This document shows, one piece after another, positions 1 through 64,000 of a DNA stretch of 64,000 bases (its first letter is position 1; each line of letters starts with the position of its first letter). Below the pieces are notes generated by a model, which saw only the letters and a list, made by a program, of their open reading frames with translations, did not search any database and was not told the DNA's origin. The position numbers were made by a program, and so were the translations under genes. Source of the DNA: Chamaelirium japonicum (taxonomy: Eukaryota; Streptophyta; Magnoliopsida; Liliales; Melanthiaceae); contig OX393549.1 in the NCBI GenBank assembly GCA_947650365.1, positions 26,689,209-26,753,208 of the forward strand, written 5' to 3'.

Positions 1-2541
1 GGTCACCTTGTGACCAGAAGAGGTATTGAGGCCAACCCCGACCAAATTCGAGTTATCCTCGACATACCATTGCCTACCAATCGGAAAGAAGTTCAACGAC
101 TCACTAGAAGGTTAGCAGCACTCAATCGATTCATCTCAAAATCTTCCGACAAGTGCAAACCCCTATTCGACAAACTACGAAAGGCGGATACTTCAGGGTG
201 GAGTTCAACTTGCGAAGAAGCTTTTCAGAGCATCAAGAAATATCTGGTGCAAGCTCCTATCCTGACTGCTCCACTTCCAAAAGAATACTTGTGGCTCTAC
301 CTCGCCGTGACCGATCAAGCAATCAGCGCGGTCCTAGTCAGTAGAAGAGAAGGTGTCGAGCATCCAGTCTACTACATCAGCCATACTCTCCTTCCAGCTG
401 AAACTCGTTACTCAAAAACTGAGAAGGTCATCCTGGCGTTGCTCACTGCATCGCGTCGTCTTCAACCTTACTTCGTCTCCCACCAGATCACTGTCATTTC
501 AGAACACCCGCTCAAAGATATTGTTGACAAAGCTGGTAGAGCTGGTCGAATGACCAAGTGGGTGATCGAAATGAGTGCTCTGGGGATTCAGTTCGAATCT
601 CGCACTTCTATCAAAGGTCAAGCTGTTGCTGATTTTCTAGCAGACTTTCCAGTTGAAGACCCCATCACTTGGGAAGAAGATGTCGACATGCGCTTAGAAG
701 ATGAGGACAATACTCCGATCAACCTTACAACAAAAAGTGATCCAAGTCTCGAAGCTATCGCTGCAACTCCTCCATGGAAGCTTTATACTGATGGAGCTTC
801 AAGTTCAATCGGTTCAGGAACTGGGATAGTCTTAATATCCCCCGAACTTGATCATCTACAGAAGGCCACTCTCCTAGGGTTCAACGCCACCAACAACGAA
901 GCCGAATACGAAGCACTCATTTTCGGACTCGAAATGGCGGAATCCCTGGGGGTAGATCGAATCATCGTCTACAGCGACTCCCAGTTGATCATAAGGCAAA
1001 TCAATGGAGAGTACACAGCTCGTGAAGAAAGAATGCAACTCTATTTGGCCTTAGTACGACGTCTTCAACAACGTTTTACTATTACTGATTTCGTTCAAAT
1101 CCCAAGAGCAGAGAACCGAGAAGCAGATGCCTTAGCCAACGCTGCCTCAGTTCTTGGAGACTCACTCGGAGGAAGGCAAATACAGATCGATTATCAAGAA
1201 GTGCCCAAGACCATCCCCGATCAACAGATCCTTGCTACTACAAAGAGATCTGGGGGTGGAGATCAGCTCACATTGAACCTCACTACTACAAGTGAGCCTG
1301 AAGACTGGAGACGATCAATCTTTGATTTCTTCAAACATGGCAAAATGCCAGAAGATCCAAACCAAGCCCGAAGACTTCAAAGGAAGCTCCCCTGCTACAC
1401 TGTTCAAGGAGAAGATCTATATTTCAAATCTCATAACGGGATATTTCTCAAGTACCTTTGCCCAGAGCAAGCAAAAGCAATCTTGATTGATATCCACTCT
1501 GGAGCTTGTGGGAATCATTCGGGAGAAAGATCTCTTGAAGCTAAGACTAAACTACAAGGTTACTATTGGCCTACAATGGCAAAAGATGCTCGACAAGTTG
1601 TTCAAAGATGCGAGCCATGCCAACGGCACGCTCGAGCTATCCATCTCCCTGCAGATGAGCTTCATCAACTATCAAGCCCCTGGCCTTTCCATCAATGGGG
1701 GTTAGATTTCCTGGGTCCTTTCCCCCCGACTCCAAGCAAGAAGAAATATCTGTTGCTAGCCACGGATTACTTCACCAAGTGGGTTGAAGCTGTGCCCCTC
1801 TTCCGAGAGACTGACGACGAAGTGATCAAATTCATTCGGCATAATATCTTCTCAAGGTTCGATACACCTCAAGTTCTTGTTGCTGACAATGGAGCTCAGT
1901 TTGACTCCGACAAGTTCCGAGAGTTCTGTCTGAACAACGGTATCAAGCTATTCTATTCAACTCCAAGATATCCTCAATGCAATGGTCAAGCTGAAGCCTC
2001 GAATAGAGCTATACTTGGTATACTCAAGAAAAAACTCAACGACAAGAAGGGATTGTGGGAACAGGTCCTACCTGAAGTTCTTTGGGGGTATCGCACAACT
2101 CCGAGAAGATCAACTGGGTTCTCGCCTTTTCGTCTAACATATGGATCAGAAGCAGTACTCCTAACAGAAAACATATCAAGTACTCTGAAGACCAGGGCAG
2201 TTGAAGAAGGAATCAACGAAGAGCTTCGAATCAATGATCTAGACTTCTCTAAAGAACTACGAGACCAAGCTTCTCTTCGTGTGGCCAAATATCAGCAGAA
2301 GATCAAACGAGCCTACGACGAGAAAGTCCGCAAAAGACAGTTCCCAATCGGCAGTCTGGTCCTTAGAGCAGTCTTCTACAACACAAAGGAGCGCAGCAGT
2401 GGGAAGCTTGCTCCCAACTGGGAAGGTCTGTATATCGTTGAATCAGTAGGAGGCAAAGGTTCTTACAGACTGATCTCACCAGAAGGAGATAGATTGCCTC
2501 GAGCTTGGAACTCTAAACATCTCAAGTTGTTCTATCCATGA
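1..2541 (+). CDS. pol: gag-pol polyprotein of element A1, C-terminal part (RT end, two RNase H, integrase)
   Basis: Open from base 1 to a stop after 847 codons; the start is outside the window. Residues below count from base 10. The end of the reverse transcriptase (thumb motif around RRGIEANPDQ) is followed by a gypsy-type RNase H (about 100-215) and a second, archaeal-like RNase H (about 255-385) with the D-E-D-D residues in YTDGAS, NEAEYEA, YSDSQL and EADALAN. The integrase follows: zinc motif (HSGACGNH ... CEPC, about 495-535) and catalytic D566, D626 and E662, the last two separated by 35 residues. No chromodomain is visible, as expected for Tat. The polyprotein copies the element RNA and integrates the cDNA. 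No internal stop is present, unlike in A2. It converges on the antisense gene that ends at 3087. Confidence 0.93.
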   Translation, partial: GHLVTRRGIEANPDQIRVILDIPLPTNRKEVQRLTRRLAALNRFISKSSDKCKPLFDKLRKADTSGWSSTCEEAFQSIKKYLVQAPILTAPLPKEYLWLYLAVTDQAISAVLVSRREGVEHPVYYISHTLLPAETRYSKTEKVILALLTASRRLQPYFVSHQITVISEHPLKDIVDKAGRAGRMTKWVIEMSALGIQFESRTSIKGQAVADFLADFPVEDPITWEEDVDMRLEDEDNTPINLTTKSDPSLEAIAATPPWKLYTDGASSSIGSGTGIVLISPELDHLQKATLLGFNATNNEAEYEALIFGLEMAESLGVDRIIVYSDSQLIIRQINGEYTAREERMQLYLALVRRLQQRFTITDFVQIPRAENREADALANAASVLGDSLGGRQIQIDYQEVPKTIPDQQILATTKRSGGGDQLTLNLTTTSEPEDWRRSIFDFFKHGKMPEDPNQARRLQRKLPCYTVQGEDLYFKSHNGIFLKYLCPEQAKAILIDIHSGACGNHSGERSLEAKTKLQGYYWPTMAKDARQVVQRCEPCQRHARAIHLPADELHQLSSPWPFHQWGLDFLGPFPPTPSKKKYLLLATDYFTKWVEAVPLFRETDDEVIKFIRHNIFSRFDTPQVLVADNGAQFDSDKFREFCLNNGIKLFYSTPRYPQCNGQAEASNRAILGILKKKLNDKKGLWEQVLPEVLWGYRTTPRRSTGFSPFRLTYGSEAVLLTENISSTLKTRAVEEGINEELRINDLDFSKELRDQASLRVAKYQQKIKRAYDEKVRKRQFPIGSLVLRAVFYNTKERSSGKLAPNWEGLYIVESVGGKGSYRLISPEGDRLPRAWNSKHLKLFYP

Positions 2542-3086
2542 TGTAAATTCTGTGATGAATAAAGATCTCTTTCAAATGATCAAATGTGCAAGTGTTCAGC
2601 TTTTCAATTCAAGTTCTGAAGCAGTTTCAAATTATCTACATTCAAGTTACCAAGTCTTTTAACAAGTTTGGGTGTTGAGTTGCGACTCAACCCCTTACTA
2701 AATGTTAAACTGACCTTCAAATTTCAAATATTCAATTTCAATCAATTTCAATATCGTCTAACAGGTTTGGGTGCTTGAGTTGCGACTCAACCCCTCACAT
2801 TCAAATGTTACACGAATTCAAGTTCAATTTTCAAGTTGCAATAAGTTTTGGTAATTGAGTTGCGACTCGACCCATTACATTCGAAAAGTTGTATCTATTC
2901 CAATGCTATCCAGTACATGATATTAAAGCTATCCAGTACATGATATTAAAGACATTCATCTCAAGAGATTCAATTTTCAAACACCAAAAAGATCTTTTGA
3001 TTATCAAAACTTGCCAAGTACAACGTTGAGCTACAACATGTCAAAAGTTTACAAGTGTAAATAACAGAGAAAAAAGTAGAGATACA
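2542..3086. other. spacer between convergent pol and antisense gene of A1
   Basis: About 545 bp of AT-rich DNA between the pol stop and the stop of the antisense gene; no ORF is supported. An AATAAA motif lies about 15 bases after the pol stop (around 2559). Three copies of a hairpin motif occur here (annotated separately), along with a short direct duplication around 2907-2950 (GCTATCCAGTACATGATATTAAAG repeated, quoted here only as its ends GCTATCC and ATTAAAG). The stretch must hold the 3' ends of both convergent transcripts. Confidence 0.6.
2670..2873. repeat. three spaced hairpin repeats in A1 spacer
   Basis: Copies at 2670-2694, 2769-2794 and 2850-2873 share GAGTTGCGACTC. Each folds as a stem (TTGAGT with ACTCAA) around a TGCG loop, extended by GGG/CCC outside a small bulge. 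The copies are about 80-100 bp apart. The same motif occurs four times at the equivalent place in A2. Confidence 0.75.
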
Positions 3087-5866
3087 TCAGGGCTTTGCTA
3101 CGCTTGGAGCGCGCGACTTCTCTCCTTCAGATTTGCCGCGAGCCTTGCTCACAACCGAAGCTTTAGAAGATCGGACACTGCTGATATGTACCCTGAGTGC
3201 CTCTGCCGCTTTCTCGGCCGTTTCCTTATAGCTCTTGCATTCAGACAGCGCATGCTCCAATGCCTTCCTGGAAGTCTCCTCTCTGGCAGAAAAAGCAGCA
3301 TGTTGAGCAGCAAGTCGTTCTTTCAGCTCCTTGATCTCGTTGTCGCGACCACAGGACACGTCCTCAGCCTTGACGAGCCGATTCGTCAAGGATTCAAGTT
3401 CGTGACTCTGCGCCTCGCAACGGTCCTGCAGCCCCTTGATCTCCAGCTTCCCCTTGCGAAGATCCACGATCTTGGCCTTGAGAGAGGTTTTCTTCGAAGT
3501 CAGGAGCTCCCTCAGCTTCTCTCTTTCCTCGCTCACAGCCTTCAGTTCGGCTGTCAAACGGGATACCTCAGATGTGGCCTCCCGTTCTCCTGCCTTCCTA
3601 GAGAGAGAGCTTGTGATTCTCAAAACTGCTGAGCTCTGCAGATGGATAGAAAGTTAGAATTATTCCAAAGATACAACTCAAATATTCGATCAAGAAGATA
3701 CACATACCACTACATCTAGACGATCGAAGGCTTCTTCAAAAGTAGCTTCCGGAATATTGCAAAGCTTCCGGATCACGCTAGTAGGGTGGTTGATGTCAAC
3801 ATCACCCAAGCTCTTTATCTTCGGAGTCGAGCCAACAGGCGTACCTGCAATCGACACAAGAGTTCAAAGTGTTAGAGTATTTTCGAGCTTCAAAGACAAG
3901 GCAATCGAAGCAAGTTAGTGCAGATACCTGAAGCCTCGACCTGAGGAGCCTTTCCCTTCCCACGGTCGGAGCTCTTACCCTTGGGGGTCGACTTCTCCTT
4001 GATGTGGGTTGGCTCTGACAAGGGTTGGGGGGTAGCCTCACCCACCCGGCTTCCTCTCTCCAAGTGAGCAGGAGAGGGAACATCCCGAGGAGGTGAAGCT
4101 CCCCCTTCATCTTCTCGCCCGCTCGAATTATCGAGCCCTGCCACCATGGCAGCTACCTCCTCAGCCAGAGATCGTGAGGGGGGTGGGGGTTGTTCAACCT
4201 CCACACCCCCACTTGTAGTTGCCCCTTCGAGACGGGGAACCTCGGGAGGTACCTGATCGAGGGGTGTAGGGTTGCTTCCAACCCCACCACTCCCCGATAT
4301 CTTGATCTTGAAGCGAAGCGGGTTCTTTTTCAGCTCCCCAAAATCGTAGGTAGGAATCACGTTAGGGCCATCGCCCGTTGCGTCCATTACCCCCTCCATC
4401 TTACGAGCCTTTGCCTCGTCTATGAGGATCGGCAGCGAATCCTCATCAGCACCACCAGTGGGGGTGGGAGGAATTTCCTCCTTGCCACCCCCATGTCCTT
4501 GACCACCATCAGTGGGGGTGGGAGGAATCTCTTCCTCACCACCCCCATCTTCATCATCATCATCTTCTCCATCTTCTTCCCCGTCGCTGCCTGTGCCCTC
4601 ATCCTCCTCATCTCCGCCTTCCTCCTCCCTCTCTACCTCCTCTTCTTCATCTTCCCCCTTCTTTTTCTCCTCATCCTCCTCCTGTTTGATGGGGATTTTT
4701 CTCTTCTTCTTCGCCGGGCCCCTCTGAATCACCAATTTCTCCTCTGTGGGAAGTGCGCGCCTGGCTCCATAAGCCTTCTTCTCGAATCGAAGCCTTCTAA
4801 CAATTTTTCCAGACTGAGGGTCCTCCTCGTAATCTGAGTAGATGACCTCATTATCTTCGTAGCAAAGCTTCGATCGATGGAGGAGGTTGGCATTGCCGTG
4901 TCGAACCGGGCAATTCGAGAATTGCTTCCAAGATCGAGTCCCGCATGTCAACTCCAAGAAGAGGTTGTCAAGGGCCCCTACTCGCTCTGAAGGCCAAGAG
5001 AGAGCTCCTCCTGTGCAGTACATGTCGATCTCTTCATGCACCTTGTATCGGGGAACCTCCGGAACAGACATTGGAGTCCAGGCACCAGACACTGACAGCG
5101 GCCAGTCAGTATAAAGTTTGTCGGAGCCAATTGTGTCAGCAATCGGGCGAAGGGCAGTGACACCTGTCAAGTAGTAGAACGGGCTATCCTTTCTCCAAGC
5201 CCATCGGTAATGGTAAAAGAAATACCCCAGCTCGATTCGGGCTTCTTCACCTTCAGGGAGGCTGGAGTAGCATTCCCTAAGTTCCTTCTGGAAGTCCGAC
5301 TCTACGCGACAGAAAGCGTAGATGATCCTCCAGGAGTTCTCGGTAACCTGCCCGGGACAGAGACCGGAGGTGTTCAACAACCTCGCGGCGAAAGGCGGCA
5401 GCGGAAGGCGCAGTCCACAGTTGAGCTGGCCGATCGTGACTATGGTTCCCATCACTTGCTCTTTGCTCGCCCACGAGACAAAGATTGTCCGCCTATCAAC
5501 GCCAAAAGCAGTTAGAACTCCAGGGAGTGCTGGTCGAGCCTTTCCCTCTATGAAACATGCCAGCAACTCCTGCAGCTTCTCCCTCTTTACATCTGTAAGT
5601 TTACTGCCAATGTTGTACCCAAACTCAATCTCCACCTCCAAAGGTAGCTGCGGGCAGAGGACAAACTTTGCCTTGGGGATCTGCTCTGGCCTTGATGGTG
5701 CAGAAGCGAATCCCACTCCTTGGTGCCTCTTGCCCAGTTGGCCAAGCTCGATCAATTCGGCCCTGCCTTTGCCTCGGCCCTTCGGAACAGAAGAGACCTC
5801 GACAACTTCCTTGCCCTTCCTCTTGGAAGGAACTACACTCTTCTTCGAACTGCCCGAAGATGCCAT
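3087..5866 (-). CDS. spliced antisense gene of A1, PF04195-like ('putative gypsy type transposon') protein, 874 aa
   Basis: Read on the minus strand with exons 5866-3928, 3844-3708 and 3635-3087. Both introns (3845-3927, 83 bp; 3636-3707, 72 bp) have GT...AG ends (CAG/GTATCTG ... TTGCAG and GTG/GTATGTG ... CTGCAG). The joined exons total 2,625 nt, exactly 875 codons including the stop, with no in-frame stop. ATG 5866 (MASSGSSKK) was chosen because A2 starts at the same place and a TATA box lies about 100 bp upstream. Domains: basic N-terminus, a PF04195-like globular region (about 35-330), a Glu/Asp-rich stretch with PPTPT repeats (about 390-480), a proline-rich linker, and a coiled coil in exon 3 (about 695-874). 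Antisense ORFs of this type are known in Tat elements; their function is unknown. The family call is from memory of its motifs, not a search. Confidence 0.82.
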
Positions 5867-5966
5867 TTGACCGATCGAAAGGAGACGAAGAACAAGAGAG
5901 GGGAAGCAAAGAGTCTGGACTTTGAAAAATTCTGAAAGCGTGAGGCGAAAATGACAGCGAGAAAGA

Positions 5967-5974
5967 CTTATATA
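5967..5974 (-). promoter_or_regulatory. TATA box of the A1 antisense gene
   Basis: Minus strand reads GTATATAAGT about 100 bp upstream of the antisense ATG. A2 has lost the motif at the equivalent site (around 15376-15390). Confidence 0.5.
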
Positions 5975-6294
5975 CCCAGGATAAAACGGTACGCAAATCG
6001 AGAAGACACGTGTCTTCACCATATCAAATCGCGTGTTTTTGCAGGTACACGTGGCATCCATCCATAGCAAGTGCAAATTCAGGTGAATCGTCGGACCAGA
6101 CGAAGCGTCAGACCCACCGGTCCACGTAAACCAACGGTCCAAGCAAACCACCGGTCTGAGTGAACCGGACCGCCGGTTCAAAGCCACATTCAGGCAAACT
6201 GAAGATTCAAACTCCATCGATATTCAAGACTGCCAAAGATCAAAGAAGAAGAACAATCTATACCACTTCCTCAAAAGTACAGGTTCAGGACTTT
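5975..6294. other. upstream region of A1 antisense gene
   Basis: No gene is supported. The minus strand stays open here by chance, upstream of the preferred start. Short CCACCGGTCC-like repeats occur around 6110-6175, with an equivalent patch in A2 near 15520-15590. Confidence 0.5.
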
Positions 6295-7505
6295 AACCTT
6301 GACCGGCTGATTTTAGCCGTTCGGTCAAACTTGACCGATCGGTCAAAATCAACCGATCGGTCGATTTTCTACTAGATCTGGCAAAAAACTGAGGTTTTTT
6401 ACCGATCACCCAAACCTTGACCAGCTGATTTTAGCCGTTCGGTCAAACTTGACCGATCGGTCAAAATCAACCGATCGGTCGATTTTCTACTAGATCTGGC
6501 AAAAAACTGAGGTTTTTTGTCGATCATCCAAACCTTGACCGGCTGATTTTAGTCGTTCGGTCAAACTTGACCGATCGGTCAAAATCAACCGATCGGTCGA
6601 TTTTCTACTAGATCTGGCAAAAAACTGAGGTTTTTTGCCGATCACCCAAACCTTGACCGGCTGATTTTAGCCGTTCGGTCAAACTTGACCGATCGGTCAA
6701 AATCAACCGATCGGTCGATTTTCTACTAGATCTGGCAAAAAACTGAGATTTTTTGCCGATCACCCAAACCTTGACCGGCTGATTTTAGCCGTTCGGTCAA
6801 ACTTGACCGATCGGTCAAAATCAACCGATCGGTCGATTTTCTACTAGATCTGGCAAAAAACTGAGGTTTTTTGCCGATCACCCAAACCTTGATCGGCTGA
6901 TTTTAGCCGTTCGGTCAAACTTGACCGATCGGTCAAAATCAACCGATCTGTCGATTTTCTACTAGATCTGGCAAAAAACTGAGGTTTTTTGCCGATCACC
7001 CAAACCTTGACCGGCTGATTTTAGCCATTCGGTCAAACTTGATCGATCGGTCAAAATCAACCGATCGGTCGATTTTCTACTATATCTGGCAAACAACTGA
7101 GGTTTTTTGCCGATCACCCAATCCTTGACCGGTTGAAATTGACCGTTCGGTCAAACTTGACCGATCGGTCAAAATCAACCGATCGGTCGATTTTCTACTG
7201 GATCAGTCAAAAAACCATGTTTTTTGACCGATCACCCAATCCTTGACCGGTTGAAATTGACCGTTCGGTCAAACTTGACCGATCGGTCAAACTTGACCGA
7301 TCGGTCAAACTTGACCGATCGGTCAAACCTGACCGAACGGTTAAAATTGACCGATTGATCAAAATTGATCGATCGGTCAAAATCAACCGATCGGTCGATT
7401 TTCTACTGGATTGGTCAAAAAACCATGTTTTTTGACCGATCACCCAATCCTTGACCGGTTGAAATTGACCGTTCGGTCAAAATTGACCGATCAGTCTTTT
7501 TTATG
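6295..7505. repeat. 118-bp tandem repeat array in A1 3' UTR, about 10 units
   Basis: Unit starts (AACCTTGACC) recur at 6295, 6413, 6531, 6649 and 6767, exactly 118 bp apart; later units are more variable. Each unit has two or more copies of the palindrome GACCGATCGGTC and one perfect hairpin, GGCAAAAAAC with GTTTTTTGCC around a 4-nt loop. The last units change both arms together (GTCAAAAAAC/GTTTTTTGAC, around 7205-7228). Tandem repeats in the 3' UTR of Tat-type elements are known as a source of satellite DNA. Confidence 0.9.
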
Positions 7506-7599
7506 CTAAACACTCGGCAAGCTTCTTTGCGCCTTCTTCGACAGGGGGTTGATATTTTTTGCACCAAATCCAAGCCAGCCAGAACGAACTCTAGCTAAC

Positions 7600-7613
7600 T
7601 TGGAGTGGGTAAC
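7600..7613 (+). other. polypurine tract of A1
   Basis: TTGGAGTGGGTAAC lies directly before the TGTGGGTG start of the LTR. A2 has TTGGAGGGGGTAAC at 18020-18033. This is the expected plus-strand primer position. Confidence 0.65.
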
Positions 7614-7652
7614 TGTGGGTGCAAATTTTAGCAGAAGATTAACGACTACCGC

Positions 7653-8035
7653 GGGACCCACCGGCCCTGCCTGGTGGGCCCACGAGGACTACCGCGGGAC
7701 CCACCAGCCCTGCCTGGTGGGCCCGCGAGGACTACCGCGGGACCCACCGGCCCTGCCTGGTGGGCCCACGAGGACTACCGCGGGACCCACCGGCCTTGCC
7801 TGGTGGGCCGACGAGGACCACCGCGGGACCCACCGGCCCTGCCTGGTGGGCCCACGAGGACTACCGCAGGACCCACCGGCCCTGCCTGGTGGGCCCACGA
7901 GGACCACCGTGGAACCTACCGGCCCTGCCTAGTGGGCCCATGAGGACAACCGCGGAACCCACCGGCCCTGCCTAGTGGGCCCATGAGGACAATCGCGGGA
8001 CCCACCAGCCCTGCCTGGTGGGACCAAGAACCTGT
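7653..8035. repeat. 43-bp GC-rich tandem repeat inside the A1 LTR, about 9 units
   Basis: Units start GGGACCCACC at 7653, 7696 and 7739, a 43-bp period, and continue to about 8030. Each contains CCCACC ... GGTGGG arms. The A2 LTR has only two or three diverged units (about 18069-18180). The proline/glycine-rich reading frames here are by-products of the repeat. Confidence 0.88.
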
Positions 8036-8130
8036 GGAATCCCCCAGAAGACGGTAACGAGGCCCGCCAGCTTTACCTGGAGGATCCCCAGATACTGCAG
8101 CAGAAACCGCCTTTTACCACCAGAAAATTC

Positions 8131-8138
8131 TATAAATA
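8131..8138 (+). promoter_or_regulatory. TATA box in A1 LTR
   Basis: TATAAATA after TTC, in a segment nearly identical between the two A LTRs (the A2 equivalent is at 18240-18247). It is the probable promoter for the genomic RNA, leaving about 420 bp of R-U5. Confidence 0.7.
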
Positions 8139-8560
8139 GCAGAGCCTTCGAATGTAAAAGGATCGAATCTAAGATCCGAAATCCATTTTCCACTCTGAGA
8201 TCTGATTTTCAGAACCAGAGCTCTGGAATTTCTATCTTCTCACCCTTCACCTCTACTTGATCATCTTCTTGTCTGTGAAGAGATCAAGAAGGCTTCAGTA
8301 GCACTCGGCCTGTCGAGGTTACTTTGAGGAAAGTGTTAGTGAATTCGGGTTGCACCCTATAGCACGGAGACGTAGACTTCGGCTGAACTCCGAGATCACT
8401 TCTCGTGTCAAACTCTCTCTCTCTGATTGCATCTCTCTGTTTACATATCAAAAACTTCAACTTCGATCAACAGATCGACCAACGATCTTCGACGTCAACT
8501 TCAATTCCAATTGACTGGTGAGGCGAGGTCTTCGGGTCGGCACGAAGATTTTCACCCACA

Positions 8561-11500
8561 ATGGTATCTTTCCTCCAATCCAATATCGACGTTTTTGCTT
8601 GGTGCTTTGAAGACATGCCTGGGATCAATCCAGATGACGCTTGTCACCGACTCGCGATCAAAGAAGAGGTGAAGTCGGTCAAGCAAAAGCCACGCACCAT
8701 CCGACCAGAACTACAAATTGTCGTACAAGAAGAAATTACTAAGCTACTCGCAGCAGGCTTCATCCGTGAAGTAGAGTATCCTACTTGGATCTCTAACATA
8801 ATTGCAGTTCCAAAGAAGAATAGGAAAGTCAGAGTCTGCATCGACTTCACCAATCTCAATAAGGCGTGTCCCAAAGACCCATTCCCCATGCCAAGGATTG
8901 ATAGACTCGTCGATGCCACTGCTGGCCACGAGCTATTGTCTTTCATGGATGGGTACTCTGGATACAATTAAATTCCACTTCATCCAGATGATCAAGAGAA
9001 GACATGTTTTGTGACTAGCCGAGGTCTCTACTGCTACAATGTAATGCCATTCGGCCTCAAAAATGCTGGATCCACCTATCAAAGGTTAGTCACGAAGATG
9101 TTCGAAGATCAGATCGGTCGCAACGTTGAAGTATACGTCGATGATCTCCTTACCAAGAGCTCCAGTAGAGGAAAGCATTTATCTGATCTGGCGAAAACCT
9201 TTCAAGTCCTTCGAAAGTATCGTATGAAGCTCAATCCTGCCAAGTGCGCTTTCGGAGTTCAATCTGGCAAATTCCTGGGTCATCTTGTGACCAGGAGGGG
9301 CATTGAAGCTAATCCCGACCAAATTCGAGCCATCCTCGACATGCCATCACCTACTAATCGGAAGGAAGTACAGCGTCTCACTGGAAGACTTGCTGCCCTC
9401 AATCGATTCATCTCAAAGTCTTCCGATAAATGTAAGCCTCTGTTTGACAAGCTGCGAAAGGCGGATACATCGGGATGGAGTCCAATTTGTGAAGAAGCTT
9501 TCCAAGGCATCAAGAAATATCTGGTGCAAGCTCCTATCCTTACTGCTTCACTTCCAAAAGAAGACTTGTGGCTCTATCTTGCAGTGACCAATCAAGCAAT
9601 CAGTGCGGTCCTAGTCAGTAGAAGAGAAGGCCTTGAGCATCCAGTCTATTACATCAGTCATACTCTTCTTCCGGCTGAGACTCGCTACTCAAAAACTGAG
9701 AAGGTCATCCTGGCCTTGCTCACTGCATCGCGTCGTCTCCAACCCTACTTCGTCTCTCATCAGATCACTGTCATTTCAGAACACCCACTCAAAGATATTG
9801 TCGACAAAGCTGGTCGAGCTGGTCGAATGACCAAATGGGTGATCGAAATGAGTGCTCTGGGGATTCAGTTCGAATCTCGCACTTCTATCAAAGGTCAAGC
9901 TGTTGCTGATTTTCTAGCTGACTTTCCAGTTGAAGACCCCATCACTTGGGAAGAAGATGTCGACATGCGCTTAGAAGATGAGGATAATCCTCCAATCAAT
10001 CTTGCAACAAAAATTGATCCGAGTCTCGAAGCTATTGCTGCAACTCCTCCATGGAAGCTTTACATTGATGGAGCTTCAAGTGCGATCGGTTCGGGAACTG
10101 GGATAGTCTTGGTATCCCCCGAACTTGATCATCTACAGAAGGCCACTCTCCTCGGATTCAATGCCACCAACAACGAAGCCGAATACGAAGCACTCATTTC
10201 TGGACTCGAAATGGCTGAATCCCTGGGGGTAGATCGAATCATCGTCTACAGCGATTCCCAGCTGATCATAAGGCAAATCAATAGAGAATATACAGCTCGA
10301 GAAGAAAGAATGCAACTCTACTTGGCCTTAGTACGACGTCTTCAATAACGTTTTACTAATACTGAATTCATTCAAATCCCAAGAGCACAGAACCGAGAAG
10401 CAGATGCCTTAGCCAATGCTGCCTCAGTTCTTGGAGACTCACTCAGAGGAAGGCAAATACAGATCGATTATCAAGAAGTGCCCAAGACCATCCCCGATCA
10501 ACAGATCCTTGCTACTACAAAGAGATCTGGGGGTGGAGATCAATTAATGTTGAACCTTACTACTGCAAATAAACTTGAAGACTGGAGACAGTCAATTTTT
10601 GACTTCTTCAAATATGGCAAGGTACCAGAAGATCCCAATCAAGCCCGAAGACTTCAAAGGAAACTTTCTTGCTATACTATTCAAGGAGAAGATCTATATT
10701 TCAAATCTCACAATGGGATGATGCTCAAGTGTATTGGTCCAGAGCAAGCAAAGGCAATCCTGATTGATATCCACTCTGGAGCTTGTGGAAATCATTCGGG
10801 AGGAAGATCTCTTGAAGCCAAGACAAAACTACAAGGTTACTACTGGCCAACAATGGCAAGGGATGCTCAGCAAGTTGTTCAAAGATGCGAGCCATGCCAA
10901 TGACACGCTCGAGCTATCCATCTCCCTGCAGACGAGCTTCACCAACTATCGAGTCCATGGCCTTTCCATCAGTGGGGGTTGGACTTCTTGGGTCCTTTCC
11001 CACCAACTCCAAGCAAGAAGAAATATCTACTGTTGGCCACAGATTACTTCACCAAATGGGTTGAAGCTGTGCCACTCTTCAGAGAGACCGATGATGAAGT
11101 GATCAAGTTCATTCGACACAACATCTTCTCAAGGTTTGGTACACCTCAAGTTCTTGTTGCTGACAATGGAGCTCAATTTGACTCCGACAAGTTTCGAGAG
11201 TTCTGCCTAAACAACGGGATCAAACTCTTTTATTCAACTCCAAGATATCCTCAATGCAATGGTCAAGCTGAAGCCTCCAATAGAGCTATTCTTGGTATAC
11301 TCAAGAAGAAACTCAACGACAAGAAAGGATTATGGGAACAAGTCCTACCAGAGGTTCTTTGGGGGTATCGCACAACCCCGAGAAGGTCAACAGGGTTCTC
11401 ACCCTTTCGTCTGACATATGGATCGGAAGCAGTACTCCCAACAGAAAACATATCAAATACTCTCAAGACCAGGGCAGTTGAAGAAGGAATCAATGAAGAG

Positions 11501-11818
11501 CTTCGAGTCAATGATCTGGACTTCTCTGAAGAACTACGAGACCAAGCCTCCCTTCGTGTGGCCAAGTATCAGCAGAAGATCAAACGAGCCTATGATGAGA
11601 AAGTTTACAAACGGCAATTCCCTATCGGCAGTCTGGTCCTTAGAGCAGTCTTCTACAACACAAAGGAACACAGCAGTGGGAAGCTTGCTCCCAACTGGGA
11701 AGGTCCATATATTATCGAATCAGTTGGAGGAAAAGGCTCTTATCGACTGATCTCACCAGAAGGATATAGATTGCCACGAGCTTGGAATTCGAGACACCTC
11801 AAACTGTTCTATCCATGA
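8561..11818 (+). pseudogene. pol: pol of A2 (RT, two RNase H, integrase), three nonsense codons
   Basis: The frame runs without frameshift from 8561 to the stop at 11816-11818. It contains the reverse transcriptase (NIIAVPKKNRKVRVCIDF, FMDGYSGYN, active-site YVDD near 9135), both RNase H domains and the integrase with HHCC and D-D-E residues as in A1. Three in-frame stops break it: TAA 8969-8971 (after FMDGYSGYN), TAA 10346-10348 (after the second RNase H helix) and TGA 10901-10903 (after CEPCQ). Where A1 covers the site it has CAA or CGG, so the changes are C-to-T, plus one G-to-A. It lacks gag and protease because the frame begins at the A1 junction. Confidence 0.88.
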
Positions 11819-12441
11819 TGTAAACTCTATGATGAATAAAGTTCTCTTTCAAATGTTCAAATGTGCAAGTGCTCAGCTTTTCAATTCAAGTTCTGAAGCA
11901 GTTTCAAATTATCCATATTCAATTTACCAGGTCTTTTAACAAGTTTGGGTGTTAGAGTTGCGACTCAACCCCTTACTGGCAAATGTTAAAACAATTTCAG
12001 GTTGTCATTCAAAGCAACCTTCAAGTCACTGGTCGGTTTAACAAGTGGGGGAGTTTGTGTTGCGACACTACCCCTTACTTACAAATGTTAAACTGACCTT
12101 CAATTTCAATATTCAATTTCAATCAATTTCAATATCGTCTAACAGGTTTGGGTGTTTGAGTTTTCGACTCAGCCCCTCACATTCGAATGTTACACGAATT
12201 CAAATTCAATTTTCAAAGTTACAAGTTTGGGTAATCGAGTTGCGACTCGACCCCTTACATTCAAAAGAGTATCTATTCAAATGCTATCCAGAACCTGATA
12301 TTCGAAGACATTCAACTCAAGAGACATCCAACTTTCAAACATCAAAAAGATTTCTATTATCAAAAATTTACCAAGTACAGGAGTGAGCTGTTACATATCA
12401 AGAGTTTACAAGTACAACAACGAAAAAGAAGATGGAAAATC
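11819..12441. other. spacer between pol and antisense gene of A2, with four hairpin repeats
   Basis: Counterpart of 2542-3086, with no gene. Hairpin copies lie at about 11946-11971, 12047-12074, 12150-12175 and 12229-12253. The last has TCGAGT pairing with ACTCGA where A1 copies have TTGAGT with ACTCAA, so both arms changed. The second and third copies have decayed stems. Confidence 0.65.
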
Positions 12442-15275
12442 TCAAGGCTTGGCCACACTTTGCACGTGTGACTTCTCTCCCTCGGATCCACCGCGAGCTT
12501 TGCTCGCAACCGATGCCTTGGAAGATCGGACACTGGTGGCATGGACCCTGAGTGCCTCCACCGCCTTCTCGGCTGTTTCCCGGTAGCTCTTGACTTCTGA
12601 TAGCGCATGCTCTAACTCCTTCTTGGAGGTCTCCTCTCGGGCAGCAAAAGCAGCATGCTGGACAGCAAGTTGTTCCTTCAGCTCCTTCACTTCAGTGGCA
12701 CGATCACTAGACACGGTCTCAACCTTGCAGATCCGACTCTTCAAGGATTCGAGTTCGTGACCCTATGCCTCGTTACGGTCCTGCAATCCCTTAGTCTCCA
12801 GTTTCTCTTTGCGAAGCTCCTCGATCTTGGCCTTGAGAAACTCCTTCTTTGAGGACAACACCTCCCTCAGCTTGTCCCTCTCCTTGCAGGCAGCCTTCAG
12901 TTCAGCTGTCAAGCGGGAAACTTCAGCTGAAGCTTCCTTTTCTCCCGCCTTCCTGGAGAGCTTGCTTGCGACTTTCAAAACTGCTGAGTTCTGCAAAAGT
13001 ACAAAAGAGTTAGAATTATTTTGAAGATACAACTCAAATGATTCGATCAAGCAGATGCACTTACCACCAGGTCAAGCCTGTCGAAGGCTTCATCCAGAGT
13101 AGCCCCCGGAAGGTTGCAGAGCTTCCGGATTACAACCGTGGGGTGGTTGATGTCAACATCACCCAGATTCTTTATCTTCTGAGTCGAGCCAACAGGCGTA
13201 CCTGCAATCAACACAAGAGTTAAAAGAGTTAGAATATCTTCAACTTCAAAGACAGAGCAATCGAGAGGGTGAATCATTCCGAATACCTGAGGCATCGACC
13301 TTAAGCTCTTTTCCCTTCCCATGGCCAGAACTCTTACCCTTCGAGGCAGACTTCTCCTTAGAAGGGGTCGGTTTCTTCTGGAGTTGGGGAGTCTCATCCC
13401 CCACACGACTTCCTCTCTCCATATGAGCTGGAGAGGGAATGCCCCGAAGAGGTGAGTTCCCCTCTTCACCTTGCGGCTGCACGAGCCCAGCCACAAGGGC
13501 TGCCATCTCCTCAGCCAGAGAGTGCGAGGGAGGAGGAGGCTGCTCAACCTCCAAACCGCCACTTGCAGTCGGGCCTTCAAGACGAGGCACCTCTGGGGGT
13601 ATCTAGTCGAGGGGCGTAGGGTTGCTTCCAACCCCACCGCTCCCCGAAAACTTGATCTTTATGCGAACTGGTCGCTTCTTCAACTCCTCGAAATGGAAGA
13701 CGGGCTGTGCTTTCTTGCCGTCACCCTCCACATCCATAACCTCCTCCATACGACGGGCTTTAGCCTCATCGATAAGGATGGGTTGTGAGTCCTCATCATC
13801 CCCACCAGTGGGGGTGGGAGGAATTTCTTCCTCGCCACCCCCATGTCCTTGACCACCATCAGTGGGGGTGGGAGGAATTTCTCCCTTACCACCCCCATTT
13901 CCACCATCAGGGGAGGTGGGAGAAGTATCCTCATCACCCCCATCTTCGTCATCCTCATCATCTTCATTTCCTCCTTCGGCACTGCCATTGCTGTTATCAG
14001 CATTATTATCGTTATCATCATCGCCACCCTCATCCTCCTCTCTCTCTTCTTCCTCTTTTTCTTCTTCCCCCTTTTTCTCTTCATCTTTCTTCTCCTCCTC
14101 CTCAGCATAGACCTTCCTTTTGTTCTTTGCTTGACCTTGGCGACGGATCACCAGTTTCTCCTCTGAAGGCAAGCTGCGCCTGGCTCCGTACGCCTTCTTC
14201 TCGACCCGAATGTTTCTAACAATTTTTCCGGATTGAGGGTCCTCCTCATAATCGGAATAGATGACCTCGTTATCTTCGTAACGAACCTTCGATCGATGGA
14301 GGAGATTGGCATTGCCGTGTCGAACAGGGCAATTCGAGAATTGCTTCCATGATCGAGTCCCGCATGTCAGCTCCAGAAAAAGATTGTCAACAGCCCCCAC
14401 TCACTCCAAAGACCACGAGAGAGCTCCTCCTGCACAGCACATATCTACCTCTTTGTGCACCTTGTACCGGGGAGTCTCAGGTACCGACAGAGGAGTCCAT
14501 GCACTAGACACCGATAGCGGCCAGTCGGTGTAGAGCTTGTCCGAGCCGATAGTGTCAATAAGGCGGAGACACCCGTCAGATTGTAGAAGGGACTATCTTT
14601 CCTCCAAGCCCATCTATAGTGATAGAAGAAATACCCCAGCTCGATCCGGGCTACTTCACCATCAGGGAGGCTGGAATAGCATTCCCTGAGTTCCTTCTAG
14701 AAGTCAGACTCTACGTGACAGAAAGCGTAGATGATCCTCCAGGCGTTCCCAGTAACCTGCCCGGGACAAAGGCCGGAGGTGTTCAGCAACCTCGCGGCGA
14801 AAGGCGGCAATGGAAGGCGCAGTCCACAGTTGAGCTGGCCAATGGTGACGATGGTTCCCATCACTTGCTCCTTGCTCGCGTAGGTGATGAAGATTGTCCG
14901 CCTGTCGACACCAAAAGCAGATAGAACTCCCGGAAGCGTTGGTCGAGACTTCCCCTCTGTGAAACATGCAAGCAACTGCTGCAGCTTCTCCCTCTTCACG
15001 TCAATAAGTTTGCCACCAATATTGTACCCAAACTCCGGTTCCGCCGACAAAGGCAACTGTGGGCAAAGAACAAATCTCGCTTTGGGAATGTGCTCCGGAC
15101 GGGAGGGTGCAGAAGCAAACCCCACTCCTTGGTGCCTCTTGCCCAATTGACCAAGTTCGATCAACTCGGCCCTGCCTTTGCCACGGCCCTTCAAGACAGA
15201 TGTTTCTTCAACGATTTCCTTCCCCTTCCTCTTGGAAGGAACCGAGACCTTCTTCGAACTACCGGAGGAGGCCAT
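12442..15275 (-). pseudogene. antisense gene of A2, PF04195-like, degraded
   Basis: Same layout as the A1 antisense gene: ATG at 15275, exon 1 to 13287, intron 13202-13286, exon 2 13201-13065, intron 12991-13064, exon 3 12990-12442. All four splice sites keep GT or AG. It is broken by TAG codons at 14698-14700, 13604-13606 and 12763-12765, and by a deletion with frameshift near 14555-14570. The three TAG codons match CAG in A1, that is C-to-T on the coding strand. The acidic stretch is longer than in A1 and Asn/Asp-rich. Its TATA box is also lost. Confidence 0.8.
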
Positions 15276-15723
15276 TCGATCGATCGAAAGGGAACAGAGA
15301 AAGGGAGATCGGAAGCACAAGCTCTGGACTTCGGAAATTTTCTGAAAGCGTGAGGCGAAAATGACAGCAAAAGAAGCTTAAGTATTCTGAGGAAATCAGA
15401 CACACAAATCGAGATGACACGTGTCATCACCATATCGAATCGCGTATTTTTGCAGGTACACATGGCACCTATCCACAGCAAGCGCAAAACCAAGCGAACA
15501 GTCGGGACCAGACGAAGCATCAGACCACCGGTCCAAACGAGCCACCGGTCCAAGCAAACCACCGGTCCGAGCGAACTGGACCGCCGATTCAAAAAACCAT
15601 TCAGACAAACCAAAGATTCGAAGAAGAAAAAATCAAACTCCATCAACTTTCAAAGCTCTGTCCAAAGATCACGAAGAAAGAACAAGCTATACAACCTTCT
15701 CTGAAAGGCAGGTTCGAGAACTC
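15276..15723. other. upstream region of A2 antisense gene
   Basis: Counterpart of 5867-6294 in A1; no gene supported. CCACCGGTCC-like repeats lie near 15520-15590. Confidence 0.5.
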
Positions 15724-17930
15724 AATCCTTGACCGGCTGATTTTAGTCGATCTGTCAAACTTGACCGATCGGTCAAAATCAACCGATCGGTCGATTTTCT
15801 ACTAGATCTGGCAAAAAACTTGTGTTTTTTGCCGATCACCCAAACCTTGACCGGCTGATTTTAGCCGATCGGTCAAACTTGACTGATCGGTCAAAATCTA
15901 CCGATCTGTCAATTTCCTACTAGATCTGGCAAAAAACTTGTGTTTTTTGCCGATCACCCAATCCTTGACCGGCTGATTTTAGCCGATCGGTCAAACTTGA
16001 CCGATCGGTCAAAATCAACCGATCGGTCGATTTTCTACTGGATCTGGCAAAAAACTTGTGTTTTTTGCCGATCACCCAATCCTTGACCGGCTAATTTTAG
16101 CCGATCGGTCAAACTTGACCGATCGGTCAAAATCAACCGATCGGTCGATTTTCTATTGGATCTGGCAAAAAACTTGTGTTTTTTATCGATCACCCAATCC
16201 TTGACCGGCTGATTTTAGCCGATCGGTCAAACTTGACCGATCGGTCAAACTTGACCGATCGGTCAAAATCAACCAATCGGTCGATTTTCTACTAGATCTG
16301 GCAAAAAACTTGTGTTTTTTGCCGATCACCCAAACCTTGACCGGCTGATTTTAGCCGATCGGTCAAACTTGACCGATCGGTCAAAATCTACCGATCTGTC
16401 GATTTCCTACTAGATCTGGCAAAAAACTTATGTTTTTTGTCGATCACCCAATCCTTGACCGGTTGATTTTAGCCGATCGGTCAAACTTGACCGATCGATC
16501 AAAATCAACCGATCGGTCGATTTTCTACTGGATCTCGCAAAAAACTTGTGTTTTTTGCCGATCACCCAATCCTTGACCGGCTGATTTTAGCCGATCGGTC
16601 AAACTTGACCGATCGGTCAAAATCAACCGATCGGTCGATTTTCTACTGGATCTGGCAAAAAACTTGTGTTTTTTGCCGATCACCCAATCCTTGACCGGCT
16701 GATTTTAGCCAATCGGTCAAACTTGACCGATCGGTCAAAATCAACCGATCGGTCGATTTTCTACTAGATTGGACAAAAAACTTGTGTTTTTTGCCGATCA
16801 CCCAAACCTTGACCGGCTGATTTTAGCCGATCGGTCAAACTTGACCGATCGGTCAAAATCTACCGATCTGTCGATTTCCTACTAGATCTGGCAAAAAACT
16901 TGTGTTTTTTGCCGATCACCCAATCCTTGACCGGCTGATTTTAGCCGATCGGTCAAACTTGACCGATCGGTCAAAATTAACCGATCGGTCGATTTTCTAC
17001 TGGATCTGGCAAAAAACTTGTGTTTTTTGCCGATCACCCAATCCTTGACCGGTTGATTTTAGCCGATCGGTCAAACTTGACCGATCGGTCAAAATCAACC
17101 GATCGGTCGATTTTCTACTAGATCTGGCAAAAAACTTGTGTTTTTTGCCGATCACCCAAACCTTGACCGGCTGATTTTAGCCGATCGGTCAAAATCTACC
17201 GATCTGTCGATTTCCTACTAGATCTGGCAAAAAACTTGTGTTTTCTGCCGATCACCCAATCCTTGACCGGCTGATTTTAGCCGATCGGTCAATCTTGACC
17301 GATCGGTCAAAATCAACCGATCGGTCGATTTTCTACTTGATCTGGCAAAAACCTTGTGTTTTTTGCCGATCACCCAAACCTTGACCGGCTGATTTTAGTC
17401 GATCGGTCAAACTTGACCGATCGGTCAAAAGCAACCGATCGGTCGATTTCCTACTAGATCTGGCAAAAAACTTGTGTTTTTTGCCGATCACCCAATCCTT
17501 GATCGGCTGATTTTAGCCGATCGGTCAAACTTGACCGATCGGTCAAAATCAACCGATCGGTCGATTTTCTACTGGATCTGGCAAAAAACTTGTGTTTTTT
17601 GCCGATCATCCAATCCTTGACCGGCTGATTTTAGCCGATCGGTCAAACTTGACCGATCGGTCAAAATCAACCGATCGGTCGATTTTCTACTGGATCTAGC
17701 AAAAAACTTGTGTTTTTTGCCGATCACCCAAACCTTGACCGACTGATTTTAACCGATCGGTCAAACTTGACCGATCGGTCAAAATCAACCGATCGGTCGA
17801 TTTTCTACTAGATCGGTCAAAAAACTATGTTTTTTGATCGATCACTCCAACCTTGACCGGTTGAATTTAACCGATCGGTTAAGTTTTACCGATCGGTCAA
17901 ATTTGACCGATCAGTCTATTTTTACGCTAA
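15724..17930. repeat. 118-bp tandem repeat array in A2 3' UTR, about 19 units
   Basis: Same repeat as in A1 with about twice as many units. Most units carry GGCAAAAAAC-TTGT-GTTTTTTGCC plus GACCGATCGGTC palindromes. Two unit types alternate (ending CAATCC or CAAACC, with CTACCGATCTGTC in some), which suggests blocks of more than one unit were amplified. Confidence 0.9.
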
Positions 17931-18033
17931 CACTCGACAAAGCTCCTCTGCGTGTGTTACAGGGGGTCGTTAGCTTTGCACCACGAATCCAAGCCAGCGA
18001 AGGTGGCCTCTTAGCTAACTTGGAGGGGGTAAC

Positions 18034-18657
18034 TGTGGGTGCAAATTTTGGCAAGAAGTCTGCAAACAGCGGGACCCACCGGCCCTGCCTGGTGGGCCCC
18101 CGAGTACCACAGCGGGACCCACCGGCCCTGCCATGTGGGCCCCCTAAGACGGCAGCGGAGCCCACCAGCCCTGCCTGGAGGATCCCCGGATACTACAGCA
18201 GAAACTGCCATTTACCCCGGAATTCCTCTTCGAGAATTCTATAAATAGCAGAGCCTTCGAATGTAAAAGGATCCGAAATTTCTGATTTCCACTCTGAGAT
18301 CTGATTTTCAGAATCCAGAGCTCTGGAATTTCTCAGTTTCCCATCTTCCACCTCTCTTTGATCTTCTTCTCTCCTTCAAAGAGATCAGAGTGTTTTCAGT
18401 GATACTCGGCCTGTCGAGATCACTTTGATATAAGTGTTAGTGAATTCGGGTTGCTCCCTATAGCACGGAGACGTAGGCTTCGGCTGAACTCCGAGATCAC
18501 ATCTCTCGTTTCAAATCTCTGATTGCATCTCTCTCTCTGTTTGCATATCGAAGGCAACGACTTCAATCAATAGATTGAGCAACGATCTCTTCGACTCGAA
18601 ACTTCAATTGACTGGTGAGGCGAGGTCTTCGGGTCGGCACGAAGATTTTCCCCCACA
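18034..18657 (+). mobile_element. 3' LTR of A2 (624 bp)
   Basis: Starts TGTGGGTG after the polypurine tract at 18020-18033 and ends CCCCCACA, 7 of 8 bases of the inverted repeat. TATAAATA is at 18240-18247. Base 18658 resumes an open pol frame of element B. Confidence 0.87.
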
Positions 18658-20028
18658 TTTCCAGACGAACGTTCGCTGGTCGTCCCTGTCTGCAGGAGAT
18701 TCGTGATCACCGAAGAGGAAGGTCCACTCGAAGTACCAGTTCAAACCAACACAGTACATGTCCTCGAGATTAAAGAACAAGACTGGAGGCAGCCATTTGT
18801 GGATTTTCTCGTTTATGGTAAACTCCCCGACAATCCAAAACGCAAAGGTGACATCCGCCGAAGGTCTCTAAGGTTCTACCACTTCAACGGCGAGCTATAC
18901 CGACGAAGCTACGATGGCACACTTCTGAGATGCCTTACGAAAGAAGAAGTAGAAGCCGCACTGGAAGAAGTACACGCTGGAATCTGTGGATCGCACCAGT
19001 CCGGTCCGAAGCTTCACTTCTGCGTCAGGAGGATGGGATACTACTGGCCTACCATGATCAAAGACAGCTTGGAGTACGCGAGAAGATGTCAAGCTTGTCA
19101 TATGCACGGGGACTACATCCGTCAACCTCCGGAGCCTTTACACCCAACAATCGCGTCTTGGCCCTTCGACGGATGGGGTCTCGATATCGTCGGTCCTCTG
19201 CCCAAGTCATCCAAGCAACATCTCTACATTTTGGCGGCAACGGACTACTTCTCCAAGTGGGCTGAAGCAATACCGTTGCGGGAAGTTACAAAGTACTCCG
19301 TCATCAGCTTTATCCAGAATGACATCATCTTCCGCTATGGAGTCCCCCGCTACATCGTAACAGATAACGGGAAGCAGTTCAAAAATGCTGCCGTCAGCCA
19401 ATTCTGCGCATTGTACAACATTAAGTAGAATTGTTCGACGATGTACAACGCTCCGACCAACGGCCTAGCAGAAGCCTTCAACAAGACTCTGTGCAAACTG
19501 CAGGAGAAAACCGTCTCGAAGACAAAGAAAGATTGGCACGAACGCATGGGCGAAGCACTATGGGCTTACCGGACGTCCTTCCGCACGCCGACGCAAGCAA
19601 CGCCGTATTCCCTCGTCTATAGTGTGGAAGCCGTTCTTCCGCTCGAGCTCCAGATCCCGTCACTCAGGATAGCAGTCCAGGAAGGCCTCACCAGCGACGA
19701 CAACGCCCAGCTCCGCTTAGCAGAATTGGAAGCACTGGATGAAAGACGCCTCGAAGCTCAACAGCGTCTGGAGTGTTATCAGGCCAGGCTCTCTCGCGCC
19801 TTCAACAAGAAGATTCGTCCTCGATCATTCCCGACAGGGGAACTGGTGCTGGCGGTCAGATGCCCTATCATTCTCTCGCATCGAGGAGGGAAGAAATTTG
19901 ATGCCAAGTGGGATGGCCCGCATTCCGTCAAGGAAGTCTACTCCAACGGCGCCTATCTCCTCACCACGCCAGAAGGGCTGACACTCGGCCCTATCAACGG
20001 CAAGTACCTCAAAATGTACTATGCCTAA
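18658..20028 (+). pseudogene. pol: pol of element B, integrase part
   Basis: Open from the A2 LTR junction (FPDERSLVV...) through the RNase H-integrase linker and the integrase. Zinc-binding residues are in HAGICGSH and CQAC. The catalytic Asp lies in GLDIVGPLP, the second in VTDNGKQF, and the Glu in NGLAEAF, with 35 residues between the last two. One TAG stop (19426-19428) sits between them, so the frame is broken but not shifted. It ends LKMYYA at 20028. The part upstream of the linker is missing because A2 is inserted there. Confidence 0.85.
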
Positions 20029-20270
20029 AGCAAGGCCACACCCCTTGTTCAAAAAAAAAAAAAAAAAAGAACTACGTGCGACTTGATCCCCCTTAGGGGG
20101 GTACGTAGGCAGCCTGAGAAGTTACTTCAGGTTCAGTCCGACCAAAAGAAAAAGGCAACAATGGTCCATGCAAAAGATGTAGCAAAACGAGGCGATATTA
20201 TTATATAATGAGGAAAAGGCGATATATGGCGTAAGTCCCGAAAAGAAAGTTACAATGAAACAAGGAACAA
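20029..20270. other. spacer after B pol
   Basis: Short non-coding spacer between convergent pol and antisense gene. It holds an A-run (about 20050-20067) and a CCCCCTTAGGGGGG inverted repeat around 20089-20102, followed by TACGTAGGCAGCC. This occupies the same place as the hairpins of element A. Confidence 0.5.
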
Positions 20271-23200
20271 CTAGAAGAAGGTGTCCAGAGATCGAAGACG
20301 GCACAGCAGCTCCTCTCTAGTCGCCTCCACTCGCTGAAGCTCCACGGGACGAGCAGCCAGAAGCTCGCGACGGGTTGCCAAGTCCGACTGCTGCTTCAGG
20401 TAACTCGCCCTCAAAGCGCTCTCCGCGACCTCGGCTCGCTCCAGACGAGACTCCGCCTTTCGAAGTGAGGCGCGCACAGACTCTATCTTCCTCTGAGCCT
20501 TCGACAGGCTGGAAGTGGCCTCCGCAAGTTGGTGCTCTGACTGACTTAGACTCGCCTCAGCAGCCTCCAACTCAGAAGAGGAGCTCCCCTCTAACAAAGC
20601 TCGCCGGGATCGATAAGACTCGCTATCAGTCACAAGCTGGTTCATCTGAGCGACGAAAGAAGAGCTGTCAACTTTGAACTCCTGCAGGCTCGCACAAAAC
20701 TCCGCACCGTCAGTCGACCACCAGTCCTGGAGAGCGCCAAAGCCAGCATTTTGGAAAGGCTCCAGCGTCGACTCTATATACTGCTGGTAGCTCGCAAGAA
20801 GGAACTCTGAGACTCTACTCCTCGGCCTCAAATCCGGGCGAGGTGCCTCGGAGTAAGTAGGCAAGACCTTCCCTCCCACTGCAGCCGCAACAGGAGCCGC
20901 CTGCGCCAACGAGGGTGGCGGAACCGGAGAAACCGCCGCTATCGCTGCAACAACCGTCTCCCCCAACGGGCACGGGGGTACAGTAACCAGGGAGTGCCGC
21001 TTGTCAACGCTCGAAACCTCAGCTTCCTCGTGGAAGGACAAAGCGTCAACGTCAATGTCGTCCAGGTCAATGTCGCCACTGGGGAAATTCTCCCCGCAAA
21101 GCCCAAGGAGATCCAGATCATCCGGAGGGATGTCTAGCCCACAGGCTTCTGGCACTTCCTGCGCAGCGCCAGTGGACGAGTGCCCAAGAGGTGCCTTTGG
21201 GGAGTTCACCTTGCGCTCTACCACTACAACGGAATCTGGTCAAAAGGAAGATCCGATGCTCAGTGTGATAAAACTTCCTGAACATAGAGGGCAAATAAAA
21301 TAAAGAGAACTCCATACCTGTGTGGTCAGATGAAGCGGCCCTAGACGGGGGAATCACTTCATCCTTCAGAAGTCCAGGCTCCTCGGCATCCTCCACCAGA
21401 CAAGGGACCCTTGGGACCATCCCGCGGGGAATGCAAACTTTTCTTCGTTTAGGAGGGACACCCTCGATTTCGGCCTTCGAGAAACAAGATGCCCCAGGGG
21501 CATTAGTAAGCTCGGCATCCAGCGCCGGAACGGAAGAAGGGACACGACGAGCACTGGAAAGACGACTACAGCTCCTCTGCTCTTTGAAGCCCCAGTCGGA
21601 GGCGGCAGTCCTCTACTCCCGCAGAATGATTGAAGCAGAAATTCCTGAACCCGCTATCGCCAAGACGTCGACTGGAAAACTCGCAAGTAAAGGGGAAACT
21701 CGCCCTTCAACCCACTTGCAGTGTTCCGGAGTGGCGGCGTCCCGAAACCCAGATTTGGCCCCAGGAAAGAAACTGCTGCCAGTCAAGCGAGCGTAGAGAG
21801 AAACCCACAGACGGTAACCCTCCTGCGGACTGATACGCCCCTGCAACTGCTGAGGCATGCCAGGAACTTCCTGTCGAAACCCCTGTTGGCGAGCAAAGCG
21901 ATGGGGGAGTACTGCTCTACCTCCACCACATCCCCCTTGCGCCAGACCAAGTAGCCAGGACGGCAGCTGACCATGTTCCAGTAAAGACTGTTCGGGAGCT
22001 CCTCGTTATCATACACAATCGACCTCTCCAAAGGCAGCACCGAATGCTCCGATAGAAATTCAAAATCGACGCTCCCCATCCTCCTCAAAAGGGTGCGAGC
22101 ACACTCTCTCGGACGCTCCCAACTGATAAAGGCGTTTAAGATCCCTCTTATCCCGGGCAGGAAAGGCAGCTCGGCTGGATGCCCGCGTCTGGCAAAGATC
22201 CCCTTCGGGAAATGCAGAGCTATCCAGCCGTACAAATAATGCAAGGGTCCGAACGTAGTCGACCGGCCAAGCTCCTCCTTGGCCTTATCTGAGCCAGACA
22301 AGTCCCAGTAAGTCCCGCTGAGAGCCCGGTACAAGGCGCATAGTATGGCAGGGGCTAGATTGAAAAGCTCGCCCCTCTCCATCCTGGAAGCTGCAAGGAA
22401 CGTCCCCAGACGAATAACCTCCCCAGAACACGGAAGCACGAACCGGCAGAGGAAGATGACCAGCCCGGCAGCTCGGTAAACCGAACGCCACTCCTCGCTG
22501 TCGCGTTTCAAGCCGAGGATTTCCCAGGGGCACGGCTTCCCCTCCATTGAATGCTTCTCTCGAGCCAAAGAGTCGATAGGCCTCACAAAGAAGCGAAGCG
22601 GAGGTCTCTGCATCTAAGCGATCTTCCATATTGGGTGAGCTAAAGGCACTGGAGACCTATACTCACCTTTGAACCAAAAGTCGACCCAAGAAGAAGGACG
22701 CACTCGATCTGATTGATCCCGTGCCGCAATGATAGCATATGCCTTGAACAAAAGAAGGCAAGAGCTCGGAGCGTAGCTGCTGTCCAACAGATCCTTCAAG
22801 GTGGGCACCTCCTCCTGATAGTAATTCCGTACTTCGGGGCACCCGGAAACGATATGGACGTCGCGAAGCGAGATGCCTATCTCCCCCGCTCCAGTGAGGA
22901 AAGTGTTGGTGTCCGGACACCAAAGCTCACAAAGTGCACGGTACATCCCCTCAGGACGACTGTACTCTCGACGAGCCGGCGCCAGAAATTTGGCCAATAA
23001 GTTCATCTCAGGTTCTGCGCCAAAGACCTTATAGAGCTCTCCCATCCATTCGCAAAAGCCACAAAGGTACTGGACGTCTCCCCGAGGCCAAGAATCGGTG
23101 CCCCATCGGGTCAGCCTGGCGCATATCTTCAAGGCAACAACCGGCGTAGGCACGAAATCTTCATCACAATGGTGGAACGGAAGACTCAAACTCGGCCGAA

Positions 23201-23480
23201 GAAGCTTCATGGAGATCCCTTCGTCAGTGTGAATCTTCTCGCTTAATTTCGGCATCCCACAAGTCGCATCCGCGACTCCATCTTCTGTGATGCGATCGTG
23301 CACAAAGACACGGAGCAACGACTGAAGGTCTTCCCGCCTTGAATTGCGGTGACGGCACACACGAGTATAGGGAAAGCAAAGGCACCTCCTCCCATCGAAG
23401 AAATCCTCGGCTATCCACCCTGGAGAAGTCAAACTCTCGAAGACGCGAGCCCTGGAGGACCATGAAGGGAGGCAAGTCAA
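20271..23480 (-). pseudogene. antisense gene of B: plant mobile domain-like protein with coiled-coil tail, degraded
   Basis: The minus-strand N-terminal part (about 23480-21620) resembles the plant mobile domain: GEIGISLRDVHIVSGCPE, then FNLAPAILCALYRAL and LHYLYGWIALHFP. A likely intron lies near 22614-22674 (donor AAAG/GTGAGT) and a frameshift near 21870. The C-terminal part (exon 21235-20271) is acidic and then a long Ala/Glu/Arg coiled coil. A clear intron, 21236-21317 (82 bp, CAG/GTATGG ... CCAG), joins ...SDHTG to DSVVVVERK in frame. Plant mobile domains are known both in host genes such as MAIN/MAIL1 and in gypsy elements. The true start is not clear. Confidence 0.7.
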
Positions 23481-24714
23481 GACAAGTGCGCGCAGAAAAA
23501 AAAAAAAAAAAGGCCTGCACCCCTGTCAAGAGGACCACCCGACTTGTGGTCACACCACCGTTGGCGCCCGAGCCTTCGCAATGCGCCCCCGCGGGCCTAC
23601 ACACCACCCGCGCCAACCCAGCTTCGTCGATACAATCACGCCGGCCCGACTGCGCCGACACCACCCGTGTCGACCCATCACGCCAGCGCCACTCAGCCAG
23701 GGCCGTAGCCACTCGCGCACCCATGCACCACAGACCTATTGCTACCATCGCCGCCTTCGGAGTCAAGGGGAGAAAGAAGAGAAAGAAAGTGATAGCAAAA
23801 AAAAACAAAAAGAGAGGAGCCACAGCAGCTGCCACTGGGGCCCGCGGCCCCCTTCCAATCGGAGACCAACAGCAAGGAAGGAAGGGGGGCCCGCAGCCCC
23901 CCCTCCTTCTCCTTCTTCTTCGCCTGCGACTCAGGGCCGCCCCCGCGACCCCGACCCGTTCGGGCTCCGCACGCCGCGCGCCGCCTTCTCCGATCCGGTC
24001 GCGGCCGAGCCCGACCCGGCCGCCGCGACCCCCGGCCTCCGGCCCCACGCGCAGCACCGCGCCACCCGCAGTCGCAGCCCCGTGCCTCCGGCCCCGCGTG
24101 CCGCAGCTCGCGCCTCCAGCCCCGCGCGCCGCAGCCCGCGCCTCTGGCCATCGCACTACAGCCCCCGCGCCGCCTAAACCGCGCCGCCGCCCGCCGCCGC
24201 TGCCGATGCTGCCCCCGCAGCCCAGAACCGAAGAAGAAGAAGAAAGAAAAAAAAAAACAGAAGAAAGAGAAGAATAAAAAAAAAAAGAGAAAGAAAGAAA
24301 AAGAAAAAGAAAGAAAAAGAAGAAGAAGAAGAAGGAGGAAGAGAGAGACGGCGAAGGCGACCCGCACCTCAGTCGCGCTCCTACATCCTCCCTGCCTCGG
24401 TCATCGCCGCAACGCCGTTTCGAGCCCGCCTTCGCAACGACCGCAAAATCGCGCACCATCGCCGCCGACGAAAGAGGCGACACCGGGAAGACGGAGCAAG
24501 TCTCGTGCAACCCCAGGCAGCTCACTTCCGACGGCGGTCTCCAGAAGCCGGCAGAACCTTCGCAAAGAAACACAATGGCGGATGAAGAGGGTAAGGGTCC
24601 TTAAATAGACTCTCAACCCTGCCCACAAAAGGAATCAAGGACAAGCGCTCTACGATTCCTACGTGTCCAAACCCTACACGCTCTCACCGACGCGCTCGTC
24701 CTTGAGGGGGCATT
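23481..24714. other. low-complexity upstream region of B antisense gene
   Basis: No credible gene. GC-rich DNA (about 23550-24230) is followed by a purine-rich run (about 24225-24350). It yields long Arg/Pro/Ala-rich frames on both strands with no recognisable domain. The minus strand has TATTTAAG at about 24600-24607, a possible TATA box for the antisense gene. A purine tract (CTTGAGGGGGCATT, 24701-24714) precedes the LTR. Confidence 0.5.
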
Positions 24715-26715
24715 TGTAGACACACGAATTTCGTCGAACCCGAACCCGACTTATGTGGGCCGACACGGATGCAAACCCGACACGCGGACCCGACTCGCAC
24801 GCACCGGTGCGGACCCGGACCCGACTCGCACCTAGCAAAGAGGAGCGGACCCCACACTTCAAAGGGGGGGCCGGCCCCTACTGGGGTCCGAACCCCATGG
24901 GGCCGGCCCCTACTAGGATGCGAGCCACATGGGGGCCGGCCCTACTAGGACCCGAACCCCATGGGGGGCCGGCCGGCCCTGTAAGGAAGGAAAAGAAAAG
25001 GAAAGAAAAGAAAAGAAAGAAAAGAAAAGGAAAGAAAAGAAAGGAAAGAAAAGAAAAGGAAAGAAAAGAAAAGGAAAGAAAAGGAAGAAAAGGAAGGAAA
25101 TACCGCCATGCGCGGGGGGAGGTTGCGTATGACGTCTGCACACACGCGGATCTGCACCGATCCCTCGATCCGATACACAAGACGAAGCGCCCGATCGCCA
25201 TCGATTTCGTGTGCGAAATCCAGCCATAATTGCCTCGCCAGAAAAGGAAAACAAATAAGTGTTATTCCCCTCATCAATGGATGAATAAATCCCGGGCAAT
25301 TATGAGAGAGATACAAAAGGGATTTAAAATTAAAAGTTCCCATATCTCTCTCCCCTTCCCTTTGCCTATAAATAGAGGGGGTGGGGGAAGATTCAAAGAG
25401 GTCGAAGACTGAAGACGAAGCGCGGGAGCTCTGCAGAAGAGGAGACGCTTCTTCATCGACCCAAGGCTTCACGAGGCACGGTCAAGCCTGTCCCTTCGGG
25501 ATCGGCTTACCGAAAGCTCTCATCAACGTGAAGGCCCTTGCACACGAAGATCAAGACTTCGACTCCGTGCACGAAGAAGAAAGCTCGGAGAAGAAGACCC
25601 TTCGACTCCGAAGACGCCAGAAGCAAAGGCCGGAGAAGAAGCTCGGAGCGGCACTACCCCGTCGGCTCCAACAAATCCTCGATCCCGATCAAGCTCCAAA
25701 GCCCGGAGGAGAGAAACGAAGCGTCATCACCCCGTCGTCTTCGACAAACACCTACGCCATCCACGAAGAAGAAAGTCTGGAGCAGATCGCTTGAAGCATC
25801 GCTACCCCGTCGTCTTCATCAACAAAAGCTGATGCTACAACCGTCGCACGGAGATTGGTGCTACCCCCGCCATCTTCGAAAGCATCCTTCGATTCCGATC
25901 ACGCCAAAGAAGCCCGGAGAAGAAGAGAAGTCCAGCCGACACGCAAACCGTCGAAGCACAGGAGAAGTAGCCCACGTCGTTTGAAGAAGAAGATCGAGTT
26001 GACACTGAAGCTAAAGCCAACGCAAGAAGCCAAAGCAAAGCCCCAGTAAAGCCCGCGCCAAAGCAACGCAAGTGCCAAAGCCAAGCGACTACGCCGGCCA
26101 CGAGCAAAAGCACCGCACGTTCTAGCCGATACGACGCGAAGTCCGGAAAAACGAAAGCATCGCAAGTCTCTCCCGGCTACGTCCAAGTCCAAGCGCCGAA
26201 GCAAAGCAAAAGCCAGAGCCACGCCGGAGCCAAGCCAAAGCCAAAAAGCCAAAGCCAAAGCCGACGCCAAAAGCCCGATCGACGCTGCGAATCGACGATC
26301 AAGGACACCGAGGTCAAGTGAGGAGCGAGGAAGACACGAAGACCGAGGAACGAAGCTGAAGACCCCCTAGCCGAGAAAGCGCGAAGCACGGAAGGGATAA
26401 AAGAACAGCGGAAATTCCTTAGCCTCTCCAAAACCCTCACCCTGTAAAGACCCCTGTCCTGGGCAACTCCTTCAGAGCTCTCGCACGAACACCACGTGGA
26501 GACGCGGATCAAAGGGATCCTCCAGAAGATCTTTCCCACAATCCCCTGATCGAAACTCGCCGCAACCCGGACTCGCTACACCCGAGCCACCCGGGTCCCG
26601 GCCACACTTGTAATCTGGTTTTGCGCAATAAAGACGACCCGTGCTTTTTCCCGCGCTACACCCGCGTAGCCACCCAGAGTGCGACGCGAGTTGAACTCTA
26701 GTGATCCTAAACTTA
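24715..26715 (+). mobile_element. 3' LTR of element B (right border uncertain)
   Basis: Starts TGTAGACACACG after a polypurine tract. TATAAATA is at 25367-25374 and AATAAA at about 26626. A TTTCCCACA end at 26540 resembles the A LTR end. However, similar GC-rich motifs (CGCTACACCCG at two places) and AATAAA lie beyond it, so the LTR may run to 26715, where a copia LTR begins. Reading frames inside are not conserved genes. Confidence 0.6.
24855..25105. repeat. short tandem repeats in B LTR
   Basis: Two to three units of a GC-rich repeat with GGGGCCGGCCC cores (24862-24980), then about 115 bp of GGAAAGAAAA-type purine repeat. Confidence 0.7.
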
Positions 26716-27558
26716 TGTTACTCCCTCGTAACCCTGTTCTCCACTATACTCCAATAATCCTTAGTCCCTCCTATTACTGGTGCCATGATACGACTCGAGC
26801 GGTAGGGAGCACCGTCAGATCCCGATCGATCATCTGACTAGGGTTTGATGACTTGTCATCTATAACACCACACCCCTTCTGGTGCTATGCCTAGCATCCG
26901 GAACATCGTCAGTCATACTGATAACCACCAGGCCTGGGTTAACTGTGTGGACAGATTGACTCATCAAAACGCACCCATCCAACACTGGACGTCGGATAAT
27001 CTGTAGGGATTATATGTCACTCAAGCGCAAGCCGGGTAACCCAACGTACCGTGGTATTGGACTATGGAAGGTCCGCACACGTTGGCACATCAAAGCACCA
27101 CTCAACTGGTTGGCCCAGTGACCATGGTCCCTCAGGGTTAAGGACAGATTATCTATAGTAGTAAAACGGTTTCTGCACCAGTGTCTGAATCACTGAACTG
27201 TGCACCGTCTTGGTTCCTGTTCAACACGATCATCATGCTTGGTCAGGTGAATGGGAATCCCACGTTCCCGTGGTGGAGACTTCACCACATCCTCTACCTG
27301 CCAACAGCTTATTCTCGGTGAAGCGACCAGCATTACCAAAGCTGTGAACTAGTTCTAGGTCTATATAGAACTGGTCCACTGGGTCTCCCAAGCATGGATC
27401 CTCCATGCGCCTCAGTGGCCTACTGTGTTCCCTAGGGTCCTTTTATTATATGAGAATTATTATATACCATAGTAGTATTCTAATTAAAGCAATAACCAAA
27501 GTCATCTTTATTAATGTTAATACAGAAAATCCACGCTAAGGACACACGAGCTACAACA
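26716..27558 (-). mobile_element. 3' LTR of a Ty1/copia element (843 bp)
   Basis: On the minus strand it follows the end of copia pol and a purine tract (AGTGGGAGAT), starts TGTTGTAGCTCG and ends GGGAGTAACA, so the ends are TGTT...AACA. A palindromic TATA-like CTATATAG lies near 27360. The left flank is ACTTA (26711-26715); the partner target copy cannot be checked because the other end of the element is missing. Confidence 0.65.
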
Positions 27559-29518
<1,960 letters not shown>

Positions 29519-29628
29519 CACACTGTGTATCACGTGTGCTTTCCCATAGCGTGTGTTCATGTGTGTGTGCGTCGATGTAATCTTGTGTGTATATGAAATG
29601 AGTCCCTAACTCATGATCTGGCAAGGCT

Positions 29629-30235
29629 TAGGGCTGTAACTCGAGCAGGTCGAGGGATCAACTCAGGTCCAATCCAAGAGCTTTAATCTCTTGCCCAAGC
29701 CCAATCAAACCCGAGATCGGGTTGAACTTCCCTCGCCCAAGCCCAACTTTCGGGTTAGCCGGGTTGTGCTGGGCGGGTTGACCAATTTCAATATAATAGA
29801 GGATAAACAATCGACGTATACCTTTTCCTTTGTGATGGTACAACACATAAATCAATCTTTGCATTCTTATATGGGTGATAGCTCATCGTTGGATGGATAC
29901 ATGCCCATCAAACTGTAGCTATTAGAAGCAGGATAATACCTATCAAAGTTTCACAACAATGCGACATAACTTGTATTCAACGGATGATCCAACGGATGGA
30001 TTCTAATCGAACCTTTCAATATTATATTATATTAAATATGTATTTACTAAATGGTCAGGTTTCGGGTTCGGTCGGGTAGTCAGAAGCCTCCGCCCAATCC
30101 CAACCCGAATTGAGGTCGGGTTGTGATTTTCCAACCCAAGCCCAATCCATACAACTAAAATCTCAACCCAAGATCGCCCAAATTCAGGTTGGGCTCGGGT
30201 TGGGTTCAGGTTGGCCCACCCAAGTTGCAGCCCTA
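29629..30235. mobile_element. hAT-like non-autonomous element (607 bp)
   Basis: Left end TAGGGCTGTAACT, right end AGTTGCAGCCCTA, an inverted repeat of about 13 bp with one mismatch. The flanks GCAAGGCT and ACAAGGGT match at 6 of 8 bases, a plausible aged hAT target duplication. The interior has GGGTTGGGC/GCCCAAGCCC repeats and no transposase. Confidence 0.65.
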
Positions 30236-31126
30236 ACAAGGGTTGTCAATTGTTATCGTTTTACACATAAGAAAGGTGGAAGAGTGTGGAAGGCCAAGTT
30301 TCTCAAAGACAGAAGCACATTGCAAGAGACAAATCAAACTTCAACTTTCACTGCTATAAGAAAAAAACCTTATTTTAAAACTTATCACTAAGACTAATCA
30401 CTTAATCTAATTACCTTGGGGGAGTGTTTTTTATTTAAACATTTTGTTTTTGTTATATTGTGAATGCCCGTTGTAAACTTGGCTGACAATATAGTTGGCA
30501 AGACAACTTTCATCTGCGGCCTTGGTCACAGGCTCGAAACCCAGGTTTGGTGATTAAGCACCCAACCATGTGGCGAATTTCATGTGGTCGTGGGGTTAAT
30601 TAAATCGAGAGCATTTCTCTTCACTCTCTTGGCACATTGACAAGGGAAACCCACACCTCCGTCACCGCAGCCCACCGCCCCGCCCGAATTCAACTCATCG
30701 TATGTTCCTCTCTCCTCCCCTCCTTCGACCTCCTCTTCCTTCCTCTTCCTCCTTTTTTCTCCACCTCCCTTCTTCATCTTCCTCCCCATCTTCCTTCTTC
30801 ACTTACAATTTTCAGTTCGAGATCTTCTACAACCCATTCGGTCAGAGGAAACTGAGTGCACCATAGTCACACTCGACTTCTGTTGATTACCCGGTCCCCA
30901 AATAACTAAGTAAGTTGATGAAACATTCAGACTGCAATGGTAAAATGAGATGCAGAGGGACTCAGCCTCTGATGGCTGAGTCATTGTTTTCAGATGGTGG
31001 AGGAGGAAGAGGAGGAACAAGGGAAAAGGTGGAAGAAGAAGAGATATGAAGAAGAGGGGGTGATTTGTATGGGACTAGTGGAGGAGGAAAAGAGGAAGGT
31101 GGACAGGTGGCAACCTGAATTGATAC
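30236..31126. other. unassigned DNA left of element C
   Basis: No gene supported. It contains a possible SINE (see next entry), a pyrimidine-rich run (about 30700-30800) and a purine-rich run (about 30990-31115) that could partly pair. The last five bases, GATAC, are the target duplication of element C. Confidence 0.5.
30475..30620 (+). mobile_element. possible tRNA-derived SINE
   Basis: TATAGTTGGCAAGAC resembles a tRNA A box, and GGCTCGAAACC about 40 bases later resembles the B box (GGTTCGANNCC). No 3' tail or target duplication was identified, so the borders are guesses. Confidence 0.3.
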
Positions 31127-31634
31127 TGATGGTCCAAAAAAATATCGTCAGCTCAACGACCACAGCCAGACCAAGGGGCGGCCAAAGTGGTGGAGCGGTG
31201 GGCTCACCAAAAGAAAGAAGTCGTTTTCAAGATACATAAGAAATCCACCCTAGGAAATACTTCCGGGGAACTCGCCCAGAGCTTGCAGTAGCGGATCGTT
31301 GCGTCCCTTGGACAGAGGCCACCTGTGGCCGTGGCTTAGAGCCCGCCCAGGGCTGACCTTGACCACATGCGACCAGCTCGCACGTGGTAGAGGTCGCCCA
31401 GTGGTTGGTTCTCCTAGCCCGCTCAGGGCTTGCAGTAGCGGATCATTGTGTCCCTTAGACAGAGGCCGCCTGTGGCATTGCTCACAACCCGCCCAGGGCT
31501 GACCCTGACCACATACAACCAGCTCGCATGTGGTAGAGGTCGCCTAGTGGCTGGTGCTCGTAGTCCACCTAGGGCTTGCAGTAGGGGATCGTTGCATCCC
31601 TTGGTCAGAGGCCGCCTGTGGTGTTGCTCACAGC

Positions 31635-33907
31635 TGTTGAGCGGCCAATTTGTGCGAATTATCCTTGTAGTATTATGCATATATCATCAGTTTGCTACGT
31701 AAAACTTTCATACTACACGTAAACTGCATGAGTTTCTTTGCACCATGATATAGTAGACTTTCGTACGAACCCAACGGCATATTGGTTCGCTCTCATACAC
31801 ATCATGCATGATAGTTATACTGTCTAATAATCCAAATTATTTCTTTTATCGATAATCGCATATTGGAATCTTATGGACGTCATTTCATGTGTGATTTTCA
31901 GGGAATTGATCCGGTTATCGATGCAGTCAGTTCAAGAGCAGTATGATCAAGCAATGGATATTCTCACGGCAATGCGATGGAAGCTGTACAGACCGTACGC
32001 GAACATTTCTGAAGGACCGATGATGAATGCGGATGATGATAAGTGGGTGACCAAGCCTTCCACGTGACCCCATTGCACCCAGCCTTTCATCTCATTAATC
32101 ACCGTCGTCCGATCCAACAATCCCATGCATGCATTACTCATGCACGTTCATTCCATCAAAACCCCATTGCACCCACCTCTCCTTTCCATTTAATCCCAGC
32201 CGTCCGATCCCCATCCTTCCATGCATGCAAGTGCACCGGAGCTCACCCAATATCTTCCTTTAAAACAGCACTCTCTTTCTCTCAGCCCAATCAGCAGCCG
32301 GCCCGTGTCCCTTCATACCCGAACCCACCGATCCCAGCATCCCATCATCCCAGCCGTCCGATGGCATGCAGGACCAGCAGCAACCGAACTTCTCTCTCCG
32401 GGATCTTCTCTCTAACTCAACTGAACGTTACTCTCTTTCTTTCCTTATTCTCTCTCTAGTCCGCACGTCTCTCTCGTCCCTCTTTCCTTATCAGCCCCGG
32501 ATCCCAACCGAACACTACCGGACTTCTCTCCCTCTCTTTCCTTAAACAGCCCGAAAGTCTCTCTCTCTCCCGTTTCTTTCTCACCTCTCAAATACATCAC
32601 AGCCATCCAAGCCCATGCATGCACCCGTGCATGGCACATGCAGCCGTACGATCAGCACCAGCGGCTCAGCTCTCTCCTACCCGAGAAACCCATCACAACC
32701 GCCCAGTTCCGGGACTCTCTCTCTAAAGCCCAAACCGGAAACCCAGCTGTAGCTGAGTCCGATACTCTCTCCATCTTTCCTTATCTCTCTAACCCGACCC
32801 ATGCAAATACGAACGCTCAACCAAGTCACAGCTCTCTCTTTTTCTCTCTCTCTATCCTATATAAGGGGGCTAGCTTTGGACGAACCGGGGGGAGGGGGCT
32901 GCCATCTACTTTGATCTACAACCCACATCTTCCATCTACCACATATCAGAACACTCGCCACCATCTCCATCTTCATCACCACCGGAGCTTTAGACGACCG
33001 AACCGAAGGCCATCTTCACCCTCTTCATCATCTCCGAGCCACGCAACCGTCTCCAAGCTAAGCCGAGCTCCATCCACGTCGCCATCATCGCCGGGTTCGT
33101 CATCTTCAAAGAAGCATCCGTCATCAACACACGCATGGCCATCCGAGGCTAACCACCCTATTCTAAGACCTGGATGAAGCCCTGTAGTCAGATCTAAACT
33201 CTGCTTTTATGTGCTATTTTCATATTTTTATTCGTTCAATGAAATACTGTGATCTTATTTATCTCATGAAAGCTTGATAGGAATTGCATGCATTAAGTCC
33301 GATTTATGCTCCGTTATTATCAGGGTTTTACAGAGGTCGATTTCATAGTTTTATTCTTCGTTATTACGGAAAGTTTTACGGGAAATTATTACATAGTCTT
33401 GGCTTTTGTTATCACTACGAATTTTACGGAGAATTGTTTTATCTTATTCCTATGAAGCGAGAAAGATCGCTACATTAGGTTATCATAATTGTGCTTCTTA
33501 TTAAATACCTTCCGCGGGGATAGATTGACTTCGAATCTCCGTGAGAATCCTGAAAATCATATAAAAGTATAGTTTAGATCGCTACTTGCACGGATTCTAG
33601 GGCTTAGAATATCACATCCATATCTAAACTTCCACACTGCACCGCATTACCTTAATTAGTTAATCTGCATGCTTTAATCTTGATTAGTTTACTTTTTCAC
33701 AAACTCATAGAACCAAATCAACAACATTGCTCATTAAGTAACTTAGGTAGATAGATTAATAACCTTAGATTAGATAGTTCCCTTATTAGCAATCCCTGTG
33801 GGATCGACCTCGTAATACGTACCGCTCCTACAAAGCGAATCGTGCACTTGCGAGTTATAATTTAGATCAAATTAGCCCTTAATTTAGGATTAGTTTAGAT
33901 CGCAATA
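31635..33907 (+). mobile_element. 5' LTR of LARD-like element
   Basis: TGTTGAGCGG ... CGCAATA; the end is TA where the 3' copy has CA. TATATAAG is at 32858-32865. The U3 is rich in CT and GCATGC motifs. Frames at 31873, 32043 and 32638 recur in the 3' LTR and are LTR sequence, not genes. Confidence 0.95.
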
Positions 33908-33913
33908 AGTTTT

Positions 33914-33931
33914 TGGCGCCGTTGCCGGGGA
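33914..33931 (+). other. primer binding site for tRNA-Asp
   Basis: TGGCGCCGTTGCCGGGGA, 18 bases complementary to the 3' end of plant tRNA-Asp (...CCCCGGCAACGGCGCCA), six bases after the LTR. Confidence 0.88.
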
Positions 33932-34040
33932 TTGCAACGGAGCTTTCGAATTTTGGTTATTCCTTACTTGCCTTAGTTAGTTTTATCAGTTTTGTTAGAT
34001 TAATTTTTAGAGTATATCAGTTTCTTAATCTTTAACCAAA

Positions 34041-35822
34041 ATGACTAACCAAACAATGACCCTAGAAGAATATATGAATCTTACAAGGTCAACAAAATAT
34101 CAAGATCCATTTTCAACAGTAATGGCCAACTCACATTCACCCCAAGAAATGACCCTAAAGGAGTATATGAACATAACAAGAACCACCAGACATCAGGATT
34201 CTATAAACTTTTCAACTGAAATAGAATACCCTGAAAGAAATTCACCAATTAGGAGTTTACATGGCCATATACAATATAATTCACCATGCTATGACACACA
34301 TGATCCTAGATGGCAAAATTATCATGATTCTAGATGGCAAAATTTTCAAGATCCAAATAGGCAATATTATCAAAATTCTTGTTGGCAAAATCATCAAGAC
34401 TATAGTTGGAAAAATGAATCACCTGCAAATAATTTTCAAGATTTTCCTTATGATTATAAGCCACCAAATGAGGAGACTCTTGAAGATATACTACAAATGT
34501 CTATGCGCAATCAACTTATGCAGAACTATCAAAGCAATATACAAGAGCAAATAAATGCTTTCGAAAGAATTGAATCACATTTTAATGTTATTAAGGAAGC
34601 AATACTTCGAGATCAACTTCAACCTGAATCTAACTCCGATGAAGATTATGAGGATTATGAGAATATAATTAGCATCTCAGTAGATAATGGAGCCTATGAG
34701 GAGACCAAGATGGACATCCCTATAGAAGATGAACTTACCGAATCTGATTTTCTTAATCCTTTGGAAGATTATCCAATTAATATTGAAGACATTAATACGG
34801 ATATGATTTTTAAGGATACTAATGATCTTCCATCCAATATTGACGTCATCAATGATGACATTATAGATAGTATAATTGATGAAGAAGCCTATGCTCCCCC
34901 CTATGATGATGATGAAAGTAATGTTCTCCCTTCTAGTTTAAATGTTACTAATGATAATGAGATGAATATGATCGATAATCTTATCGAGAACAAGATTCTT
35001 CAATCATCTTTTAATGATCTATTGGAGGCATGCTTAAAAAATTATGGTGAACCGAACTATGATCTGACCAATATTATATTTGATGACACCCATGATCTTC
35101 CTTATGACATTGATGATGATATGTTTGCTAAAAAAACCAATGCTCTATCAATGAATCTTGAAATAAATGATATCATGATTGTCTATCCATCCATTATTGA
35201 AAAATCATACAGTGACCTACAAATTCTGCCATCTGAGTTTCAACATACATATTTGGGTGATGAATATATATTTTCTCATTTAATTTTTCCTCAGTACATC
35301 CAAAATCAGAAAATCCAATTATGCGAACTTCTCAAAGATAATATAGATGATACATGGCAGATTATGGAGTATAATAATGAATCTTATATTGTTCAATTTG
35401 AAAAGAAAAATCAGGAAGAACAATATAGGATGAATCCTAACAGAAGAATGGATAGTCATGCAGAAACATGCCCGAAATATACTATAGAATATAATTTCTC
35501 AATTGATGACTACTCTCTTTTCTTTTTAAAAATTCCATCTGCTGAAAAACATATTTGTATTATAGCAGTTATTTTTTTCTTTATTTATTTGCATCTGCTC
35601 CTCTTTATTAGTCTGTTTAGTCGCTTTGTTTTTTTTTTTTTTTCTTTCTTTGTGGCACTGACATTTTGCAGGAAGCTATCATACAAAGCACTTTTAAGGT
35701 ATTATCCATCCTTAAAACTTCGTACTTTCATTTTATATATATGTCCTTCAAAAATGTTTTCATATAATGCTATCATCTCATTCCTGAGCATGTATAATTC
35801 ATACATTGAGGACAATGTCTAA
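34041..35822 (+). CDS. uncharacterised 593-aa ORF of the LARD-like element
   Basis: ATG 34041 is 109 bases after the primer site; the frame is open to 35822. I do not recognise a catalytic or zinc-knuckle domain. Visible features: MTLEEYMNLTRSTKYQD repeated as MTLKEYMNITRTTRHQD (about 5-55), several (R/C)WQN(Y/F/H) repeats (about 90-130), a possible coiled segment around ETLEDILQMSMRNQ (about 150-195) like the linker after gag in Athila/Tat elements, and a long Asp/Asn/Ile-rich acidic region with recurring (D/N)DLP motifs (about 200-400). The last 100 residues include a hydrophobic run from T-rich DNA and may not be translated. AT-rich codons contrast with neighbours. It could be a gag-derived packaging protein; that is inference. 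Confidence 0.6.
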   Translation: MTNQTMTLEEYMNLTRSTKYQDPFSTVMANSHSPQEMTLKEYMNITRTTRHQDSINFSTEIEYPERNSPIRSLHGHIQYNSPCYDTHDPRWQNYHDSRWQNFQDPNRQYYQNSCWQNHQDYSWKNESPANNFQDFPYDYKPPNEETLEDILQMSMRNQLMQNYQSNIQEQINAFERIESHFNVIKEAILRDQLQPESNSDEDYEDYENIISISVDNGAYEETKMDIPIEDELTESDFLNPLEDYPINIEDINTDMIFKDTNDLPSNIDVINDDIIDSIIDEEAYAPPYDDDESNVLPSSLNVTNDNEMNMIDNLIENKILQSSFNDLLEACLKNYGEPNYDLTNIIFDDTHDLPYDIDDDMFAKKTNALSMNLEINDIMIVYPSIIEKSYSDLQILPSEFQHTYLGDEYIFSHLIFPQYIQNQKIQLCELLKDNIDDTWQIMEYNNESYIVQFEKKNQEEQYRMNPNRRMDSHAETCPKYTIEYNFSIDDYSLFFLKIPSAEKHICIIAVIFFFIYLHLLLFISLFSRFVFFFFSFFVALTFCRKLSYKALLRYYPSLKLRTFILYICPSKMFSYNAIISFLSMYNSYIEDNV

Positions 35823-37425
35823 TTTAAGTTTGGCGGTGTGATGTATATTTTTGTAAAATCCTATATGCATCTAATTTCTACAAAATTTTTCTGTTCTAAT
35901 TTTGAATTTAAAAAAAAAAAAAAAAAAAAACCAAAAAAAAAAAATTTGTTTTTTTAATAATAATGCATCAACTCACGCTGTAGTGGGACAGCTCGGCACA
36001 TACATTTTCGTGTATGTGTGTCTAGTCTGTAGTCCCCTACCAAAACTACAGCGTCCGTATAGAAATCTATAGGCATTTGCATTTGCATGTTTTTATTTTT
36101 ATTTTTCATACTTTAGTTTCTTATCGTATTACTTTTGCAGTCCTTTTAGTTCTTTTCAAAAAAAAAAATATTATATTTATATTTTACCTTTATTTTAGAT
36201 TTTATAGTCTAATTTTATCGTACTCGAATAGGACTATAAGGTACTTGGTAATCAAGGTATAGAGTCCAAGGATCAGCTAGAAAAAGTATGTCTAATATGG
36301 TTCTGACCCTTAGTAGCCTTTTAGAGATTGTCAAAACAAACTAGACTTGACTTTTCACTTCACATCTGGCTTACACCTCTAGGGTCTAGATTCAAAGCTT
36401 TCATATCACCTAATAGTCACTTGGAGTCCTGATGAACCATGCGGATCTGGTTCACTTGGTAAAAAGAAAAAAAGAAAAAGTACTACCATATATCACCAGT
36501 GAATTCTAAGGTATAGCGGAAAGGGCTACCTATTAGCATGGTCTAGGACCTAATTATATAAAAGTCTTAACCTGTATGCCCTAATATGAGTGAAGCCTGG
36601 TCGATAGGGTTATGAGAATGATCCTATGGATGCAGAGTGAATCAAATATAAAGGCAACATGAGGATGGCTACCTAACTCATGAGAGCGTTGGCAGCGTGT
36701 CATGGGCATAGAGTGCAGCTAGCATGGTACAAGTTAGGAAGGGATATATAATTAGATCCAGAAAAAAAATGAGACCGAAAAAAAAAAGAAAAAAAAAAGA
36801 AAAGAAAATAGTGTGAAAGCCGTCGCTATAAATAATGTGGGGAAACTGGAATATCACATATAAAGCCGAAAGGTATTAAGGTGAATATCCACAACTCTCA
36901 CTAGCCTGTCTAGATTAGCTGGTTTTGACTCAGGTTCTAAGGTCGACTTTGACCGTTCTAGGAGACTGTTAGAATGTTATGAATGTAGAGAACCAAACCC
37001 CCATTTGTGTTGCCCAGACAGCACCGTGCACTCGAGCATAGTTGACCTTGATCTTTTCTAACGGGAAACTAATAGTTAGAACCTAAAGTGCTTACTTCGA
37101 AAACCGAAGCTTGGGCTAGATACCTTGTGAGTCTTGTGCCTTAGAAATTCTATTTTTGAGTACTTTTTAATTATTCTATGAAACCGACTTTTCTTATTTC
37201 TTATTTATATTAAAAATAAAAAAATAAACAAAAAAATTTGAATTTTGTGGGTAGATTCACTGCAAACCCTCACGAGACGAAACTCGTCCACTGGGGTAAC
37301 CCAGGGGTTTAAAGGCTTGCTGCACGTGCTAAGTGCAGTCGCGATTCCTGCGAAAGTGAGTTAGAAGTTTTTATTTTGTCATTTACTTTGTTTATTTTTC
37401 TTTTCTTACTCGAGGACGAGCAAGA
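35823..37425. other. 3' UTR of LARD-like element
   Basis: About 1.6 kb without a supported gene. It begins with TTTAAGTTTGGCGGTGTG (about 35824-35841), almost the same as the true polypurine tract region at 37427-37443. It contains A-runs (35908-35944, 36775-36810). Confidence 0.7.
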
Positions 37426-37427
37426 TT

Positions 37428-37441
37428 TAAGTTTGGGGGTG
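37428..37441 (+). other. polypurine tract of LARD-like element
   Basis: TAAGTTTGGGGGTG directly precedes the 3' LTR start TGTTGAGC. Confidence 0.75.
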
Positions 37442-39714
37442 TGTTGAGCGGCCAATTTGTGCGAATTATCCTTGTAGTATTATGCATATATCATCAGTTT
37501 GCTACGTAAAACTTTCATACTACACGTAAACTGCATGAGTTTCTTTGCACCATGATATAGTAGACTTTCGTACGAACCCAACGGCATATTGGTTCGCTCT
37601 CATACACATCATGCATGATAGTTATACTGTCTAATAATCCAAATTATTTCTTTTATCGATAATCGCATATTGGAATCTTATGGACGTCATTTCATGTGTG
37701 ATTTTCAGGGAATTGATCCGGTTATCGATGCAGTCAGTTCAAGAGCGGTATGATCAAGCAATGGATATTCTCATGGCAATGCGATGGAAGCTGTACAGAC
37801 CGTACGCGAACATTTCTGAAGGACCGATGATGAATGCGGATGATGATAAGTGGGTGACCAAGCCTTCCACGTGACCCCATTGCACCCAGCCTTTCATCTC
37901 ATTAATCACCGTCGTCCGATCCAACAATCCCATGCATGCATTACTCATGCACGTTCATTCCATCAAAACCCCATTGCACCCACCTCTCCTTTCCATTTAA
38001 TCCCAGCCATCCGATCCCCATCCTTCCATGCATGCAAGTGCACCGGAGCTCACCCAATATCTTCCTTTAAAACAGCACTCTCTTTCTCTCAGCCCAATCA
38101 GCAGCCGGCCCGTGTCCCTTCATACCCGAACCCACCGATCCCAGCATCCCATCATCCCAGCCGTCCGATGGCATGCAGGACCAGCAGCAACCGAACTTCT
38201 CTCTCCGGGATCTTCTCTCTAACTCAACTGAACGTTACTCTCTTTCTTTCCTTATTCTCTCTCTAGTCCGCACGTCTCTCTCGTCCCTCTTTCCTTATCA
38301 GCCCCGGATCCCAACCGAACACTACCGGACTTCTCTCCCTCTCTTTCCTTAAACAGCCCGAAAGTCTCTCTCTCTCCCGTTTCTTTCTCACCTCTCAAAT
38401 ACATCACAGCCATCCAAGCCCATGCATGCACCCGTGCATGGCACATGCAGCCGTACGATCAGCACCAGCGGCTCAGCTCTCTCCTACCCGAGAAACCCAT
38501 CACAACCGCCCAGTTCCGGGACTCTCTCTCTAAAGCCCAAACCGGAAACCCAGCTGTAGCTGAGTCCGATACTCTCTCCATCTTTCCTTATCTCTCTAAC
38601 CCGACCCATGCAAATACGAACGCTCAACCAAGTCACAGCTCTCTCTTTTTCTCTCTCTCTATCCTATATAAGGGGGCTAGCTTTGGACGAACCGAGGGGA
38701 GGGGGCTGCCATCTACTTTGATCTACAACCCACATCTTCCATCTACCACATATCAGAACACTCGCCACCATCTCCATCTTCATCACCACCGGAGCTTTAG
38801 ACGACCGAACCGAAGGCCATCTTCACCCTCTTCATCATCTCCGAGCCACGCAACCGTCTCCAAGCCAAGCCGAGCTCCATCCACGTCGCCATCATCGCCG
38901 GGTTCGTCATCTTCAAAGAAGCATCCGTCATCAACACACGCATGGCCATCCGAGGCTAACCACCCTATTCTAAGACCTGGATGAAGCCCTGTAGTCAGAT
39001 CTAAACTCTGCTTTTATGTGCTATTTTCATATTTTTATTCGTTCAATGAAATACTGTGATCTTATTTATCTCATGAAAGCTTGATAGGAATTGCATGCAT
39101 TAAGTCTGATTTATGCTCCGTTATTATCAGGGTTTTACAGAGGTCGATTTCATAGTTTTATTCTTCGTTATTACGGAAAGTTTTACGGGGAATTATTACA
39201 TAGTCTTGGCTTTTGTTATCACTACGAATTTTACGGAGAATTGTTTTATCTTATTCCTATGAAGCGAGAAAGATCGCTACATTAGGTTATCATAATTGTG
39301 CTTCTTATTGAATACCTTCCGCGGGGATAGATTGACTTCGAATCTCCGTGAGAATCCTGAAAATCATATAAAAGTATAGTTTAGATCGCTACTTGCGCGG
39401 ATTCTAGGGCTTAGAATATCACATCCATATCTGAACTTCCACACTGCACCGCATTACCTTAATTAGTTAATCTGCATGCTTTAATCTTGATTAGTTTACT
39501 TTTTCACAAACTCATAGAACCAAATCAACAACATTGCTCATTAAGTAACTTAGGTAGATAGATTAATAACCTTAGATTAGATAGTTCCCTTATTAGCAAT
39601 CCCTGTGGGATCGACCTCGTAATACGTACCGCTCCTACAAAGCGATTCGAGCACTTGCGAGTTATAATTTAGATCAAATTAGCCCTTAATTTAGGATTAG
39701 TTTAGATCGCAACA
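37442..39714 (+). mobile_element. 3' LTR of LARD-like element
   Basis: 2,273 bp, TGTTGAGCGG ... CGCAACA, same length as the 5' LTR with no indel; TATATAAG at 38665-38672. Followed by the ACAGC duplication. Confidence 0.95.
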
Positions 39715-40785
39715 ACAGCCTGTCCAGGGCTGATCCTGACCACATGCGACCAGCTCGCACATGGTAGAGATCGCCCAGTGGCTGGTGCTCGTAGCCCGCC
39801 CACGGCTTGCAGTAGCAGATCGTTGCATCCCTTGGATAGAGCGGCATCTTCCTCGAGGCCTCATTCATGAGGCACTGTGAGTCTAAGCTCTCAACTCAGC
39901 TCACCAGCTGGAGAGAGTATCTCAATCGTCGCCCGTAGCCCGCTGGGAGCACAGCTCTAGCCCACACGTAAAGAGATTGCCCCTTTTGCGAATAGGAACC
40001 TTAGAATGATATCTACGAACACCCATAGCTCGCTCAGGAGCTCATCAAACCCAACACCCACAGCTTGCTTAAGAGCTTGTATAAACCATGCAACCGCCAT
40101 AGAGCTTGCCTATAACAATAAGAAGAAGTAGGCGGATCAACGACACCAATGGAGTCACCATGGAGTACACCCACAACTCGCTCAGGAGCTCGCCTGATCA
40201 TGCAATGACCAAAGAGTCCGCTTGTTGGTGTTAGAAGAGGTTCTGAAGGTCCCCCCCTGGCCAGAAGCTCTCCCTCTTAATTTCTTGCAGAGGTCGCCCA
40301 CAATAAGGCGGTATCAAATCGACAGATGCCACCACCCCCGTGGAGCTACGTGGACGATTGCAGTCCAAGGAAGCTGGCAAAAGTCGGTCTAGGACCTCCC
40401 AGACTAGAGCTTTCCAGAATCTCCACCTGGCAAGGACAAGACCGGTGCATCCCCCTTTTCTACCGCCTGGCAGGCTAAACGACAAAGGCCATGAAGAGCC
40501 CATGTGGGCTGGCACATGGGGGTATAGAAGGTGCGGCAAGACACCACCATGAGTCAACCTCTGATGGCCTACAAAAAGCTATAAAGGTACGACCCGCGGC
40601 TCCAAAGTACACGTTCGAAACTCAAAAACCCTAACCCTTCCCAACTACTTTAGCTCTCCCTTGCCTATAACTTCGCTGACTTGAGCGTCGGAGGATCTGC
40701 ACTCCTAAGAGACCCAGCCATTCTCACACTTTCTCTGTCTTACAGGACGACCGCACGAGCCAGCAAAAAAAAATCCCCCTATATT

Positions 40786-40803
40786 TGGCATCGTCTTAGG
40801 ATC
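40786..40803 (+). other. probable primer binding site of C, worn
   Basis: TGGCATCGTCTTAGGATC lies two bases after the LTR end, where a minus-strand primer site is expected. I cannot match it to a tRNA with confidence. Confidence 0.4.
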
Positions 40804-40980
40804 TTTCGACTGGTTCCTGTGAGAACGCCCACGACCACACGGTTAAAGGTCTTGCTTCTCCGAGAATACCCGGATGGCCCCACCCATGCGGGGACAGAGA
40901 CGGGTGAAAGCTCATACCGGGGCTGCGCAAAGCGGCCCGCATGCTCAACTTCCCAACCCCCTGTCCTGCTTAGTGACCAA

Positions 40981-42720
40981 CTCCTTCTGGAGATGTTGGC
41001 CACTCAACGGGCCATGATGGACGAACTGGCGCGACTATGTCAGGCTCCGACGGCAAGCCAGAGGATTGATCTTTTCCTCGGGCTTGACTCACGACGGGGA
41101 GGGTCAGGGATCCCGCCCCAGCGTCCGGGAGTGTAGGTGGGGACCGCAGCCCCTGCGCGATCTCCCTCGGCCCCAGCATCGCACCAACCTACGATGGCGC
41201 CCACACGACGGGCATCCTAACTGGAGGCCCCTGTAGATGACGCAGTGGCACGCAGGGCGAAAGGACCGCTCTTGAGCGGCTGCAGTGACTCATCACCTAG
41301 TGCTCCAGCAACAAGTTGACCCCGCCATCGGCCCCTCCATGATGACGAAGCAGAAGTATGAACTCAGACGAGTCAAAAGCAAGGTCTCAAGGGCAAGACT
41401 GCAACTCACGCCATCGGCACGAGAAGAAGCCCATGGAGGAGCTACCCCGTACGGAAGCTCGAGAAGTGATGGCCTCTCACCGACCTACCCCGGTGTCGAG
41501 GCAAATATCAGAGAGGCGGCATAGCAGTCGCCAGGAGATCGCCCCCGGGCATCGCCGCAACGAAGGCCTGAGTCAGCCTAGAGGGAGTGTGCATGACCGC
41601 TTAGGGCCTGCACAGCCGCCTGTGGGAGATCCCCCAGGATGCTGGCAGCTGCCCAACATACCCGTCGACCTCTTGGAAGACCTCCCCGCCTGTGGTGGGA
41701 ACTCGCCCTTCACAAGAGAGGTTCACCAAGGGGGTTTTCCTCAGCACTGGACCCCACCGAAGTACGTGCTATTTAATGGATCCCAAGATCCTGTGGACTA
41801 CCTCCTGGCTTACCGAAAGTTGTTATTCTTTCGGGACCAGGACCACGCCCTATGTCGCACGTTCCCTAGCAGCTTGACCGGTTCGGCCTTAAACTGGTTC
41901 CACAAGCTACTATCTTGCTCCATTCCAAACTTCCCCATATTGTTTGGGTTGTTCTTGGAGCAATACTGTTGTAATCAGCAACCACTGAAGAGGATCGAAT
42001 CGTTGTTCACCCTGACCATGAGGGCGCAGGAGACCCTTCGATACTTCTCGACGAGATTTCAGAGTGCCTACCTCACCTTGGAGAACTCAACTGGGCAAGA
42101 TCGCACAGCGGTGAGTGCCTTCAGAGGCGCGCTTCCCAAAGGAGGCAAGCTCCATGATGGCTCGTCATCTCCGACCCCCGCACCATGGTCGAACTCTTTG
42201 CCCTGGTCTAACACTACATCAAGCTCGAAGACGTGGTTCTCGACTGAAAGGGTAAGATGGTCGAACAACGACCTTCCACCTCCTTGCAACCTCTCATCGT
42301 CAAAGCCGTGGAGCGACGCGAGGCACCCTCTGCGGCACCTGTTGTTGACCCTCTAACAACTCTGGCTGTGCCACCCTCAGAGGCACCAGTCACAGTGACC
42401 GGATGACCTACGAAATGGCATCTGCCTCCTGGTCTGGGAGAACGGGACTTTACTGTAATAACCCTCTCACCTGGGCAATATACTGCACCAGGTCAGGAGC
42501 GAGCCGTTTGTCCAATACCCCCCTCCTCTTCAGCAAGGTGAGCCCGGATCCACCGACAACACATGGCAATACGTGTTCCACAGAGGCGTCAACCACCACA
42601 CCAATCGGTGTCGAGCTCTGAGGAATCAGTTGGAGGACCTCATCACCATGGGTCATTTGGACCAATTCATCTCACCGCTAGCCAGATGATTCGAGGTCGT
42701 ACCCGCGTGAGCCCCTCAAG
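40981..42720 (+). pseudogene. gag: gag of element C, degraded
   Basis: An N-terminal helix (LLLEMLATQRAMMDELARL, near 40985) precedes the retrotransposon gag domain in the frame 41358-42170: PFTREVHQGGFPQHW, NGSQDPVDYLLAYRKLL, CRTFPSSLTGSALNWF, then RAQETLRYFSTRFQ. Around 42160 the frame shifts; in the new frame RTMVELFALV, HYIKLEDVVLD and KGKMVEQRP follow, separated by two stops. A later conserved patch (near 42562-42690, FHRGVNHHTNRC ... LEDLITMGHLDQF) is the gag-protease spacer typical of Tat elements. Gag would form the particle that packages RNA; this copy cannot. Confidence 0.8.
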
Positions 42721-42879
42721 AAGGAGATCGTCTGGGACCCGTGGAGCCTGCTCTACCACCACCTCCCCCGGGCAGGCTCACAATCTGCCACACCATCATC
42801 GGATGCTTGGGTGAGCCAAGGTCCAACAATGAAGTTCAGCGGCAAGTGAGGGAGGTGGAACGAATGCAAAAGGTGCACT

Positions 42880-43294
42880 CGATCTCCCTACTCCCTACTT
42901 TGCTTCAAACCCCAAGGTTGGAAGCCCGCGACTTCTTATGGTTTTCAGAGGATGATATGGTCAGGGTCGCCACTCCATATAATGACCCCCTCGTCATAAA
43001 CCTCATGATAGCCAATATAGAAGTGCAGCGCATCTTGATAGACTATAGGAGTGCCGTGGATATTCTCTTCTTATCGGATTTCCAGCGAATAGGATTACAA
43101 CAAGTCTACTTGTCCCCAGCAACGGGCTCCCTGAGTGGCTTCACAAGCGAGGTCGCTAAAGTGGTTGGGAAGATTACCCTGACTGTGACGGTGGTCCCCC
43201 AAGTTCGATAAGCCCTCTTTGCAGTAGTCAATGGGCAGTCCACTTTCAATGCCATCCTTGGGCGACCTTGGCTGAGGCAGATGAATGCGGTGTC
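42880..43294 (+). pseudogene. aspartic protease region of element C, active site lost
   Basis: The segment around LVINLMIANIEVQRILIDYRS and FLSDFQRIGL matches the retropepsin-like domain of gypsy elements. The active-site triad expected as D-(T/S)-G reads D-Y-R, so the enzyme is dead. A TAA at 43209-43211 is followed by ALFAVVNGQSTFNAILGRPW. The frame is then cut by the Cassandra insertion at 43300. Confidence 0.75.
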
Positions 43295-43353
43295 CTCGCT
43301 GTAACATCCGTCCCAAACACACAAGATTTTGTCCGTTTTACCCGTGCCCGCAC

Positions 43354-43423
43354 GAGAACTTCCCAGGGGGTCACCCATCCTGGTACTACTCTCGCCCGAG
43401 CACGCTTAACTACGGAGTTCTCA
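43354..43423 (-). other. 5S rRNA-like promoter segment in Cassandra 3' LTR
   Basis: The minus strand matches the 3' half of plant 5S rRNA, including the internal control region: box A AGTTAAGCGTGC, intermediate element GGGCGAGAGTAGTA and box C GGATGGGTGACC. It is 5S-derived, not a complete 5S gene. Confidence 0.9.
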
Positions 43424-43774
43424 CGAATTCCGTAGCGGCGCACGGTTTTAAAACGCGTCTTCTATGTTTGGGAGGGGAAATTATATAAGTAGCTCAGGAT
43501 CTCCTTCTCTCCAGGTGATGTAGAGCTAACTCATGGCCTTGTACACCTCACCTCACCTCACCTCACCTCATCCATCTTGGCATTCCCGCCTCAGGAGTCT
43601 TGGCTCTTGGCTATTGGCCTATTGGATCTTGGTCGTCACAATCCACCCCCCTTAGGGCTACAAGTCCACGTGTAGGGTTAGACACCCCCATTGCAAGGAG
43701 AACCGGCTCTGATACCATTTTGTAACATCCGTCCCAAACACACAAGATTTTGTCCGCTTTGCCCGTGCCCGCAC

Positions 43775-43844
43775 GAGAACTTCCCAGGGGGTCACCCATC
43801 CTGGTACTACTCTCGCCCGAGCACGCTTAACTACGGAGTTCTCA
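43775..43844 (-). other. 5S rRNA-like promoter segment in Cassandra 5' LTR
   Basis: Second copy of the 5S-like segment, 421 bp to the right, in the LTR that is 5' on the element's own strand. Confidence 0.9.
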
Positions 43845-44066
43845 CGAATTCCGTAGCGGCGCACGGTTTTAAAACGCGTCTTCTATGTTTGGGAGGGGAA
43901 ATTATATAAGTAGCTCAGGATCTCCTTCTCTCCAAGCGATGTAGAGCTAACTCATGGCCTTGTACACCTCACCTCACCTCACCTCACCTCATCCATCTTG
44001 GCATTCCCGCCTCAGGAGTCTTGGCTCTTAGCTATTGGCCTATTGGATCTTGGTCGTCACACTCGC

Positions 44067-45461
44067 CCAACCATCAGGCCCTCAAATTCCCCACTACTAT
44101 AGGGGTTATATATGATCATCAGGGGGAATCAGGTCATTGCTACAAGATGCGAGCAGGACGTCCACCATCTCGCCACCATTGGCGTTTCAGAAGCCAAGAG
44201 GCCAGCACCCTCCTAGCAGTTAGCTACCACAATGAGCAAGCTTCCTGGTAATCCAATAACGACTCTCCAACCTCACAAGATACCCACTTCACCCCCGCAG
44301 ATAGATCGCCCAGGTGGGAGCGGCGTTAGTCAAGAGCAGGGCGCGAGAGGTCGCCCCGCAGATGTTGCGAAGGGAAAATCCCCTATTGCGGAGCCCTTCC
44401 AAGAGATCGATATCGAAGATAATGGGATTCCGAGGGTTACCCACCTTGGGATGTCATTGACCGATGTTGAGGTATTTGCCTTAACAAATCTTCTCAAAGA
44501 TTATCGCGACGTATTCGCATAGAGTTTTGCCGATATGCCCGGGATCGACCCAGAGATCACCTGCCACCGTCTGCACACCATGCGCGACTTCCCTCCGGTC
44601 AAGCAGAAAGCCCGGCACATCCCGGTCGCAAAGGCCGCCGCGGTAGCGGTAGAGGTCGAAAAGCTAGAGCAGGCTGGCTTCATTCGAGAAGCATATTTCT
44701 CTGAGTGGATCTCCAATATCGTGGCAGTCCTAAAGAAGAGCGGAGCCGTCAGGGTGTGTATAGACTTCTTCGACTTCAACAAAGCATGCCCGAAGGATGA
44801 ATTTCCATTCCCTCGGATCGGAGCCCTAGTAGATGCGGCAGTCAGGTTCTGGGCTCTCTTATTTATGGATGGGTACTCTAGATACAACCAGATACCCCTC
44901 CACGTCGACGACTAGGAGAAGACCGCTTTCTACTTCGGAGAGGGGTACCAGAAGCTATTCTGCTACAAAATGATGCCCTTCGGACTCAAGAACGCTGGAG
45001 TGACCTACCAAAGGTTAGTCACTCACATGTTCAAAGATCAAGTCGGTAAAAATGTCGAGGTATATGTTGACAACCTCTTAGTAAAGAGCCGAGAGTGGGA
45101 GGGGCATGTCGCCGACCTTAGAGAAGTGTTTGACGTCCTGAGGAAATTCCAAATAAGGTTGAACTCGATGAAATGCGCATTCAGAGTGACCTCTGGAAAG
45201 TTCTTGGGATACCTGGTCACCCATCATGGGATCAAGGCCAATCCCGAACAAATCAGAGCGCTCGTCGAGATGCCCTCGCTGAGGATGCGGCAGGAAGTTC
45301 AATGGTTGAGCGGATGAATCGCGGCATTAAATTGCTTCATCTCAAAGTCTTCTGATAGTTACTGGCCTTTGTTCGAATTACTTCGAAAGGAAGCCGACAT
45401 TCACTGGGATGAGAAGTGCGAGCTCGCATTTAAGAAAGTTAAAGATTATCTCACCAATCCC
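44067..45461 (+). pseudogene. pol: reverse transcriptase of element C, truncated and inactivated
   Basis: Picks up after the Cassandra insert with linker sequence, then the RT: FADMPGIDPEITCHRL, WISNIVAVLKKSGAVRVCIDF, LFMDGYSRYNQIPLHVDD, MMPFGLKNAGVTYQRLV. The active-site YVDD reads YVDN (near 45065). In-frame stops at 44521 (expected Trp), 44914 (expected Gln) and 45316-45318 (expected Arg) all fit C-to-T or G-to-A changes. Similarity stops at about 45461 (FKKVKDYLTNP), where RNase H and integrase should follow. Instead the tail of the antisense gene begins: an internal deletion. Confidence 0.87.
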
Positions 45462-47799
45462 GATACCAGGGTAGCAACCCTCTGGCGTAGCACCTCCGCC
45501 TCCAACCTCAGCTCCTCGGAGCGGTCTGCCCACTGAAGTTGGTGGATGTGCTCGTCCACCTTGCGTTCAGACCCCCATAGAGAATCGCCAAACAAGGCGA
45601 CGAGGGTTCTCCCCGCGGTGGCAATCTCCTCGGCCAGGGCTTGGCTTTTTTTCTCTGCCTAGGAAAGAGGTAGGGTGAGTAACCAGCGAATAAAATTACA
45701 AGGCCAAGAGTAAGGTGAACGTGTTACCTCTACGAGCTGGTCACGGATTGTGGCAAACGGAGCTTGGGCAAAGATGCTGCGGCCGAAGATCTGCCGCAGA
45801 TAATGGGGCACCATTCCTTCCTCGGCCGAGGAATGGGCGGCCTCCCGATCGCCTGATCCGTTGGGGCCCAGGGCGGTGGCCAGTTGGGGAACCGGCATCA
45901 CGGCCATCGGGGTTGGAGGAGGAGTGCCTAGAACGTGGCCTTTACCGCCCTTCGAACTGGAGCGACTCACCTCCAACCCCTCAACTGCATGCTCCGGGCT
46001 CGAGGACCCTAAGTCTGAGCTTGAGGACTCGGAGCCAATGTCGACCAGGGAGGGGGACTTGTATACCAAGTCCCCTTGGGAGCCCGCCACGGCTAGCTCC
46101 GGCCTAGCCGGGGAGCTGAGCGGAGCAGGGCATGGCTGAGAGGTAAGGGAGGGGGTCGCAGCGGAGGTGGGAGCTCCCAGCTTGCTTCCCCTTGGGGCGT
46201 CTACCTCGGGGGATGGTGGCAGAACTTCGCTCTGCTGGACCTCCCTTCCAGCAGCAGTGGCGGGAGTTCCCAGCTCGCCTTCTCCCAAGTCGACGGTACC
46301 TGGGGTTGGCAGTGGAACTCCGCCCCGCAAAGCCTTCGTCTTTGCTATCGAAGCAAAGGAGGGCAGGACGGGGGCTCGCTCGTCATGAGCAACGGCGCTG
46401 GAGATCGTTTGAAGAGGAGGAGGCAGGCTGTCGGGCTCCTCATCGTCGGAGGTCGTCTACTCGATCTTCGAATCTAGCCCCACCTCTTGGAGTGCTTTCT
46501 ACCACTGCTGCTCCGCCTGCATGCTCAAGAAAGCCTCGTGCGCCAGGCAGATCGAGGCGGCACCCACATTGCCGATTTGGGGGCCCGGAGCAGAGGGCCA
46601 CGCGGGCTTCTTCTTCTTCCTCTCCTGTGCTTCCATCTCCGAGGTCATCACCGCAACACGAAGTGGGACTGAAAGGTGACCATGAAAATTTCCCATAAGT
46701 ATACGAGCCATCCCGGACTCAACCTTCGCCATGGTCAGTAAGAGCTCGACGCCAGGTCGTCGGGCTCAAGAAATTGTAACATGCATTTGATAGTAGAAGG
46801 GGGAGTTGGTTGTTGACCTGGGCCGGCGTCCTAATGAGGAGGTGGCAGGGGTGGAGCAGTCTCGCCCTGGCCGAGCATCTCCAAGGTATCGGGGTCGTTG
46901 AAGCGGATGGGAGAGGCCTGCTTCCTTTTGGCTTTCTTCCAGGGCTTATAACCCTGGACCCCAGCCCCCTTGCTAGTCCCCGCCGTGGGCGGGGGGACAG
47001 TCTTCTTCTTCCGGACGATCTTCTGCTTGAGCAGAATGGCGCCCGTCTTCCTGTCCTTCAGCTGGAAGGTGAAGTTCGGGATAGTTATTTTCTCGGGAGT
47101 CTGCCCTCCTAAGTATTGGAGGATGACCTCATCGAGTGATCGTTCCTTTACGGGATCAATGCACTTCTTCTTCCCGGCCCGATAGAAGGCGATCTCCTAA
47201 ATGATAGATTGGGTAGGGGTACCCGGATGGGAGAGAACCCCATTGAAGCACCCTTGCCACCCCCCCACGGCGACGAAGGGGTAGTCCTTCCAGTATCGAT
47301 CCTTGCTCTCGATCGTCGTGAAGGGGAGGACCTCGCCCGGCCTCCCGGCGAAGTAGAAGACCCCGCAGTCCACATTGCTGTAGACCGATCTGGGCTTGAG
47401 GAACCACTTCTTGAGTAGGTAGCTCAAAGAGATCCTCACCTTGAGAGCGGCCTCGAGCTGGGAGAGCCCGAATAACACGCCCCAGGAATTGCTGGTGAGC
47501 TGGGCGGGGCATAGTCTCGTCAACTCCAAAAACTCCCTGGCGAAATGGCTCAAGGGGAGCCTTAGCCCGGACCACAGCAGCTCCACGGAGACCATTGTGC
47601 CCTTGGACAGCCTCCCTAAGAGTGGCATCTCGATGACGAGGATCTGGTTGGGGAAGTCTATGGCCACCCTAATGCTGTCGCCCACCGACAGACCGACGGG
47701 TCTTTGAGCCAAACCACCGCCGTCTCATGGTCGGGCTCTAAAGTTTCACCCGCCTTGGGTGTGGGTGACTGGAACGACAACAGAGGCATAGGTCGCCAT
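45462..47799 (-). pseudogene. antisense gene of element C, PF04195-like, degraded
   Basis: Minus-strand gene homologous to the A antisense gene. ATG is at 47799 (MATYASVVVPV), with a frameshift near 47720. A PF04195-like region (47712-47197) contains RLPLSHFAREFLELTRLCP and NSWGVLFGLSQLEAAL, matching A's RLPLPPFAARLLNTSGLCP. A Pro/Ser-rich linker follows, then an intron at 45659-45727 (69 bp, GAG/GTAACA ... CCTAG) joining DQLVE to AEKKSQALAEEI, and a coiled coil (SEELRLEAEVLRQRVAT) cut at about 45475 by the deletion that removed RNase H and integrase. Several stops and shifts occur at 46330-47200. Confidence 0.75.
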
Positions 47800-47871
47800 T
47801 TGAAGAAAGGGAAGAAGTGCAAGGGAGAGCTATTTTTGACAGTAAAGGGGGCTAGGAATCCACACCAGCCC

Positions 47872-47880
47872 CATTTATAG
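47872..47880 (-). promoter_or_regulatory. TATA-like box of the C antisense gene
   Basis: Minus strand CTATAAATG, about 75 bp upstream of the antisense ATG, the same arrangement as in A1. Confidence 0.45.
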
Positions 47881-48933
47881 ACGCATGGAAGGCGAGAGAA
47901 TCGAGCGACATTAAATGATCAGGCGCAGCAGCGGCCGATGCGACGGGCGCGGCAGTCGATGTAATGGATTTCACCTCCCTGTCAGAGCGTGACGCGTGTC
48001 CACGTGCGTGGGCGAAGACTGGGATGGTACCAACAACGTCCCCTCCGTCGGGCCCCTAACCAACCACGGGGTGACGTATGGCACAATGACACCCGAGATC
48101 TCATCATGAGATCCAGCTCCTCAGGTCCTGATCCTACGCTACACTTAAGGCGATACGACGGGCGCAGATATGGATCTTCGTAGAAGCGACCTCACACTCG
48201 GTGAGCAGATCATGGCCGGTCAGGTCGCCCGGAGCTCCTAAAGTCTTGTTGGTGCTCACAGCCCACCCGGAGCTTGCAGTAGTGGATCGTTACGTCCCTT
48301 GGACAAAGGCCACCTATGGTCGTGGCTCACAGCCCGCCCAGGGCTGACCCTGACCATATGGGACCAGCTCGCACGTGGTAAAGGTCAACCAGTGGCTGGT
48401 GCTCGTAGCCCGCCTAGGGCTTGTAGTAGCGGATCGTTACGTCCCTTGGATAGAGGCTGCCTGAGGCCGTGGCTTACGGCCCGCCCAAGGCTAACCCTCA
48501 CCGTATGCGACCAGCTCGCACGTGGTAAAGGTCGCCCAGTGGCTGGTACTCGTAGCCCACCCAAGGCTTGCACTAGCGGATCATTGTGTCCCGTGGACAG
48601 AGCGACATCTCCCTCGAGACCTCATTTATGAGGTACTGTGAGTCTAAGATCTCTACGCAGCTCGGCGGCTGGAGAGAGTACCTCAATCGCCGTCAGTAGC
48701 CCCTTTTACTAATAGGAAGCTTAGAATGATATATACGAACACCCACAGTTCGCCCCGACCATTGCGATCAGCTCGCACGTAGTAGAGGTTGCCTAGTGGC
48801 GGGTGCTCGTAGCCCACCCGGAGCTTAATGTAGTGGTTCATGAAACACGGATCACCTATCCAAGTAGGAGCAATCTTGTTGGACTCCTACGTGAGTGGGG
48901 CTAAGTTCTAGCCACTCCCTCATGAGGGGGTAA
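47881..48933. other. 3' UTR of C with an LTR-derived segment
   Basis: No gene. About 48250-48760 is a diverged copy of the LTR interior (146-bp repeat landmarks at 48273, 48421 and 48568, then the stretch around CTCGAGACCTCATTTATGAG). True internal 3' end sequence follows, with the polypurine tract CATGAGGGGGTAA at 48921-48933. Confidence 0.65.
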
Positions 48934-50497
48934 TGATGGTCCCGGAAAAATATCGTCAGCTCAATGGCCACAGCCAGACCATGGGCCGACCAAAGTGGTG
49001 GAGCGGTGGGCTCACCAGAAAAAAGAAGTCGTTTTTGAGATATAGAAGGAATCCTCCCCAGGAAACACTTCCGAGGAACTCGCCCAGAGCTTGCAGTAGC
49101 GGATCATTGCTTCCATTGGACAGAGGCCGCCTGTGGCCGTGGCTTACAGCCTGCCAGAGCTGACCCTGACCATATGCGACCAGCTCGTACGTGGTAGAGG
49201 TCGCCCAATGGCTGGTGCTCGTAGCCCGCCCAGGGCTTGCAGTAGCGGATCGTTGCGTCCCTTGGACAGAGGCTGCCTATGGCATTGCTCACAGCCCGCC
49301 CAGGGCCGACCCTGACCACATGCGACCAAGTTGCACGTGGTAGAGGTCGCCGAGTGGCTGGTGCTCGTAGCCCGCCCAGGGCTTGCAGTAGCGGATCGTT
49401 GTGTCCCTTGGACAGAGGTCGTCTGTGGCGTTGCTCACAACCCGCCCAGGGCTGACCCTGACCACATGCGACAAGCTCGCACGTGGTAGAGATCGCCCAG
49501 TGGCTGGTGCTTGTAGTCCGCCCATGGCTTGCAGTAGCAGATCGTTGCATCCCTTGGATAGAACGACATCTTCCTCGAGACCTCATTCATGAGGCACTGT
49601 GAGTCTAAGCTCTCTACGCAGCTCGCAGGCTGGAGCGAGTATCTGGATCGCCGCCCAAGCCCGCCGGGAGTACAGCTCTAGCCCACACGTGGAAATATCG
49701 CCCATTTTGCTAATAGAAAACTTAGAATGATATCTACGAACACCCACAGCTCGCTCAGGAGCTCATTAAGCCCAACACCCAAAGCTCGCTCAGGAGCTCG
49801 TACAAATCATGCAACCGCCATAGAGCTCGCCTATTAACAATAGGAAGAAGTAGGCGGATCAACGACACCAATGTAATCACCACGGAGTACACCCACAACT
49901 CACTTAGGAGATCACATTATCATGAAATGGCTAAAAGGTCTGCCTGTTGGTGGTAGAAGAGGTTATGAAGGTCCCCCCTGACCAGGAGCTCGCCCTCTTT
50001 CCTACAGAGGTCGCCCATAAAAAGGCGGTATCAAATCGACGGATCTCACCACCCTCGTGGAGCTACTTGGATGATTGCAGTCCACGGAAGCCGGCAAAAG
50101 TCGGTCTAGGACCTCCCAAACTAGAGCTTTCCTAAATCTCCACCTGGCAAGGACAAGACCGATGCATCCCCATTTACCATCGCCTGGCAGGCTAAACGAC
50201 AAAGGCTATGAAGAGCCCATATGGGCTAGCACATGGGGGCATAGAAGGTGCGGGAAGACGCCGCCACGTGTCAACCTCTGATGGACTGTAAAAGGCTATA
50301 AAGGTACGACCACCGGCTCCAAAGTACAGGTTCGAAACTCGAAAACCCTAACCCTTTCCAACTACTTTAGCTCGCCCTTGCCTATACCTTTGCTGACTTG
50401 AGCGTCGGAGGGTCTACGCTTCTAAGAGAGCCAGCCGTTCTCACGCTTTCTCTGCTTGCAGGACGATCGCACGAGCCAACGAAAAATATCCCCAACA
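48934..50497 (+). mobile_element. 3' LTR of C (1,564 bp)
   Basis: TGATGGTCCC ... CCCCAACA, followed by GATAC. TATAAAGG at 50297-50304. Contains the 146-bp repeats. Confidence 0.92.
49085..49560. repeat. 146-bp tandem repeat in C 3' LTR, about four units
   Basis: TTGCAGTAGC landmarks lie at 49091, 49237, 49383 and 49529, exactly 146 bp apart. Confidence 0.92.
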
Positions 50498-51754
50498 GAT
50501 ACGACGGCGGCAACGACATACTTCAACCAACTCGGGAGAGGTAAAAAAGGTGCGGGGGATGCCCGAGCTACTATAGGAAAATGATGGTCTCCCTTTAGAG
50601 TAGTGGTTGTCATCGGTAAACTCACAGCGTTGTATATAGCCGCTCCTAGAAAAAAGAACAATACTTGGCAGTTACCCTGCGTGCTGGTAGACCCAGCACA
50701 CGAGGAGATTGCGTGCAAGGATTGGTGAAGGAGAGTGGGGTCCCCAAAATTAAAACAAAAAACAAAAAAATTGATAAAGTAGGATAATTCAGTCCCAAGC
50801 CCAAGCTGAGCCCAAAGGTTTGCCATTATGCCCAGCTCAAACTCGGCCCAATTTTCTTCCTCGGGATTCGTGCTGAGTTCGAGCTTAGCCCGTATAAGAG
50901 CCGTATGAAAAAAAGAGGACGAAGATTTTATTCTCTTTACTCCTACAACATACTTCTATAACTACCGAGTAAGTTAAATACATGTCAAGACAAAAATTTA
51001 TTCATTATATTAAGTTGCATTCATAACGCTTCTTTAATACACATTCAGCTATCAAATAATATGACAATATAAAGTAAGCAATCTAACAAGCGAATCTTAT
51101 TGAGAATGCTTTGGTCTTACACTCTTGCTTATGTATATTGATGAAATGCTTAAATACCCTCACTAATTCAGTATCGGGCTTAAATCAGACTGGGCTTAAC
51201 ATGACCCGAGCTCAGGCCAAATATCAAGTTCGGGCCTGGTAATATGTCCAAGCTCAGCCCAATCCAAGCTCAAATAAGTCTCATCCCATATTTTTTTTTG
51301 GGTCAAACGGATGGGTATTGCGCTAGCCTGACTGAATCGATAGTCTTAATTGGAGACCGAGTGCATCTACAACCCATTCGACCATTGCTGAGAACTCGGT
51401 CTCAGATGGCTGAATGAGATAGAGGTGCGCTTGGTCTCCAATGACTAAATGCACGGTTAGGGACTAAGCCTAAAATAAGTAAGTGGAGGAGGAGGAGGAA
51501 GGAGGCGATGGATTGCATCGGGTCGATGGTGGCGGTGTGAACGGCGGAGGGAGGTGGTGTCCTGCATGGAACGGGCAGAGGCGGGGCCTGAGTTTCCCTT
51601 ATCCATATGATCAGGGCAAGTTGGGTATTTTCAAAGTGGGGACTGCCCCTAGTAATATATGTAGTGCGAACCGTAACCCGAAAAACAAAGGACCCGAAAC
51701 GTCCATCGGCAGGCAGAGACCGACTTTGTATTACCCTAACTGGCCTATCTTCTG
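50498..51754. other. region between element C and HAKAI
   Basis: No gene supported. It begins with the second GATAC copy. About 50795-51265 is rich in GCCCAAGC/GGGCTTA motifs like the hAT-type MITE at 29629, but I find no paired ends. A small foldback (51349-51442) lies near the promoter. Confidence 0.5.
51349..51442. mobile_element. 94-bp foldback element (mini-MITE)
   Basis: ATTGGAGACCGAGTGCATCT at the left pairs with AGAGGTGCGCTTGGTCTCCAAT at the right with few mismatches. No clear target duplication. The motif CTACAACCCATTCG inside also occurs at about 30830, suggesting a family. Confidence 0.45.
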
Positions 51755-51762
51755 TATATATT
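51755..51762 (+). promoter_or_regulatory. TATA box of HAKAI
   Basis: TATATATT about 108 bp upstream of the chosen ATG. A start site about 30 bp on would fall after the upstream in-frame ATG at 51779, favouring ATG 51863. Confidence 0.5.
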
Positions 51763-51823
51763 TGAGGAGGCGGTGCCGATGAAACAGCGATTTGATCTTT
51801 CAGACCGGAGAGCCGAAGGATTG

Positions 51824-51850
51824 ATGAGAGAGAGAGAGAGAGAGGAGAGA
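51824..51850 (+). repeat. GA repeat in HAKAI 5' leader
   Basis: A run of (GA)n just upstream of the start codon. GA-rich leaders are common in plant genes and can bind BPC-type factors. Confidence 0.6.
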
Positions 51851-51862
51851 CGGTCTGAAGGG

Positions 51863-54800
51863 ATGCTTTGCATTCGTCTGAACAAGGGATCGTCGGGGGA
51901 CGGCGGGGGAGGGGCGGCGAAGCCATCGTTGCCACTGGAGACGGTGGCGGTGGCGTGCCCCGACCACCTCGTCCTCGCCGAGCTCCCAGTCGCCAAGAGC
52001 CTCGGCGCCGTCACCGCCTCCGCCCTATCCTCCGTCAGGTCCGTCGGCCGCCGCTCTCGCCGCAACCCCGGCCAGAAGGTCCACATCTGCGTTCGCTGCG
52101 ACTTCCCCATCGCCATCTACGGCCGCATCGTGAGTATCCCTCCCCCTCCCCCCCACCCTGATCCCGTTCTTCCATCCATATTTATCTATTTGCTAAGCAA
52201 TCTGAGTTGGGATTTTCGATGCCATGTCCACCCTATTTTGCTCTCATGAACATGAAACAATTCACCATACTTTTCTATATTCCGACCCACCATCTTCGAA
52301 ACTAAAAGGATGTTCCCCAAGACTAATTCCTCCTAACTTTGGCTTTGTTCCCTTTTTTTCGAGAATTCCCGTCGATCGTGAGGGTGGGGTTTGGCCTTGA
52401 CCCCAGGTCCTCAACCTGTCTATTAAGTTTTAAAAAAAGAAGTTACAAGTACTGGCTAATAGTCACCATCGCAACCCCAATAAACTTAGAAAGATCTTGA
52501 ATGCACAATAGTATGAACAATCTAATAAAACAATATCAAACTATTATAGACATATTTTAACTAAGGAAAATTCTATGGTACCCACTTCGGTACGATTTCG
52601 AAATTCATAGGGACCATCGGATGGCCTTATGGTCGATCCCATGCATCCACCGAGGGTTCATCCCATGGCCCCTAGAATAATTCTCCCACCGCTGGGATGC
52701 GAGGAAGCTGAGATGGATGGTGGAGATGGGTTCGGTATGGTACTGAAATTTACATTTCGGGAAAGTGGAACCCTTTAACTAATTGTACAAACTAGCTATG
52801 TTATGACTGCTTATCTTGTTTTGAATTGGTATTTAATGTTCTACAAGATAATATATGTAGATATTTTGAAATGTTTACATATTATTAATAATAATCCAAA
52901 TTCAGTAGAAAATTTTTAAAGATATGGAGCTAGATATAGTAATCTAGAGCAACCAAGGTTTGAGAATTCAGGTTCACATTCGGGTCTAGGCCAAGTGAAA
53001 AACTAATCGGTTCGGTAAGTTTGGATGGTTTGAGTTCGAGTTTTGTTGGTTTAGTCAATTTTTTTTTTAAGTATTGATAATCAGAAGAAAAAAAAAAATC
53101 ACAGCCGATTTGGCCAATTCAAGTCTTGTTCGATTGATCTGGGTCTGGTTCGGCCAATTCTGGTCTATTTGAGGCCTGATTCATTCGTCCAAATCGAGTC
53201 TAATTCAGCTTGTTTAGGATCTAGTCCAACTGATTTGCTAAAATCAGATCAAACTGGAGCATATTTCGTGTTTGGACAAGTGTTTCAGTGTGGATCGATA
53301 AAAATCCAAATTGCTAGGTCATGTACCTGCAATATGGCAAACTAGAAAATTAAAGAAAATAAGAAACAATATGCATATACTCAAATTTACATGGAATGTT
53401 AATGAATATCTCAAAGGTTAAGATTCAGCAGTAGTATGATATGATAATTATTGCAAACCATAGGGGTATTAAGCATGACTCGTATTCTCATATAACCATG
53501 TATGATAATGGCTGATATATAGTCGACAACCTCGTGGTCCCTGACCAACAAAGTTTGGGATAGGGATTGGCACATGTTTTGAAATTACATGCTGGGTTGC
53601 AAATACGAGGGTGAATGACTGATAACTAGAAAATTGAAGAAATAACACATCATGTTGAACCATATGGCGAGTAGACATATTGGGGCTCATCACCGCCTCT
53701 ATGAGATATCAAACCATATGATGACTGATGATTAGACATCCAAGATGAATAACCAAATAATTGCGTGAACTATGTCAGAGAAGTAGAGCAATTACTCTCA
53801 CTGACAAACCCAATACTCTGTATTACTTGGTCCTACATGAGGACTCCTCACACTCTTTTGCATGTCTCCATATCCTAAAATTGCATGGTATATTAATGGA
53901 ACATAGATCTAAATCAGTCTACTAGTGTATGATACATGAAAGTCTGTAATATGACATAACTAGAAAATTGAAGAAAATAACACAATAATCCTCAACTTAC
54001 ATGGAATGTCGAGGATGATCACAAAGGTTAAGATTCTGAACTAATGCGATCTGGTAATTATTCTAAACCATTTGGAAGCGCAACTTATATTCTCATATAG
54101 ACATATATGAGAATTGCTTTATGCAATAGTCGAGAACCTCATGAGAAACCCTAGGACAAGGACTGATATAGGTATCAGACTTGCAAGCTAGGGTGCAAAT
54201 ACAAAGGTAGTTGTGCAACTTGTACTATGGCTGCAACTATCGGAATAAGGGAAGGGTCTGGCATAGATTGCTAACAATCATATATAGGGATTTGGTTTAT
54301 TAGGGATTGAGTATTAGGGATCACCATTGGCTCTCTGAGACAATATGATGAGTAGACATCCAAGATGAATTTGCTAAAGATTGTATGTCTGATAGCAGAG
54401 AAGTAGAATGACTACTCTGATTGTACAACTTGTACTATGACTATACAAACACAATGGCATGTTATTACTTGGTCCTATATGATAACTCCTCAAACTCTTT
54501 GCATGTGTCCATATCCTCAAATTCTATGGATCAGATCTATGCCTCTCGTGAGAATCGTGCTGGCCCTAAGAGCCCCTAAACAACTTGTGTGGTCTATGTG
54601 ATTGGGAAATTTATAATTGAAATAAAATAAAATACTTAAATATTTATAAATCCAAAAGTACTAATAATTTTAGGTTTCGTAAAAAAATATTTATTTAATT
54701 GTAAATAATTAATGACATAATACATACAATTGATTAAGTAAAGTGGTGAAATAAAATGTGGAGTTTACTACAACAGAAGTCCAAAAAAATACACTTGTAC

Positions 54801-57800
54801 AGAACTAGCAAAAGTGAACATAATTTTTTCACTGTTCCATAACCTAGTAAGAGACGTATGCCCTATTATTATCGTTAGAAACGATGGGTGGCCTGTCATC
54901 ACGAGTCGTCTACTACATTTTCTCCTCTTCTGTCTCCTCATTGTCATCTATCCTCAGGAGTACCTCGTCCGTGTTTGGTGGATTTGTCTCATCTTCTCCC
55001 ATATCAGTATCACCACAATCCCATCACTCCATTTTTTCATGTCACAGTTGACTAAATGGTACTATTGCTAAGTACAGGTATGAGCATCACTACCACCAAC
55101 ATTTGCGTTGGTACTATTGATGAGGACCAGGAATCCATTCCATTTTCTTTTTGCATTATTTATTTTATTTCAAGTCTTAGAGGGATTTCATTGTTATTTC
55201 ATTTTATTAGGATGTTTTTGTGCAGAAATAACGATATGCATAGAGGCTCTGCATAAGTTGTTTTATGTTATTTTTTCCAGATAGGTTGTTTTGGTAAGTG
55301 ATGTGTAAAATCGCATATTTATGCTCTTATTTAGGGAGCTATGACTTTTGCTAAAAGATAACACTCATAGTTAGACAAAATAAATTAGGAGGAAGTTTCC
55401 CACCCTCCAAACATATGCATTGAAACTCCTCATGAGGACCGAGAATCCATTTCATTTTCTTTTTGCAATACTTATTTTATTTCTAGTCTAATATTTATTT
55501 CATTTTAGTAGGGCGTATTTGTGCAAAGATGGATCTATAGATAGGTTATGCAGAAGTTGTTTTACGTTATTTTTACAAGATAGGTTGTTTTGGGAAGTGA
55601 TGTGTAAAATGTCATTTTCATACTCCTATGTAGGGAGCTGTGACCTCCGCTAAAACCTAAAAGACAGAGTTCATATTTAGAAAAAAAAAGATCAGGAGGA
55701 AGTCTCCCAACCTGAGATGTTACCTTGTCGACCGTGAGGGACTGTCCTCGAGGGTTGTCAATGGTTCAAAAACTCGATCGATATCGATTCGTCTCGAGCG
55801 TTTTGTATCAGTTTTTTATATACTACAAAGATGCAATGATCGATATCGGTATAGGTCCTTACTCTACCGAGAATGATATAACTTGAGCCAAATCAACCGA
55901 TACAACCGAGTTAGACCTAATACATCCAAGTTGTATTAGTATGACTCACAGTGACAAACAACCAACTTTGTTGCCTTATTGAACATAGGTTGTACGCCTG
56001 TACAGACTGTATAGCAAGATCACTTTGGAATCCCGATCCCCTATATATGCGCCTTCTTCCCTATTGGTTGAGTCGTTTTGCCCAATACCGAGTCGTATCA
56101 CCGAGTCATTTATGATTTTCGCCAAACGATACAGACTTGGCTATAGGTGTGGGTGAGGATCCACAATGAAACCTTGATCTTCCTCCATGGAAAATCCTAC
56201 ACAGGATGCAAAGAAAGCCTTGAGTAAAGCAACATAGCTTAAGTTAATTTAAAACATACTCCTTAAATGACAATGATTCATTTGGTTTGGCAAGATAGCT
56301 ATGACTACAAAATTAAATTTGAAGTATGACCCATCTAATCAATTCCACCTCACTATATTGGTAGGAAGACCAGAAACTTGCGAGATGTGTGGCCTCATGC
56401 AAGCCATAGCATACATTAGGCGGTAAGTGAAAGTAACTATATACCCATTATCAAGAATACGTTAATAAACAAAACTATCGCACTTTCTTTGACGATAACC
56501 TTGCCTAGTCACAAACTTGTCAACGCACTTTTAGAATTTTCTTGGTCTATGTTTTAAACTTTTAGATCTATTATGTTGGCAGAATATACTTCCTGCTTAG
56601 TAGCTTGGCATAGCAAGAAGTATAATTTCATTTCTTTGTCCACTATATAAGTTAATATATTGCTTCCGTGTTAGGGTGTACTCAGTTGCTGTGGATGAAA
56701 CATATGTTAGCCTACCATGGTCGACTCTGGAGATGATGACATCTACTACGATAATCAGAGCGCAGTTCATATTGTGAAAAATGCGGTTCAACACTCTCAA
56801 AATAAGCATATTGACAACATATATCATTTCATAAGTAATGGCACCCTCACCTCATGATTGCTCAACGCCTTCAATCCTTGTCCAAATTGACTAATCGCTT
56901 CCATGATCTTGAAGCTCTTCAACTTCACGATCTTGAAAGGAATTACAGCTTGATATAGCCAACAAGCTATATATTGCACCACATTCTCCCGCTCGACCTT
57001 CTTTGTCACACTTTGAGTGTGGGTTACTTTCATTTCTTCTTCTTGTATGCTTCTGTTGGATCCGAGGCTAAAAAAGAGTCAATTGGATCCATTCTTTTAA
57101 GAGGCCTTGGAACTCCAAAAGTCAAATTTAGCTCTTTGGGTTCTTCATTGTCGTTTTCCAGGCATATCTGTACCTGCTCCTTCGATTAAGAAGAAGCCAC
57201 CACACTCCCATCACTCTTTTTTGAGGATTTTGAATTCTTAACAAGGGATACTCGAACTTCATTCTGCACAACTTCAAAATCTTTTTCACACTTGACATTC
57301 CCACCACATTGGGCCAAGTGTATCTTGAGACGATATATGCCTTGAACTACCTCCTTTTGACAAAAGTTGCATATAACCTTACTTTTGTCTTTTGGATCTT
57401 TATGATAAGTGTATTTCCACCATATAGTACAAGATTTTCCACTTTTGGATCTGGATGCCATCTCCACAAAATTAAAACATCAAACAAAAGAAAAAAAATA
57501 AATAAGAAAGGTCTATAAAGTAAGATGTTGAGAATTTATAACATGGATTTATTAGCTTATTTTCAAGACAAAGGTATCTTCTGCAATCTATTAAAGTGAT
57601 GGAGAAAGGTAAAACAATAGATGGGTAAAACATGTGTAAACCCTGGGCTCCATAATCTCAACAAATCAGAAATTATATGGGCTATAGAGAAAAGTAACCT
57701 ACCCACTGATTTCAAGCTCTACATAAGTTCTCACCCCCCACATTTACTTTTCTTGCATGGAATTCTCTCTTGTTACCTCTCTTCCACATGAAGATGTATC

Positions 57801-59085
57801 TCTATGTATATTGTGCAGATGTAGAACAGTCTAAATATTGAAAAAATAGAAATATTATTTTATCAAAAATAAAACATGATCACATAATTTTGTTGATCTA
57901 CACAATTCAACCACATATCCAAATCCAAGTGATTCCATCAACATTAAGACCTCAACTTTTTATTTCAAACCCCCAAATTTTTTAATGGTGGATTCGATAA
58001 GTTTAGTGATGAATCCCCGAAACCAGTGTAAGAATACAAATTGTTGATAGATCTGAAGTTCTAACACCATCGTGTTATCAAATATCGATTAAACAATTAG
58101 AAACAAATTAATAAAAAGAAATCTAAGATTTTTCATTTCGATTTTGTTAAGAAATAAGAACTTCTTGATTTGAACGAATGATTTGATGCGTTTTTTGTTA
58201 ATTTGATCTCTCCAAAATGGTATTAGATGGGGGATCTAACACCCCAAAACCAAATTCCGAAGGAAAATCCCGTCAAAAGAAGTCAAACAAAGGAATTTTA
58301 GGGGTTCTGATGAATGTTAAGGAATTTCTAGAAATTTTCTGAAATTTTCTGAATATTTAGAGAACATTTCATAATTTTTTGAGAAATTTCTATCGCAAAA
58401 TGTCCTGTAGTTTCCAAGCGGGACGAGATTGAGGGTGGTATTTCATTTCTATACTTGAGGAAAACGAAATATTTCACGAGATTTTGGAAAATATTTCGAT
58501 TTTTTGAACCACCTTTGTTTTTTTCTTGACCCTGGTCATAAGAAATATCATCCCCCTTGTGTCTCATGTTGTAGTTCATGTGAGTCAAAGAGCTTTGCCA
58601 TTTTTTCATTTTACACATCGCCTGTATATGATCGCATGTGTCTTTGCAAGTAAAACTTTGTGCTTGGACTGTGTCTTTTTCATTTTGCCTTACATGGTAT
58701 TCTGCTTGCTATCCTTTTATTTGAGATCTTATATTCTTTGAACTGGTTGACTGAGAACTTCATTCTGAGACTCTTTTGATCTATACTTTCTACTGCAGTT
58801 CAATCTTGCAACAAATGTTTTTACCCATGATTTTACCGTTGAGCATGTAAACCTTGATTAGGATCACAGGAAATAGTTTTCAGATCCTGTTTGTTCTCCA
58901 TGACTTAATAATCAGTTTTTACAATCGGAAATTGAATATACATTTGAAATGCTCCCTCCATAATCTAGATGTTTAACATGGGCTATATATTTTTTCCTCA
59001 TTACTGTTTTCTTTTGTTCTTTGCAGAACCCTTGTGACCACGCTTTCTGTATGGCATGTGCAAGGAGTGTTTCTAGCTGCTTTCT
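51863..59085 (+). CDS. HAKAI: HAKAI-like RING E3 ubiquitin ligase, exons 1 and 2 (3' part outside window)
   Basis: Exon 1 is 51863-52129 (89 codons, ending in phase 0 at ATC/GTGAGT); exon 2 is 59027-59085 (TTGCAG/AAC ... CT/GTAAGC). Exon 1 reads MLCIRLNKG, then VACPDHLVLAELPVAKSLG, SVGRRSRR and CVRCDFPIAIYGR. Exon 2 reads NPCDHAFCMACARSVSSCF. Together they make the first part of the C3HC4-type RING, with zinc ligands CVRC, CDH, FC and AC. This order and wording are characteristic of plant HAKAI, the E3 protein associated with the nuclear m6A writer complex (MTA, MTB, FIP37, VIR). The start at 51863 fits the MLQIRL start of relatives; an in-frame ATG at 51779 would add 28 residues of GA-repeat translation. 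Exon 3 (expected CDERIQKIQ) is not found before 64000. Confidence 0.88.
53335..54540. repeat. diverged direct duplication in intron 1, about 640 bp per copy
   Basis: ACTAGAAAATTAAAGAAAAT (53341) recurs as ACTAGAAAATTGAAGAAAAT (53959). Further matched landmarks follow, such as TTGGTCCTACATGA (about 53828) and TTGGTCCTATATGA (about 54470). The copies differ by substitutions and indels. Confidence 0.7.
55110..55715. repeat. second direct duplication in intron 1, about 315 bp per copy
   Basis: GATGAGGACCAGGAATCC (55119) and ATGAGGACCGAGAATCC (55432) begin two copies. Both contain TTTCTTTTTGCA, AGGTTGTTTTGG and AAGTGATGTGTAAAAT at matching places. Confidence 0.7.
56598..56857 (+). pseudogene. Ty1/copia RNase H fragment
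   Basis: Plus-strand pieces CTQLLWMKHMLAYHG and, in a nearby frame, IYYDNQSAVHIVKNAVQHSQ, then NKHIDNIYHF match the end of copia RNase H. Stops and a frameshift separate them. No LTR recognised. Confidence 0.7.
56824..57467 (-). pseudogene. hAT transposase N-terminal fragment (BED zinc finger and start of DUF659)
   Basis: Minus strand from 57467: MEMASRSKSGK, WWKYTYHKDP, then VICNFCQKEVVQG and IYRLKIHLAQCGGN, a BED-type C2H-type finger found at the start of hAT transposases. The stretch 57033-56824 reads VVQYIACWLYQAVIPF and MEAISQFGQGLKALS, as in the DUF659 region. It ends at a stop next to the copia fragment. The dimerisation domain and catalytic core are absent. It is antisense to HAKAI. 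Confidence 0.75.
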
Positions 59086-61043
59086 GTAAGCTTTTTCCTC
59101 TTTGGCCTTGTGAAATTGCAAATTACTCTTGACATGCCTTGTGATGTGCCTGAATTTTCTCACTTGTGGCTTATTTTTCACAAGCTGATGGAGTAGATTG
59201 TTTTATAATGTTTATTGCTTGAATTCATTTAACACATTACAGATCACATTAAGTCCATATATGGCAGCAATTATTTACAAACAGCACAATACACTGGAAA
59301 AATATATCTGTGGTAGCGTTGATATATTAACAATTTAAATGCACTGTATGTTTATTTGGAAATACTCCAGTTCTGGGTTTCTTGCTTTGATCAATAGTGT
59401 TTTATAAATTTAAACCCATTATGTAGGGAATTACTTCTGGCCACTCACGAAATGGTGCCTTTAACAATCATAACATGCTTTCACGTAATGGTGTCTTTTA
59501 CATCTTTGTTGCACTGTCAATCTCTGTCACCAAGTATAGTTGTAAAAATTTCTTTTTACTTTTAAACTGCATAATCAACAAATTTGGCTCCCTATGTGTG
59601 AACTAGCCTTTTAGGTTTCTTGGTAGGCCTCTCATGCCGATTGACTTGGTCAAGTTTTAGGCACCAATCTTAGAGGGTCGACATCAGGTTGATAGGGTCA
59701 GAACATTCTTGTGAATCCCGTGGACCCCTCTTAATTATAGTTCTGCTCTCCAGTTGAACCTATCTTGATGGGGCAAGACTTGGATGATGGATGGTGAGGT
59801 GATGGAAGAAATAAGGTGCAATTTTGGAAACTGGAAAGCAATGGGAACAGGGGAGTTGCCATTATCAAGATACAACCGTAGTTTTGACTTAATGGTTGAT
59901 ATAAGGTCTGAAGTTACCATGAGAATGAAAAAGGTGAAAGTTGTTTCCCAAGGCCTCAAGAAGCTTGAGATTGAGTCAGAGGTGATTCGATATCTCCTTA
60001 CATTTGGGACTTTATCTAGTTACTCAAAGCTTCGAGTCTTTGACTTAGAAACTGCAGGAATCAGATGAGCTATTGTCAACAAAATATACTTTTGATATGG
60101 CATATCAAGTGAGAAGAAGTGATCAAGGGTAGTGTGATGTCTACCCATAACAAGAAGTTATTCCAGTGTTTGAATCTTAGGTCAGATTTCCCATGCAGTC
60201 ACTTAAATGGTAGATATGTTCTCCTTATAGAAAAGATAAAGGGAATGCTTGTCACATATCAGTTGCAACCTGCCAAATCCCATACTCTTCCGGAATAAAT
60301 ATACACCGGGTATTTTTGGAAGATTTGTCTTTATGGTGTGCTCAGAATCTTTGTTACCGAGAACTCCAATTTTTAAAATAAGTCGTGATTAAAACATGAC
60401 CTATTCAGGAATCGTTCACTACGCGATTGTTTCCCCCCTTTTTAAAAGTCACGATTTTGTCAAAAAATCATAATTTTCATGTTTTAATCATTTTTTTTGC
60501 ATTTTAATTATGATTAATCATGTCTTGATCTCGTGATGTACTGCTCAAAAAACATGTTGGAACATCTTTTTATAAATATATTTTAAAATTCTACCGTTTG
60601 TTTTCCGAATCTTTCCCGACTTTTTAGATTTGTTTCCGAATTCTTTCGTCTTCTCCCTAGATGTTGTTCTTTTCTTCTGAATTCCGACTTGGTAACTATG
60701 AAGCAATGTTCATAAATTGGATTGAGCTAGCTGATCTGGCCTATATTAAACCGTAAATTGAAGTCAGGTCACTTACTAGATTTTAGCTCTATTTGGTAAT
60801 CTTAAAAGAAGAAAATAACTTGTGAACTTTAGTTTTACCACTTTCCTTGTTGATACGGATGGGTGAGAGGGTCCCGCCAAAAGGAAGGAACTCACTCTTG
60901 GTGAAGGATGGGGGGATTTAGGAACATGTAGATTTTAAGGCCATCAAGAATGACTTTCTTTGGCTCTTAATCTAAAAATAATAATAATAATGACTGTGGC
61001 TTGTTGACAAAAATCCTGGAATCTGATAAGACCATGGTTTGAG

Positions 61044-61747
61044 CTATGCTATCAAAATCGGGACTAGTCGGCGACTAGTCCCAAGCGGCATTTTGCCCAC
61101 CGATTAATTCCGATTCTATCATTGCTGGGCGGAATCCCGACTAGTCCCCGACTAGACCCAACTAGCCTGACTAGTCCCTGACTAGCGACTGCCGACTAGT
61201 CCCCAGGCAGCATTCTGCAAGCAAAATTGTTTTTTGCAAGGAGTCTTTGCAAGCAATTTTGTTTGGATTTTTTTACATTGGCTCAAAGTCTTGAGTCGCA
61301 AGACTCATAACTATGGTTTTTCCCTGTAATCATCTGTTGAGCACCTGAGAATCTCAGATAAAAACATAGACAAATAATTATTGTTTATTTGTTGATATCC
61401 ATATAACCCTATAATCAAATTTGGGGTTGTTCACATATTAAATATCATCAAACAAATATTGTGATGAATTCTTAGTTCTGAGTCTTCTGACATGGGCATG
61501 AAGCCAATACAACTGTGTTCTGTTACTTATGTATTTATACCCATGCTGTGAAGTGTGAAGGTATGTATTGTTATTAACCGACTAATATCATATACTTATT
61601 GACATTTATGCTAGTTCATATATCATATATGTTTAGGGAGGGGGGAGGGGTTATAATAAGTTTTGGCCGACTAATCCCGAATTAGTCCCGACTAGTCCTA
61701 GTCGGCCCTTGGCCGACTAGGGCCGACTACCGACTTTGACTACATAG
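61044..61747. mobile_element. hAT-like non-autonomous element (704 bp)
   Basis: Perfect 8-bp target duplication GGTTTGAG (61036-61043, 61748-61755). Ends CTATGCTATCAAAATCGG and, in complement, CTATGTAGTCAAAGTCGG match at 14 of 18 bases. Many subterminal GACTAGTC palindromes lie at both ends, like transposase-binding motifs of hAT elements. No transposase inside. Confidence 0.78.
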
Positions 61748-62126
61748 GGTTTGAGATTTTGATTTCGTGTCTGGTTTCGGTCTAGATCGAAACCAAAATT
61801 TGGGGAAAAAAAAATTCAAAATGGTAAGGAAAGGTACGATTTTATAGTTTTTTATAGTTGTGCATGCATATTGTTTGAAAAAAACACACACCAAAGCTTA
61901 AATTATTTAATTTGCATAAATTTACATTGTTTACGTCACGAATAAGACAAAATCACTCATTCTCGCTCGTCCAAGTCAACTCTTTTTCGCTCGTCGTCCA
62001 TCTGAACTCATCATTATTAGTCATTGACTCACCAACACCACTATAACCACCGGCTGATGGACCAGGTTCATTGTCGCTATCGTTGGGTCCCAGTTGTACC
62101 GACATCTAGTTTCTCTCAACTCGCTC

Positions 62127-62432
62127 TCATGGGGTCCATCTGGAATCTAAGACCGCATGTCGATATTGAGCACTCTCCTCTTTTGTCTCGATATTTGGAG
62201 GGTACTCAATATCATCACCTGGTTCTGAACGATCCCTGGTCGATGGAGTCTGGATCTGTCCCTTCTTCAGTGACCTGGGAGTCCAAATCTGAACTCCTTT
62301 GTATTCCCTTCTCCCTAATAAAGTGCTCATGGATATTTTGACCTTAGTTGGGGACCTCAAGTACACTATTACATCGGGGAAGCAACCAGCGATGTGTTGC
62401 TTCATCTGCAAATTTCGACGAAGTTTCGTCAA
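62127..62432 (-). pseudogene. possible hAT transposase-related fragment
   Basis: A 101-codon minus-strand frame with RRNLQMKQHIAG followed by a possible Cys-poor finger (CFPDVIVYLRSP), then a polar Arg/Ser/Pro stretch (RSLKKGQIQTPSTRDRSEP). This resembles the segment after the BED finger in some plant hAT-like proteins. Some finger residues are missing. Low to moderate certainty. Confidence 0.4.
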
Positions 62433-64000
62433 AATTCTATCAAAATTTTATGAAAATTTCAATAAAATTAAGTCGCAATGCCACCTCAGCCCGAGCTCAC
62501 TCATTTCGATTATTTCGTCGAAATTCACCAAAATCATTCGAAATGACCCAAAATGGATAGAAATCCTTTGAAATCCAGACTATCGGGGTTTCGCGTAGGG
62601 GTCTCGTTTCGGTAGTGGTGAAAACCGAAATTTTGGCATTTTGATCGAAATTTCAAGCCATTGAACAGACTAAAAATTTGTATGTAGATGTGACTAGATG
62701 TAGGGAACTTAAAGTAGAAATTTGTTGACGATCCATTCGTTGGATGATGGGATATCAAAGAATATCCAAATTTGGACTGAATAGCCCAGATTGGGTTTTG
62801 GGGGGATTTTGGTGATAAAAAATGGTGGATCTCTTGGGTGAAAGATTAGGAATAGGCTAGCCGTGGTTTGTGGCTAGGTTTTGATGGGGTTTAGTTGAGA
62901 TTTAGAGGGTGTTAAGGGCTACTTATGATAAAGTTATTATGGGATATGAAAATAGATGATGTGGTAAAAGTTTTGATTTATGAAAATAAAGAAGATGATA
63001 AAGGGTGATGATTACTAGGCCATTTCACACCCTATGACCACTCGTAAGGCATCCCTAGGTCGCTCGCTGACAGGGAAAACAAGACATCATTAGAACGTCC
63101 TAAACTCTTGTACCTTCACCTATTCTAGTGGATAACTTGGACCTCCGTGTTCGTCCCAGTGTGATTTTTTCCTGTTGAGTTACTATGTAAAAATATTTGT
63201 GTGCGCTTTACTTTAAATTGCAAGCCTTGAATGTTTTTACCCAAAGCTCATAGTTAGCCTCCTAGTTCCTCACTCCTCACATTTGATTGAACCTTGAGAG
63301 GAGAGGAATGCACCTCCTTTTGCATGTCAAGTAAATATTTAAGAGAGCGAGTTTAGCGAGTGAATATAACAAAACTTAAAAGAGTAACACATCGGCTTGT
63401 ATGCATAGGTCAAGTGTTCCGTCTGCGCTATGGGAACCTCCCTATCCCTCCCACTTACTGAAGTGCTCATGCAAGGAAATTTCAGCCTTATGTTTGGTCA
63501 GTGACCTAGTTCTGAAAGGGCCATGATACAATCGGCCACGATTTGGATAGTTCTTGCATGTTTTCCATAAGGCTAACCGTGTACATGGATTATTGATGGA
63601 TTATATCGTGTTAAAACTGTTCAAGCAAGGCCTCTGTTACTAATTTTGTTCCATAGAGCTATTGTAGAAGTTTGTTTAGTAATAATTATGTAGTAAACCA
63701 ATTTTGCCCACTTGTGACAAGTAGGAAACTTATCAGGGCTTGCTAATAGGAGCAAGTAACCCAAGTTGACTTGTGCATTTATGCTCCCATCCACAGATAG
63801 TACCTGAGCCTTAGGTGACAAGCCCCTGTAGGGTTCACCCCTCCAAGTTGAGAGTGAGACTGAGAGTTCAGAGGGCAGAGTGTGATAGTTTGTTTGAAAC
63901 TTTGTGTACCCTTTGTTTTATGTGCAATCATAAAGGAACTCCTAAATCCTTGGCTCACTTATGCTCATGCGCAGGAAGAACTGGAGAGAAAACCAAACAT

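Follow-up and report, generated by a model that had tools for sequence, protein, structure and literature searches.

We describe an antisense gene of a long terminal repeat (LTR) retrotransposon that is, with a probability of about 0.72, a spliceosomal accessory gene with three exons belonging to a Retand-like element. It lies on the minus strand of the analyzed window (64,000 nt of Chamaelirium japonicum contig OX393549.1), which also holds a second, decayed copy sharing its intron sites and reading frame. Antisense TRP28 genes are already known from such elements. We found no description of a gene with two introns in which TRP28 and a coiled-coil C-terminus are combined.

Gene structure in two copies

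Joining the minus-strand segments 5866-3928, 3844-3708, and 3635-3087 (Table 1) gives 2,625 nt, comprising 874 codons with the terminal stop as the sole stop, which agrees with the length reported in a preliminary description after removal of two GT-AG introns. The TATA box that it placed ~100 bp before the ATG was also recovered. The gene is convergent with pol, between the end of pol and a 118-bp tandem array. Both introns of copy 1 contain CTAAC as a branch-like site, and their T content (36% and 44% for introns 1 and 2) exceeds that of exons 1 and 3 (18-20%). In the absence of splicing, the minus strand is open at 3890-6223 and 3087-3653.

Table 1. Coordinates of the antisense gene, its carrier element, and related features in the window.
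Feature	Position	Strand	Remarks
pol 3' part (RNase H, second RNase H-like domain, integrase)	1-2541	+	open to stop 2539-2541; cut by window start, including RT
Exon 3	3087-3635	-	carries stop; SMC-like coiled-coil C-terminus
Intron 2	3636-3707	-	72 nt, GT-AG, GTG/GTATGT..CTGCAG/A; CTAAC begins 22 nt from intron end
Exon 2	3708-3844	-	spliced-frame codon-position differences 6/4/15 vs copy 2
Intron 1	3845-3927	-	83 nt, GT-AG, CAG/GTATCT..TTGCAG/G; CTAAC begins 31 nt from intron end
Exon 1	3928-5866	-	ATG at 5866; 646 codons + 1 nt; phase-1 donor; alternative donor 3978
Transposase_28 (PF04195; TRP28) match	5303-5440	-	residues 143-188; E 8e-5, 23.2-23.3 bits vs curated cut-off 26.2
TATA-like box TATATAAG	5967-5974	-	starts at 5974, 108 nt upstream of ATG
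~118-bp tandem repeat array	about 6296-7500		between antisense promoter and LTR
LTR	7614-8560	+	TGTGGGTG..CACCCACA, TATAAATAG inside; 947 bp; 8-bp inverted ends
Second antisense gene copy, decayed	12445-15275	-	introns 13286-13202 (85 nt) and 13064-12991 (74 nt)
LTR after second gene copy	18034-18657	+	
Decayed antisense gene, other type (Plant mobile domain)	20274-23525	-	behind integrase ORF; putative intron donor 21317, acceptor 21236 or nearby
Distant decayed relative of N-terminal half	46834-47799	-	27% identity over 160 aligned positions; TATA box at 47879

The join is indeed frame-perfect, as the preliminary description emphasized, but its value as evidence had been overstated. The 314 GT-AG intron candidates of 60-150 nt can be combined into 117 two-intron structures that end at the same stop (as do three one-intron structures in a scan of 60-300 nt), so the join by itself is weak evidence for introns. 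What decides for introns as such is the comparison with copy 2, in which GT and AG are both kept for 28 of the 117 structures, including the pair 3927-3845 and 3707-3636; all 28 are in frame there as well (≤1 internal stop allowed). A simple, self-written score combining splice consensus and T-richness ranked this pair first of 117 on copy 1 and second of 28 on copy 2, where a slightly better score went to a pair differing solely in the intron 1 donor (3978 for 3927). Because they are identical in both top-scoring structures, intron 2 and the intron 1 acceptor can be regarded as firm, the intron 1 donor less so.

All evolutionary comparison of the gene rests on these two copies within the window, which are 74.7-84.7% identical depending on the segment. 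Both introns occupy the same sites in copy 2, each being 2 nt longer than in copy 1, and splice sites and branch-like motifs are common to both copies at about 80% identity. Exon 1 carries indels of 3, 3, 18, 45, and 9 nt, plus one 10-nt deletion in copy 2, and exons 2 and 3 (686 nt) carry none. The intron indels measure 3, 1, 1, and 1 nt, with 1-nt indels in both introns, so that from the start of intron 1 to the stop codon all four indels fall within the two introns; the flanks differ by 1, 1, 1, 1, 15, and 26 nt upstream and by 1, 2, 2, 2, and 22 nt downstream. In its spliced phase, exon 2 is free of stops in either copy and shows 6/4/15 differences at codon positions 1/2/3, whereas the other two phases contain 2-4 stops per copy. 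The gene had been called intact, which holds for copy 1 but not for copy 2, given the 10-nt coding deletion and four in-frame stops among the aligned codons. In a sequence comparison of the two copies, copy 2 lacks the TATA box. Overall, the two-intron structure is well supported but unproved.

Selection and the encoded protein

Selection on the gene product, which the preliminary description had inferred, is borne out by a dN/dS of 0.178, not near 1 (95% bootstrap 0.143-0.222; Nei-Gojobori, copy 1 vs copy 2; 859 of 874 codons, with 11 skipped at gaps and four dropped for copy-2 stops). The ratio was 0.103 for residues 1-240, 0.120 for 241-380, 0.212 for 381-640, and 0.225 for 647-874 (exons 2-3). 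Control frames shifted on the same strand gave 1.27 and 1.33, and those on the opposite strand gave 1.41, 1.78, and 0.284, the last with 29 codons dropped for stops and low, as expected, because third positions are shared with the gene. For pol, the ratio was 0.080 (842 of 844 codons compared, two dropped for stops). A reshuffling test, in which the observed changes were shuffled within sequence-context classes (1000 shuffles), pointed the same way: the whole gene had 235 nonsynonymous changes vs 370.5 ± 9.4 expected (0/1000 shuffles as low), codons 647-874 had 70 vs 98.7 ± 4.8, and codons 647-692 (junction codon and exon 2) had 11 vs 17.9 ± 1.8, the lowest of the 1000 shuffles being 11. Such depletion supports a minus-strand coding gene under protein-level selection.

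Three comparisons weigh against protein-level selection. Codon positions 1 and 2 of exons 2-3 diverge about as much (0.145 and 0.162) as intron 2 (0.153), and transversions alone give 0.079/0.061/0.079 at positions 1/2/3 of codons 647-874, compared with 0.049-0.056 in the introns; the C-terminal constraint thus rests on transitions and on the within-codon contrast. The N-terminal constraint is strong on both counts. Between the copies (1-5866 vs 9278-15275), dS is 0.72 in the antisense gene, nearly double the 0.385 of pol, whereas raw divergence is far below the gene dS (introns 0.15-0.21; introns and flanks 15-22%). This excess may possibly reflect synonymous sites that are hypermutable, introns under constraint, or recombination within pol.

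Beyond the Transposase_28 match (Table 1), exon 3 scored weakly against SMC coiled coils (TIGR02168, E 1.2e-4, 20 bits vs a cut-off of 567), a score of the kind that coiled coils often give, and matched 17 weak NCBIfam families, mostly coiled-coil. Exon 1 had no match in NCBIfam and a single one in PHROGs (E 0.46), and neither exon 1 nor the exon 3 ORF matched a bZIP domain in Pfam. Both copies carry a long acidic stretch, preceded by a basic one that reads KKKRK in copy 1 and KNKRK in copy 2. The predicted structure of residues 60-372, based on a four-row alignment, had a mean pLDDT of 37.5. Exon 1 had no relative among PDB sequences (best match E 0.02) or in IMG/VR, GTDB contigs, and plasmids, and pol had none in IMG/VR, all being collections with little plant DNA.

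The carrier element and other antisense genes

Domain content and dimensions suggest that the carrier is a Retand-like (Tat clade) Ty3/gypsy element. The pol ORF contains RT_RNaseH_2/RT_RNaseH at 67-192 and RVT_3 at 273-382, i.e. the dual RNase H that is a feature of the Tat family (PMC9289625). Between the pol stop (2541) and the LTR start (7614) lie 5,072 bp; this distance, like the 947-bp LTR, falls within the ranges published for Retand (2,933-6,566 bp for the region between pol and the 3' LTR, 315-1,194 bp for the LTR; PMC11963269). About half of Retand elements have tandem arrays in this region, with units of 8-100 bp (PMC11963269); the array found here has a slightly longer unit of 118 bp. 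The antisense gene fits the TRP28 ORFs of Retand in position and orientation, with a PF04195 score (E 8e-5, 23.3 bits) under the cut-off of 26.2.

The LTR ending at 8560 is followed directly by the truncated pol (RT) of another element, and the LTR ending at 18657 by an integrase. Since truncated foreign pol stands directly after each LTR, the elements are arranged head to tail and share single LTRs. The length difference between the two LTRs (7614-8560 and 18034-18657) stems from 43-bp repeats. Units of 118 bp occupy 6319-7500 and also 15749-17900, and both arrays lie between antisense promoter and LTR. The palindrome TTGACCGATCGGTCAA is intact in 19 of 21 aligned units; an exact match occurs 26 times in the window, always within one of these two arrays. 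It holds two TTGACC cores that resemble plant W-boxes. The array was considered as an operator for the antisense protein, but this is not claimed here, as TTGACCGATCGGTCAA shows no clear excess of conservation over the remainder of the unit (14/16 positions invariant in 21 units vs 69/102 elsewhere; rank 3 of 118 windows).

The decayed antisense gene of the other type (20274-23525) matches PF10536 in two pieces (E 3.5e-7 and 6.4e-5, both below cut-off). Its frame changes at a good donor, 21317, and 25 of 126 candidate introns restore the frame, among them the top three by score, which all use this donor. Judging from the coordinates, the putative intron would be of phase 1, as is intron 1 of the main gene; from a single copy with other breaks present, it is suggestive only. 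Two further structures were observed in the window. One is a pair of direct repeats at 43300-44064, 344 bp long, 98% identical, and separated by 77 nt; each contains a minus-strand 5S rRNA-like stretch, and the pair looks like a Cassandra-type TRIM. At 31635-39715, a young LTR pair (2,274 bp, 99.4% identical) flanks a 3.5-kb interior with one 597-aa ORF lacking a Pfam match and the primer-site-like sequence TGGCGCCGTTGC.

Working model, alternatives, and known systems

We infer a working in which RNA polymerase II would start at an internal promoter near 5974 and read from the 3' LTR side toward pol, and both short introns would be spliced out of the antisense transcript. The resulting mRNA would encode an 874-residue protein with an N-terminal TRP28 region, a basic and then acidic linker, and a coiled-coil C-terminus. 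This protein would enter the nucleus, where it would act on its element, with binding to the element's DNA or to its pre-integration complex as the likeliest route; that it regulates the element at all is a tentative proposal, about which we are more doubtful than confident. The introns would persist through transposition: the copied genomic RNA holds them as CT..AC only, which would not be spliced, so they would survive reverse transcription. This reasoning, by which the preliminary description explained intron retention through the antisense arrangement, is sound, but it had missed the precedent of HTLV-1 HBZ and is not new in principle.

The main structural alternative dispenses with splicing and assumes two separate antisense ORFs, one encoding a 658-residue TRP28 protein (to 3890, with its stop inside "intron 1") and the other the coiled coil (3653-3087). 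Both frames are open as they stand, and the published survey lists TRP28 and Smc antisense ORFs apart (PMC11963269). However, codons 647-692 belong to neither ORF in the spliced phase, yet they look coding in exactly that phase (11 nonsynonymous changes vs 17.9; 6/4/15) and contain no indel; we regard two independent ORFs as distinctly unlikely. An intron-retaining 658-residue isoform may nevertheless exist beside the spliced form. If what look like introns were instead parts of a formerly uninterrupted ORF that had decayed or shifted frame, the visible decay of copy 2 and the many GT-AG combinations that keep the frame would be readily understood. The prospects of this explanation are remote, given splice sites and branch-like motifs common to both copies at about 80% identity, the shift in composition at the proposed intron borders in copy 1, and the fact that all four indels from intron 1 onward to the stop lie within the introns.

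Two other readings concern the role and the origin of the gene. The antisense RNA itself could matter, through dsRNA or siRNA control of the element, with the protein being incidental, as proposed as a possible role of LTR-element antisense transcripts (PMC7264820). It would not predict a dN/dS of 0.18 or three-base coding indels, and we consider it very improbable as the sole function; RNA and protein roles may act together. A host gene or other transposon captured in reverse with its introns, shortly before the copies arose, would explain the introns as a host-gene feature, and Plant mobile domains do occur in Gypsy elements (PMC9289625) and in the host proteins MAIN and MAIL1. So recent an event is scarcely credible: a distant relative is also antisense elsewhere in the window (46834-47799), and 97% of Retand clusters carry TRP28, for which no similarity outside transposable elements was found (PMC11963269). 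That relative and the 97% together imply that any capture was ancient.

Beyond the three-exon gene that we favor, introns might be general in Tat-clade antisense genes, of both the TRP28 and the Plant-mobile-domain types. The antisense strand would then be the sole permanent intron site in an LTR element, and the element would use introns to give its regulator a host-like mRNA that escapes the silencing of intronless transcripts. We hold this extension to be unlikely. Silencing of intronless transcripts is known for the human HUSH complex (PMC8770142), and plants would have to behave likewise by analogy. If introns were general, the TRP28 and Smc antisense ORFs that were published as "separate" would together form the exons of a single gene, single-ORF surveys would have split the accessory protein, and its function would need to be asked with the full-length protein.

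The preliminary description noted antisense ORFs of unknown role in Tat-type elements as a known kind, but it missed the Transposase_28 match and what is known of promoter and nuclear product for Grande gene23. Antisense TRP28 ORFs between pol and the 3' LTR were found in 97% of surveyed Retand clusters and were reported from all but two of the 63 larger ones (Vicient 2025, PMC11963269). That survey used ORF Finder, listed 104 antisense ORFs in the 63 clusters with TRP28 and Smc apart, and predicted DNA binding (PMC11963269). The gene described here resembles these ORFs in its antisense orientation, its position between pol and the 3' LTR, a Transposase_28 match (here below the cut-off), the nearby arrays (in about half of the published elements), and Smc-like domains (in some). 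They were reported as single ORFs, with the word "intron" occurring 0 times in the main text (PMC11963269), whereas here TRP28 and the coiled coil are apparently exons of one gene. Among the passages listed by main-text word searches (12 of 18 matching places for PMC12786077), none described introns for accessory ORFs on the antisense strand of plant elements in PMC11963269, PMC7264820, PMC6317226, PMC11728184, PMC9289625, PMC12786077, PMC8365987, PMC6431247, or PMC5408684, and the titles and abstract openings searched had none; 10.1007/s10709-012-9654-9 and 10.1007/s11103-013-0019-2 fall outside this scope, so absence from print is not established.

Grande gene23 of maize, compared by description only, is likewise an antisense accessory gene. 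It is transcribed from a promoter of its own lying upstream and its product is nuclear, and the same article urges that spliced antisense transcripts be examined (PMC7264820). In bdelloid rotifers, the additional ORF3s of LTR elements typically form transcriptional units of their own with spliced messages, as proposed here; in the passages on ORF3 in PMC5408684, antisense orientation is not described. HTLV-1 HBZ is an antisense retroviral gene with a spliced mRNA and a regulatory product (PMC1459196); it starts in the 3' LTR and encodes a bZIP protein, whereas the gene described here has a putative internal promoter and no bZIP match. As a rule, LTR elements of plants have no introns, Ogre and EVADE being exceptions (PMC12786077). 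In these two, functional introns lie in the sense transcript of the element (PMC12786077, PMC6317226), whereas the putative introns described here are antisense and read CT..AC in that transcript. They are the mirror image of the standard retrotransposition reporter, which has its intron in the sense orientation of the element and loses it (PMC12786077). If general, the arrangement would show introns being retained stably, in nature, by an LTR element that replicates through RNA, and would offer a parallel in plants to HTLV-1 HBZ.
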